From Opisthorchis felineus (Eukaryota > Platyhelminthes > Trematoda > Opisthorchiida > Opisthorchiidae): a stretch of 64,000 nucleotides of DNA. Below the pieces are notes generated by a model. It did no database searches and was not told the DNA's origin. It was given only the letters and a program-made list of their open reading frames with translations. The translations under genes were made by a program, and so were the position numbers. Where the stretch lies: NCBI GenBank assembly GCA_004794785.1, contig SJOL01008845.1, forward strand, positions 165,744-229,743. Direction: 5' to 3'. Shown one piece after another: positions 1 to 64,000 of this stretch; within the stretch, counting starts at the first letter, position 1; each line of letters opens with the position of its first letter.

Positions 1-1667
1 CTTAGTCTCCGTGTCGCTGGACTAGTGTGCCAAGAAAACTGATTGTTTCCACCCATTTAGTGAGTACAACCTGGACAATGCTTTAATCTCTCCAACTTCA
101 TACCTGCAATTTGGCGTCCAGGCACGGCGTTTTATTGCTCAGTCCATGTCGTCGTATGCATTCGTAGGTGAATGGCAAATGTATCAGTAATGCCCTCTGA
201 TGTACTGCTCGTATTGATATTAAAAATAGTCTCAATGAAGACGCCATCTCGGATCGATACTGGCTGTCCATAAGTTCGTACTCTATTGTCCAAGATCGAT
301 GTTGGATGTAGAGTAATTTCTTCGACCGCATGCTTTACGAATTGTCTAGCTCTTGAGACGGAGTTTAATCGCTTCCGGTCAGGTCTAACCTATTTCTGGA
401 TAACAAGATGTTTCATTCTCACTGGATAAAAATCGATGCGTTTTTATGTTTTGAGTCCATCACTAGCTGGACACCTTTTGTCTAAGGATACTGTTTAGTC
501 GGTTAAAAACCTGTGTGCTTGCATTGCTCGAGTTTGTTGGAGCAAGTGAATAAATGGCGCTGAGTTTTCTCCTTGATGTATGTGCAACTACTAATGAGCT
601 AAAGATTTCCAGTTAAGTCTCCCCTTGATAACCTACTTTGTAAGTAAGAGCTAACCACACTACTGTTCAGCCGCTCGTGGCTGAACGACCAAGTGTTCAA
701 CCACTTGCGTGTTATGGGTCACGGGTTCGAGATTCCCTTGGGCTTCGTGAGGTGCGCACTACTGATGCTTCCTGTTAAGGATGGAACAGCTGTATAGTTA
801 TTGGCTTTCAGCATTGATTGACTTCACTGACAGGACGGAATCTCAATTGAAAATCAGGATGTCTCAAAATAATTATGGTTTTCAATCAATTTGCGATGGA
901 AATAGTTCACACATCACATATGTGTTGGCAACAGTTCATGTATTGTGTTGACCTGGCCACCAGAGAACCGTCTCCATCACTGAGCTGTTTTTCCAACTGT
1001 TTACTGGATGGAAACGGTCCTCGGGAACAGCATTCAAATCATAGCCAGTAAACTCAGGCGTCTTCTCAACTTCCGCTATATGGACGGTTAGTGACGTTGG
1101 CGACTTGTTCTATTTGCATACGCAGTGGCGTTCCTGAGGCGTTGTCTTCAATGCATGATGACCGCTGTTCACGCTAAGGACAATAAAATATATTCACAAG
1201 CACTGTATCATCATCGTCGGAGTTTCACCGGATTAATTCCAACGAACAGCTTTCATCGGTGTGCAAGACTATGAGAGACGTAATCAATGTAAGGCTCACA
1301 CACCTAATAGCTGACCGTGATGTCGATAATTGACCCTGTGCCACTAATAAACCGCTTTTGTTTCGTTCCAGTGACACCCTGTTGTCCTCCTCACGTTGAG
1401 AACATTGAATAAGCTCATGAAAAACCCAGGAATCTACGTGTGCGTTCTCTGCCGAAGAAGTCTTCTATACGATCCGCTGCTTGACGATTTTCTGTTGATT
1501 TCCTGAACACTAGTTTCGGTCCTGCGACTATTGTTTTTCGATGACTTCAAGTCCACCGAACCCTTTTTAATAGTTTGAACGTCACATTCATTGTCTCTTT
1601 GGTGAAAATGTGTCGTAGCATATTGTCCGTTCAGTGACGATGTTCACTTCGATTGCTTCTATTTTAG
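1..1667. other. Intron or flank upstream of the first visible Trio exon
   Basis: No exon is recognised here. The first half of the DH1 domain, which must precede the exon at 1668, is not found, so those exons probably lie to the left of the window. The stretch contains one tRNA-derived SINE (about 648-862); otherwise I see nothing in it. The acceptor at its right end is a pyrimidine-rich run ending in TTTTAG at 1667. Confidence 0.6.
648..862 (+). repeat. tRNA-derived SINE, family 1, copy 1
   Basis: Contains an A-box-like stretch (CGTGGCTGAACGACCAAGTG, near 676) and a B-box-like stretch (GGGTTCGAGATTCCC, near 723), spaced as in a type II tRNA (Ser/Leu-like). About 130 bp of non-tRNA body follow, ending near CAATTGAAAATC. 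The same layout and flanking words (GAGCTAACCACAC, ACAGGACG) recur at 30546 and, less exactly, at 36848. It lies in the sense orientation in the intron upstream of the first Trio exon. Confidence 0.75.
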
Positions 1668-1865
1668 CGTTACTTCAATCTCACGGAACCGCTCCCGTCT
1701 TACCTCATCAAACCTGTGCAGCGGGTGACGAAATATCAGTTGTTGCTGCGGGAACTTCGCGATTGCTGTGACCCTGCAAGTGTGGCTGAACTCAACGAAG
1801 GACTAGAGGCTATGTTGGATGTACCCAAGCGAGCAAACGATGCTCTACATCTGAGCATGTTGCAT
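1668..1865 (+). CDS. Trio: Trio-like RhoGEF, exon A: C-terminal half of DH domain 1
   Basis: This 198-nt exon (66 codons, phase 0 to 0) has an acceptor TTTTAG at 1667 and a donor GTAGGT at 1866. It reads [20 protein letters not shown], then [14 protein letters not shown] and [14 protein letters not shown]. The [18 protein letters not shown] block is the CR3 signature of Dbl-homology domains, and [14 protein letters not shown] is characteristic of the first exchange domain of Trio/Kalirin. DH domains catalyse GDP/GTP exchange on Rho-family GTPases; GEF1 of Trio acts on Rac and RhoG. The N-terminal half of the domain is outside or upstream. The assignment rests on recognised motifs and on correct splicing into the PH exons that follow. 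Confidence 0.93.
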
Positions 1866-3052
1866 GTAGGTTTTTATGTCGCTCAGCCCTCTCCACGGTT
1901 GACAAATGTCCTAAACGCAGACCCTATGTAGAGAGTCCAGTGATTCGTCAAGGTTGTATAACATCCTCGAAAAATCCTGGTTCACGCCACCCACTCCTAA
2001 TGCAATTCCACGCGTTCTTGACGTTTCTATTCGTAGTTCGTCCACCCCAATACCATGAAAGCATTATATAGGTAGTTCTAACCAGACAGTTGTCTTATAA
2101 CGCACTACCGATAGCTCCTCTCGGTTGGTTTTTCCCCACTAACGGTCGTGTGTCGAATGCAGACCTATTCTCAATTTGGATGTAAGATTTCGGTGCTCCG
2201 GACTTGTCAAGCACATAATACAGAATGGGTATTAAGGAAATCACCAACTGGATATTATCTTAAATGCACAAAATGTTCGTGAGTTTCACCATTTTGTCCT
2301 TCTTGTAAGCTTCAGTTTCTCATATTGCAATTGATTTTGTTCGGTCTTGTATCGTTTTCCGTGAGGATCAAAACCCACCAGCTTTTGCGGCCACGTTCTA
2401 CGCTAGACTAGGTCGGCTTTAATGGACGCGTCTAACGGACAGTACTGGCGGCGAATTCTGCCACAGCTAGAATATCTCGCTACCATTTGGACTCAATTTG
2501 CAATTTGCACTTCCGGAGACCCGAGAGTTTGTTCTTACGGAAATTTTGTTGCATTGGTCATGTGCATTTCACTCGGGCTCGTGTTTTCTAATTAACAGGT
2601 ACCTCCCTTCGACTACCCCGAACGGTAGAAAATGATTCGGTTTGCTGGTCTGAGCGGATTCCAGTCTATTTCTCCTGGGTCGCTCCTTTTGGCACCTGTA
2701 AAAATGTGCTAGGTTTTTACCCGATTTTCGCGACCTATGTGTTTCAACAAACATTTTGACCCTCTGTCTCTATCGTAATAGCTACAAATTCATACGAGGC
2801 AATGGTTTTATCGTGTGCTCTTTTCCCTAGAACGATTTGCGCTGCTTTACTGATTAACACTCACATTTATTGGCTTCATGTACGTTGTAGTGCGGTTGTC
2901 ATATTTTTTTACAGTCTCGACTCCGTCGAACGAATCGAGCGGATCCTAAAGCCAACTAAGTATGATCGCCATTCGTGCATCTGATCCTCTTGTGTGTTGA
3001 CTACCAATACCACAACCGGTTTCACCCCTGGTCTACTTTCAATCCGTTTCAG
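1866..3052 (+). other. Trio intron A-B
   Basis: Intron of 1187 bp, GT...AG, phase 0. The donor is GTAGGT and the acceptor is a pyrimidine run ending TTTCAG at 3052. Nothing recognised inside. Confidence 0.75.
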
Positions 3053-3231
3053 GGCCTACCAGACGATCTTCCAATCCATTCTCTGGGAGATGTCATTCTC
3101 CAGGATCAGTTTACCGTGTGGGAACCGAAACAGTTGATCAAAAAGAGCCGTGAGCGACGCGTGTTTTTGTTTGACAATTGCCTGATACTGGCCAAAGAGG
3201 CGTCTACACAACCGGGTGAACACAAGGCCAA
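3053..3231 (+). CDS. Trio: Trio-like RhoGEF, exon B: N-terminal half of PH domain 1
   Basis: This 179-nt exon starts in phase 0 and ends after two bases of a codon at the donor GTCAGT (3232). It encodes GLPDDLPIHSLGDVILQDQF, then TVWEPKQLIKKSRERRVFLF, then DNCLILAKE. The pattern of strand, TVWEPKxLIKK, RERRVFLFD and LILAKE is the beta1-beta4 region of the PH domain that follows DH1 in Trio/Kalirin, where mammals have QVWDPKTLIRKGRERHLFLF. In the family this PH domain packs against DH1 and supports exchange and membrane placement. The unusual GTCAGT donor is supported because AA joined to the first base of exon C restores a lysine and gives AKYHYKS, the expected continuation. Confidence 0.93.
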
Positions 3232-6200
3232 GTCAGTCCGCATGATTATAAACCGCTGTTCACTTGTGTTTCACATTGTTTACAAGCAAACGTATCTCAG
3301 GATTTCTACGTTTCCCGTCGCACAGATGCACTTGTGTGGAGAGACTAATGGTTACAATAGATATTTGCATTCTGACGTAAGCCGTACCGCCAAACAACTC
3401 TGGAATACATTGATTTTGTGCGTATGTGGCACACTATCTATGTAAGCGCACCTCCCGCTTAACGACTTCCTCTGTGACAACCGTGCGCCTAGGAGCTGCA
3501 CGTTATGACCACATCTCCAATACGACCGAATTCGGTCGGGTTTTACGGGGTTTTTACAGACACCGAGTGTTGCAGTTTCAAAATGAACTTGAGCGAACAG
3601 TAAAATCCCAAAAGCAATTATGAACTAATCGGTTCAGATCAAGACAGCCTGACCAATTAACTTAATGTCGGGGCTGTTTTTATGCAGCGGAAAAACGATG
3701 ACAGAATGTTTCAACGATGGTCCACTTCCGTGTATACCCGTGTGTGCCGATTCATTCAATAAACATTTTTCGTTGGACAGTGAACTGCAGTAGCTTGAAT
3801 GCGCATACCTTAGTGTGCGAATTATAGCCGACGTGCCGCACTGCACGTCGAAACCGAGCTCCCCTATGAGAAGTTTACTGCTAAGTTGCCGCCCCCCATC
3901 CTCCATAAGATCCAACCAATCTGTGGCACCTTTCACGAATAAAGGGTTGCTTGTTGGTCAGAACTTGGGTTGCGTAATCTTTATCGGGGTAAGTGGTCAA
4001 TGGAGGGGGGAAGAGCGATTACACTGCGGTGCCTCACTCCGGCACGTCGACTGAACCGAAGGTGGTAGCCTAGGTCCACTTCTACTCGGCGTCGCTCATC
4101 GACCCAAGCTAGGGACATGATATCGATCTCCGTCCAATTCCAGTACCTAAACTGTCGTTTCCATCCAGCGTTTCGTCACATTCCTGTCACTTTTACATCG
4201 CATTTGGTAGGTTGGCAGCTGCATTCCCGGACAAATGCCAGGCGACGCTGAGAATATCATATATACAAGACGCTTTGTTTCATTTTCAAATTAACGCTTT
4301 GCATACTGCAATGTCCGTTGGACTTGGTGCATCCGCCCATCACTGACAGCCTTACACCGGCAGTCACAGGAGATAAACGGTGTGATGCTGAACTTATTGT
4401 GATCCATGTCCTCTTTTATCTGCGTCATGCACGTGGATGTCTTTAGCAATCCTGTTTGCGTTTCATTACTCCTTCCATTGGAAGATCAGTTGGACATCTT
4501 AGTCAAAAATGTTCCGGTTAGTCCATTGGTTTTTGATCGGGTAGGCCAGCAGACACAAAGTCACATGGTTTAATGTTTGAACACATAAAGTGGTAACTCT
4601 CGAATAGTCTTTTCGTGCTTGTTTACCGCCTTCTTTCCGATGACATCAACCTGACAGCAGAACGTCAAGGTGACCCTGTAGGCTCTTCGGCCTTACTCGA
4701 AGCTAAATAATTTCCAAGTTATGTCTCCAATCGCTATAATTTGCCCTCTTCGCAATGTTTGTTGTTTGTTTCACTTAATGGATCTATTCATATATGTAGA
4801 GGAAACTAAGGTCCCGATCTCCGACGAGTTATCTGCTGAGACGTTAGTGTTCATAGAACGTTTCCGGGGGCATCAATCATTTTTTAAGCTCGCCAACCTG
4901 TGGTTCTCGCGTTAAAATTTTTTCATGGGCTTTGTGGACTCCACTATGGCAAGAGGTGTTAGAGTGGCATACCGCGTTTACATGACAGCCGAATCGTGGC
5001 ATTTTCAGTCGGTCACAATGAGTAGTACGGTAGGGAGGTGAAACTTGTTATCCTTGTTATCAGCATCCCCGTTCCATATCAACTGCAATCAATCAATTCA
5101 CAGTGGTTCCAGCTGACAAACTGACTCACTCATAAGTGAGTGGATTTGAAGACTTAGTCGCGTGCTGTAAGTGACAGTTGTGAGTGCTATCGTGTAAATC
5201 CAGTGATTGTGGTTTGTGACCTTTCCCCTAAAGGATGGTTGATCATTTCTCATGATACCCTAGTGCAAGTGCAAGTATGCGCAGAAACAGCCCGACACAG
5301 TTGATGCTAGTGTATAATTACATCGAGTATGGTATCAGAATTTCTGGTTAATTCATGATTCGATGTCATTTGTAAAATTGTTGTGGTTCTAACCTATAAA
5401 ATGGCAAAGTTAGACGCAGGACACTGATCTGTCTGTTCTAATCGTAATTTGTCAACCTCCAGTTTTTGTAATAAGTGACACAACAAACTATTTGAATTGT
5501 TCATCGATGTGTTCGTCTCCCCCGCCTTTGACTATTCACAAATTTCTGGTGAACACCGTTCGCGCTGTCTCGTCCTGGTATAACTCTAGTAATCCAAAAA
5601 CTCAAAGTGTGACAAAGTGGCTTGGAATTTTTTAGTGCAGCAAGCACCAAACGGGGCCAAATCTTTGTTTTGGGGCTGACAAACCTACCGATTTAGTCTG
5701 TCTGAAACAAAATCACATCTAATCAATCTCATGCCAACATACTAAGGGGTTAAGAGTGAAAATCACACGAATACTTAGGTTTTTGTTGACTAAGGTGAAG
5801 CCATTCAACCGAACTGGACGATTCTACTTTGGCTCGTGTTACCAATGAACTGGAGTGAGAGAAGAACGTACTGCTTCGTTCGATGTATGAAAATACGGGT
5901 TGTTTATGTTTTACGCTACGCTTGAGATCCGTAGGGTCTATGAGCTCAGCATACACAACACAAGCAGCCAGTAACCTGGCATATGTCGGGCACAAGTGAA
6001 CTCACTCCAGTCTACATCCACAGTTCCTGAACTCCTGAGGTGAGATGTCGTACATGAGTTTGCAGAGCATCGTTGTACTTATCCGAATCAGTGTCATCGT
6101 TACCCACAGTGAGTTTTAACCTCCCATGAACATTCGTGATCAAATCCTTCTGTCAGCTGTCAATATTTTGTTCTGTGCCTCCGATGAACGTCTTTTTCGG

Positions 6201-6985
6201 ATATACTCCGGACATTGCCGTTTACCTACTTGAAAAAAGGCATTTTAATAGTTCTCGGATTACTCATACTGTACTGGTTTGTGGGTAGTTCAGCGGTTCG
6301 TGCGACTCAATGTGCCTCCAATGTCGAAGACCACGCTGAAGGGTGGTTACTCTCAACTATTTCTGGTGAGCGGCAAATTATCCTGCAGTTTCAAGAACCA
6401 ACTATGAGCGATTGAAAACGGAATCGTTCCAAAGAGCTTGCTTTTGAGTAGTTTCCTAATGCACCCAGAGAATGCTCGGAATCGACCTGCTCATTCGTGC
6501 ACAATGAAAAAAAAACGCGCCAACGTCGGTGTGATCAATGTTTAGATTCATCGAAAATGTGAACACCTGATCCCAGCCGTTGTAGCTAAATAAGTTTCAT
6601 ATGAAATGTGAACCATAAAAGAAATAACTGTCTAAGGCAGACGTATCCGTTTACATCAATAACACAGCTGTACTCATTTGGAACTTTGTGAATTCCGAAC
6701 GATCGTTCGTTGCTCCGTTCTCCTCCTTCTGGCCTCAGTACTCGTCTCTACCGGGGTAATTTGATAGGTTCCCGTTCCTATTCTTTTCCGCCCCTTGCAT
6801 GGCATTCTTGTGCCGCAACGGCGCCACACTGTTTCTCGTGTATGCTTTACAATGTGTCCAGTCGTAATTTACGGTCGCGGCCTTTACAGTCGACTAGAAG
6901 GCTTGTTCTTTGTATAACAGAGTGCTTGTCACGAATGGTTATTTTCTTGTTGTTATCTTCACCACCCCTGTCTATCTTCTTTCAG
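3232..6985 (+). other. Trio intron B-C
   Basis: Intron of 3754 bp, phase 2, GTCAGT...TTTCAG. Several open frames of 60-107 codons occur on both strands, none recognised and all within chance length. I see no repeat family from elsewhere in the window. Confidence 0.7.
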
Positions 6986-7139
6986 ATATCATTACAAATC
7001 CCGCCTACTGCTGGCCGAATGCAATATCACTGAACACATTGAAGGAGACCAGTGCAAGTTCGCCCTGTGGACCGGGCGCGTACCGCCAATTCACGAATAT
7101 CGGATGGTTCTGAAAGCCTCCAGTCTGGATTTGAAACAG
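6986..7139 (+). CDS. Trio: Trio-like RhoGEF, exon C: middle of PH domain 1
   Basis: This 154-nt exon enters with one base that completes the lysine codon of exon B and leaves in phase 0. Acceptor CTTTCAG at 6985, donor GTTAGT at 7140. It encodes YHYKSRLLLAECNITEHIEG, DQCKFALWTG and EYRMVLKASSLDLKQ. The words YKS+L, ITEHIEGDxCKFALWxG and VLKASSxxxKQ are diagnostic for the Trio/Kalirin PH1 domain (beta4-beta7). It joins exactly to TWVRALRE in the next exon. Frame, splice sites and family match all agree. Confidence 0.95.
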
Positions 7140-9393
7140 GTTAGTTGTTTTTTTCGCTGGACCGACACAGCATGCTTCTGCCTGGTTTCCGTCCCCTTTG
7201 TGTGAGGCGATAATTGATCGACCCTCCTATCGTCGTCTTTTGCCTCCAACTGTGATCATAGCCGATACTTTGACAGCTAATCAGATTCGTATCCGTTTCA
7301 ACACAGTTTATGTTTGAGAACAACTATGCCTTGGGAGAACAGTGTCCTTATCTCGCCTGTTCCGTTGTTGTCCTTAACTGGCACCAGCCGCCACCAATCC
7401 TTGGTAACTGACACGGTGGGGAAACATGAGGAAATCGCTTCCGAAAATGACATAACAAACGACCGGTTGAAACCGGAGACAAGACACAACGCCTGCCTTC
7501 GGAATCCGAGTTCTACATTTAATCGTTGATGTTGAACACCGACAAGGCCCATGAAGTTTCAGTGCACCGTGGGCTGTTCCGTGTGTTGGGAACGTGGGCA
7601 GTGCATACATCATTACTGCCAATAGCCCCGAAGCTGGAATCTGGTGGGAATTTTTTCAATACTACGCCACATGCCTTCTGAGCGGCTTGTGCAAAACGCC
7701 CACAGTTCATAGATTAGAACACCTACTTTGAACGCTAATGTACCGTTCACTCTCCAGAGTCTTTTTCTCCCAGTCGCCTGCTGGTAATGAATCGTGAGGG
7801 CATTTTCCACTGAGATTTTTTTATGCTTCATGTGTAACCAATCTTCGCCGAAAAGCCTAGAAGGACAGCGTAAATCGGCTACACTTACAAGACGAAATCT
7901 CAATCGGAAATTCCCAAATCTCCTCACAACAATAAATGAGAGCATCAAACTGAAAATTTAGTTTTTTTCGGTGACTACCATATCAGGGCAAACACGACAC
8001 ATCCATTGGTACTCCTCTATCACAACTATCGTCTCCAACATTCATAGATCTTCGTTGTTTTACAAAAATAAACGGTAATTCGGATTTCCTTTACCCATTT
8101 CATGTTCACTCTGGGTTCATATTTTTGAACCCGTGGCTCTCCTATCGTCATTCTTCCGTGCACGGATCAGTGTCATCATCGCCATCATTGGCAGTAATAT
8201 AACTGATGTAGGACCACGTCACCTTGTTTAGACAAAACCCTATGACAAGAGGGAAACAAAAGGATGGCTGGAATGTACCCCGACAAACGACCGAGATACA
8301 CACACCTCCAAACATTCACCCAGACAACCTGGGTAGAAGTTCAGTCATTGGCAACGTCTACAGCCAAAAACCGCCATAATCGCGAGGGGCAAAACCTGAA
8401 ATGCAGATACACCGTCGACAGCACTCTCCCCCTTGTCCACTTGATACGCTTCTGCCTTGTTCATGTGTCCGTTTGCGCTATCCTGCGTTTGGCACGGAAA
8501 ACGCTGTTCTAATTAGATCACAGCTTAGCGTGCGTAGCGCATGGCATACCCACCACAGCTTTTAACGCTGGGTGCCACAAATGAGGTACTCGGGGCCCCA
8601 CAACATACCCGTCTCTGGATCAGCTCGTTGCTAGTGCCAGGTTCCTTCACTTTAGTTCGGAAATATCTGGGGGTCGAGGACCTGAAGGTGCATCATATCC
8701 TCTCTTTGCGAAGGCTAAGTCCTGTAACGGCTTGAACTGGACGTATTGCGACCTGTCGAAAGGCACGAATCCCAGCGCTTTACTCAATGCAGTAGCGTTC
8801 GAGGTTTGCTTGAGTCCTTTACAGAAGCTTTCTTTTACCTGTAATTCTTTGTAACTAGTAGTAAACTTGTAACAATAGAAAAATCCACTAGCTGATGAGC
8901 AAATATGATGGGCAGCTTACAGCCTATGAGGGCTTCTTTTGAATTGAACTAGAGGAAAATAACCCTACATTGGTCCAAATGAGTCCGGATAGGTTAGGGG
9001 ATTGTGGCGTTTGATGTGAGCGAAATTTTTCACTTCCGACATTTCGCTCTTTGTGTTAAACGCTTCTCTAAGGTTTCACACAATCGAAAACGACCGATAG
9101 ACTATCTGAGCTAATCGTGGAAAGTTTTGTTTGGTCGGGCCGGATGACCAATTAACTTGTTCATTCACCGGAAAACCGCTTTCCTCTTGTTCGTTAAAAA
9201 GCGAGTGCTCTCAAGGCAACAAATCACTGACATGTAAGTAGCAATTTTTGAAATGAGGCAATTCGCTCTCTGGAATTAATTTCGTCTCCGTTTTGCAGTG
9301 CGGTCAGTTAATTGTTTATTCATCCCTGTTCATTGTACCACTTTTCATGTTCTTTATCCTGACCTTATATTCGTTTTCTGTTTTTGCTTACAG
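7140..9393 (+). other. Trio intron C-D
   Basis: Intron of 2254 bp, phase 0, GTTAGT...TTACAG. The minus strand is open in shifting frames between about 7298 and 7948 (stretches of 60-111 codons). I do not recognise any of it; it could be an old transposon relic or chance. Confidence 0.7.
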
Positions 9394-9552
9394 ACTTGGG
9401 TTCGTGCGCTACGTGAGGGGATGCGCGAAAGAATGTTCAGTGTCCAAAGCCTCTATCAGCATCATCAACAGAGTGCCAGCACAGGTAAAACCGGTGTGCT
9501 GAGTGAAGACGCGGAACTGTTGGATACGCATTACATTTTGGAGAATTACCAG
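9394..9552 (+). CDS. Trio: Trio-like RhoGEF, exon D: PH1 C-terminal helix and start of SH3
   Basis: This 159-nt exon (53 codons, phase 0 to 0) has acceptor TTGCTTACAG at 9393 and donor GTTAGT at 9553. It begins TWVRALREGMRERMFSVQSL, the C-terminal amphipathic helix of the PH domain with its invariant tryptophan (mammalian DWIKHIREVIQER). A polar Q/H/S-rich linker follows, then ELLDTHYILENYQ, which supplies the first strand of the SH3 domain completed by exon E. The downstream intron contains a long TA microsatellite. Confidence 0.92.
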
Positions 9553-9770
9553 GTTAGTGGAGTCGTTTTTCAACTGTCCAGGTGTACTTTGGTCTTTGTA
9601 TCGTATTTTGGGTTCACAATGAACTGTGCGATCAAGGGATGCTTTGTATATTTGATCATTAGGGGGACTTGTTTGACGAGTGACTGTAAGGGTTGGCAGA
9701 CAATAAGGGTGCCTGTGGCACTTTCGTCGCACATGTTCACCTGTGAACTGTCCACTCCTGTTAATCTGTC

Positions 9771-9807
<37 letters not shown>

Positions 9808-10014
9808 ATTGTCCTCTTCAGGCGTGAACACTTATTTTGTTCCTTTGAAGCGTATTCCAATGACGTAGTTCCGTCATAAGTGACTATGTCGTAGAAGGGA
9901 CTACTTGTAATCGGTTCTCTGAGATCGTTTCTCCAATGGGGCCAACCGTACACATTCACCGTACATGATTTCATGCCTAACGGCTGTCTCTTGTGGTTAC
10001 TCTCATCATTACAG
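9553..10014 (+). other. Trio intron D-E
   Basis: Intron of 462 bp, phase 0, GTTAGT...TTACAG. It carries a TA dinucleotide tract at 9772-9805; nothing else recognised. Confidence 0.75.
9772..9805. repeat. (TA)n microsatellite
   Basis: About 17 uninterrupted TA units. It produces spurious YIYIYI-type open frames on both strands. Confidence 0.98.
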
Positions 10015-10404
10015 GCTAGCCGACCTAACGAGTTATCCGTCTCGGCCCATCAGATTGTCCAAGTTTTACATCGTTGTGATACTCCAAACTTGCCATTGGC
10101 TGAACCGGGCAGCACCGATTCTGTGAAACTAGACCCTCATGCGAGTGGCGAGTGGGCCTATATTCGAATGCTCGTTCAGGGAACTGGTACCACTACAACC
10201 ACACAGTCACCCATCAAAGAAGGCTTTATTCCGGCACGCTTGATTGGGGCACCCTCTGGACGTCGCTCATCTACGACTAGGAATCGGAGTGCTAATGCTT
10301 CAGGTCGCCGATGGCTCTTGGCTGGTTCAGACGTTCGACGTGGAGCAGGAAGCGGACTGGTACCTGGAAAACGTGGTTCCAAGGCGGATCTAAATCAAAC
10401 TCAG
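10015..10404 (+). CDS. Trio: Trio-like RhoGEF, exon E: SH3 domain and basic linker
   Basis: This 390-nt exon (130 codons, phase 0 to 0) has acceptor CATTACAG at 10014 and donor GTTAGT at 10405. With the end of exon D it forms an SH3 domain: YILENYQ-ASRPNELSVSAHQIVQVL, then GEWAYIRML, then EGFIPARLIG. The acidic NELS turn, the ligand-binding tryptophan of EWAYIRM and the proline of GFIPARL are in the expected order. About 30 extra residues sit between VQVL and EWAY, which is long for an SH3 n-Src loop. The remainder (GRRSSTTRNRS, GRRWLLAGSDVRR, and so on) is a basic Ser/Arg/Gly linker. In Trio and Kalirin an SH3 domain follows GEF1 in this position. Confidence 0.9.
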
Positions 10405-12231
10405 GTTAGTTTCTTGTTGCATCCTCCACGGTATTCAGGACGATTGTGTTCCCGTTTTCAGATGCATTGCAACCTATTCACCCGTATCGAAGCTTACGAA
10501 CTCAATATGACTGACGATAATCTTACTATATGAACTTATTCGACTCATGGGTTAATGTTTTCTTCTTCCTGGCTTACTTACACTCTCCGGAACAGCTCTG
10601 ATGTGCGGCATCCATCTACGCTGATTCTCATGGCATGCCCTAGGAGCCATTATATTGGGATTACTTTACCTGACGTATACAATACTATTGGTCAGAATCA
10701 TGAACAATCATGTGACCGTACTTAAATGAACAGTTTTTCTGTCCTTCCGCCGCCCGATATAACCAGGACAGTTGTTGGTCGTCGTTTGAGGTGTACGGCT
10801 AAATGCACACAGACACACGCCGCCCAAGCGCGACATGTTCGCCGTTTCAAGTGTGTTCATTTTGCGCTAGTGAAGCGATTATAATATGCTCGCCGCACAG
10901 GCCAGATGACCGGATCTCAGTGTGGCCCAAGAATTACACCACTTATGAGCCTCAATCCAATGCTCCCCCCTGTGTTGTTAACTAGCGAGGACAGGTGGAA
11001 CATTAAACGGACGAGAGTTTTCATAACTCTCATCGACAGCGACATATGGGGGATAAAGTGTAACGCCCTGTTATTGAATGGAGGGTCCGCATCTATTGCA
11101 AAACGACCCTGAAGCCTTGAGAAAGCCATCAAAAAGAAGGAGCTTGTGCAGTCAGATGGTATTGATGAAGACGACGTAGGTCCAACATCCTTGGATCTTA
11201 TCCGACACAAACCTAGTACGTGGTAAAAGATAAATTCCAACTCAATAATGCGAGACCATATGTTTAGGACTTGATGCACAAGGAAATCGATCTCTCTTCA
11301 CCCCTTCTTGCTAGATTGTTTCACTCACTTAAGTAGTTTACAACACTCTGATTATCATCTAGGCATCTTTGCGCTTGTCTCTGTTATTTACCACCAAATG
11401 TTTCCCAATCGTATCTCAGAAACAGTGTCTGTACCATGGGTCTGTAGCTTAGTCTTGATCCTTCGAGCAACCGCAATCTTTTCTTGAGGTTTGATCAACT
11501 TCATTTTGGCCTCCGACGGGTGCTTATATCCACGATATGTGGCTATTTTGATTTCAATGCCATCCTAGAGCTTCTCCCTTAATCTCAGTTTCCCCTGAGT
11601 CTGTCAGTCTGTTGTCACTGTAATAAGGAAATATGATATGAACGTGTTGTTTTATCGTGAATAGTGACTGGCCTTACTTTCATTCAGTTGGTCGGGATTT
11701 TATTTGGTCCACCTTCCCCACAGATCATCTAGAGGTCGGTACATGTGATTACGTGTTAGTCAACACATCCCCTCACTCAGTCTGCATGGATTAAATTCCT
11801 CACCCATTTTGTAGTTCCTTTTCGGACTGAACTTGCACTGGTCGCACCTAGGTAGAAACCAAAGCCAGCGCTGGGTTGCCTCTGTTGAACTGTGCGTCTG
11901 TGTGTTGTTTGTGGCTGTGATATTTTTGGTTCGCTCCGGGATGTAAATTGGCCACTATCTTTTTCACCTGCCCGTGCACTACGCGTTGATCGATACCATG
12001 TATCGGGTGCCGCACACCAAACTGGGTGTAATTGATTAACACCTGTTTATCTTATTAGATTCGTCAGCTTTTTTGTGTTTACCGGAGAGCAGTTGCCTGT
12101 ATTTATGAAGCACTTCCCGATTGACGAAGATGTTCTTTGGAGCCTGTTAGTTTATTCTAATTGCACAAACGGAATTTGTCATCACCGACTAAGTCTTGAT
12201 CTCTGTCCCATGCTTTATTATTTCCACTCAG
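10405..12231 (+). other. Trio intron E-F
   Basis: Intron of 1827 bp, phase 0, GTTAGT...CCACTCAG. A short frame after TTTTCAG at 10461 could be spliced but ends after about 23 codons and matches nothing. No repeat recognised. Confidence 0.7.
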
Positions 12232-12570
12232 GGTTTCCCGACCCCGTATCCAACTGCAACCCCACGAGTTCTGTCTACAGATCGTCAACCACCTAAGCTG
12301 AATGCCACACCCGTGGATATTGGCTCGACCATTCTGGATAACGTGTCTGAGGAAAGCATCGATGTGGAACTTCCGCCCCCAATGACTGAATTGCAAGTCT
12401 TACCAACTACCACCCAACCTGAGCTTGCGGCGACGGAACAGACTTTGGAGGAGACCCATAAGGTTCAGGACGATGGTGACGTAGCTTCCAGCAAGACAGC
12501 TGTTGTGGTCGAATCCAACGGACGAAGAAGTTCAGCTGAACAAATTCCTGAGGACGACTTACTAAGAAAA
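12232..12570 (+). CDS. Trio: Trio-like RhoGEF, exon F: linker between SH3 and GEF2
   Basis: This 339-nt exon (113 codons, phase 0 to 0) has acceptor TTTCCACTCAG at 12231 and a strong donor GTAAGT at 12571. The product is Pro/Thr/Glu/Ser-rich and probably disordered (GFPTPYPTATPRV..., ELPPPMTELQVLPTTTQPEL..., EQIPEDDLLRK). In Trio/Kalirin a long disordered linker joins the SH3 domain to the second DH domain, and it commonly ends in a charged stretch just before DH2, as the terminal EDDLLRK would. There is no domain match of its own; the call depends on position, phase and splice sites. Confidence 0.78.
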
Positions 12571-15431
12571 GTAAGTGACTTGGTCAGGATTGCGTTAGAA
12601 ATAGTCATTCGTCGCACTGTTTCTGAACAGGGCATTGTAAAAGATTCACCAAAATTTGTGGCGGAATTTTGAAATTTCTGCGGGAAACAGATTAATTCGC
12701 TTTTCTTGGTGTGACTGCATCTTTTCGACTTTTTTAAAAAAGCCGTCAGTTAAATGTTTGTTACCCCAATACTCGTGAATTTGAACTGTTTTGGTTTTGT
12801 GTGCCATTGTGGCATCTACGGTTATCTATTGCGGCGAATTCCCTGGTCATCGACAATTTCTAGGTCTACTTCGTTACCTTCCTCTTCAAATTAATATAAT
12901 CTGCACCCCACCCCCTTATCGTTCCGTATAGTCAGTATCCTCTGAGGAGGTTTGCAAGACGATGCGCCTAGCCCTGAATCCTTCTTGTTTGGTCGAGTGA
13001 CTTCCTCGCGTACCGCTATACTGTACCTGATGATCCCGTAGTTGTTTCCGGGAGAGTCATGGTATGAACGCGATTTTCCAGGGGTCCGCAAAATGTTAGA
13101 CACTGATGCAATTGATCTTTTCGTTCAATGCGGGAGTGCACCGGTGCTTTAGACAGAGAGGACAAGTAATAGGTTTGACTTTTGATTGAGGGACCTATTC
13201 CACAAATCAGCGAACGAAGCATACATGGAAGGCCACACCAGGTTCCACCGTTCAGTTAGAGACTATCCATGTGCCCCCGTTGTCGCACATGTTCCCGGTA
13301 CTTCCGTGGAGACAGCGCTCGCCCCCTTCGTCACATATTCCGCGAGGGGGGGGGGGCTAAGGGATGCTCCTCGTTTTTATTATAAAGAATCGGTTCTTCG
13401 TGAACCTCCTCGTTCGCCACTTTGTTCCTCATGCTCTTGACTGAACAGTAGTCCGCTAATCCCACAGTGTTTATCGGCTTACCAAACAGCTGTGCGCCAC
13501 ACTCTCTGTGTTGGTTTTGTCAACTCTTCAATGTATCAGTACATCGGAGTCTTTTTTGTCACCCCGGAATACAGACATTTGTTGTGCTGTGGCCAGAATC
13601 ATTGATTACTCTCTCGGGTTTCTGTTCGTGAACTAGATCACACGAATTTCAACCAGAATCATGTCCACCATTTCGTCACTTGCTGTCATCAACTCGTGTT
13701 TGATTTTATCGGAATATCTCTGTTGATAGTTTGGCCTTTATCCAGTTCAGTTGTCAGATAGTTTGGTCGATCAAAAACCAACTTTGTGGCGTGTAGGGCC
13801 GTAACGCTGTATCGCCTACTCAGAAAGACCATAGTATGCTAATCGCTATTATGACATATGATATTCAAATCTCAACACTTGGGACTCTTGTTCTTAGAAT
13901 TGAATTATTGAGTAATTTCGAGTTAAAGCACACAAAACTCTAAAACGTCAGGTCCTTACAGAGGGGTCGCGGAGCCGTAGTAAAGTCGATCCATTTATTC
14001 GGTCAGTTGCCTACTTTTAGCAGCTGTGATGTGCGAGGCTGATGGACTCAACCTTAACTTTATCGCAGTTAGCGGCACAGGCCTCCAGTAAGTGGCATGC
14101 GAGAAGCGATAGTGCAGTTCAGTCCAGTTTATCAGCTATGAACCATATACCAAGGGTGCGTTGGTTCCAGCTGCTACAGTTTCGGTCATCGGGAAATGGG
14201 AGATAGCCAAGCATTTGGAGCGATGGCGTAACCAGTTAGTTCGGGAAACTGGGAGGCTACACATTGGAGACGATAGCTTTGATGAAGGAACGCCACTGGC
14301 TGTGTGGTTGAGCCGTGTCTGCCAGTGTCACTAACCATTGATGAATCGAGTCCCGCGATCTACAACCAGCGGGGTGGCAGTTATCAACCAGACTGAATTT
14401 ACTATTTAGTGTTTCCATACTTCGTTGCCAGGTCATACACTATCAGTCTCTCGATCGCTTCCACTCAGTCCAGAGCTGTCCGAAAAGAGGTCTGCTAGAC
14501 AGACCGTCCTCTGGCCTGCGGAGTACACGTCCTAACCATCGTAACCTATGAAGCGTGAGTAATTCGTCCATCGTGGGAGAGTTCTTTTTTCCTAAAACCA
14601 TCTGGCGTGCGTCAGCATTGCTAATCGGTTGTACTCACCAGACCCGACCAATGTTTTGGAGACACCGATGCTCACACACCGGCAGCTTTTCAGGTGTGCA
14701 GCGCATACCAAGCCGTGCGGCACAATTATTTAGGTGATTTAGAATGGAACCTTCAGCGTAACGTTGTTTATCCATGATGAACGAAACTCAGTTTGCTCTT
14801 TTAGGATACTCGATTGTTGAACTACCACACATAGCTCCTATGTCGACTCTTTCAAAAATCTGTGAAGACGTGTGCACACTGCAAAAACGCGGACTGTTGA
14901 ATAGCTTAGTGCATTGAAGACAGATTTGCTGTCGGGATGGAATTGATCAACTGTGAAGCACTTTGTATATCCCAAAACATGTGTTTTTTTCTTTTTACTA
15001 GCCTTATGAACACTTCGCATCACCTTGGCACGTAACACAGCCCTGGTCTTATTATTAATACTTTTGCGCAGCTTAATTGCAAATCGACTTAGCTGCGTGT
15101 GGCATCCTTGTGAGAAATTTCTACATCTTTATGTCGTGTTTTCTTCTCCAAGGAGATTCTGGTGGTGAATAAAATCCTTTTGTGCTGTTCCTGACGAATG
15201 CGCAAGCGTAATACTAAACAAATTGTGTGTTTTTTTATTCGTGAGCGGACACATCATGCTACTGTCATTCGCTCAAACCTCTAATATTCTCACGTGTTGG
15301 AAAAGAACCTAGTTTTATTTTTCATCCAGAGACTACGCCGGTTTCTTCGATCGGTCGTGTACGTCTCTAATTCTATTTTGGGTTCCTACTGTTGTTAAAT
15401 CAACGTTTTCTGTTGATCATAGTCTCCACAG
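12571..15431 (+). other. Trio intron F-G (DH2 body not found here)
   Basis: Interval of 2861 bp, phase 0 to phase 0, GTAAGT...CCACAG. The exons for most of DH domain 2 should lie here. I looked for the DH landmarks (xELVxTExxYV, LIKPVQRxxKYxLLL) by eye on the + strand and found none. It contains an 11-G run at 13346-13356 and a minus-strand RTE LINE tail (13985-14800). The frame of exon F stays open for 34 codons into this interval. Confidence 0.65.
13985..14800 (-). mobile_element. RTE-type non-LTR retrotransposon, degenerate 3' part
   Basis: On the minus strand, with frameshifts and stops, the translation shows the familiar C-terminal blocks of fluke RTE-like LINEs: CEHRCLQNIGRVW, ISNADARQMVLGKKNSPTMD, ELLTLHRLRWLGRVLRRPED, then RDSIHQWLVTLADTAQ and SQWRSF. 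These follow the reverse transcriptase in full elements. An AATAAA on the minus strand near 13994-13999 could be the old polyadenylation signal. It is 5'-truncated, with no RT catalytic core. It is inserted antisense in the Trio intron between exons F and G. Confidence 0.82.
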
Positions 15432-15845
15432 GTTCAGCATCGTTTGGCAACGGTAGCCGAGGTTGCCGGCGATGGTCGAATCGATATGAGTAACGTGCCC
15501 AGTTTGGTAGGCCTCCCTGTCGGTGCGAATCTGTCGGGCCTCGGTGATCTGCGGCTGCATGGAGGCCTAAATGTGGCTGCCAAACTTGTCGCTGGCCCGC
15601 GACCAGTCGCCACTGGATCTCAGTCTACCGTTGGGCCAGATGAGGAAATGCTTCGTGGGGTTTTCGATGAAGGAGCTGAGTTACATTTTGTCAGTCGATA
15701 TCTGTTCCTGTACGACCAAGCCTTGGTAATCGCAGACGCCGCAGTCGAACTCCTACCGACGGACGAAGAAAACAGTCCAACCTCCCGCAGACGACTTCAA
15801 TGTCAGTTCCGACATGCCCTGCCAATCTCCCAGATTTCTATCATG
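15432..15845 (+). CDS. Trio: Trio-like RhoGEF, exon G: end of DH2 and start of PH2
   Basis: This 414-nt exon (138 codons, phase 0 to 0) has acceptor CTCCACAG at 15431 and donor GTACGT at 15846. It opens VQHRLATVAEVAGDGRIDMS-NV, which resembles the end of the last DH2 helix of Trio (the CNDMMNV region). It continues with GGLNVAAKLVAG (PH beta1), an inserted loop, LRGVFDEGAELHFVSRYLFL-YDQALVIADA (beta2-beta3, mammalian RERRIFLFEQIVIFSEP) and LQCQFRHALPISQISIM (mammalian FLFKNSIKVSCL). The loops are much longer than in vertebrates. Conservation is weaker than in PH1. The identification relies on this pattern and on the correct joining to exon H. Confidence 0.85.
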
Positions 15846-16084
15846 GTACGTCTAACTATTATATAACTTAATCTTTCGTTGCTTTTAGTTCGGAGAAACT
15901 CAATTTCTCCATCGGGGGTCATTCAAGTAATGTTTGCTTTTTCGTTCTTTGTCATTCCTTGTCATCCATATTGTAAACTCGCACTTTAGCCACCTATTTG
16001 GGTCTGCTTTCGTCCAGCTGGACCAGATGGTTGCGCCGGGTATCATTTCAACTTATTAACTTGTTTAATTCACCTTACGGAGAC

Positions 16085-16290
16085 TACCCGCACTCAAGAC
16101 AGTTCAGCGGTTAACTGACTACCTCCAGGGTTCAAACCCAACTACGGCTTTTTGATTGTCCTTGTCTACATTTGGGTGACCTGACAGAACTGAAGCCCTT
16201 GTACCTCCTGTGAGTTGTATAGCAGCAATGCACCCAAAGGTTGTCACAGCCGAACTTCTGTTTACTGTTATTATTGTTGTTCTAGGGAGA
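16085..16290 (+). repeat. tRNA-derived SINE, family 2, copy 1
   Basis: Head: CAGCGGTTAACTG (A-box-like) and GGGTTCAAACCC (a clean B-box) near 16131. Tail: CACCCAAAGGTTGTCACAGC followed by TTATTATTGTTGTT. The tail matches the end of the minus-strand copies at 17.1 and 18.7 kb (GGCACCGGAAGGGTGTTACA, then AT-rich trinucleotides), so this is the same family in sense orientation. Confidence 0.7.
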
Positions 16291-17093
16291 ACAACCCGGG
16301 GATGTGATCACACAACCCTCGCTAGTAGCTTTATTTCCCCTTTGACATATCAAGACCAGCATACGTTGCACTTCTGCTATCGCAAACAAAACAAAGCTTG
16401 AAAACAAGCCGATAAGGTTTTCGAATGCTCTTCAGTATTTATTATTATTATCATCACTTGTCTTGTTAATGACGCGCTGTCGCTGTTAAATAAGCACGGG
16501 GTTCTTCTTATCTGGCCTACCATTCAGGATGTTAGAATAAAGGGGTCATTAGTGTAGTGGCGTGTACTACTGATGAAACGTGCGAGTAGTCTGGCGAAGG
16601 TAGTTTGAAGCGCCGTCCCCACATCTGATGGAAGTTTGATTCGGAAATTATTGAGCCGTTTTACAGTGTTTGTTCATTGATATTAAATATTCGGACAACG
16701 TCCAGTAAGGCTCAGAAGAATGTTGAATTTCTCAAAAACTGCGAATGAGGATTTTACTTGACTTGTAGCCGCTTTGTTCGTGTTTCTCAGTAAACAGTTC
16801 CGCTCTTAGAGGCGCTTTTCCTTTCGTTGGTGTGCCTGTCATTCACACAATCAATATCACATTGGTAGGGGCTTCATTTTGCCTGAACACTATCGAGTGG
16901 TATTGTGTAGGATGCTTTCACTGTTGTGACACTATTATTAGGTCTACTTCGTGAGATGTTAAAAAGCATAGACAAGTGCCACAGAAACATACTTCGCGAT
17001 CACCTCAAACATGTCGGGAACGCTTTGTAACTCCGTCATATGGTCTGGTCCTTTTGGTCCGCTCATGCTGCTGGCGCTAAAATGATTTCTCAA

Positions 17094-17300
17094 GTAATAA
17101 ACTAATAATCGCTTAGCTGTAACACCCTTTCGGTGCCTAGCTGCCGTTCCACCCACTGGAACTGAAATGCTGCCAGGTTGCCCAAGCCTAGACAGGAACA
17201 GTTGAGATACAAAGGTTCGGTTCGAACCACAGATCTTCCGGTCACTAGGTTCGCACCTTAACTGCTGAGCTCTCTCGAGCTCCCAACTCCCCCTGTGAGT
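17094..17300 (-). repeat. tRNA-derived SINE, family 2, copy 2
   Basis: Read on the minus strand: an A-box-like stretch with GTTAAGGTGCGAA, a B-box GGTTCGAACCGAACC near 17220, the body word CTAGGCTTGGGCAACCTGGC, then GGCACCGAAAGGGTGTTACA and a TTATTAG-type tail. It closely matches the copy at 18645-18852. Confidence 0.8.
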
Positions 17301-18063
17301 CCATTCATCAGCTACTCCCATGGCACCGTGATCGATACTGAGTTGTGCGGCCGTTTTTCTACGCAAAGCATATTTTTGCACTTGACTGGTCGGGCAGAGG
17401 TTTCCAGAGTATGCGAAGCCTGAGCAATACCACGGAATGGCACTTATCATCTCCCTCAGCTAATTTCTAGAGCTTTGCCCCTAACATCATGTGTAGTCCT
17501 ACAAGCTAATATATCCAGATCGCCCGTCGAGTTGTCGACACGAGGAAGAAGTGGGTGGTCATTTCATACCCTCATCTGCTATTTCCACGCAACACGGTAC
17601 GCATACCATATGTCTGATTAGCAGAATGTTTATAAGTTCAATCTCCTATATATTACACTGCATAGATTTCGTCCTCTCGTTAACGATTCGTTTCGCTATC
17701 GTTCATACTTGCATGAAAATGAAAAAAACCTACCCAGCTAAAAATCCGCTGATTTAGTATCGTCGAAACTACCTTTTGTTGATGTGATAGAAGGGTGCTC
17801 TATCCCGGATATCTGTACGACACGATCGATAAAGCCTGTCTCTCAGGATCATTCGATCTAGCATGCACCGTCAATGTAGTTTTCATTTTGCATACCCTAA
17901 CGGCTGCAAGAGTCCGCTATCAATCCACTCCACAGGGGTTGTGTTTATTTACACCGGTTTTATGGCGGACAGCGAGGTATGCACACCTGGTTCTCTGTGC
18001 ACATTACGTTTGGTCTGTACCTGCACTTTTCGACATATCATTTTGCTTTTTTCCGCTTTACAG

Positions 18064-18451
18064 GAGGATGTCGGTGCTCCAGGTTCGAAACCAACCAGCG
18101 AACAGTTGCTTTGGTTCTGTTTGTCCGAACGTGCTCGAACGACGGTGAGCACCAGTCCTCTTGATTCGGCTGGTGGTGGTGGCAACCACAGCAACAGTCC
18201 ACCACCGCCCAGTTCTGCACAGTCTTACTTGTGTTATGTGGTTGCTCCTCGATCGCCCGACACACGTGTTCGGTGGTTGACCGAACTGACTGCCATGGTT
18301 ATGGAGGCACGTCGCTTATCCCAAGCTTTTGCTACATCCTCACCTCTCGAAGGATCCAGTCCCAACGGCGATGCTGGACTACTTATGCATTCGAAGCTAA
18401 CCAGCGCTGCAGCTGTGGCTCTGTATCCCAGCGGGATGCTTTTTGATCAAA
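18064..18451 (+). CDS. Trio: Trio-like RhoGEF, exon H: C-terminal half of PH domain 2
   Basis: This 388-nt exon starts in phase 0 after GCTTTACAG (18063) and ends in phase 1 at the donor GTAAGT (18452). It encodes EQLLWFCLSERARTT, a Gly/Asn/Ser/Pro-rich insert, SYLCYVVAPRSPDTRVRWLT and ELTAMVMEARRLSQAF. The CKFAL-like strand (LLWFCLSE), the hydrophobic strand followed by a surface loop, and the final helix with its conserved tryptophan (RVRWLTELTAMV) match the end of a PH domain. Mammalian Trio PH2 has a comparable ETFILHSSSPSVRQTWIHEI. About 35 more residues of Ser/Ala-rich sequence follow. A phase-1 end means at least one further exon must exist, but none was recognised. Confidence 0.85.
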
Positions 18452-18644
18452 GTAAGTGTACTTTTCGTATGTGTTTTCTTTCCAATATACCGAAAAGGGA
18501 TGACCCAGGTTAGTGAAAATTTGTCCCGAAGAATGTTTGAAAACTAATACTACCTTGTTCTATTATAATGAAGTTACATCCTGGTCTCGGTCACTCGAAG
18601 CCTCTCGTTCTTAGTCAAATTCGTCAAGTGGATACTGGTGGACG

Positions 18645-18852
18645 AAGAAGATAATAATAATAATGATAATATTAATAATCGTTCAGCTGTAACACCCTTC
18701 CGGTGCCTGACTGCCTTGCCACCAGAAGGAAACACGAGGGCTTTGATACTGCCAGGTTGCCCAAGCCTAGACAGGGGAAGTCGAGATACAGAGGTCGGGT
18801 TCGAACCACGAACCTTCTGGTCAGTAAATTCGCGCTCTAACCACTCATGGTT
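18645..18852 (-). repeat. tRNA-derived SINE, family 2, copy 3
   Basis: Minus strand: A-box GAGTGGTTAGAGCGCG, B-box GTGGTTCGAACCCGACC near 18798, body word CTAGGCTTGGGCAACCTGGC, GGCACCGGAAGGGTGTTACA, and an AT-rich trinucleotide tail (+ strand 18648-18680, AATAATAATAATGATAAT-like). It is the best-preserved copy of this family in the window. Confidence 0.85.
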
Positions 18853-18930
18853 CGAGCCCTCGTGCTTACTTCGGGTGGCATGGCAGTTGGGCACCGAAAG
18901 GGTGTCACAGCTAAACTATCATTAATACGA
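18853..18930 (+). repeat. SINE family 2, 5'-truncated copy, inverted next to copy 3
   Basis: Reads GCCCTCGTGCTTACTTCGGG, then GGCATGGCAGTTGGGCACC, GGGTGTCACAGC and ATTAATA. This is the 3' third of the same SINE, now on the + strand and touching the head of copy 3. The two tails therefore form an inverted repeat of about 80 bp with a tRNA-like loop between them. Confidence 0.75.
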
Positions 18931-21924
18931 TCACCGGCACATGGAACCGCCTCTTCACAGATATTCAGACACACTGCTCTCAGTAGGTTTTTGAGCACTT
19001 GCAGTCAATTATAGGATTGCGCCGATTGATACCGGGCTATCATATTTGCTTAAATGTATTGACAGCAGTCAATTGGAATCCGTAGGGCACCCCATGCAAT
19101 TGGTGCCTGGTCTTTTCTATCGATGAGCTGCATGCCTGACGGTGTGTCAGACAAAACAACTCACCGGCGTTTTTTCAGTCTTCCGTATCCATCAGTCGGA
19201 TAATCTCAGTTACACGAATGTCTCAGTTGCAGGATTCTTGATCTTCTGACCCATTTTGAGCGGGGTTTTGATCAAAATTTACTTCGGAAACCGATGCCTG
19301 GTGGTGCACGCAACTTTTCACCTAATTTTAAGCTACTGTTTAAATGTGAGTAAGTACTCGTGGAGAATGTTTCGTTCAGAACTACGTCGTACCGGCTCGT
19401 AGCATGCGATTTCCGACGGAGACAAATACACAGACTCTGGCTTTTTAATCTTCCACTTAATAATCATTGATGGGTTGATCTACTTCTGCGATCTTTCACT
19501 TCGGAGACAGGTCTAAAATCACACTGATCTGGAAACGTCAATCTGGTCGTAGGTTGGGAGCTTCTCCCTGCTAGATTCATGAGTGCATTGTGTACGTCTA
19601 ACTTGACCTAATGCACCCTTAAATCTGAATCCACCGAATTTCCTACCTGCACCCACGGATCACTTCAATTCAAAGCAATTCCTATCGTACCCCATTAAAT
19701 GCATCTTCTGTGCACTTATTCGTGAATTTTTTCTGGTATTCTGTCGCATGGGCATCACCTTGTGTGCTCTCTCGCTCCCTATGAAATACCCTATTTAACA
19801 TCAAACTAATATGTGACTCTAAGTACCAATTTACAGGTGACAACTGATATCCCATGGCACACCCTGACCTGCTAAGCTATCCAAGTGTAGCCTAAACTCT
19901 CAAACTTCGCTGACACAAGACACCAAAAGTTGATTTCGTGGAATTGTGATATGAGTGCTTCGTTTTGAAGGCCGTATTACAGGACAGAAAACCTACCAAA
20001 TATGTGTGCATATCACTCATAGGAACTGAGCTGCAGTAAATTGGAGCGGTCAGGCCTCAGATCAAGTGTGGCTCAAAATATTGACGTGTAGGCTGACGTG
20101 AAAAAATACAAACATAACACATATTTGCTGAACGGAGGGTTCGGAAGACCGCGGCTATCTGTCTCGTTTTTTCCAGGTTCCCGCAACGTCGTAGTTGAGG
20201 TGATCATTACAAAGGGGGGGATGATCGTGGAAACCCACGAAAGTTTTCTCCGGACTCTCGCCCCGAAAGACGATTTATACCCTTTGAGTGGTCACAACAA
20301 ACACCATTTCCATCAAACACCCTCATTGAGAGCTCACAGCCTATCTATTCATGACACTGTCGGCGTCGCGTTGATGTGGTCGCAAAAGATGTGTAACTTG
20401 TTTCAGAGACATAATCGATCATTCGCAGGCAATAACAACTGGAACTCCTAATTTTCTATAGTCGAAGATACAGCACCCGGTCCATCACTTTACCTCGGAA
20501 CTCACACCACTCCACACCCGAATTTCACGCAACGCCTTTTACATTCGGACTAACACAATTTAGTGAAACCATGCACTTTTGAGACGCTTGTTTCCCAAAT
20601 CGGATATTCATATTTGGTCACGATCATTCATAAATTCACGTCAGTAATGACGACGCTTGACAAAAGAATCGATGATCTCTTTGACTTTTTATTTGATAAG
20701 GCGGACCCACCAACTTGTTGCACTTCATTTCAGTGTCGTCTTTTCTACCCCATTAACTTCCATTAGGTCTCATGGAAATCCCAAAATTAGGTCTTATTCA
20801 AGTTGGCTCCCTCAACCCCGGTTCTCGATGGAAAGTAACACCCACTTCCTCGTCGTCGCTGTCAGCGCCAAAGTCTTCGGACCTGCCCAGTTTCTTAGAA
20901 GGTTTGCACTTGACTGCGACATCATCCGCATAGACATTCGCTCAGATTCAGTTCCCTCCCTCGTCTCACTGCGTTTACCCTGCCAACCCATCACATCTCG
21001 TTGGCAGTTCCACAAACAAGATAGTTTTGTCTTTCCTAAACGCACTCATGTTGTTCTCACATTTGAATTTTAGGTAATTTATTTTATGACATTTTCTCCA
21101 GTTTATACCGTTGTCACTGTCCCTTGTCTAACTTCAACACTACCCTTGGGTCTCTCCCAGTCATACCACTTGAAAACCTACAATGCCCCAAGCATGTTGT
21201 AATTCGGCACTGACACTATACATTGTCAAAGTTAATATGATCTGTCGTTTCCAGTTGGTCCAAAGCCGTTGCCTGATTGATCGGTCCGCATTTCACGGTG
21301 TAACATACGTAATTTTTTCGCTACCTCATTGGTCCGGTTTCTCTTTGCGAACCATTATATTTCTTTCCTGGCTTACCCAACTTCACATTTCTTGTATGAC
21401 TATCCAGCTGTTCACGATTCACAGCCTTCCCCTCTCTAGACAGCTTCATTTCTGTTTGTACATATCCATCCGCCAAGTGTCATCCGTGGTCGTCCATTTT
21501 ATACTACTCACAAGTAGGTCACCTCAACATGTAAATTTCACCTCCGTAGGTGCATTTCTGGAGCAGGCTCGGCAACGTCGATTATATCTTTGCGGTTGAT
21601 TTTGATTTCGACTAGGACGGACCAAACTGTCACTATCATCATTACCTTTTGTGAAAGCTGACCAAGTCTGACTTTGATTTGTGTATTATGCTTCCTAATA
21701 CATTACAAATTTTACCGCGAACCGGCCCTCCTTGGTGTACTGGAGTCTACCGCTGGACGATTGGCCGTTGGTGTCCGCCATAGTGATTGTTTTCTACCTG
21801 TCTCCGACAAAAGCTTGCCCCTTAGCAGTGCAGACTGATCCATAGAGGTCACAAGAAGACATCTTAATGATTCCCCAGAAGGAATCCTTCCGGAGCAAGA
21901 GTAACCCGGTACAGTATTGTCCTC

Positions 21925-21939
21925 CCCCCCCCCCCCCCC
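21925..21939. repeat. 15-nt C homopolymer
   Basis: Uninterrupted run of C. It yields a spurious poly-Gly or poly-Pro stretch in overlapping open frames and may be a sequencing-error hotspot. Confidence 0.98.
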
Positions 21940-24907
21940 ATGAAAGTATGCTTTCAAGAAGAGCGGAAAATGGCTTTGTCCAACAAGTCCTCACATTGGT
22001 AACAGCAGACTGCTTTCCAAGAGAGTTATTTCCAATAATACAGCAGCCCAGTGCCCCAGGTTGAAACGTATTTTTTTGTGCAAGTACCATCCTATGCCCA
22101 AAGCCACTGCTTTGGCTGTTCAGGTAGGGTGAACTAACTGGCTTGCACTCGTAAACCATTTGTCTATTTGCTTCTGTCGGCGTAACTTTCACCGCAGCAG
22201 TTTTTGTACCCCGAACTCCTCTATGTAAAACGAGCAAGTACGTTCACCTAAGTGTTCTTAAAGTGGGTGTTTTCATATCGCACTGTTCACATGACTCTCC
22301 CCACAGCCTCGGACACTTGCAATAAGAAACAGATATACAAGTTTGAAAAGCGAAAATGTGCTCTGTATTGGTATTCAAAATTTTGAAGAATAGCCTTCTA
22401 GCTCACAAAAATCCTTACGAGGACTCCTATCCCTTTCGGGGAGAAGTGATCGGTATACTGAGTACTACCACATTCAAAAATGCGGCGCACCTATCAGTAG
22501 CTACAGAACTTAATTCTTTCCAGCAGACGTTTGATTCGATTGAGCAGGTAAACACACAATCACAACGTAGGTTGACATTGGCATGACCCCCATTTCGGTC
22601 CTCCGTTAGCTTGTTCCCAACGTCAAATTGCTGGAAGTTACTCACCATGCAGATGATTTCCATGGTTTCCACTTGCACTCAGCTATCTGGATGGAATCCT
22701 GTTGTACTCAGTAAACCCTACCCTCTAAGAGGTTTGATCATTCTATTTCGGGGTGGGGGGAATAAAATTGGGTGAAATCGACCCAAATTGAAGCAACTGC
22801 CTGTCACTCAGCCTGAGCCATGAGGATTCAAGATCAAATTCGTTAGCGCACGCTCGCTATGTAAGTGCTGCTTCTGTTGGTAAGGACAGGTATTTTGCAT
22901 TACTGAGAGGTAACTCTGAATAAAATGAATCCAATCCGATAGGGGTTCCGTGTGCTTGAAGGCCACTTTTCGGAGTCATCTCGGTTGTTGTAATTTGTGC
23001 TAAAAAACATATTTTTGAGCAAGGACATGCAAATACCAGAAGCTTTTCCTACTGCGTCCGAACCACGTTGCTGAGACATCCGGGTGTACAGGATGTGACG
23101 TTTTGTGAACAGGTGGATCTGAACATACGCAGAAGGTAGGCTTGTGGACGGAACTTGAACTTGTTCGAGCGGACAAAAGTACTTCCTAAATGGGCCGAGC
23201 AAAACGATAAGACAGCAGTACAAAAAATGATGAGCAACCTCGGAAAATTACAAAAAAACTTACCTGTAAAACTCTGAGGACAAGTACAATGGTGTTGTTT
23301 GTTGGTAGGAAAATTTAGTTTTCTCATCCTTGAGAAGGTTGTTCGAACGCGGGCAGTCCAAATTGCGATGGAGAAAATGAGGTAGTCCAATCAGGAAATA
23401 CGCATCCACAGTTGATAGAATACCAAGGTCCATCTTAGAAGTTGCGTCATGGAAACTTCATTTTTTCACCCTAGAAGTACTAAGTTGCAGATTTATTCGA
23501 AAGCATCGGGTGAGTGCATTAGAAAAAAAGGAGAAATAGTGGAACAAAACCACTGAAGTATTAAAAACATGTGACTAGGTTGATGTTTCGATGATCATTC
23601 GTACAACGCATGAAAAGGGATGGAGATATAACTGCTCCTTGAAGAAAACCAGTTGTTACAGGAAAGAGGCAAAGATCACTGCCGTCCAACCCTCGTGTAG
23701 TGGAACCGAAAGGAAAACTAATCAGTAAGCCAACCAAATGCAGTAGGAGAGAGCCTAGAGAAATAAAGTTAATGTAAGAGATGTCTCTTCATATTTGGAA
23801 ATACCGAAGACAACTCGAGAAATATACATTCATCTATCGATTTGTCTGGAGATTAATCAATTGAGTGAATGAGGAATCGGACAGCGTCAGTCTTAACGTG
23901 ATTTCTGTTTTCGGCAAAAATCAGAAGTGGTCGTCGTTCTCTCGATAATTTTCAATAAAGTTGGAGAAAAAGCAATCGGGTGGCACTTTACGGTCTCTCT
24001 CGGAATAAGCACAATGCGAACGACCCTTTAAAGTCCAAATATAGAGAAACTGGATCTGGCATTGTTAGATGAAGTAAAGGGTAGATATCTCTTTGAAGCA
24101 ACCTGTGGTGTCAGCCCCCTCGACCATCGAGTACGATTCGCGACGCGACACAAATTGACTAATCCAGATTTGAGCGAAAAGATCAATGCCCGGAACAATC
24201 CTGTAAGCACAATTAGTCCTGTAGAAGAGAAGTTTTGGTTCATAATATGATATGACGACTTAACACTAGACGTTAGATGGCCAGTTTTCAGAATGGGGGG
24301 CGTGTGAGTCAGTTGTACTAACTTTCCTGTATTCGGAATAATACGGTATGTGGATGCATGTCGCCGGAACACCTGAGTACACTCAACTGCCCGGTTTACA
24401 CAGTCCTTGGGGGCGTATAGCGAATTTCGCTTTTTGCTAAACCACTAGGAGGTTTTTACCTCGCGGTAGTTCAACTAGCATATGTCCGCAAAATGCTTCT
24501 CGGAACTTTTCACAGCATTTTTGATGTCCTTTGGGTGTCAATAAGTCTACAAAATTACAACGGTGTTGTTAAAAATATTACTGCGTGTAACATGGTTGAG
24601 TGCCAGGTGGAGTAAAGTTTACCTCTCTGGATAGGATAACCATTTGCGTCAGTGAATCGACACGATGGCACAGAGTAAAAATCATGGTGTGATTGCCGAC
24701 AACAGATTTCGTTCACTTCATGATGTCCGTATTTTGAGACGTGCATTGGGGCCCAGAAATTCATTGGAGTATTGATGGCTGCGATTATTTAGTTTAATGA
24801 AGCACTGCACTTCACGTGAAGTTTTATGGTCAGAAACATGCAGTGAGCCCTAGTAGATGTGCCTTTTGGATCAACCAGCCACAGGACGTCCTCCTACTTA
24901 GTGAACA

Positions 24908-25025
24908 CTACTCACAAGGTTGCTGCAAACTCTTCGACAGACCAGGACTGATTTCGATCTTCTTGGGGCTCAGCAGGTGGAGTCAGTCCCCGAGTTTCCC
25001 TTAACTTTATGGGCCACTTGAACCT
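24908..25025 (-). repeat. Hammerhead-bearing repeat, copy 1 (single arm)
   Basis: Starts CTACTCACAAGGTTGCTG on the + strand. Read on the minus strand it has CAC-CTGCTGA (core position A6 changed to C), a GCCCCAAGAAG stem II start, GAAA, then CAGTC as the degenerated cleavage region. The long outer stem I is still present: GGAAACTC pairs with GAGTTTGC, and CATAAAGTT with AACCTTGTG. Decayed and probably inactive. It is the only copy outside the cluster at 52.9-63.6 kb. Confidence 0.8.
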
Positions 25026-28000
25026 ACCTACGTAAGATTACTTTGAATGGTGATACGGCTTTATCTGAGGCTACTGCACGTAGTGAGTTCAACTCTATCG
25101 GAGAAAGAAATCGATGGGGAGTCCTAGCGAATATGACTTGAATTATAGGCAGCCTTTGGTGTCTCGCATTACATTCTGATGAGTCTGTGCCCAACGACGA
25201 GGTAAGTTACATAGAATTCACTGGGGGTCTAAACCGCTTCCTAGGGGTGGATTTCGAATTCGGCCAAACAAGAGTGTGCAACAAAAGTGTTTTATGTTCT
25301 CCATTCGCCTGTCCCATGACTCTTTTGACTTATTTCCAAGGGCTAAATCCACTCAGTGAGGCAACTGCTGACAGACGGTTGATTGTCTTTCTGCCACCGT
25401 CCTCCACGACGAAAATACATAGCTTTATTTCCGCTAAATTAGAACAACGTTTTTCATGCCTTTTCATTCATACTAATTGGTTTCTACCTCAGCTGCTCAG
25501 AGGAATACTGGAAATGTACGGCTCAGAGCTTATGTCCCCACCCCACCCCCCAAAAAAAAATTTACCAAGATGCCTGTCCTGAAGGTGCACGCTCTTCAAA
25601 GAGAGGTGACTGTACTTCTTTTAGAATGCACTCATGCCAACACCGTACTGTGTAAAACCAGTCTTGCCACTCCAAAAGGTCAGCATCACCGTGAACAGGA
25701 GATCCGCTTTCTTATAAGTTCCACCACTTGAACACTCGTCGGCCAAAGCCTGTGCGTGATCCAGTTGTGAAGCCCTTTTAGTGTTCCCAGCCTCACTGTC
25801 AACTTCTCCAGTCAATATTGCGCGTCTGGTGTATCCTTCCGGTACAACATTCACAATGAGACGTTTTCTACGCCTGTTTGTGGCCATTTATGGCGACCAA
25901 CATGTACTCATACGACCAGGGATCCACGACATCAGAAACCGTGAATCATCCGAACGCTTTAGGACGGACAGCTCTTGAACGTTATCTAAACCAGCCGACC
26001 AGATGAAGATTGGAGTGGGTCGTGCAATAAAAGACCGTGATTGATGGGAGTTAATGAAACGTGATCGGTCTGTTGGGCCGGGCTCCGCGATAATGGAAGA
26101 GAGACAATGGGATCGCTTCAGCAGAGCCTCGGGAAGACATAACTGACAAGATGTTAACATTTCCTTTACGTTTATCAGTCATCCACGTAAATAATATATT
26201 AAAAGGTCCATCAATGACAACTGTAGTTTGAAAATTATGTGAAGACCTTCAGAGGGAATGAGGTGTAGTCGGGGCCCAATGCCAAGTTAGACGTGTGGGA
26301 GAAGGAGGCGATCCAGAGCAAATAGGCCAATGACTGTCCGAATCGGTGCGAAGACTGCCAGCCAATCATCTCACTATCTCAGTGTACAACTGAACGTCAA
26401 CACAAGCCAAGGTCATCCAATCAGAAAACCTCATCTGTTTTAGTCAGCAACCCAGATAAGAAATTGGGTGCACCGCAAACAAATAACGGCCACCTTACAC
26501 AAGTTACCAATGCACTAGTCAGGGGCCGTACCAATCACAATCACGCGAATTCGAACAACCAACACAGGATTCGGAACGCTGTCCAGGATGCTTGTTTGTA
26601 TGCTAATAAATCAGTGATTTCGCGTCATAAAATGGGTGTCTCCAGGGTCGAACCGAAACCCTTTCTTGACTAATTCCCGGGGTCACAACAATCGAAAAAC
26701 TGATTTTGAAATTTACCTGGAATCGGAAGCCTGGCAAATTTAAACTGACATGACCATCCAGAGCCCATAGATAATAATTTTGTGACAGTCAATGCCATAG
26801 TGAGCGTAGCGGATTCCGAAATCTGGCCAGACTATCACTCGTTTTTTAACATGTGAACACCTCAGAATTGTAATTCGACCCGTACGTAAATCGTCTTAAC
26901 ACTGATGTGAACTCATCAATTGAAGGTTACCGAATAGTCGGAAAATGAATTATGAATGAGAACATTGCTTAATTAATTATTTAATCACTAGCGGAAAGGT
27001 GACAATCTCCCCAATGCTGTTCTATCTTGGACATCCTAAATAATACCTGGTGCTTTTTTTCTAAAGAAGCTGTGGTCCCAGAGTTTGCGAGCAGGTTGAA
27101 GATTTGTCGTTCACCAACAGCGTCCACTCTCCTGGGGTCTATATGGCGACCGATATAGGGCAACTAAACTTTGTTTTACCATGCGTTTACACTAATTTCA
27201 GTGTTTGGCGATCAGTAAACCCAATAATTTGATGTGAACACATTGGCATATGTTGTCTGTTTACCGATGTGGTTAGCCAAGCGTGGGTGCATATGTACAC
27301 AGTCTACAGTGCAAACAGTGGCTGGCCGGGAAAGCGTGGATAACTTGTCGAGCCGAAATCTCCACTCGATTTCTTCTCTACACGCGGCCTCAATTTAAAC
27401 AGTTTCTACTGTACATAGAGCAGGATCATCTAGATCCTTTCAACAGAACTATAATAGTTATCCCAAATGACTGCTGGTGGTGTATCACACAACTGACCAG
27501 TTTTCACGGAGCTTTACTAGCCTCGAAAGTACGTTCCACAGACACACAAGGACTAACTTGTTGTTCACAGTCAGCCACCACAAATACACAACGCATATAC
27601 ATCTGTACGAACACGAAAATTAACAGTGCGAATCTCCTCCTGTTCACAGCATGTTACTTTTCCTGCCTCCATGATCACCTCAGGGGACACGAAAATGAGC
27701 AAAAATGTTTTGTACTTAGGAAAAGACCACAAAGTAGCACAGAAACTGTCTTACCGATCGATTCATATGCATCTCAGAAATCTTGAATGTCCTGTGGATT
27801 TATGACATGCCGTGAACTCTGAAGCAAGTTTCACTTTTACCGAACATCCTCAGTGGCCTCTGCAAACCCGGAGAAGAGTAACTGGACTTTATCAAACGTC
27901 AAAGTCAGTTTAACTCTCCTGACCTTAACGGGCCAACCATCTAGCTATTCACAACTCAGTCGTCAGTCCCTGGCCTCCACTTGCATGGTTGAGATTTTGC

Positions 28001-29535
28001 GAACGGGCAAAGAGCTTCTCCATTTTGGGGTCACTGTTTTCCTCTGGCTATGTCGCTTGTTTTTGGCATCAGGGCAATCAGCGTTTACCAGTAGTTATAA
28101 ACGGTTCTCTTGGTCCCAGATGTTTTTCTCGCCTTCTCTAGAGTTTATGTTCCTGATATTTAGTCCTTTTAAAATATACACTGCGTGGTGAACCTATACA
28201 GTGAGTACCAGCCACCGACTTCCATGTCATTGCAAAGAGATGGGTTTTGTAAAATTGCTAGACTCAAATATGAAACAGAAAATAGTGTAATACGCTACAA
28301 AGATCTACTTGAACGTGGTACCTCGTCCGAGAAAACTCTCAGCAAAAGAAAACCTCATCACATTGGCGAGATTAGCACATAGGCCCTTTTCCAAAGTAAC
28401 TCAACTAGTAGAAATAACGGACGTGAAAACACATTGTTTTCCAAAATAACTGGCATTTTGGAAATAAGTGGTTGTGCTTTTTGTTTGTGATTGTTTGTAT
28501 TCTCGGAGAGGACTGCAATGCAACAGCCGTTGGCCCAGATTCACCAGTCGACTGTCGGATTAGATGAACAACACCTTAAACACTACTAACGCAATATGTT
28601 GTTCCAGTCACATGATGGGAACTGAATGGACTAGATAAAGAGCACAAGGATGTACTTTGAAACGAGTAACAACAACAGCAAAACTTTAGAGTAACAGACG
28701 TGTGATAAAGTAAAGCGGATTCGATTACTCGACATCAACATCCAAACGAGTATAGACACCCAAGTATTTTACTGAGTCCTGTGGCAGTGATCGCTTGTCA
28801 GTTCGTTCTCAAAAAAAAGTGGTTAACAGTTGAGAAAACCGCAAAGCATAAAACACAAAAACGGCAAGTAAGTGGAAGACGCTATCTGAAATTGGATTTT
28901 CGCTGTCTAAGGGTTGATCAGATAACCAGTCAAGAACTGAATAACTGAATTTTGTACAGGAGAGAACGGGCACATAAGTGCTTGACGCTACTCTCACAAG
29001 ATCCAGCTGATTAGAGACGAACTGAGTACACCGACCACGATACATGGTCCACGATACATGTCTCCTCTGTGGACAGACAGAGGAGAATGGTAACATGGAA
29101 ATAATACTCGCTAGAGAAACGAGTTCCAGACCTCGTTTCAGAAGGACTTGCTAAACAATCGATAGTTTTTAAACCTGTTTCTGACCTGACCAGAGAAAAG
29201 TCCTCAAGTAGGTTAGGGGAAACAGCATGAGAGCTGAACAAAATGGTGCACCTTGTTTTGCCAAAACACTCATACTTACCATTAGTAGCCACACATGGTA
29301 AATTTCGGAGGAGACTAGCGAGGGGCGGGTTAAGAAAGATCGCCATGCTTCTCAGTAGAAAATATGAGTAGCATGTTTTGATACGAAAACATAAGATGGA
29401 TATGTAATTGCTGTCGGATGAACCACAGTTGAATTGAGCTCTTTTTGGTTCCCAAACGGCCCTCTATACAATAATGTTATCAAGGTTTTATCGATAACCC
29501 TTTTGTTTACCAATGCAGTAATTTCCACACTCAAA
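25026..29535. other. Stretch without recognised features
   Basis: No gene, RNA or repeat family recognised. A 167-codon frame (27283-27786 +) and a minus-strand pair broken by a single stop (26160 to 25621) match nothing known to me. Confidence 0.5.
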
Positions 29536-29900
29536 TCATGGGAGTCTACTCATTTGCTTGCTGTTGTATAGCAGAATACATAGGGCGAACACCACGTCAG
29601 TTGTGCATGAGAATAAAGAAGCATAACCGATTTTGACTGACTACCGGATCTAGGAGGTCTATCACCAGTGTAGTGGTCGTCTTCTTGGTTGATCCGATTC
29701 ATGTTAGGCCGAATGCTGTACTAATCGCCTACCTACCTATCAAGATCCCCTCGATATCAATGTCTGACCACAGCTGAATTGATTGGGATTAGCTCACGCA
29801 ATCCGTGTCTGTGCCCACAGAAGGCGTTATTAAGCGCATTGAGTCCGCTCAGGTGACCGCTGGCCACTCACGCCGATCGACCGTGATTTAAGCACTTCTC
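29536..29900 (+). mobile_element. Penelope-like element, 3' endonuclease relic
   Basis: At 29565-29633 the frame reads CIAEYIGRTPRQLCMRIKKH, the N-terminal GIY-YIG endonuclease motif of Penelope-like elements (C-x3-YIGRT-xRxL-xxRIxxH). After a stop, another frame gives LTTGSRRSITS (29639 on). A third frame (29764-29850) gives LTTAELIGISSRNPCLC, the usual C-terminal end of fluke PLE proteins. At least two frame changes and stops show it is dead. No RT core is recognised upstream, so it is 5'-truncated. Confidence 0.82.
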
Positions 29901-30384
29901 ACACTTTAACCCGCATGCCTGGTTTTATCACTGATTTGCTTCTGTAGATCACTCGGTTTTAGATTTTCCGTCCCTCAGTCTGTATTGACCAAAAATATGG
30001 ATCGCGAAAACATTACTGTTTTCAACTTGTGTTCTACTACATCTGCTCCTAGTCAACAGAAACACTCTGAGCATCTTCCCTTTGTCTCCTGCACCTGTTC
30101 ACCGACAAACGACAGGACGTGATGAAATAAGGTACTTGAATTTTAGCACATGTCCAAAAAATTCACTTACCTTTGGAAATGAATCATATGATGGGTCACC
30201 ATCCAGCTTGTATGTGTGACGTCAGAGCCTGCCAGCTGGGTAAAAACGGTAGATTTGACATCGGATGCCTGGACATGAATAAAAGTTTAAAAAAGAATTA
30301 ATTATGCCAAGAAGATGCATTATAACGTTTCAACAAAATGACAGTTGATATTAGTGTGTGGAAATTTGGTAATTTTCAGTCGAT
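29901..30384. other. Stretch without recognised features
   Basis: The first part may be 3' untranslated sequence of the PLE relic. Nothing else seen. Confidence 0.45.
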
Positions 30385-30770
30385 ATCAAATCTCCTCACA
30401 CTAACATCAATCTATATGTTGCTCAGAGGAAACACCATTTCAAAAGCCGAGGGAAACTTCCGTCTGAAAAGTCGTCACTCGAGGATCCAGTCTATACATG
30501 ACCACGTGATGTGGGTTCTGTGATTGAAGGATGAGTGGCGCTAAAGAGGAGTGGAGCTAACCACACTTCTGCTCAGCCGCTCGTGGCCGAACGGCTAAGT
30601 GTTCAACCACTGGCTGGAAGGTCTCGCGTTCGAAACTCTCTGAGTTTCATAAGATGCACACGGCGAACGGTTCGCAATAAGGATGAAACAGTTATATACT
30701 ACTTCTCGGTTCTTCACCGTAGATTGGTTTTGCTTACAGGACGATATCTCAATTGAAAATTATCTGGAAC
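30385..30770 (+). repeat. Composite repeat with SINE family 1 core, copy A
   Basis: The tRNA-like block starts at about 30546: CGTGGCCGAACGGCTAAGTG (A-box) near 30582 and GCGTTCGAAACTC (B-box) near 30628. It resembles a tRNA-Ser/Leu pseudogene followed by a 130-bp body ending CTCAATTGAAAAT. Unlike a simple SINE, the 160 bp upstream (from AATCTCCTCAC at about 30389, through CTGAAAAGTCGTCACTCGAG) also match the copy at 36690. The repeated unit is therefore about 380 bp with an internal tRNA-like segment. Confidence 0.75.
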
Positions 30771-33700
30771 TCACTTATTGATGGGACTTTTCGTTTTGCT
30801 CCACTCGATTGTCTGGCTTCGTTAGCCCATTAAATTGGTGTTGCCCTTTTCATGGTCCCTCACAAAAGTGAGCATATCGCATCTAGTCCATGTGTTTCGT
30901 CGTCTTAGCATATTTTGAACTTGAACTTTTGTTTTACTCGATTCACCAATTTATATGTTACCGCCCTTCCGACTTCTTCAAGTACGTTGGACAAAGTCTT
31001 GGATGAATTTCTACTTTAGCTTCAGGTAGTATCTTAGCAGGTAACCTTAATACTGTCAGTCCCAATGTCTTTCTCTTTTTGGGCCTCCTTGGTTTATGGA
31101 CCAAATTGAGCACATATTCATAATCTCTCTAGATCTGTGTCGATCGAAGCTGTGTGCACCTCTCGCTCTCTCTGATCACTGCATTGTCACCTACTTTCTT
31201 TTGCACGATCGTTCGTTCTTGTCCTCTATTCACCGATTGGTCTAAAAAAACCTTACCACTTCAGATTGTTTTGCGCCGCTGAAACCTTCCAAAGTTGTCA
31301 CTTCGCCCTCGACTGAGCCGATGGCCACATTCAAGTTCGAGGTTCGAGAAATCTTAAACTTATATATCGAAGGTTACCGCTTTTAAAACTTATTCCTTCA
31401 AATCGGTCTGGCTACCAGTATTCGTTTCAAACGACTTCGACAGCAGACGTACAGTCGCAGGAGAACTCACTTCAAAGGTATGATGGGAAATAAGGAACTC
31501 ACCCAAACGCCGATCGTGGACTAACTGAAAGATGCGTGCAGCTTTGTTACTGAGGGAAGAGCACCCATTGCCAGCATTCGGATTTCTTCCTCACTTGGTT
31601 GCCTGTTCGTTTCCTCTCCGTTTCAGTAGACAAAGGTGATAGAGTGGTGCTATCTGCTGCCTTCCAGTAACACAGGTGTTTTTCAAGAATCAGCTTTATC
31701 TACATATCTTTCGACGAATAATCTTCGAACTGGACACCCGGCTAAACTCTTAGAATACGCCGGCGAGTTTTGTTTCCTGTTAAGCTGTTTGCTTCTCACC
31801 GAACAGTGGGATATATTTACCTACTCCAATCTCTTGTTCTTCACGAATAAACCAATAACAAACCCCCATCTTAAATACGTAAAAATGCAGTTTTCATGTC
31901 GCTCTACTGTCACTCCTCATATTAACTACCTTTCAGAGCGTCCCTTCTGGCGTACCTTTGCATTCTCTGCATCGACATGCTTCAAATACCCACGCGTGAA
32001 TTTTCTCCATCCTAATTTGGACTGGCGACGTTGAGAGAATCTTCCGAGAGCTGAGAAAACGCTCTTTTTCTCTGAGGAAGTTACGTCAGTTTAATTATCC
32101 CCTCAAAATTGTATAATTTAGTTAATTTATTTAATTAATTAATTTACTTTATTTGTGTACCAAGTCATTTTGTGCTGCTCTCTTGTCACTTTCCATGGCC
32201 GAGTAAGGAAAGACTTTTGACTGCTCGAATGGTGCCTGTCTGTTCACAACTTCACTCATGCATACTAAATAGCACGTCTTACCTTTCTCAACCCCCAAAC
32301 TTCTCATCAGCGAAGGCCTCACTTGGCCTTACTTGAAAAACCGAAAGAAAGTGAACAAGTATGTGTCGAGATAAGTAAATTGGGTGGGCTTATACTGTCA
32401 GTCGGCAGATTTTCCAGTGCGCAGAACTACCCACACAATATGGCGTTACCCTTAAATTACCCTTCTTTCAGGGTCCTCCCTGGGCCAATTTCCCACCAAT
32501 GAGACTCCTTCTCATTTGTGACTAGCACCCCAGTACGACCGAGGGTGCTTGTAATTTTCGAAGCCCTAATGGAGAGGAAATACCATACTAATAGTGGACT
32601 GGGGTTGGGTCCTGCCTAGTGTGTTTATAGGACAGATATCGCCAAAATGACCAAGATGCCGTGGGAAAAATGTGCATGCAGATCCTATGGTGAATAGTGG
32701 AACGACCTTAAATATATATATTGATGAAGTTCACTGATTCGTCTCCGATATCTCTGTGCCCTTATCACAAAAGTGCTCAACGAAGCAGAAAACCTATACA
32801 AAGGCAATCAAGTGGAAATGACTGTCTGAAAACCGATGCTGATGAGCTCAGGATACGTGAGCTGAAAAGGGAATAATTAGAAACTGTACAGGGAATTTGG
32901 AGCATTTAACATTTGAGCATTTCCCACAGCTGCTGGAACAGCCAATCACTGCATTGCGGTGACCAAAACATGCACTCGCGCGCACTCGGGGAACAAAACG
33001 AACGTGCCAATCTCTCTCCGTGTTCACGTGTACGTGTGATCAGGCAAATGGATCGGCTGGTCGCTGACGTGGCTTACTTGGTAGAATGAACACAGGTACC
33101 AGGGTGGCTTGACCGGAGTAAGACCTTCGAATATCTTGAGGCCGGTTGGACATTCGTGTGGCCATTTCGGGATTAATAATAGGCGGAACAATGCGTCATG
33201 TTGCGTGGCCACTACGTCGCCCTATCCATTCGTACAACAATAGAAGAGGAGCAGGTATCTCTGCTGACTTCAACCCACTGACTGAATCAAACCGGTGGGC
33301 CACTGATCAACGTTTGAGCGTTCTCCTGCTCTCCCGTGAGAGTGAATACAACGAAGAACCATTGTGTGGCAGTTCAACACCTCCAGCAGTGGTGTTCGGT
33401 TAATATTAGGCCGGCAAGCGCTGAAACTGTCGGATAACTTCAAGGCGATAGGAAGATCTCACACGTCAATAAATGAATTTTCAACTTCCTCGGTTATTCG
33501 AAAAGTCAAGGAGAGTTCAGAGGGCAGCATACGGAAAAGTGCAAATTAGGGCCACATCTCATCGAATGTCGTCCAAAAAGATTCGAAAGAAAGTGGGTAC
33601 CGTTGCTTTGGTGAAAACAATTACAGTACCTAATAGATGGTGATCCAGTAAAGTTGCTTGCATTCTGTACGTAGCTTTTTGGTGGCATGGATTTGCACGT

Positions 33701-36689
33701 GGGCATGTGTTTACGGATAGACAGCGCTTCATGTACTCACAAATTCATTCACACCTTGTTTTTCCTGGTTAGGTTTAATCCACACCGGTACAGGGCTTCT
33801 TGTGCATAAGTCGACTCCAAGACACATCATTCACCGGCGCTGCAAATTGCTCTATGAGATCCAAGTTGGCCCAGCCAGGTGGATCTTGCACGCAACCCAA
33901 ATTCGGGCGACAAATGCGCAGATCCTGTCCACCGGACAGAGTGAGCTGAGTATAGAGATGCTTCTGAACACTTTTGACCTCGGCACCATTGCGTAAAATC
34001 CATCAAATGCTCCATTGGAGGCCCAGCCGGAGCACGCATTACGACCGCGACGCTGGACAGAAGGATCCGCAAACCAGTGTGACCACTGCAAGTAAACTCC
34101 CGACTTCGAAGCTACGTTAACGAACTTCCAAGGGGAGGTGTTACGCGGAATTTCTCACTGATACCGCTTTACAGCTCGCAGTTAGGCGCTGCTACGGCCA
34201 AGAAGCTTATCCCGCACGCGACTAACCAAACGATCGCACCGCTTGCTGGTCTAGTATCAAGCCGAGCTCTGATTGGCCGGAAGTGTGGTCGCAATAGCCA
34301 ATTATGGTCCACCATGCCAACGTAGCATCCAGAAGGCGCCGGAATTTAATAATGTTGTCGCTGCATACAACTTACATACGATGCACTGTACATGTGTTTT
34401 TGACTTGGTTTTGGGCGTTAATACATTTTGTGCACCTTCGGTGATTCATTTGACGAGAATTCTAGCTTGGAAGGTTCAGACAGAGAACTAGGCTGAGGAA
34501 TTGCCGTTATTACACTAACACAGGACAAAACTCATGGTTTGGACAAGACTCATCGGAAGGAAGATCATTGGGCCTTCTCAAGTAGTATGACTTGTAGAGA
34601 GTGTTTCGGAATTCATTCCAAGTCATTTCTGCTTCACCCCACAAACAAGTGCTTCAGGGCCAGGCAATATCACAGCTGAAGACAGACGGCATAATCGGTT
34701 CAACATGGTGGTTACAAAATAGCGCACAACTTCACTGTGCTCTGACTTTCTGTGACTTTTGAATGAAGAATTCGAGAACAAACTATCGTGAAACCGTCAT
34801 CGGAGCGCAGTCGCAGTTTGCATCCTACTGGACCGAGGCCACGACTCAATCACCAGCTGATAAACGCGCAACAAAGTTGAAACAAAATGCACGAGTGGTG
34901 AAGTAGAAAACGTGACTAGCCACCAAATACAAATACCAGATACCGGATAATTCTTGCCTGTCCTTCTTACCAGGACCACGGTAACAAGGTAAGTCTAGAA
35001 CGGTTCCGGCAAATAAGCGATCCCGAATCTGAAACCATTGTGCAATTCATACAGAGGAGTGTATTGTTTTACAATTTTGATGCTAACGGGTAAACCGAGG
35101 AAGACCGTCAGCCTAATTGTGCGGATTGAAGATGATGATTATTCGTTCCGGTGTTTCAGTAAACATTCTTTTGATAATCCATCGCAGCATCTCTCCCACA
35201 CAAACATGTTATTTACCAAAACAATGTCGGTGTTGCTATGGTAATTCAGGTGTTGTCTTTATGGTTGTCGGCGTGCTCTGTGTCACACTGCACCCAAAGT
35301 CCTTACCCGCCACATTCTGAACGACCAAGCGCGCAACGGAATATCGGTACTTATGTAAACCGACCGAAATTGACAGTTCGTTGACATTGTGAGAAACACT
35401 ATTACATACAAGTTGCCGTGGCTACTAAAAGGCCCACATGCAGAATGCTAATAGACGCACTTCCTAATACTTTTGAACTGACTGCACCAAGATGTCAAAA
35501 ATGTGGACTCCGTTTTTACGATTTTAAATTACCGCTGGTTAGTATTCAGTCATTCTAGTCACTTCAAGTTCAGAAGAAAATCTTGCACCCTCTCCTATTT
35601 CTGTGTGATAGTTTGAAGCGCGATATTTGCCTGCACTTTGTTTTTCCCTTGGTGTCATCAAAGTAATGGGGGTCACAGACAGAAATCAACCCTCCGGAAA
35701 GATTTGAACATCAAAACATCATTCCTGGTTAGATTTTGAGTGCGAAACTTTATCAGTGAGGGCCAACAAACAAGGAACAATGTCTGAACATCGATCGACT
35801 ATGCGGTCACGGATGATTTCGAAGGTGTTTACACCCCGAGACAAACCTATAGGACAACCCATTTTCCTCGCAAATACTCAATTCTACGCGAATGGAAACA
35901 AACGATACCCCAAACAAGTACCACCTGAGTTGAACGGAGCGGGTGAAACGCCTGTGGTATATCCATTTCTGGACTTTCGCGATGTGGAAGTCCTCCTGAT
36001 TAACAACAAGGGTAAGGTTCCGTCAGTGAATGGAGAAGACGGGAGATTTTGTGAAGAGAAGAGGGTCGGGGTACTCGGTATTTTCAACGCACTGCACTGC
36101 ATCGGTTTATCGCAGTTCAGGATTCTTACCCCTATGTGCCTTTGATGAACGCTCCTAGTTTTCATACTGATAGTGAGCGCTGCTCTTCCAAATATGAGGC
36201 ATTCGCACTTGAAATAAAAGTCTTCTCAGCATGCGAAATGAAAAATTCAGAACTACGCTGACGTAATTAACGGGAACGGGATGCTTGGATGATTAACCAG
36301 ACCACTGAAACCGGAGCAGCAACATCTTCGACCGAAATGGTCATGTTGAACGCACAAAACCTAGCCTTCAAACAGCCACTCGTCTACCGATACAGAGAAT
36401 AAATGTTCCTCCGGTAGCTCAGCGAACATCTACGTCAGTTCCATGAAATCATCCATGTGCTGGAGTCCATCCAGACAACAAGAGACATTTTGTCCTCTAA
36501 GTGGAACCAATCTATGGTGGCTGTTTTTTCATTCTTATCGGGAATCATGAACAGTGTGCATCCGACGGACCTTCAGGGATTCGGGACCCACGATCACCCG
36601 GGTGGTACTATAACACGTAACCGTTCGGCCACAAACAGTTGATCAGTAGCGTGATTAATCCGCATTTAAACAGGAAAATTTCCGAATCT
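30771..36689. other. Stretch without recognised genes
   Basis: No exon or repeat family recognised. It contains a very AT-rich segment at about 32112-32152. A 129-codon frame at 35756-36145 (+) is unrecognised. A hammerhead-like sequence at 32838-32875 was examined and rejected. Confidence 0.5.
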
Positions 36690-37070
36690 CCTCACAGTAC
36701 AGGCCATTTGTAAGTAGCTCAGTGGAAGAACAATTCATAAGATGAGTGGAGCTTCAATCTGAGAAGTCGCCATTCGAGGAGCCAGCGAAAACTTGACAGC
36801 GTGGTGTAGATTCCACGATTCAGGGGGCTGTATCCTGCCTAAGTGGGAGTAAGCCACACAGCTGATCAACCCCTCGTGACCGAACGGTTAAGTGTTCAAA
36901 CTACTGGCCGGGAGGTTGCATGTTCGCAACTCCCCGGAGTTTAGTGAGATGCGCACTGCTCATGATTTCCAAAAAGGATTAAACAGCTGTACAGTGCTTC
37001 TTGCCTTTTCAGCATGGATTAGCTTCGCTTACAGGACGAACTTTCCATTAAAATTCCAAAATCTCCTCAC
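36690..37070 (+). repeat. Composite repeat with SINE family 1 core, copy B
   Basis: Direct-orientation homologue of 30385-30770. It starts AATCTCCTCACAGTAC, passes through CTGAGAAGTCGCCATTCGAG and the tRNA-like block (CGTGACCGAACGGTTAAGTG near 36876; GCATGTTCGCAACTCC near 36917), and ends near CCAAAATCTCCTCAC. The word AATCTCCTCAC thus occurs at both ends of this copy. Confidence 0.75.
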
Positions 37071-37972
37071 ATAACTAATATTCACATGAGCGTGGTATTG
37101 TATGAGAGATTTGGGTTGTTTGAACAGCGGACTGAATTCCGCCACAGTTGGATTTTTTCTGGTCAATATAGAACGCCTGATTGTGTTAGCGACAGTGGTC
37201 CTGAAAAAAAACAGAATTCAGTCTCTCGATCCAGCTTTACAGCTGCTGCTGTATGAAAAAGTTTAAGCTTTTTTTGTTATGAATTTGGGTGGACAACGCA
37301 CTCCGTTGTCATGGTGACCAAAACACGAAACGTTTTTTGAGCGCGCGATGCCCGGCGGAACTTTATGGGAGGTATTTTTTTAACACTGACATCGGTAGAC
37401 AGAGGTTGTTATCAGGCTGGCCAAAGTTGGAACAATTTTCTTGCTTTAGCACCAATGGTTGCATATAGTATTTGGGCCTGGTGACCTTGACAAGGACCCA
37501 GTCCACTATGGTATAATCGTTAGTTTCTAACTTACTTTGACTAATATGGCTCGATATACAAAATATTATGATTTTTTTTAGCCATAACATGACACATTAC
37601 AAACTTTTGTGTTGATAACTTCTCATTCCAAAAAGCATTTGCGGACTGTTTTTGAACTGTGCCCCCCTACACTGTATATAGATCAAAACAAGGGGGTAAC
37701 CGAGACATCGACTTTTCAAATAAAAAACCTAATTGTAAAGCATGCACGTGCGGACCACCTATAGGTGTCTTGGACACCTATCCACATAGTCGTTTGCTTG
37801 GTATAGCACGGTGATTAGACATCACTGTCTTTCCAAAGTATTTTTGGCTTCGGGATCGACACCGCCTGTCGTGCACGACGGCGTGTACATTAATTCAGTT
37901 GAGTTTGTTCAATTCCGAGTAACAATGCGCATGGTAATGGTCTTCCGGTTATCATATGGAATCCTTAAAAAT
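37071..37972. other. Stretch without recognised features
   Basis: Nothing recognised apart from AT-rich runs. Ends at the assembly gap. Confidence 0.5.
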
Positions 37973-38104
37973 NNNNNNNNNNNNNNNNNNNNNNNNNNNN
38001 NNNNNNNNNNNNNNNNNNNNNNNNNNNNNNNNNNNNNNNNNNNNNNNNNNNNNNNNNNNNNNNNNNNNNNNNNNNNNNNNNNNNNNNNNNNNNNNNNNNN
38101 NNNN
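37973..38104. other. Assembly gap (132 N)
   Basis: Run of N. A TA microsatellite lies directly to its right (38110-38138), so the assembly probably broke at a longer TA tract. The two sides need not be strictly adjacent. Confidence 0.99.
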
Positions 38105-38109
38105 CAGCC

Positions 38110-38138
<29 letters not shown>
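38110..38138. repeat. (TA)n microsatellite next to the gap
   Basis: About 14 TA units directly after the N run. Confidence 0.97.
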
Positions 38139-38142
<4 letters not shown>

Positions 38143-41100
38143 TATTTGCACGCTCAAATCAATCTATTCTTCTTCGGTTGCCCCTTAGGCAACCGAAGAC
38201 AGACATTAATTTCACTCCTACTCACACCCATAACCTATTTTTTCATCACACTTGGGCTACATTTGTCCAGTAAGCACTGATTTAGCGAATTTATACTGAT
38301 GGTTTTTTGGTTGGGTACGCAACTGCAGCCTGAGGAGCACTTTCAAGATGTACCTCTTGTCGTCTCAGTCGTACTTGGGCAACAAACGGTTAGGTTAACA
38401 TTGTCACGATTTTACCTACAGAGTGTAGGTAGTGGAATGCATTCTGATTACACTTCGACAAGTTTTTCCCCCTCACGCTACCGGTGCACATATCATGCAT
38501 ACTTGATTAATAGGTGTGCCAAGACTCGACAACAACCGAATGTGACGATGAAATCAGTCAAACTGACAAGGTATTCACCTCACGGCACTCTCCATATTTT
38601 CAGAAATTTGACACATGCGAGTTATAAGTTATTCACTCCATGTGCCAACAGTTCTAGTAAATTTGCTCTCTACAGAACGGATGTGTTTTTCCCTACCCGG
38701 AAGCGTCGCAAGTTGCAACACTGGAAAGGCGACTTGCCGGATTAAAAAAAAACATGTGTGAGGGACACCCTCTTCACGAAGAGTCCATTCTACCCAGGTC
38801 AGATCCTAAAATAGTGCCTTCTATTCCCAACGGGTCACTAATTGGGTGCAAATACCACCAGAAGTTTATAGTAGCCGGAGGCGAACAAAAGACTGAAAGT
38901 AATCACCTGCCTCTCAGGATTACGTCGTCCATACTGTTGATTACCGGGTGACGAGTGGTTGAGACCAACATTGGTTGAAAATCAGTGTGCGTTGGTCCCC
39001 GCGATGAAAGCTCATTGAGACAGTACCCAAAGGAGAAACGGAATTTTCTCATGGTGATTCCAGGATACAAATTGGAGCCTGACAACTAATCCAGACGGCT
39101 ACTAATTAGGGACTTGAGTGTAACAGTTTCCAAGCCTACGGTTGACCTTATACGTTTATCATCTCGTTAGCATCGTTAAGGACCATACCCACCAAATTAT
39201 ACAAGCGCATGACGGTGATGATGACGAACTGATCGACTGACTTACCCTTCTACTAAATCGTGTTCTATTCTTGCCTGAGTTTAACATCAAGTAGACAACG
39301 TGTGGTGTCCGAATATTTACTCTTCTGACTATGCTACGCAGACACTGATCAGTTTTTCCTGAATGCCTTTGAGACATCGTCCAGGCCTCTCTAATGCACG
39401 TTCTTGACCAGCCCTAAAGCCGAAACCAATGAAGGGTAAAAACAGGATGGGACGATTGTTTGTTTAACGAAGATATTCGGTATCCGGACCACTTCTGTCA
39501 TTGTTTCCAGTTCACTTCCCTGACATTTTTCGAAATGCCAGCCCTACATGGTATTCACTTTCCTCCAGTGTCTAGGACCTGTCCATCAACGCAGGTGACT
39601 CCGCATTCTGTCGCCGCTCATATTTCACTGAGAGATATTGAGGTGTACAGAACCCGGGGCGATAATGGCCGAAATAGCTTGGAGTTCATCGAGACTCCTA
39701 TCATGGTTAATGCACCATCTAGGTAAACGGACGAATGTGAAACAGTTTGCTCCCTTAAGCTTTAGCTTGTCACATTCTCAAAGAATTGGCTTGAAAAACG
39801 TTCGGTGCCAGTAATCATGGTGCTAACATGAACTGCACGACATGCTCTTCTTTTCACTGGTTCTGGCAAAAAGAGGCTCGTCGACTATCCAAGGTCATCT
39901 CGGTCGGTCTAAGAGTTTTCTGGGAACCTTGAACGTCTAAATCATAGACTACCTCACTGAGCCGTATGATTCATCAGACAAAGGGCCGTGTTAGCCGTTG
40001 TAGAACTGTTTTGGAGATTGATGGACTGGTCAGAGTTGGGATTTGCAACCTTTAACAAACCGATGAAGAAGAGTGACGGATTTGTTCTGTGCTCTTTCTG
40101 TTGTCAGCGTTGTCAAGAGCTCATCTGAGGTATTCGTTGTGGCGGTTCGAAATTTCGTAAGGTTAGATGGTCCTTCTGTTGGTGCAGAAATAGGATAATC
40201 GTGGGTTTTCAACGGTTTCCTCTGCCGACTATTCGTGGCCAGTGTAAGCGTTCTGTCAGGTTCGCCAGTTTTCAAAAAGGCCATTCACGTAAAACAGGAT
40301 TCATCTAAGCTTAGCATCTATGAACATACGATGGGTCGAAACAGAATTCGAGCTAGACTTTTTACTTTCATCGCTACTATTGATAAAATTCTAACAGCTA
40401 CCTTTTTTATTCAATTATTCAATTACCTCATTGTAACACAAGAACATAATGACGTCTTTTGTTTCTGGTTGCCATGCCCCATTGTAGCAATTTAACAGAA
40501 CAAATTAACAGATGTTTTTGTCTGATACACCGGAATTTAACCGCTTGGAAATCACTTTCTGGCATAAAAATTCCAAATTCATGCGAAGAGTCCAGAAGAA
40601 ATTTGTTCACATTGTGAAAAAAAGACAAAAGCAAGTAAATATCCCTTCGCAATTTTCCGGCAGCATTTCCTTTTGGGTTGAATGACCTTGGCATGCTTCT
40701 GGTGGGAAGATGAAAATGGTAGATTATTTGTAATCCGTCATCTATTTTACCGCAGTGGTTTTCAACCGAGACAGAAGTTGCTCGAAACTAGAACTGCATG
40801 AGGGAGAGAATGGAGCCCGCAGCGTTGACGCTGAGACACTGATCACTGTTCCGATGTATCTGATTTTTGGTTTACCCGGTAAGCATATCGAAAATGTTTG
40901 CGGCATTCTCTGTTCTCGCCGTCTGAACTGATTCTGATGGCAACTGCATGGTTGGAACCTAAGTGTGATCAATCTGTCTTAGGCTTTTGAGAAGAACATT
41001 TCTCAAAAACAGAGAAAGAAAAGAAGTGGTTGCACTTCGTATTCGTTTTGCAGTAATTTTTACCTGTTCTCTCAGTGAATTCGTACCAGGATTGCATGTA

Positions 41101-44100
41101 CGCGCGTGAGTTCCAAGTATGCACGGGGGACTCAAAACCCTTTTTGTCGGAACTCCTAAGATATTACATTGATTCCAGTACGGCTCCATGAAACCACTGA
41201 AAGAACAGTTAACTCCTGTGACAGAGACTGTATGAAAGAGAATGCGGATGGATGAAAAACCCGGACTTGAGACCAGATGGGTATGCATGACCTGAAAAGT
41301 TGCATTTTGGGCTTGTCTTGCAGCAGAATTTAACCCTGAGTCAGTTAGTCCACCTGACGGATGGTTTCTTAGTCAGTATTCTTCGCTCATCATTATACTG
41401 TCCAAGGTGCTTTGTCATTGATCTCCGAGGGTCAGCGTCAAGACTGTGTATGGTACTGTCGTAGTACACCGCACGTTCCCTTGACAAGTGTCTTTCAGTT
41501 CACGGGATCGCATGGGACAAAGTCCGACTCTATTTAATGATTGTTCAGGGGTAAGCACTTAAAAATAAAAAAGACGCTAGAAGAAGTGATAGGGGGATAC
41601 CCCAGTGGTATCCATATTGCCCAATAGTTTAGAATTTTCTGAAAATGTTTTACCTGGTGCCAAGACCCATGGAATCATGAATTGGCCTGAAAATCTCCGT
41701 CGGTATGTAGAGGTAGGTACAGTGACCTTTGTTGCCATATAGATCATTTAAAGCCAGCTTTGATGTGTTTTTGTCATCTGTTTTTTGGTGGTGGATGTAG
41801 CCCAGTGGATATAACCCTTATTCTATCCCTGAGTTGCTCGATGAGTTTTGGTCTTGTTGTCCTCTGGCAGGCTTCTCTATGCTCACTGGCTATTCCCTCG
41901 TATTTTCCGAGGCGGTTGTGGGCGTCTGTAACCGTGAGTTTGACCATTCGTCGACCATTCTGCCTAGCTATTATCGAAGGTTGTGGGTGATTTATTGGCG
42001 GTCGATAGGTTACGCTACGTGGAACGACGCATTTCCGCAGGTATTCATGAAGGAACTAGAACTTTTCTCCTGTGGATGCTTGTTGGCAGGCGAAAGTTGG
42101 ACCAATGAAACCACCAGTTAGAGTACTTATTATCAACCGATGACATAAAATATACCGGATGCTCACTGAAATCATAGAGAGTAGTGGAAGAAGAGAAGAT
42201 GATGCACGGAAGGTCTTCTCAGGCGGCTGCGAAACTTTTGCAAGCCAAGTACCATGACTGGTGAACAGACGGACAGTCGACCAGTTTGATAGATTTTGCG
42301 ACATTACTATCGACTACTCTATATCTGAATTGCCTCACAACACTGAAAGTCCAGAACCAGGATGAATTTCGCTGTAATGCACACTGATAGGTTTATTCTA
42401 AACCTCCTTTAGGACTTTCGATATGCGCTCTTGACAATCATCATTACCAGTTGCACTGATTTACGAACAGCACTCGCCTAAATCTGAGGAGGCTCACTCA
42501 GAACCATTCTCATTGCTGATGTGGTAACTTGGGAGCTTCTAACTCCCAGCAAGTCCCATCATTCAAGAACGAATTTCACACGTTTTTGTGTGTTGAGGAG
42601 AACACAGTCGTCATTCGTCACCAATAGTGTTCAATTCCGGGAAGTGTTTTCTATATCCATATCACCCTCATTTCAACGGTTCGCTGTCAGCTACAGAACC
42701 AACAACAGGGAATTAGAAAGACATTAATATCGAGTCATTCAACTCAATCAAATCATTTGACCCAAGGAGCTTGATAATGTTGTCCTCAAAGAAGTCAATT
42801 CGGGCCGCATCAGCCAGTACCGATCACTTGTCCGGGTAGAAAACAGAGGATAAAATTCAGAGTTTCTTAATGTACAACAGACTGTGAACGAGAGGGAAAC
42901 CCACCTTTCAAATACTTTGCATCCGTGATTCTATTTTCTGGTCGGGCCTCAGAATAAATCGGCAGCTGATTTGAAAAAGCCCAAAGGATATTCATACATT
43001 CAAACTTTGCTCTTTGCGGACAACCGACAGCCAGCTTCATGAGGAATATTCTTGAAAATGAGGAGGAAAAGCAGCGTCGTTGACCACTTAAATATGTGAG
43101 GCATATTGAAGGTTTAATCAGTGGATGGGGTATTCAAAGATGAGTTCAGAGGCCGTGCGCTTTCTTACCGAATATCGGATGGTTCCTTTTAGGGCTTCCG
43201 TCCACAGGATATCTCTAACACCAGAATCCATGAAACGTCCCCTGAGGCATGAAGCTTCTTTTAAAACTAGTTTTCCTACCAAACGATCTCAGGAATTTAA
43301 GCCAAACCTAGTTTCGAACATACACTGGAAATTCGTCTTAATGGGTTGTAGGGTTTGTGCTTCGCTAGAAGTGTATCTGGTGCTGTAAGCTGTAAGTTCA
43401 AACTGGATCCAGAACGGCAGGCCACGAATATCTCTAAAACGGTGTAAGGATGATTTGTTCATTCTGTTGGCGTTTGCCCTCAGCTCAGTTGCCGACACAC
43501 CCCCCTACTTGCCCGGCCTCGTCTTCTGTTGGCTCTGTCCAGCTGAAAAACTGCAGAGACGAGTAGCTCGACCGCTCAACTCGATGGCCCACGTGACCTT
43601 TTCTGACTGGTCATCGAGAGGTTCACCGGCAAACTAAACGCATGAACACGATTGGCTCAAAAATTGTCACCTGATCAGGCCAATTGGACAGTGTCACATA
43701 ACTAACATGTACCCTTTTGGGATCCGGAAATATCAACTACTGGTCATCCGTAGCGTGATGAGGCAGTGGGGTAAGATGCTAGCCATGGGTTGTATGAGCC
43801 GCGTTCCGAATCTGGACTACGTGGCTCTACCTGGGACCCGGTCTCCGTTGACACTAAGACTCCGAGAAAAAAGTATACCAGCTTCTACCATTCGCTAGAC
43901 TGACCAGGTTGCACATAGCTCCTTAACTCAGCAAGATATCCAGACATACTAAACTGATTCCGAATGTGCATAAAGAGTTCAAGCAGAGGGTGCGAATAAT
44001 TCCATCAAATAGCTTCTTATGGACATTCTGCCGTGACAACCTCATCACAATAGAACTGTGGATGATTTGAACATGAACCGACCAGTTTCAAACGACCATC

Positions 44101-45124
44101 ACTTCTAAAAGAGCTTAAATAAATGTCAAAATTCTTTTGGAACACCAAACGCACACAAAACTGGAGCATTTAACTGCGGGACGGATTCTAGAGACAGCTC
44201 AGTTGATTGGTCCGATAAAAGTGCCTGCCGCCTTGGCCACTGAATACCACAGAAAGGCTGATAGTTGCTGATTTATCAAATGTAATGAAAGTAAGGTGAA
44301 CTTCCAAAACTCTATGTACATGCCAAACTGATCTATATAGGTGGTGGACCAACATCTCCACCTCAAGGGCATGAGTTGTTCGGAAAAGTCGGGTCACTAA
44401 ATGGCTCCGTAGATGGGAAAAATGCGAATAACTTACAAATAGGGAAAGATGAATCCATTGGTTGGCGAACTAAACGAACTATTCGTATCATCAAACGAAA
44501 AGCGTCACATGATCAGGAAAAACTGATTTCTCGACACTACACCCACATCTCCACTCCATAAGGAATGGACAAAGTGATTTTCCGTAAGACCTACGTGCAT
44601 ACAGTAGCCTGATTGATGCCATCACTTAATCTACTAACAGTTGCAAAGCAGCACACGAGCACGTGCGCTGACCCAATGAAGCTCGACACACAGCTAGTCC
44701 ATGCATCAGACAACCAGTTGTGTGCACGTCCGAATGCCCTCAGCACAAGCATATTCGCCACATTTGATCTTACAAGTCCATTATCGATGACTCATCGTGG
44801 CAGGCCATGCTAGCAAGCAAACAAGCTGAACTATCGGCCAATCGATGCGATACGCCTGTTTGTCTTCCGAAGGTAAAACGAAGCTACACCCATTCGTTGA
44901 CAGATCAGCCAACCGTCCGTGTGCCGATTTGTGGCTTTCATAGCCAGTCCACCAGGATCCAAAGAGGGCTGCGCTCTACGCACAAACCCCTCAACCGATT
45001 GAGATGAGACTTTTTACATATATATACTGCACAAAGTCATGAAAACATAAGCACCTAACTTCAGGCAGAAAAAAGTCACAGAGTTTTAAGCAAGGACATC
45101 AGCTGCCCTTCATCTGGAGCCCAC
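38139..45124. other. Long stretch without recognised genes
   Basis: No exon, RNA or repeat family recognised. Open frames such as 38299-38745 (+, 148 codons) and 40959-41288 (-, 109 codons) match nothing known to me and are within chance length. Confidence 0.5.
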
Positions 45125-46576
45125 AGCTGGGCTCCTGGACGGTGAGCGTGGGACCCGTTACGGCCTCGGAGGATTAGGACTGCATGTGTTCCGTCAAGCG
45201 TCCCTGGTCCGAATGACCTCCCACCCACATTGTTCAAAGTTGGCGGTGAAGTCCTCAGTCAGAGCTTGTCTGATCTATTTGCCTGCATTTGGAAAAGGTG
45301 ACTCTCCCAGAAAACGGAGGAGAATCGGTGATAGGACCCATTTTTGGAGAAGGGACCCGCAGTGACTGCGGTAATCACAGGGGGATCAGCTTGACCCCTG
45401 TCGTAACGAGACGCTTGACATCACTTGTCCTTCGTCACCTTATGGTGGTGGAAGTTTGTGAAAACAATAAGTTCCTTATATTCTCAGAATTCCGGATGTG
45501 TGAGAGTATTCGGAGGGTTCTACAAAAGCTTCTGTACACAAAGCGGTCTCAGTCAGGGCTGCCTACTTTCTTCATTCCTATTTAATTTCGTAATCAATGA
45601 AATAATGAGACAAACGCTGGTCTCCAAGTCCCTGGTGTTCAAATAGCTGCTGACGAAATCTTTGTCGACCTTGAAGATGCATGCGGCATCGTTCTCGTGT
45701 TCGAAGAGAACAAGACGCGGGCGTTATTGGACCAACTGACGAAAGTCATCTCGTCCTTTGGCTTGCGCTTTGCACCCACAAAGTGTAAGGAAATGCAGTC
45801 ACTGAATACACCACTGACAATCCAAGCAGAGGTACTCGAAGTTACGGAACATTTCACGTAGGTTGTATTAGCTCCGACTGTAGTGCGACAGGGGAACTCA
45901 GTGCACGAATCTGCAAGGCTCGGGTCTTGGTTGCTAAACTGAGACATCTATGCTGTCAAAGCGGTGTATCCCTGAATAACAAGAGATGTGCGTATCAGGC
46001 TACAGTGCGGGCTGTGTGGTATGGCTGTGAGACTTGGCCTGTTCGATCAGCGGAACTGAAGCGCCTTCAGGTGATCGACAACCGTTGTCTCGGAACCATA
46101 GCTCGTGTAGATTGGTGTCAGTGAGTGCGTAACCAGGCAATTAGTAGTTCAACGGGGACTTCTATCGTAGAATGTGTCCGGCACCAGAAGCTGTGTTGTT
46201 TAGGCCATGTATTTCCCATGCCGAGCAATCGTTTGCCGAAGAGTATTGCTTCCCTCACCGAATTCAGTGTGGTGGAAGCAGAGAGGTGCCCAATCCTTGA
46301 AGAAGAGTATGAAAGAGGTTACGAGAAGTCTGAGGGCTGTCGATGCTACTCGCCTTCCAGGATGGGGACCGCGTGATCCTCAATGCACCTGGTTGGAGAC
46401 GCTGTAGGACATTGCTGCCAATCGATGTCAGTGGCGTTCTTGTTGTCAGTTTCTATGCACATTGCCCGAATGAGTGTCTGGAAGTGTCGGCACCCCGGAA
46501 CGATTGTGGTGGGCTAGCACTAAGTCCCTTCCCCGTCCACTTTTATTCTTTTTTTCAAAATAAGGCTTTCAAATAG
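45125..46576 (+). mobile_element. RTE-type non-LTR retrotransposon, internally deleted relic
   Basis: Degenerate, frame-shifted reverse transcriptase polyprotein. Recognisable blocks in order: WSE-PPTH, SICLHLEKV and LPENGGESVIGPIF (about 45190-45335), CGNHRGISLTPVVTRRLTSL (45368-45430), GLSQGCLLSSFLFNFVINEI (about 45549-45610), TKVISSFGLRFAPTKCKEMQ (45742-45800), SDCSATGELSARICKARVLV (about 45874-45935), YGCETWPVRSAELKRLQVID (46020-46080), RLPGWGPRDPQCTWLETL (about 46353-46406) and NRCQWRSC. The finger-palm stretch between ISLTP and GLSQGC is too short, which indicates an internal deletion. The YADD catalytic box is not intact (AADEIF in its place). It ends near TTTTTCAAAATAAGGC. Inactive. 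Confidence 0.88.
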
Positions 46577-48796
46577 ATTATGGCTGTACGGCAGCGAAGC
46601 ATCAGTGTCAAACATTCTAACGATGATGATGTTGATGACTGTTTAACCAAAGAACTATGAACCTGAGAATAGATTAGGAGTTCTAACTTTCAAGAACAGA
46701 CGGCCGGTTCTGTGCGATGTACCCTACATTTCCAGCTTTGTGGCGCTTTTATTCGTTATTCGGAAAACAGGACTCCACTGCATAGAGAAACACCCCAAGA
46801 GGAGAAGCAGTTTGACAGGCTCTGAATGGACCAATATCTCTTTGTAAGCAACCTACCTGTATAAAAACTTTGGGAAATGTTTTTGCAACCCGATATTTTT
46901 AACAATTAAGCCCTCCTGCTGTAGCCGAGCAGAAAGTGCTTTCACTCCAAACAGAAATGTAAACAAAAAATATATACCGGCTGTTGGAAGGTTCCTCCGC
47001 TAAAATAACCTTATTTCGCTCACCATCTTGAGCGAAATGAATCCCGTTCTCTTCATGCAAAACAAGCCAGGACACGACAGATGATAGTCTTTTGTGTATA
47101 CAAGTAGGTGAAATGATGGCTTCTCCACAAAGCAGCTGGTTGCCCAACAGATCATGACTATGTTTTGACAAGCAAAACACTGAAGTCACATTCTCTTTGC
47201 CAGTTTGTCACGTGATTCAAGAACTAAAGAAGTAAAGACTTTGGTGTCCTAAAGTAGCTGGTCGTTGCAGGGGGGCTTTTCAACCTGAAAAGGTAGCTGA
47301 AACTGCAGTTATTAAATTGTCCTATCTGGTTGCAAATTTACGGTTTATCCAGGGTTAGATTAAGGCTTTGTTTGAAACCGGTCCCCTAATTAAACATTAG
47401 TTAAAGGTTAGAAATAGCTTGTGCTGTCGAATGAGTGAGTAGCGTGCAAAATATTCGGGTCTTTTATTTGTCTACTTTTCACCTGCAAACCAACCTTGTT
47501 TTTCGCCTGTGTTAGGCTGGTAACTGACTGACAGTGACCGGTAATTTGCCCAAAAAGCGAGTGGTTCACCTGAATGTCACGACGACTGTCTACCTCGTTC
47601 CACCCTCTAACAAGGTATCGCTGAAACAAGGACGACCTTGAAAGGCAAACTCATGTTGATTTTCAGATGTTTTGTCCAAGATACAATCTCACGCGTACAT
47701 TCAGTTGCTTTGGTAGAAAGGGGAGACACAGTTGCTGGACCTCGTGCATATATTTTTTGTTGAATAGTGAACGCAGAATGTCAGTATGTCAGAATGTCAG
47801 AAATGATTGGATCATGTGGTTGATAACTGTCTAACATTCAAGAGATATGCTGGATCACCTGAACGTTCTGAGGATTTAAATTAGTTTCGACGTGGACCTT
47901 CTGTTAACCAAATGTGCCTTTGACCTCCCTTGTCAACTTTAACTGTGGAAACGTAATCGACGGAAATCTTGGGAAAATGGAAGAGTTTAGTTGGAAATGT
48001 ACAACTGACATACAATTTGTTATTTTTTCTGATGAATATTACGGCCAAGTAGATGGAGTGGAAGTTGGGCCCTTCCCGGGTTTAACTGTAATTAAACGTG
48101 ACAGTTCGTGTAATTCAGGCATCTGGAGACCGCATTGTTAGCCTGTGACTGGCTTAGCGACCACGCCTACCTGCATAGTGGGCCTTCAGTTTTTCACATC
48201 CATCACTAGGGTTTTACAACCGAATTTGAAAAAGATTATTGGAGGATCCGGAGAGCTTGGGGTCTTACAGGACGTTGGGAGCTACTGAAATCTACGCAGA
48301 TGGTACTCAGTAGGCATTGGGAACAGACGGATGAACACGATAGAGGCTGTATTGACAAGTGGTTCTATGAACAAATGGGTCAGTAAACATTATAAATTAA
48401 GAGGAACACACAGTCAATAAAGCGCAATCTGCGGGAGTAGAAAAAGGGGTAGTGTGTAAGCAGGGCTTTCTGGAATCAATAACGAGTAATTGCTAAATGA
48501 TATACAAACGCACGGATACGGATAGTCAGACAGCATACAGGTAAAACGGCGCGGAAAGCAGTCAGTACTTTCGGCAGGCATTTCCGAATCAAAAAGAAAC
48601 GAAAATTATCTAAGAAAAAAATCAGGTATCGGGTGAATTTGACACAAATTTGATATACCCGCAGATTTTAACTGAGAGTGTGACGAAGCAGCAAGTGCTA
48701 CTAACCTGAATAGAAAAACGCGCTCAGGCCCGTTCAAGACAAAACACAAACAAATACTTTCAGGGAGATGCATTAAAAAAGCAATACAGAATTAGA
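46577..48796. other. Stretch without recognised genes
   Basis: Contains a short tandem repeat of ATGTCAG-type words at 47779-47804. A minus-strand frame at 46899-47189 (96 codons) looks protein-like but is unrecognised. Confidence 0.5.
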
Positions 48797-48885
48797 ACTG
48801 TCTTGCAAGTCGAGCTGACGCGCTAGATAGCGCTTTCGTCTGCAACCCAAGGGTCCGAGTTCGATCCCCGAGCAGCCCGATTTTC
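48797..48885 (+). repeat. tRNA-like sequence (pseudogene or SINE head)
   Basis: Reads TCGAGCTGACGCGCTAGATA, GCGCTTTCGTCTGCAACCC, then GTCCGAGTTCGATCCCCGAG. The B-box (GAGTTCGATCCCC) is good. An anticodon-arm-like segment (GTCTGCAACCCAAGG) sits at the right distance. The A-box is irregular and I cannot close a full acceptor stem, so a SINE head or tRNA pseudogene is more likely than a working tRNA gene. Confidence 0.5.
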
Positions 48886-50684
48886 TGTAGGGGCAGACAC
48901 TCGAATATAGCTACAAAGGACACGAAATTGCAAGCGAATACGGACAGCGGACAAAATCTCGACAGTACCAAAGAGAAGCTAAGCAAGCTAGCAACACGGT
49001 AGCAAAACGGCGTTATAATAGACAGGCGTAAATCGCGCTACTCGTGAAAATAGGAAAAATGACCACTGCCGTTGAATCGCAGAAGGAGTCAACACCCTCT
49101 CAATCATAAAGGTTACAAGGAGATTGAGCCGGCAGATTTCTCAGCCACTCGGTAGCTCCGCTCCTTGAAATTTACCCCATCCTGGCCGCAGGCCTCCATT
49201 AAGTATAGTTGGAGTACCTCTATATGGAATGTCTCCGGACTGGTTCCGTTGCGTCCAACCCTGTAGAACCTGCAAGATCTACGTTTCTTGGGAAGCATAC
49301 GTTATCTGCAAGCCTTCGGCATTCCCTTTCTTGAGCTTGCTAGCTTTCGAATTTCTATACAAATAGAACCGCATTAGCTTTGAGCATAATGAAATACATC
49401 AACATCTGTCCACCACGTGACTCAATCCTGAAGGATACACAGAAATTTTAAAAATTACTCAATTTTTCTCAGGAACACCTTGAGATATCATGGAGCATGA
49501 AGGGTTGAGCAACCAAAAAGTCACGTGATTCGTGATTTCACTCTCTAAATTAGCTTGGGTAACCATCAAGCAAGTGTTGGTTGCAGGGAAACATCTGTGC
49601 CATTCATTGGCAGCGGGATTCCCTCAGCATTCAATACACATTGCTAATTAGGCGAATTTCGCGGGGGGCACCAAACGCTGTGTGATTTTGGATTTGTTCC
49701 CACTTTGCCATCTAGCTTCCGGCAAGCAGGGTAATTCGCGATAAACTACGTTGCTTTGGCTTCGATTAAGTTCACTTTTTGCAGGTCCAGTTGGCAAAAC
49801 TCATTTACCAAAAAAATATCAATCAAGCGCACGTATCGATCACCAATTTTCGCTTTGCGCATCTTGTTTCCCCCTCGTGCATTATCCACTCGTCCATCGT
49901 TTGCATATGCAGCGTTCGATCGTTTGAGCATCAGTCACCCAGCGTGAACATCGCAGCAAGCCTGTGCAAGCCCGCCGACCCACCGTGATTGCTCACCGTG
50001 CAATCAGCTGAGTGTTCATTTACCAGCGTGAACAAAAGCCTGCTAGGTTTGGCACGAAAAGCCGGGGCAGTCAGTAACCCTCACAAAAATGCTGGCCATT
50101 AAGTCAAGACCAATGGAAACGACTACAAGGGCAACCAATCGAAGAGAGTATTGTTTCAAGTCAGTCGTCGTAATAGCTTTTCAGCCGTGGTGTTTTTGCT
50201 TTGTCGCTGTGTTAAAAGGGGTGATAGTGTGGCCTGGTAGCATTTGATGGGCTCTGCACACTGAAACAGTCATTTACTTTTTTAACATTGTTTTTGGGTT
50301 TTTTTACACCTTCTCATCTTCTTTTCGGTCCAGGAAGCTGAAATTTTCGTAAGAGGCTAAGATTTACAGTAGTCCAGATGTGTTTGAGCTTGTGAATCTT
50401 AGCAACTGACACACAGAGGGATCATACACATTGGGTTGGTCTGGTGGTTCTCACTCAAGTGTCGATTTAGAGATCGACTGTAGCTCAGGAACGGTTTCGG
50501 CAATCGTGCTTGTAAGAGCACTCCTTATAAGAGACCCATCGAACGGAAAGTTATTTCACTAGCCATCTCAGAACCTAACCCTTTTTTTCAGACAACGACT
50601 GATTTCAGGTGTTGATGGTTGCGGGATTTTGTAGAGTACATACTTACATGACTCTTTCGGACAATCTTTCTCCTGTCCTCGGGC
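48886..50684. other. Stretch without recognised features
   Basis: No gene, RNA or repeat family recognised. Confidence 0.5.
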
Positions 50685-50847
50685 AATCATCCTGGTAAGT
50701 TCACACCAAAGGGGGGGGAAGCACTGGACTCGAGTTTCGCTCTCTCCAGAGCTCGCCAGCAGTGCTTATCCAATGGCCGTGCCGGGGTTTGAACTCTGCA
50801 CATCTGACATGCGAGGCGAGTGTGTTACCACTACTCCACCAGCGAAA
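50685..50847 (-). repeat. tRNA-derived SINE, family 3, copy 1
   Basis: Minus strand: GAGTAGTGGTAACACACTCG (A-box-like), CTCGCATGTCAGATGTG, GAGTTCAAACCCCGGC (B-box), then GAGAGCGAAACTCGAGTCCA and CCAAAGG/TTGGTGTG-like words at its 3' end. The same order is found at 60022-60182. The + strand signature is ACTGGACTCGAG followed later by GGGTTTGAA. Confidence 0.72.
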
Positions 50848-52954
50848 GTTGGACGCATCCGAATTTTTACATCTGAACAGGTGAACATGTTCGCGCTTGA
50901 GTGATGTGAACGGAAAGCCCGAAGCCTCGAACGACGACCCAGTAACATACCTTGGTTGTGTCGATCGATTGGCCCGCCAGTCAGGACTTTCCAGTCAAAT
51001 AGCGCCACAGACGCTTGAAATTTGGTGGACAGATTTTCCGGTGGAAAGCAGTGTATTCTCGTCCATGTATAAGCTTCACACAAACATGACGACCAGATGC
51101 CAGATTGGTGTGGTAAATCAACTTGCATTAGGCTCTACGGACAAGGCCCTGCAACAATTCCTCCTCCAGATATTTGGTTCTTTTACAGCACCTGAAGAAT
51201 GAAATATCCGATAGCTGCGTGCATGTTTTTTTGTGATAAAAAAGGCGTATTTTGTCTGCAACACTAGGCGTTGCACGCGAAACACCAGATGACCGTATAC
51301 TTGCGAGGTAAATATATATCTTTATTCCGACTTATTTTCACTTCAAATCAGATTCGAGACAACCCTTATTTTTCAACAGCAACCGGTATTTCCACTGCCC
51401 CGGTTCCCAAAAGTACCCCTAAGAGAACACTGCATTGTTGTGTGAACCCAAAAAAGACAAGTGTTCATCTAACAGTGATTCGGTACTGAAAATTTTAAGG
51501 AATATTTTAGGTTTCGTCAAACTGGAGTTATCCCTGTTCAGAGAGCGGCTTTTTCCAGTAGTCAGTTGGCAGAGCACAAACAAGATCAGCAAAGCTTCCG
51601 GTGATCTCATTTTAAGCAGTAATTGCACAGTTCCGGTCTGTCGGTTGCTTTCCATGTTGTTTAATTTTCAAAAACGGAAGGTATCAAATGATCCGCTTAC
51701 TGATACTTTCATTCAATTGTACAATTCAAGTTGAGTCAAGTTTATACACCGCCAATCTGTTAACTTTCAGCTGAGATGGATAATAAAAGTGTTAGTTGTG
51801 GTACGGTTTTGCCTGTTCACTGGCACTTGCCGTGAACCACGAGGATCATGAACCTTATGCTTTCTCCAACTGGAATATAACAATTTAGCTGAACACAATG
51901 CAGTAAAAGTCCAATACAACGTTAAATGTGAATCAGAATCATTCGTTCTATTAATGTGGACACCGTAGAAGGTTGTCTTGACCACATTTGACCCACCCTC
52001 CGACCTATCAGCAAACCTCTTTACTGATCACCGAAAGGGGTTTCTTTCTCACGAGCAATGATATTTACCAAAGTACACTTGAGAAGTACCAGTGTAAACA
52101 CCAGCATGGTTAAGCACATGATTCCAGGATCTGTCCCTTCATTAGAATATGCATTGTCGTTAGTTATCCAAAAACAGCATAACTGTATTTCAAACCGGTG
52201 ATTTGTCAGTGAGCCAAACGATGCCTAGTTCACAATACAAGTGATGCCTCGAACGATCTTTTTTCCGAACTGTCTACGTGTTGAATCTAACTTGACCTTA
52301 TGATGATTCCCCCATTCACATTTGCTTACTTCGCCTATGTACTTTTGATCTCCAGTTGTTTCGCTTATCCGTACCCGCCACTCACCTTACCTCAGAGGCC
52401 ATCCCGTCTGACACTTGTGTGTTGGCATGTGTGCCTGTGTGTGAATGTGTACAGCTGACCTACTTACCCATGCGCGTTCGTATCCCGTTTGCTGAGCCTG
52501 CCTTGACTTGCTCCGTGTGATCGCACGGCCAATGAGAGTCCCGAGACTGTCGTCTGAAGGGACGACCGCAACCCACACTACTGAGCCATCATTCCGCTCG
52601 CCGTTGTTTGGTGTGCGGACGTTGACACTGTACCGTGCCGGTTAGTGACAGACCTGTGCACTTGTTGACTCTACGAACGTGAATAATTGAGGTTTGTTGT
52701 GCACATTTGTTTGCTCTTGTGTAAATAATACCGTAGAATTTGGAACCCAATTCTTCCTTTTGATATTCGGGACTGTCGAACCTACGCGTCACTCGAAGTT
52801 CCGTATCGGGAACCTCAACACTACGTGCCTTCAGTGAATTGTGCTTGCCTCTCTCCAGCATTTTCGACGATGTTGAATCATTCTAGTTAGGCAGTTTTGA
52901 CCCTTTTCAAGCCAGATCAGATCCTTCAGAACGTTCTTGTCTAGACGTAATACA
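50848..52954. other. Stretch without recognised genes
   Basis: A 101-codon frame (50897-51202 +) follows the SINE but matches nothing known. Nothing else recognised. Confidence 0.5.
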
Positions 52955-53165
52955 CTACTCATAGGATTGCTAAAAACTCTTCAACAACCCACCAACAGTT
53001 TCGCCCTTCTTTGGGGCTCATCAGTTTGGCGCAGTCCCCGAGTTTCCGTCTAACTTATGTTTATCTCGAACCCAAATGAATCAGATTTCGACAAGCAGAC
53101 TACCGTAAACGAGAGATTTAGCTGGATTCAGTTGCGTCTCCTGTCAAAACCAATTCCGTGCGTGT
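52955..53165 (-). repeat. Hammerhead-bearing repeat, copy 2 (one arm plus spacer)
   Basis: The arm starts CTACTCATAGGATTGCT. On the minus strand: GCGCCAAA-CTGATGA, stem II GCCC/GGGC, GAAA, but the cleavage triplet is lost (CTGTTG in place of CCGGTC). Then, on the + strand, the family spacer follows, with AACGAGAGATTTAGCTGG at 53108 and TCCTGTCAAAACC at 53138. The second arm is missing. Confidence 0.82.
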
Positions 53166-53945
53166 TTTGACTTCCTGACGGTAGTGCAACTGATGTGTCG
53201 GTTCTTGGCTTCCTGCCCCACTCATTATAGCAAAAGGCACGGTAGCTTGAGACAGCCCTTTATAGAGACCAAGCAAGATTATTACAGCCGTATTTATAGG
53301 GTTATCACAGAATATTCCACAAGTTCGCTCTAGAATATTAGTGAGGGGGGCGAGAAGCGTCGAGCTATAGATGCTCAACCCGGATTGGCTGATATTCTGA
53401 CCGTAGCCCGCATGTGAACCATCAGTCCAATCGACGTGATGTTCAGTTATTAAGTGTGCTGATGAGAGTATTTGTCGAGATCAGAACGTTGTTTCACAAG
53501 GGTTGCCCTATTTACCGAACAAGTGCACTTATGAGCTCCGCAGACTTTTCGCTCCATGCTAACCAGTGATGAAAACATTCCTTTAGGGTTAATAGTGAAT
53601 AACTGATTGCCGGTCTGTTCGACAATAGTCTTATAATCTGCGGAAACATGAATTGCGCGTTGTCACCAAGGTAAAAAGCCCAAGAATAAACAAGTTCCAA
53701 AGTGTGTGAACGCACATTCTGAAGAAGTTTTGAAACAAGGAAGACAACAGTGTAATCATCTGGATGCGACAATAAAGGCGCAAAGAAACGAAAATGAATG
53801 CTAGCAACGAAGTTATCTCACTTGCAAATTACGTTGGTGTTAACCAGAAACTCAACTGGATATCTCGTTTTGTGATATTCTTCATATGAATGTGCTAGAC
53901 AAAGGCAGTTTCATATTTCAATTGGTGTATTTCCTTGACAGAACA
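53166..53945. other. Stretch without recognised features
   Basis: Lies between two hammerhead-bearing repeats; nothing recognised. Confidence 0.5.
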
Positions 53946-54223
53946 CACTAGTCAAAAGACTGCTGAAAGCTGATCGACAGTCCATGACCGGTTTCGTCGT
54001 TCTTGAGGGCTCCACAGGGTAGGTACAATCCACGGATTCCGTTGAGTTTCTCATTGACCAGTATAACTTGCAAATGAGTGCATATCGCCAGGTGTGTACA
54101 ATTTAGTGTTCTAGTTGTACATAAGATTGACAGAAACCCTGATGCTGTGCCTACATGGTGAACCTCAAGAAGGGAGAAGCCGATTGTGGGCTTTCGATGA
54201 GTTTTCAATCACACTGTGAGATA
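53946..54223. repeat. Hammerhead-bearing repeat, copy 3 (two inverted arms)
   Basis: Both arms present. The left arm (53946 to about 54052) carries the ribozyme-like core on the minus strand, with GAAACCGGTC intact but CTGATGA decayed to CTGTGGA. The right arm (about 54122-54223) carries it on the + strand: GTGCCTAC, ATGGTGA in place of CTGATGA, a CCTCAAGAAGG stem II region, GAAG, GATTGTGGGC. The outer ends are complementary in sense: CACTAGTCAAAAG left, TTTTCAATCACACTGTG right. Full unit of about 280 bp. Confidence 0.8.
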
Positions 54224-54296
54224 AATATACTGCGATATCTTGCATGTTGTCTCAAGTGGGACGTGAGGCAGCCTAGTGCAGTACAATCAGTTGGAG

Positions 54297-54522
54297 AAGA
54301 ACATCTTAAATGAGAGATTCAGCTGGAATCAGTTGAGTCTTCGGTCAAAGTCACCTTAGTATATAAATGAGACTAGTTGTCGAATTCCGTCCGATTTGGG
54401 TTCAAATAGAACATAAGGTTGACAGAAACCCGGGGACCGCGCCTACCTTGTGACTCCTAAGAATGCCGAACCCGGTCATGGACTGTTCGAGAGTTTTCAG
54501 CAACCTTGTAAGTAGTATGTGA
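54297..54522 (+). repeat. Hammerhead-bearing repeat, copy 4 (spacer plus one arm)
   Basis: The spacer (ATGAGAGATTCAGCTGG, near 54310) is followed by the arm on the + strand: ATAAGGTTGACAGAAAC, GCGCCTAC, CTTGTGA for CTGATGA, CTCCTAAGAA, CGAACCCGGTC, ATGGACTG, GAGAGTTTTCAGCAACC, TTGTAAGTAG. The C just before the core (position 2.1) and the G/A after GGTC support the stem I pairing deduced from other copies. Mirror image of copy 2: spacer and right arm only. Confidence 0.82.
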
Positions 54523-55487
54523 TGTTGAATTTAAATGCTGCCTTTGGTCCACGTACTAAACTAAATATTTGAGTCAACAAACTCAAAGAGGCAATCTCTC
54601 TTCCTTCTGAGTTAGTGGAGTAACAGCATGACGGTCCTTTATAGGAATTAAGGAACGTCCCACATCCCTTCTCGGCGGATCACGTTTATCGTGCTTGAAC
54701 GAAGCCTTAGTGAGGGCACGTCCGTTTCAAAGTCTTCACTTAAAGGAGCACTAGATACCTTCATTTGACCCAAGGGATTTTCGTGATTCCATCAAGCATC
54801 GAAGCTCATGTAGTTTTTACAAGTGCAGTCTCACCAAAAGAAGAGTCTATCGTGTTGACACGCATTAGTACACAGCCTTTTTGGTACCTTGTAAAAGTAC
54901 CTGGTACCGCTGAATACTTGAGCAAACTAGTTTGATCATTTGCTGGGAGACAAACATTCGGCTACTCTTAATATATGTGGGAACGGATAACAATATGAAA
55001 CGAAACAGTGGTACTGATTTAGATCTGTCCGTAAGTTACACAGCCCATCCATGACTGGTGAACATTTAGGAAATCGTGGTGGTTGGTCAGCTGGCAGTTA
55101 GTCAGTTCATCGAGCTTCGCGACTGGCTTGCACCACACGAGAAGATATTTGCAACCCCGTAAATAACCTCAACAAACCGATCAACTGCCACCTTATCGAC
55201 GGACAAGGTTATCCACATGCATACTTGATTACTCAGTATGGTTGACTGGGTTACGTTGTTTATAAACGGACTCGCTGTTTTGCTCCCCATTGCTGTTCGT
55301 TTTCACAAACCGGTAAATTACATGAACAAAAAAGTATTTGTGTATAGCGATTCTCAGTTGGATTCAAATGCCTGTGCATTTAGAGCCACGTAATTCTGTT
55401 TCCGTTAAATAATAAACACGTTTTCCCATTCAGTCTGCCTACTTGTCCAACTCGCACTGTTAAAATAGATACGCAACCCTGAAGGAA
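54523..55487. other. Stretch without recognised features
   Basis: Nothing recognised between hammerhead-bearing repeats. Confidence 0.5.
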
Positions 55488-55597
55488 ACTACTCAAAAGG
55501 TTGCTTAAAACCTTCGACAGCCCGTGACTGGTTTTACCATTTTTAGGATCATCAGATAGGCGCAGTCCCCGACTTCCCGTCAGCCTGAACACTCCTA
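55488..55597 (-). repeat. Hammerhead-bearing repeat, copy 5 (single arm)
   Basis: Minus strand: GGGGACTGCGCCTAT-CTGATGA, a weak stem II (TCCTAAAAATGG), AAAACCAGTC at the cleavage region and ACGGGCTGTCGAAGG. The CTGATGA core and the outer arm ends (ACTCAAAAGGTTGCTTAAAA on +) are present, but stem II and the GAAA box are damaged. No second arm seen. Confidence 0.8.
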
Positions 55598-57525
55598 ATA
55601 AAAACCAGGTCAGATGGAAACAGGACGGTGTACGCTCGAGTTCTAGCCGGCTAGATCGTGCAATCGGCAGGTTTAGTATTTGGCCAGGTTTCGCCGACTT
55701 TTCAAGTCTTGGGGTTCTGGTCTGTAACACTTGGGTTGAAGGTTCCTTCCGAATGTAGTTAACCGTTTCGTGGTCGCCGTGGATGGGTTAGCGGAAGGGG
55801 GCTACATGAGGTTTTGGGTTGGGCTTCCTACCTTAGATCTAAATCACTGCAGTTGGTGCCTCCTTTTGGACTGAAAATCACACACCGTCACGTGTATCAG
55901 CTAGGAAAGACGGAACGTAGGACCACCATCCCTCAAACGCGCCCCCTCACATTATCCTTTGTTGATTGGCTCTTCGACTGATGAGTTCTCAGATTATGTC
56001 GCGTGTAGGCAGTCAACAAGAAATAAAGGCGTCTGAGGATCAAAGACAGAAAAAATACCTCAAGTCATTCGACCATCAACTGCGCCCAAAGGCAAGAAAA
56101 GCAAGATACTGGAAGTCATTCGATTAAACCATATAACCATTTCATGCTGTGTTCGCGCTTCTGTGTATATAGACAGGTATGATGTCAAGTTAGGTGGTAA
56201 CAAGAATAGTTTGGTCCCCTCGTTTCCTGTCCCCCACACCATATATATGCAAGAAGACAAACAAGGTCCTCAAGCGAACGGTGCTACGCACTGTCGATAC
56301 GCTTCAAAAAATCAGGCACTGGAGAGTGCATTGAGTCGGTCGGTAGCTGCAAACTACACATAACCGACCTTCCCTGGTCGAGTTCTGCAATCAGTGTCAC
56401 AGAGGCTACTAAAAGCCTACAGTGAGTTACCGGTAGCCACCATAATTTATATTAAGGTAGACGAATCACGATTCAATAAATTTGGTCTCAGCATGACGCA
56501 GCAATACCCGCGTGGCAACGGGACACCAATTTCAACCAATGAAACATTGAAGGAAGTATTTTGGGAAACCCATTACTAGGGGCAGATTCCGAGGGGAAGG
56601 ATTGGCTACCTTATCGAACCGACTCACAACTCGATGAGAACGGAAATCTAATGGAAATAAATCTTGGTCCTTTGGAGGCGACGCCGGTCTCAGTGGCATG
56701 AAGACACTGTTATCAAACAGTCAAGTCCCAACAAATACAAGAAAAAAACACTGAATCATTACTCAACATCGAATACCAAAGAGTGTAACGAAACACAAAC
56801 TGTTAGATAGGATGGAGACGATAACACAGCAGAATATAAGTGGACTTAGAGACGTCATTGGCCACCAACAGGACATACTTCGAGGTGGTTCACACCGGAT
56901 TGTGGCTTTCTGTGGTCCATGTACGTCCGCTGTAGTGTATTGTGTGATGTTGAATGTTGATATAAGTTATTGCTTCATGTATGGCTGCCGTTTACAACAA
57001 GCCCAGAGTTCATAACTGTGATTTGCTCTTGTGAGGTTTGCTTGAGGTAGAGGCTGTGTGGGAGGCTTGCGTCCTCCCAAAGACCAGCTACCTGGAAGCA
57101 AAGATTACAAAATTATGTCTGCCCCATTCAAGAAGATCAACCGTAACGTCAACCGTCCACTTTGGATGTGCATGAACATGTTGCGGGACTAGCGTTCATG
57201 GACTGGTTTGGATCATTCGACCACAGGGGAGTTTGTTTACCACAACCATCCGTCTAACCTATTACAAAAAGTACGAAAGATTTATTGCTTCCGATTTATT
57301 GTTTCGTGCTCACTGGTGAGTCACCACGTGAGTGGGTTACGAAAACACTCGATTGTAATGTTTTGAGACTCAGGCCTGCAGCGTCGTTCGTTGTCATCTG
57401 GATTCATTCACGAAAGAGATGTTGGAAACATCAACGTTCACTTTCTCACAAACTTTGTGGGTCGGACTGGAATGTGGGTGCCGCGATTCAGTCGGAATAG
57501 ACTGGCGAATACACCCATTACGACG
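55598..57525. other. Stretch without recognised features
   Basis: No gene, RNA or repeat family recognised. Confidence 0.5.
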
Positions 57526-57912
57526 CGTGCAGACATGTTATGTGAATTTCGTTTCAACAGGGTTCAAATTCATCAGTACCTTCAAAACCAAATTGGTATG
57601 CAAATGAGTGTGTTTCGCTACTCATAAGGTTGCTGAAAACTCTTCGGCAGCCCACGACCGGTTTCGCTCATCAGGTGAGCGTAGCCCTCGAGTTTCCTTC
57701 AACCTTAAAAATATCATAAGCGAGAGATTCAGTTGGCTTCCAGGTGAGTTCCCCCTCAAAACCAAATTGGTATGCAAATGAGTGTATTTCGCTAATTTCG
57801 TGCAATTTGGGTTCACGTAGAACAGAAGGTTGACGGACACTCGGGGATTGCGCCTAACTGAGGAGCCTCAAGAACGGCTGTCGAAGAGTTCTCAACAACC
57901 TTAGGAGTAGTA
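57526..57912. repeat. Hammerhead-bearing repeat, copy 6 (two inverted arms, extra spacer)
   Basis: Left arm 57618-57715: on the minus strand CTCAC-CTGATGA-GC-GAAACCGGTC-GTGGGC. Core, palindrome and cleavage triplet are intact, but stem II is deleted down to GC. Spacer 57716-57800. Right arm about 57801-57912: on the + strand GCGCCTAACTGAGGAGCC, CTCAAGAA, then GGCTGTCGAAGAG; the GAAACCGGTCGTG segment is deleted. A 39-nt piece of spacer (57582-57620) also precedes the left arm and matches 57756-57794 with one difference, as if two units had been joined. Confidence 0.85.
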
Positions 57913-60021
57913 TGTTAGCTCTATGAAAGCACTCACATTCTGACAGTCTCCAATATGTGGTTCAGACTAGCAAACTTACTATTGTCCGGGATACGGGCCG
58001 GTCCGGACGGTACAACGTGCTTTTTTGTTAGCAAGAGTTCTGTCAAGGTTGATACCTCGCCTGGGAATCCCAGTAAGTCAACACGGACTTGTTCAGCTCA
58101 GACGCACTTTGGAAACCAGGGTATTGCGAAAAAACAGCAGAACCATGACCAAGGAATGTTCCATCCATATTAAGTCACAGATATCGAAACTGATCACCCA
58201 CACTTCTTCCCAAACTTAAATGAAAGGGGTACACAGTTGGTGATGTAAATTTATCTGACCAGAAAAGTAGATATGGCCGCTGTCACAGGTCACAAAATAT
58301 ATTATAACGCCGTCCTTTCGCAATCACGGAGGCCAAATATTCAATCAATTTCCGAAACTAAATAACTTACATCTGAAGATCCATCGAATATCTGCCCCTT
58401 TCCTGTGCGTCTTTGTTCCAGTGAGATTGCCAGGGATTACGAGGTCCTCAATGGAAGCCATCAGCGATGTACATCAGCCGGCAAGCGGCGGGCAGGAATC
58501 TATTAAGGACGCCGTGGTTTATCTCAGTCTCACGATTCTGTGAGCTTTATCCTTGAGAATAAAGTCTTTGCGGATTTGTTGTACGCACTTTCGATCCAGC
58601 AAGAAATCCGGCTGCATGAACATTTCGGGACGAACACCGGAAAATACCTCCTTCACCCCATACACACAACCATTGAAACCAGGAGGCTTAGGCCGTCTGA
58701 CGCGTACCACCGTTTGTCACCTATCCATAAGTCACTATATCTATACACCTTCAATGAGCGCTCATTGAAACTTGGTGAATAGTGCACTTAGACAAAATAT
58801 ACGGAAAACAATGTTGTTAACAGAGCATGTTCAGCACGACTTCATGTCTGATTGTTCCAACAAAGCGTGAAAGTGGCCAACGAACACAAAAATCGCGCTG
58901 AAGCTAACCCATCCAAATGTGACGAGATTATTTCACACTGGAGGAAAGTAAAATCTCGAGCGTATTTCACTTCCTTCCGCTTAGACTTCCGTCTGGGAGT
59001 TGCCATAACCTCAAATTAGATGCATAAACTAACTTACCCTCATGATAACTAAGTTCACACCGCATTAACACACTCATAAAAATTCCTGAAAATTCGTTTC
59101 ATTTCGTACGACTCATTGTTTCCCCAGACAATGCTAATTCCAATACGCGAAACCTTACACTTTCCACCGCCTTACCGGTTATTTCGGATTGTCCATCCGC
59201 CGATTTCGGGCGGCCTGCTTAAAAATAACCGTGTTCTAATCGAAAGGCACATTCGGCTCTTGTCAGACCCCGGATGTATTTCCTTTAACGTCCTGGTAGA
59301 CACCTCAGCTGAAAGACATAGGGGTGCTTGGAAAAATCCTCCTTCGACAAACCTTGACGACTAAGTTTCCCATCTGGTTTGTTCACATGTAATCAACTCA
59401 TCCCTAACCACCTCTCGGACGGCGCTGGTGTGTGATTACACACGAGAACATTTGAATATGAAAGCTTTGTTGTTCCTCACCCCACGTTCATTCTTACTTC
59501 AGAGACGCCCATTGGAACCGAAATTCTAGACCTAACGTATTCTCATATCTAGGCATCTTTGTTTCTCCTGTTGTTTAGCCTTTCCACTCTCCCTTTGTGC
59601 CATCTATCTGCGTGAACGTCCCTGTACCCCGGGTGAAACAGTTTTGTCTGTAAATCCGTCAGCATTAGTGAGGGGAAAACCTCTTGTCTTGTCCTCTTAT
59701 GTCTTGTCATGAACACTTGGATGCATGATAAGTGTATGCTTCCTAACGGCTCCCATGACAATCAGAAATCGAGGGAAAATGATTGAACCAAGTGCCTCGC
59801 CTGTTGTGGAAGAATGGGTAGACAGTTTCCTCCGGTAAACAGGGCCATTTGATAACCGATCGTTTGTTAAAGAATACCTTCAGAGTACAGGCACCATCTG
59901 CTAAATCTGTTTAACGCGAAGAGCAGAAATTAGGGCGTGAACGTATCCGCGCACGGTTCGCCCACTACCTACTACTTATTTCGTGTTCAAATCACTTTCG
60001 TTTGAACAGTCATCTTCGTGT
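57913..60021. other. Stretch without recognised genes
   Basis: Some frames (58519-58710 on -, 59116-59364 on +) look mildly protein-like but match nothing I can name. Confidence 0.45.
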
Positions 60022-60182
60022 CCTGATGAAATTATTCTGGTGAGTCAACACCAAAGGGCGAAAACACTGGACTCGAGCTTCGCTTTCATCAGAACTCATC
60101 AGCAATGCATATCCTTGACCGAGCCACATGGGGTTTGAATTCCCGTCAGTTAACATGAGAGGCGAGCTTGTTACCAGTATTA
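60022..60182 (-). repeat. tRNA-derived SINE, family 3, copy 2
   Basis: Homologous to 50685-50847 in the same orientation. On the + strand: ATTCTGGTGAGTCAACACCA, ACTGGACTCGAGCTTCGC, GGGGTTTGAATTCCC (B-box complement), ATGAGAGGCGAGCTTGTTAC. Confidence 0.72.
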
Positions 60183-60864
60183 AACTTATACAACTGTCGC
60201 AAGTTAATATTTGCAACTTTCGGGAAACAGTGTACTACTTGAGATTAAATTGGGTTTCTGTTATCATATCACCAATTGAAGAGCCAGAACTAGTGTCCTT
60301 TTGGGCTCCAAGCAAAGGTTGCAGCAGAGGAAATTGACGGTCGTGAACATCTTGATACACAGATAGGCCACTAGTTGGTTATTGCTCGGTTGGGTGTTAA
60401 TCTGTTCGCCGAGCTTCCTTGCAAAGCTTTCGTTACCTGCATTCGTTTGTATAACTTTTTATTAGTATCTGTTATCCCTTCACTTGACTAGTTAATTAAC
60501 AGACAGCTTCCTCGTAAGTTCACTGTTCCGCTTGGGATTTGTGTTCCCATATGGTTTGTCTAATTTGCATTCGACTGGCTCATTTGATGACATAGTTCAT
60601 GTAGATTTGATCGGCTAGCCCGTTCGCATTTTGTATTGCATCGCAGTCTACTTTCCTCCGACTTAATAGATAATCTCGATATTCTCCATTTTTAGTAGTT
60701 TCCTCCCCTTAATTTTGGTTGGTTTGCTCTCATTTCGAATTGTATTGCATTGGATTCTTTAGCTAACCTTTCTTGTCTTCTTGTTTATGATGCCCGTGCG
60801 TCTGACAGGTTAATCAGATACCTTCAGTTTTGTCTTTCGATCTATTGTTTAGGTGTATATTCCA
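60183..60864. other. Stretch without recognised features
   Basis: T-rich on the + strand. It would be the 3' flank or tail region of the minus-strand PLE relic; no terminal repeat is recognised in it. Confidence 0.45.
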
Positions 60865-61590
60865 ATCAGACTGATTTGGTCGTTGTATTCGGGCTTTCCT
60901 GCTTCTTCTGTGAGTTCCTCCTCTGGATTCTGGTGCATTTCTGGGTTTTGTGATTCTGGAGTTCTCTTGCCTTTAGAGAGCGAAAAATTGGGGGCAGTTG
61001 TGTTTGCCTTCGGGGGAGTATCATACTTCCAGAAATTCGTTTACTTTCTTTGTTCTTGCTTGAGCCAATGTCATTCCAGTCAAGCTCATGTCCTTCTGGA
61101 TCGTTGTGCATTGAGACACGGGAAAACTGATCGTATCATTTAGCAGCAAGTTTGTGTTCGTGTATTCTGGTGGAAATCTTCCTTGCCGTTTGTCCAATGT
61201 GGCGTCTGTCGCAATTCTCGCACTCGCACGTAGATGAGCGAATGTTGTGCCATTTTGTCTCAAAAGCCCTGCGGTCATTTCAGCGATGTCATTGATGTGT
61301 GGGGTATGATTCACTTGTCTTTCCTCTGTGCTGTTGCGTTAGTCTCATTCGATTTTCTGAGCGATCGCCGGATAAAATTTCTTCGGTATGCATTTCTCAG
61401 AAACACTTTGTGTAGGACTTTTCTTCTGGAATATTGGAATATTTCAGTTTCGTAAAGTGTGTCTCAATCAGTTTGAAGTGTCCGAAGGTGACGTTTTCGT
61501 GGTATGTCGGATGTTTGTTGTGGGAGCTCAGAATTTAATCTGTAGACTTCAGTTTGTAGTCGTCCATTTGGCAATCTGGTGTTGACAACT
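60865..61590 (-). mobile_element. Penelope-like element, end of RT and GIY-YIG endonuclease
   Basis: Minus strand. From about 61228 down: CECENCDRRHIGQTARKIST-RIHEHK, the complete N-terminal zinc/GIY-YIG signature of PLE endonucleases (C-x-C-x2-C-x4-HIGQT-xR-x3-TRIxEH). After a stop the same frame continues with SRVSMHNDPEGHELDWNDIG, the HxxGHxxDW block of the same domain. Upstream, KVFLRNAYRRNFIRR (near 61370-61410) and HKHPTYHENVTFGHFKLIET (about 61470-61530, other frame) fit the end of the PLE reverse transcriptase. At least one stop and one frame shift; 5' part not recognised. Confidence 0.82.
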
Positions 61591-63406
61591 TCCGAAAATG
61601 CCAGATTTCTGTTGTTTTCCTCTTCAGTTGTGTACCTGGTTTATATTCGTATGCTCATTTACTGCGCAGAAAATTTCGTTTTGACTTACAGCACCGACAG
61701 TAACAAGGTAAGCGCTTAGTGGGAATAATTGTACGATTCATCCAACAAGGAGTATGTGCACTCGATCTCCATTGATATGCAGAGGAGAACCACATTCACA
61801 TCGAATAATTTTGTGGAAAGATGAACCAGAATCAAGTTCCCATGAGTACTCTGGAGTGTGTGATGTCGGATGGTGCATTTTCGAGAATGATATGGATATG
61901 AAAACATCTCCCGTGCGCCCGCATAGACGGGAAAGCTGGCAAGCCGACCTGAGTTTGTCTTGTTATCTTCGTGATTCTGATTATCCCACTCCTCAAGGTC
62001 ACCAGTGATGGCGCAAAATGTCGAGCAATAGACCTGGGTTGACTAACGATATGGGTGGATATTTCGTCCTGTAAATGAAGTCAATCTATACTACAAGCAC
62101 TGTACATCTGTTTCATCATTATTTAGAGCCATCAGTGGTGTGTGCCTCTCATGAAACTCCAGAAAGTTTCGAAGCTAGTATTTTCCCATTATAATCCAAC
62201 CGACTTGACCTATTTTTCCGTCTGCACCAGTTATCTCGTTTTGTACTCTGTCCCGTTGGTTTACCAGCCCACTCATGCGCTGAATGAGGTTCGGTTCAGT
62301 GTACTGTGCACTTTTCCCAAACTACTGGTTGACCGCTTTCAACCCAACCCCATACTCTTAGTCCGCATGCCTGCTGATTTTTCTGGGGTTTCGCAGATTG
62401 TATTTATAGTTTCCTTACCCCACGCACATTATCACGACATTGTTTGGTTTGTTCGACTGCTCAGCTAAACCATCAGGGATCATTAACTTAGTTCACTGTC
62501 CGAGTCAAATTGGCCAAACTGTTAGGTCAATCATCGGATATCTTGCCAAAACCTGCTGCTGGTTTACCCAAACCATTGCGGGAATGTCAGGCTGAATGTT
62601 CACACTTTGAAAAGTGGATACTACGTATGAACAGCCTGTTTAAGAATCAGATTTAATGGATAGCAGTGGTCAAACCACTGGACACCTCGGCACATAGTTG
62701 GAGGGCCGCAGACAGCTTGCGTGGGGCTTTATTCAAACCCTTGACGCCTATCCGGACCTAAGGGAATAAGACCAGTATTCGAAGATGCAAAGACTTGTTG
62801 TATGTCATTAGCCGGCGTAAAAATGACGCACCGGCACCAGTTACTGTTTATCTCAGAGGTGTCAATATCATCCGTTAGCTTCTGTAAACTTCAGCATGAT
62901 AACATACCTTCGCAAGTATAGTAGTATTCAGATATTTCCGAGAACTGCCCACTCTTTTACAAGGTTTCCTACAAGTAACTAAATTCCAGTCGAATTTCCT
63001 GATAATAACGCCAGCCACTGTTGTGTCAAATTTATTCTTTCCTAGTTACCAACATAGAAGTTGTACTGAATAGTCCTGTTAAACAACTAAGGGAAACAAG
63101 GTGGTGACCTTTAGGGGGGGGGCGAACCCTAAGTCCGACCAAAATCGTCCCCTTGTGCACCGAACTTCATTAGACAAGGGCTTGGTCTTCCTGGCTGTAG
63201 ATAGTTCTGAAAGACGCTATATTATATCTAGGATTTTTACTTCATTGGTTTGTCATTTCCGAACTTCAATGACGTTTTTGCTAGACCCAATCCGCTCGAT
63301 ATCCACAAGGAGGGTATGACACTGATACAACATGGTCACATAGACGAACCTTAATGTTTTCGGGATCTCGTCGTCAGGTAAGTACACATGTAGTATTCGT
63401 AATGTA
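61591..63406. other. Stretch between PLE relic and hammerhead repeat copy 7
   Basis: About 1.8 kb where the 5' part of the minus-strand PLE would be expected. I could not recognise RT core motifs on the minus strand. A 108-codon + frame (62142-62468) is unrecognised. Confidence 0.45.
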
Positions 63407-63528
63407 CTACTCATAAGGTTGCTGAAAATTCTTCGACAGCCCACGACCGGTTTCGCCCTTCTTGGGGCTCATCAGTTAGGCGCAGTCCCCGAGTTTCCAT
63501 CACCCTTATGTTCTACTTGAAACGTATG
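63407..63528 (-). repeat. Hammerhead-bearing repeat, copy 7 (best-preserved arm)
   Basis: Single arm, starting CTACTCATAAGGTTGCTG and ending TTATGTTCTACTTGAAAC on the + strand. It holds the most complete hammerhead-like core in the window (see the ncRNA entry). Its outer ends are self-complementary, so the arm folds back on itself apart from the second arm seen in copies 3 and 6. Confidence 0.88.
63421..63498 (-). ncRNA. Type I hammerhead ribozyme-like motif
   Basis: Minus strand, 5' to 3'. Outer stem I strand GGAAACTC (63498-63491); internal loop; inner stem I strand GCGCCTAA (63483-63476); core CTGATGA (63475-63469); stem II GCCC, loop CAAGAA, GGGC (63468-63455); GAAA (63454-63451); palindrome ACCGGT (63451-63446) as a minimal stem III; cleavage triplet GTC with predicted cut between 63445 and 63444; inner stem I strand GTGGGC (63444-63439); outer strand GAATTTTC (63431-63424). 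The first stem I pair (A-G) is mismatched here. Copies 1, 4 and 6 have C there, which restores it. A stem III made of ACCGGT cannot loop on one strand and implies pairing of two copies. Confidence 0.8.
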
Positions 63529-64000
63529 TAGTAGTTTAAATAGGGGTAGACGATGAAATAAAAATCTAAGATCTAAAATCTAAATCCCAGAACCTTGTTG
63601 CGTATCTCATCTATTCACCCTTGGATATCAGTGTAAGCCGTGGACTGAGAGTACACGAAATAAGGAAAATGGAAATTACCCCGCTGTGATCATACCTCCA
63701 ATTGTCCTGAAAAATTTCGTCAGGTGAACTGGGGTAGGAAAAGCCCCATGTGCGTTTATTGCCAGATGTGTCGAATTAGCGAATGAAAACCGCATCAATA
63801 GCTTCACAGAATCACTTTACGTAAGGATCAGTTAAGCACGAACCTAAATCGCATTAACGGCACGCCGGGTTTTGCTTAGTCATAACAGTACCTCCAATCA
63901 ACGGACTGATCATCATTTAGGAAAATGGACCAATCACCGTAGATATGGGTCGCAATTCCCATTGGTCAATCGCTGAGCTATTTTATCGCGCCTCAAACAA
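63529..64000. other. Right flank
   Basis: Contains a short run of ATCTAA-like words (63562-63587). No gene recognised up to the window end. Confidence 0.5.

What the first reader, a model, noticed from the sequence alone, without database searches (positions are those of the whole stretch)
63407..63528. Small interspersed repeat carries a nearly complete hammerhead ribozyme
Seen: on the minus strand CTGATGA, stem II GCCC/GGGC with a six-base loop, GAAA, the palindrome ACCGGT, the triplet GTC and flanking strands that pair as stem I (GCGCCTA with TGGGC, then GGAAACTC with GAATTTTC, then CATAAGGGTG with CAACCTTATG). The order is exactly that of a type I hammerhead. Known: hammerheads occur in schistosome satellite DNA and in terminal repeats of Penelope-like retroelements, the latter with a stem III of only a few pairs that works best as a dimer. 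Inference: this family is a hammerhead-bearing, probably PLE-related, non-autonomous element.
Basis: partly seen in the sequence, partly recalled or inferred. Interest (0 to 1): 0.92.

Follow-up and report, generated by a model that had tools for sequence, protein, structure and literature searches.

The report
Hammerhead-ribozyme jumping repeat in a flatworm
The spot marked is one worn copy of a small, gene-less jumping repeat whose RNA contains the self-cutting hammerhead ribozyme, and the way its relatives sit in the genome suggests that they were copied in by a Penelope-type reverse transcriptase.

Summary
Window 63396-63525 (-) is a solitary, 5'-truncated insert flanked by an 8-bp duplication. 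It carries a type I hammerhead with intact CUGAUGA, GAAA and ACCGGU-C, but an A·G mismatch at the base of stem I. Rfam HH9 scores it 31.8 bits (E 2.6e-6), below its gathering score.

The genome has 3528 matches to a strict ribozyme pattern, 0 to the reversed one. Some copies stand in tandem, mostly at 307-bp steps; the unit is non-coding with 47% GC. That is the anatomy of a metazoan non-LTR retrozyme.

New here is the insertion grammar. Of 90 mapped 3' ends, 72 fall at two sites and none at the ribozyme cut. Two-armed inserts are head-to-head, 28 against 0. In 8 of 8 well-bounded inserts with both ends at the sites, one end uses each site. A Penelope-like element of this genome shows the same in 3 of 3 two-armed inserts. 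A purified Penelope enzyme extends both target strands from two internal RNA sites without ribozyme cleavage (PMC11167929). I infer Penelope-type mobilisation. Shared-tail evidence is weak, covariation absent, nothing bench-tested.

The parts
63396..63525 (-). the insert: 5'-truncated copy of the 307-bp retrozyme unit, from about U14 to about U141-143 (priming site B)
   Evidence: BLAST to unit U (L002:1181-1487)
63388..63395 (-). target-site duplication TACTACAT, copy at the 3' side of the element
   Evidence: exact 8-bp match to 63526-63533; 8 bp alone can be chance (shuffled-flank control 1.8 of 62 at 8 or more)
63526..63533 (-). target-site duplication TACTACAT, copy at the 5' side of the element
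63501..63510 (-). outer stem I, 5' strand CATAAGGGTG
63412..63421 (-). outer stem I, 3' strand CAACCTTATG
63491..63498 (-). middle stem I, 5' strand GGAAACTC
63424..63431 (-). middle stem I, 3' strand GAATTTTC
63476..63483 (-). inner stem I, 5' strand GCGCCTAA; 63476 is the A at 2.1 that makes a G-A mismatch
63469..63475 (-). hammerhead core CUGAUGA
63455..63468 (-). stem II GCCC-CAAGAA-GGGC
63451..63454 (-). hammerhead core GAAA
63446..63451 (-). ACCGGU, a palindromic stem III of two or three pairs with almost no loop
63445..63447 (-). GUC; predicted self-cleavage 3' of C at 63445 (U92 of the unit)
63439..63444 (-). inner stem I, 3' strand GUGGGC
63394..63403 (-). ATTACGAATA: end of the insert, priming site B of the family (last two bases overlap the duplication)
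53932..54077 (-). old family copy, left arm of a head-to-head pair with 54098-54235
54098..54235 (+). old family copy, right arm of that pair
57607..57727 (-). old family copy, left of a head-to-head pair 69 bp apart; stem II deleted
57797..57925 (+). old family copy, right of that pair
54386..54530 (+). old family copy; related 5' flank from about 54297
52941..53084 (-). old family copy; CUGAUGA and GAAA kept, cleavage triplet lost
55480..55618 (-). old family copy
24894..25036 (-). old family copy

Best explanation
The feature is one decayed copy of a non-coding retroelement of the metazoan non-LTR retrozyme kind. Its unit is about 307 bp, with a type I hammerhead at the tip of a 99-nt hairpin (U27-125, cut after U92). 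Shown by sequence: thousands of ribozyme cores, tandem arrays, target-site duplications, two preferred 3' ends (A near U303, B near U143), head-to-head two-armed inserts, one A and one B end where both ends are mapped to the sites, and no 3' ends at the ribozyme cut. Inferred: a Penelope-type RT-endonuclease cuts both target strands; each strand's 3' end primes reverse transcription at one of two internal sites of the retrozyme RNA; the two cDNA arms are joined, which leaves the head-to-head insert. The template is often RNA not ended at the hammerhead cut: uncut transcript beginning near U218, or a religated circle. The hammerhead probably cuts multimers into unit-length RNA in a parallel or earlier step.
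For: Ribozyme: HH9 31.8 bits for the window copy; over 13 loci that I chose, 20 of 23 rows at E 0.01 or better are HH9, at least one per locus, 11 of them at 36.0 bits; 1 gathering-level hit over L001-L020 (RF00163, L009, 36.7 against 34); 3528 pattern matches against 0 backwards. Tandem: 11 cores at exact 307-bp steps at C14:132116-135216; steps of 293-312 bp, mostly 307-309, in L002, L006, L014, L020, L025. 3' ends: of 90 mapped, 34 in range A, 38 in B, 18 elsewhere, 0 at U87-97; by locus set 34 of 39, 23 of 34, 15 of 17 in A or B, ranges that cover 18% of the unit. Orientation: of 72 usable inserts 28 '-+', 0 '+-', 42 single, 2 three-armed. Duplications of 9 bp or more in 20 of 62 against a mean of 0.3 with shuffled flanks; of these 20, 8 have both ends in the ranges, all 8 A/B; 11 have one, 1 none. 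All 28 '-+': 11 A/B, 11 A/other, 6 B/other, none A/A, B/B or other/other. Penelope-like element: GIY-YIG over cut-off in L091, L092, L094, RT piece whose relatives carry PF00078, 3' end with 2735 first-look candidates, 40 scored, 40 matching. Of 7 loci read, 3 are two-armed (L092, L095, L098): head-to-head, end 1 on one side, tail end on the other, duplications of 10-13 bp. PMC11167929 (parts 1-2 of 4 and passages read): a purified Penelope protein cleaves and extends both strands, starts at two internal sites, and needs no hammerhead cleavage.
Against: The A and B ranges were set after seeing the ends. No firm sequence is shared between A or B and the Penelope ends: young ends do not resemble the Penelope tail, an older subfamily only weakly (best score 8; 1% of window 23-mers ending in GAAAA do as well). 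Covariation across 27 copies is no better than shuffles (0.146 against 0.145). Of the 28 two-armed inserts 17 have one end outside A and B, some at assembly gaps. Some two-armed calls rest on opposite pieces of only 22-30 nt, and independent inserts up to 45 bp apart would be merged. Only 3 Penelope two-armed inserts were read, and their tail end is not one exact point: 29 nt past end 1 in L092, 39 in L095, with only 8-9 nt of it in L098. L091 showed no duplication and no second arm; L094 is one-armed. The Penelope hammerhead-like motif is not recognised by Rfam. No RNA data were at hand.
Confidence: 0.66

Rival explanations
1. The same retrozyme is moved by a LINE through target-primed reverse transcription with occasional twin priming, as described for L1.
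For: Duplications, 5' truncation and inverted arms also occur with LINEs (recalled); 5' ends are scattered. LINE families of this genome were not searched.
Against: L1-type twin priming gives one fixed 3' end and one random one, and starts at the RNA 3' end (recalled). Here 8 of 8 well-bounded inserts with both ends in the ranges have one end of each kind, and a Penelope-like element of this genome shows the same grammar in 3 inserts.
Confidence: 0.17
2. The circular RNA is the only template (the published retrozyme model); A and B are accessible places on the circle and U218 is a strong stop for the reverse transcriptase.
For: 0 of 90 3' ends and 1 of 90 5' ends lie at the cut, as a closed circle would give; A and B lie in or beside predicted loops of the folded circle; tandem inserts suit rolling copying.
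Against: 5' ends cluster at U208-226 (21 of 90), which a circle gives only if this is a stop; but by set the counts are 9 of 39, 10 of 34 and 2 of 17, so the contig-order set does not confirm the cluster.
Confidence: 0.35
3. A DNA transposon or MITE: the head-to-head copies are terminal inverted repeats of one element.
For: Inverted arms with target duplications.
Against: Arms differ in length, content and inner junction from insert to insert; tandem 307-bp arrays; the two ends are different sites.
Confidence: 0.03
4. The hammerhead resemblance is fortuitous.
For: Window copy below Rfam gathering scores; no covariation.
Against: 3528 cores against 0 with the pattern read backwards; HH9 matches at E 1.4e-5 in 43 kb; one gathering-level hit.
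Confidence: 0.02

Closest known systems
Metazoan non-LTR retrozymes (Cervera and de la Pena 2020, PMC7229834; parts 1-4 of 6 of the text read)
   Same: Type I hammerhead, about 300-bp tandem unit, GC below 50%, non-coding, duplications longer than 4 bp, thousands of motifs; platyhelminths are named there among hosts of such repeats
   Different: GC is 47%, above the 45% of their figure 1C legend. No comparison with a named family was made. The insertion grammar (two sites, head-to-head arms, A/B rule) was not in the parts I read
Penelope-like elements, Poseidon of Anolis (PMC11167929; parts 1-2 of 4 and passages read)
   Same: Both target strands extended, two internal start sites, hammerhead cut not needed for insertion in vitro
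   Different: Codes for RT and GIY-YIG; its hammerhead is minimal; its two start sites are adjacent (a 30-40 bp tail between them), whereas A and B here are about 147 nt apart
SMalpha / Sjalpha SINE-like elements of schistosomes (PMC8490949, passages read; Ferbeyre 1998 and Laha 2000 as cited there)
   Same: Flatworm repeat of about 335 bp with a type I hammerhead of very short stem III
   Different: Described as SINE-like; no convincing pol III A and B boxes were found near the 5' end here. Sequences were not compared: no schistosome sequence was at hand

Membership tests
Hammerhead ribozyme, type I | Conserved core CUGAUGA, GAAA, UH with three helices, open at stem I | tested here: met
   window copy has a G-A at 1.1-2.1
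Hammerhead ribozyme, type I | Rfam gathering score | tested here: inconclusive
   reached nowhere in the window; reached once over 20 loci (L009, RF00163)
Hammerhead ribozyme, type I | Self-cleavage | not testable with these tools
   no bench
Hammerhead ribozyme, type I | Compensatory changes in the stems | tested here: not met
   27 copies, score 0.146 against 0.145 shuffled; expected for copies that decay after insertion, so I do not count it against the ribozyme
Metazoan non-LTR retrozyme | Type I hammerhead inside tandem repeats of 150-450 bp | tested here: met
   steps of 293-312 bp, mostly 307; many copies, this one included, are solitary
Metazoan non-LTR retrozyme | GC below 50% and no coding frame | tested here: met
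   47% GC (above the 45% of the paper's figure 1C legend); longest stop-free run 66 codons over three joined units
Metazoan non-LTR retrozyme | No LTR, primer-binding site or polypurine tract | not tested
   no such search was run
Metazoan non-LTR retrozyme | Target-site duplications longer than 4 bp | tested here: met
   9 bp or more in 20 of 62 against a mean of 0.3
Metazoan non-LTR retrozyme | Expression as linear and circular RNA | not testable with these tools
   no RNA data
Penelope-like element | ORF with RT and GIY-YIG | tested here: not met
   unit has no long frame
Penelope-type mobilisation (works like) | Both strands primed, two internal start sites | tested here: inconclusive
   the genomic signature fits; the reaction itself cannot be tested here
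SINE of the SMalpha kind | Internal pol III promoter | tested here: inconclusive
   best A-box match (8 of 9) lies inside the hammerhead; best B-box match 6 of 10

The most novel reading that the evidence does not exclude
Metazoan retrozymes are moved by Penelope-type RT-endonuclease acting as a pair: each subunit extends one cut target strand from a different internal site of one retrozyme RNA. The usual template is RNA not ended at the hammerhead cut. The insert grammar (A on one end, B on the other, arms head-to-head) would then be a genomic fingerprint of this dual-priming mechanism, shared by retrozyme and Penelope element.
Probability: 0.5. Interest if true: 0.8.

Novelty: new member of a known kind. 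Interest (0 to 1): 0.6.

Why it matters
The 2020 retrozyme paper leaves open who mobilises animal retrozymes and names Penelope-like elements as a strong candidate, on co-existence, shared type I hammerheads and tandem copies (PMC7229834). The insertion grammar found here gives a test on sequence alone, applicable to any animal genome with retrozymes. It also bears on whether the circle or uncut RNA is the template, and on how Penelope enzymes complete an insertion. A report elsewhere is possible.

Tried and rejected
Covariation as proof of the ribozyme: not significant on 27 copies; uninformative for copies that decay after insertion. For that alignment I took 25 of the 29 diverged copies listed, left out four (identity 0.59-0.75), and added L002 and the window copy. 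Pol III boxes near U218: no convincing match, so a start at U218 rests on end clustering alone. Shared tail with the Penelope element: an older subfamily ending TTTCCTTTATGAAAA and variants resembles the Penelope tail, but scores are weak and young ends do not match. Similarity of A and B to each other: 8 of 10 letters for a hand-chosen 10-mer; 31 of 42,673 pairs in the unit do as well; suggestive only. Rfam on the Penelope loci: no hammerhead, so the CTGATGA...GAAACGTT motif there is my reading by eye. mir-7445 and mir-3149 hits in L013 lie on an inverted junction and were set aside. Viral contigs: no match to a 20-mer of the repeat. Rows dropped: insert analysis kept 72 of 95 clusters, leaving out those cut by a locus end, with best identity under 88%, or without a placed locus start; 10 more dropped for N in the flanks (62 left); end counts kept 91 of 134 non-redundant segments. 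The 88 loci overlap in part and are not a random sample: 28 by similarity to the window copy (not every listed match was fetched), 30 by similarity to U145-300, 30 by a core pattern in contig order.

Full report
What is there. On the minus strand at 63396-63525 lies a 130-bp insert flanked by TACTACAT on both sides. The order is stem I, CUGAUGA, stem II, GAAA, a tiny palindromic stem III, GUC, stem I: a type I hammerhead at the tip of a long hairpin. The base at 2.1 is A, giving a G-A at the base of stem I; this copy may cut poorly (inference). Rfam HH9 matches at 31.8 bits, E 2.6e-6, gathering 52; nothing in the window reaches gathering.

The family in the window. Nine copies are found by BLAST and by an iterated profile. 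Of these only the given copy has all core motifs together with stem II. Two pairs, 53932-54077(-)/54098-54235(+) and 57607-57727(-)/57797-57925(+), stand head-to-head.

The family in the genome. The host assembly has 630 Mb in 1848 contigs. A DNA search gave 2061 first-look candidates, of which 40 were scored and gave 44 matches, nearly all at 94-98% identity. A strict ribozyme pattern has 3528 matches, the backward control none. Cores lie exactly 307 bp apart in an array of 11 at C14:132116-135216, and 293-312 bp apart in L002, L006, L014, L020 and L025. I used the unit L002:1181-1487 (U, 307 bp) as reference: hairpin U27-125, cut after U92. Its GC is 47% and the longest stop-free run over three joined units is 66 codons. 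As a circle it folds at -99.8 kcal/mol against a mean of -77.6 (sd 5.5) for 100 mononucleotide shuffles. The host is probably a flatworm: among the best 120 of 230 relatives of the Penelope RT piece, most of those with an organism name are Spirometra/Sparganum, with Opisthorchis viverrini at up to 81% identity over 65% of the query, and a mantis shrimp lower down. This is inference.

Ribozyme tests. Over 13 loci that I chose, HH9 takes 20 of the 23 rows at E 0.01 or better, at least one per locus, up to 36.0 bits; the other three rows are microRNA families on one inverted junction. Over L001-L020 one copy passes a gathering score (L009, RF00163). In 46 copies under 85% identity, 15.6% of core cells differ from the reference, 20.9% in the rest of the hairpin, 25.8% and 28.3% in the flanks and 23.3% far away. 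The set is partly picked by core pattern, so this is mild support. Covariation among 27 copies does not exceed shuffles.

Insertion grammar. Eighty-eight loci, some overlapping, gave 134 non-redundant segments, 91 of them young (88% identity or more, 60 nt or more). Of 90 mapped 3' ends, 34 lie in range A (U293 to U7), 38 in range B (U124-156) and 18 elsewhere; none lies at U87-97, the ribozyme cut. The ranges were set after seeing the ends and cover 18% of the unit. The excess holds in each locus set alone: 34 of 39, 23 of 34, 15 of 17. Of 90 5' ends, 21 lie at U208-226 (9 of 39, 10 of 34 and 2 of 17 by set) and 1 at U88-98. Grouped into inserts, 72 of 95 clusters were usable: 42 single, 28 '-+', 0 '+-', 1 '-++', 1 '--+'. 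So in the two-armed inserts the 3' ends point outward. Duplications of 9 bp or more occur in 20 of 62 inserts against a mean of 0.3 when flanks are mismatched. Of these 20, eight have both ends in A or B, and in all eight one end is A and the other B; eleven have one end in the ranges and one has none. Over all 28 two-armed inserts, 11 are A/B, 11 A with another end, 6 B with another end, none A/A, B/B or other/other. Merging of neighbours up to 45 bp apart and opposite pieces of only 22-30 nt are weaknesses of these counts.

A Penelope-like element in the same genome. A GIY-YIG search (150 of 553 candidates scored) gave 6 matches. L091, L092 and L094 carry a GIY-YIG piece of the Penelope kind, with an RT piece bearing a YVDD motif in L091 and L092 (the naming is mine; relatives of the RT piece carry PF00078). 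Its 3' end is repeated widely (2735 first-look candidates, 40 scored, 40 matching). I read seven loci. Two kinds of end occur: CGACCAT (end 1), and a tail of 29 nt (L092) or 39-40 nt (L095, L096, L097) past it (end 2). Three inserts are two-armed: L092 (tail left, end 1 right), L095 (end 1 left, tail right) and L098 (end 1 left; on the right only 8-9 nt, TATAGAAAA, of the tail's end). They are head-to-head, with duplications of 10-13 bp. L094 is one-armed with end 1 and a duplication, L091 one-armed without a duplication found, L096 more complex, L097 runs into N. A published purified Penelope enzyme cleaves and extends both strands, starts at two adjacent internal sites with the optional 30-40 bp tail between them, and does not need hammerhead cleavage (PMC11167929, parts 1-2 of 4 and passages read).

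How it most likely works. Shown: the anatomy, the count of cores, tandem steps, duplications and the end grammar. Inferred: a Penelope-type enzyme cuts both strands, each strand primes at A or B of one RNA, and the two arms are joined. That two different sites are used suggests two active subunits on one RNA; the published enzyme is predicted, not shown, to be a dimer. 3' ends avoid the ribozyme cut, so the template is hardly unit RNA ended by the ribozyme. It is either uncut transcript or a closed circle; the U218 cluster leans towards a linear RNA with that 5' end, but not in every set. The hammerhead's part may be to trim multimers into units that can circularise, as published for other retrozymes (PMC7229834, parts 1-4 of 6 read).

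Membership. It meets the tested features of metazoan non-LTR retrozymes (GC only under the 50% limit, not the 45% of a figure legend); circular RNA and self-cleavage were not testable, and PBS or PPT were not tested. It is not a Penelope-like element. Schistosome SMalpha is the nearest named flatworm kind in the passages read (PMC8490949), but no sequences were compared.

Verdict. The finding is real and belongs to a known kind. Its value lies in the insertion grammar, which gives a concrete, genome-wide test of the proposal that Penelope-type enzymes move animal retrozymes.

Noticed in passing
L095:868-953 and homologous 3' ends in L091, L092, L094, L096-L098: The Penelope-like element carries CTGATGA-T-GTCACC..GGTGAT-GAAACGTT (or close variants) near its 3' end, a possible minimal hammerhead; Rfam did not report it in the six loci scanned (L090-L094, of which three carry it, and L095).
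   Followed up: partly
L096/L097, around end 1: AGCTCAG and CTGAGCT flank an A/C-rich stretch that holds end 1, reminiscent of the AC-rich stem loop where the Anolis Penelope enzyme starts.
   Followed up: no
L006, L014, L060, L062, L063, L069, L072, L088: An older retrozyme subfamily has a different B end (TTTCCTTTATGAAAA and variants) that weakly resembles the Penelope tail.
   Followed up: partly
window 2966-3445: Exon-like frame with a SOS1/NGEF-type PH domain (Pfam PF22697).
   Followed up: no
L013:1675-1734: Rfam microRNA hits (mir-7445, mir-3149) fall on the inverted junction of a two-armed retrozyme insert, so such junctions can mimic microRNA precursors.
   Followed up: partly
L091:2583-2792: A diverged retrozyme-like stretch lies about 390 bases from a Penelope-like element copy.
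   Followed up: no
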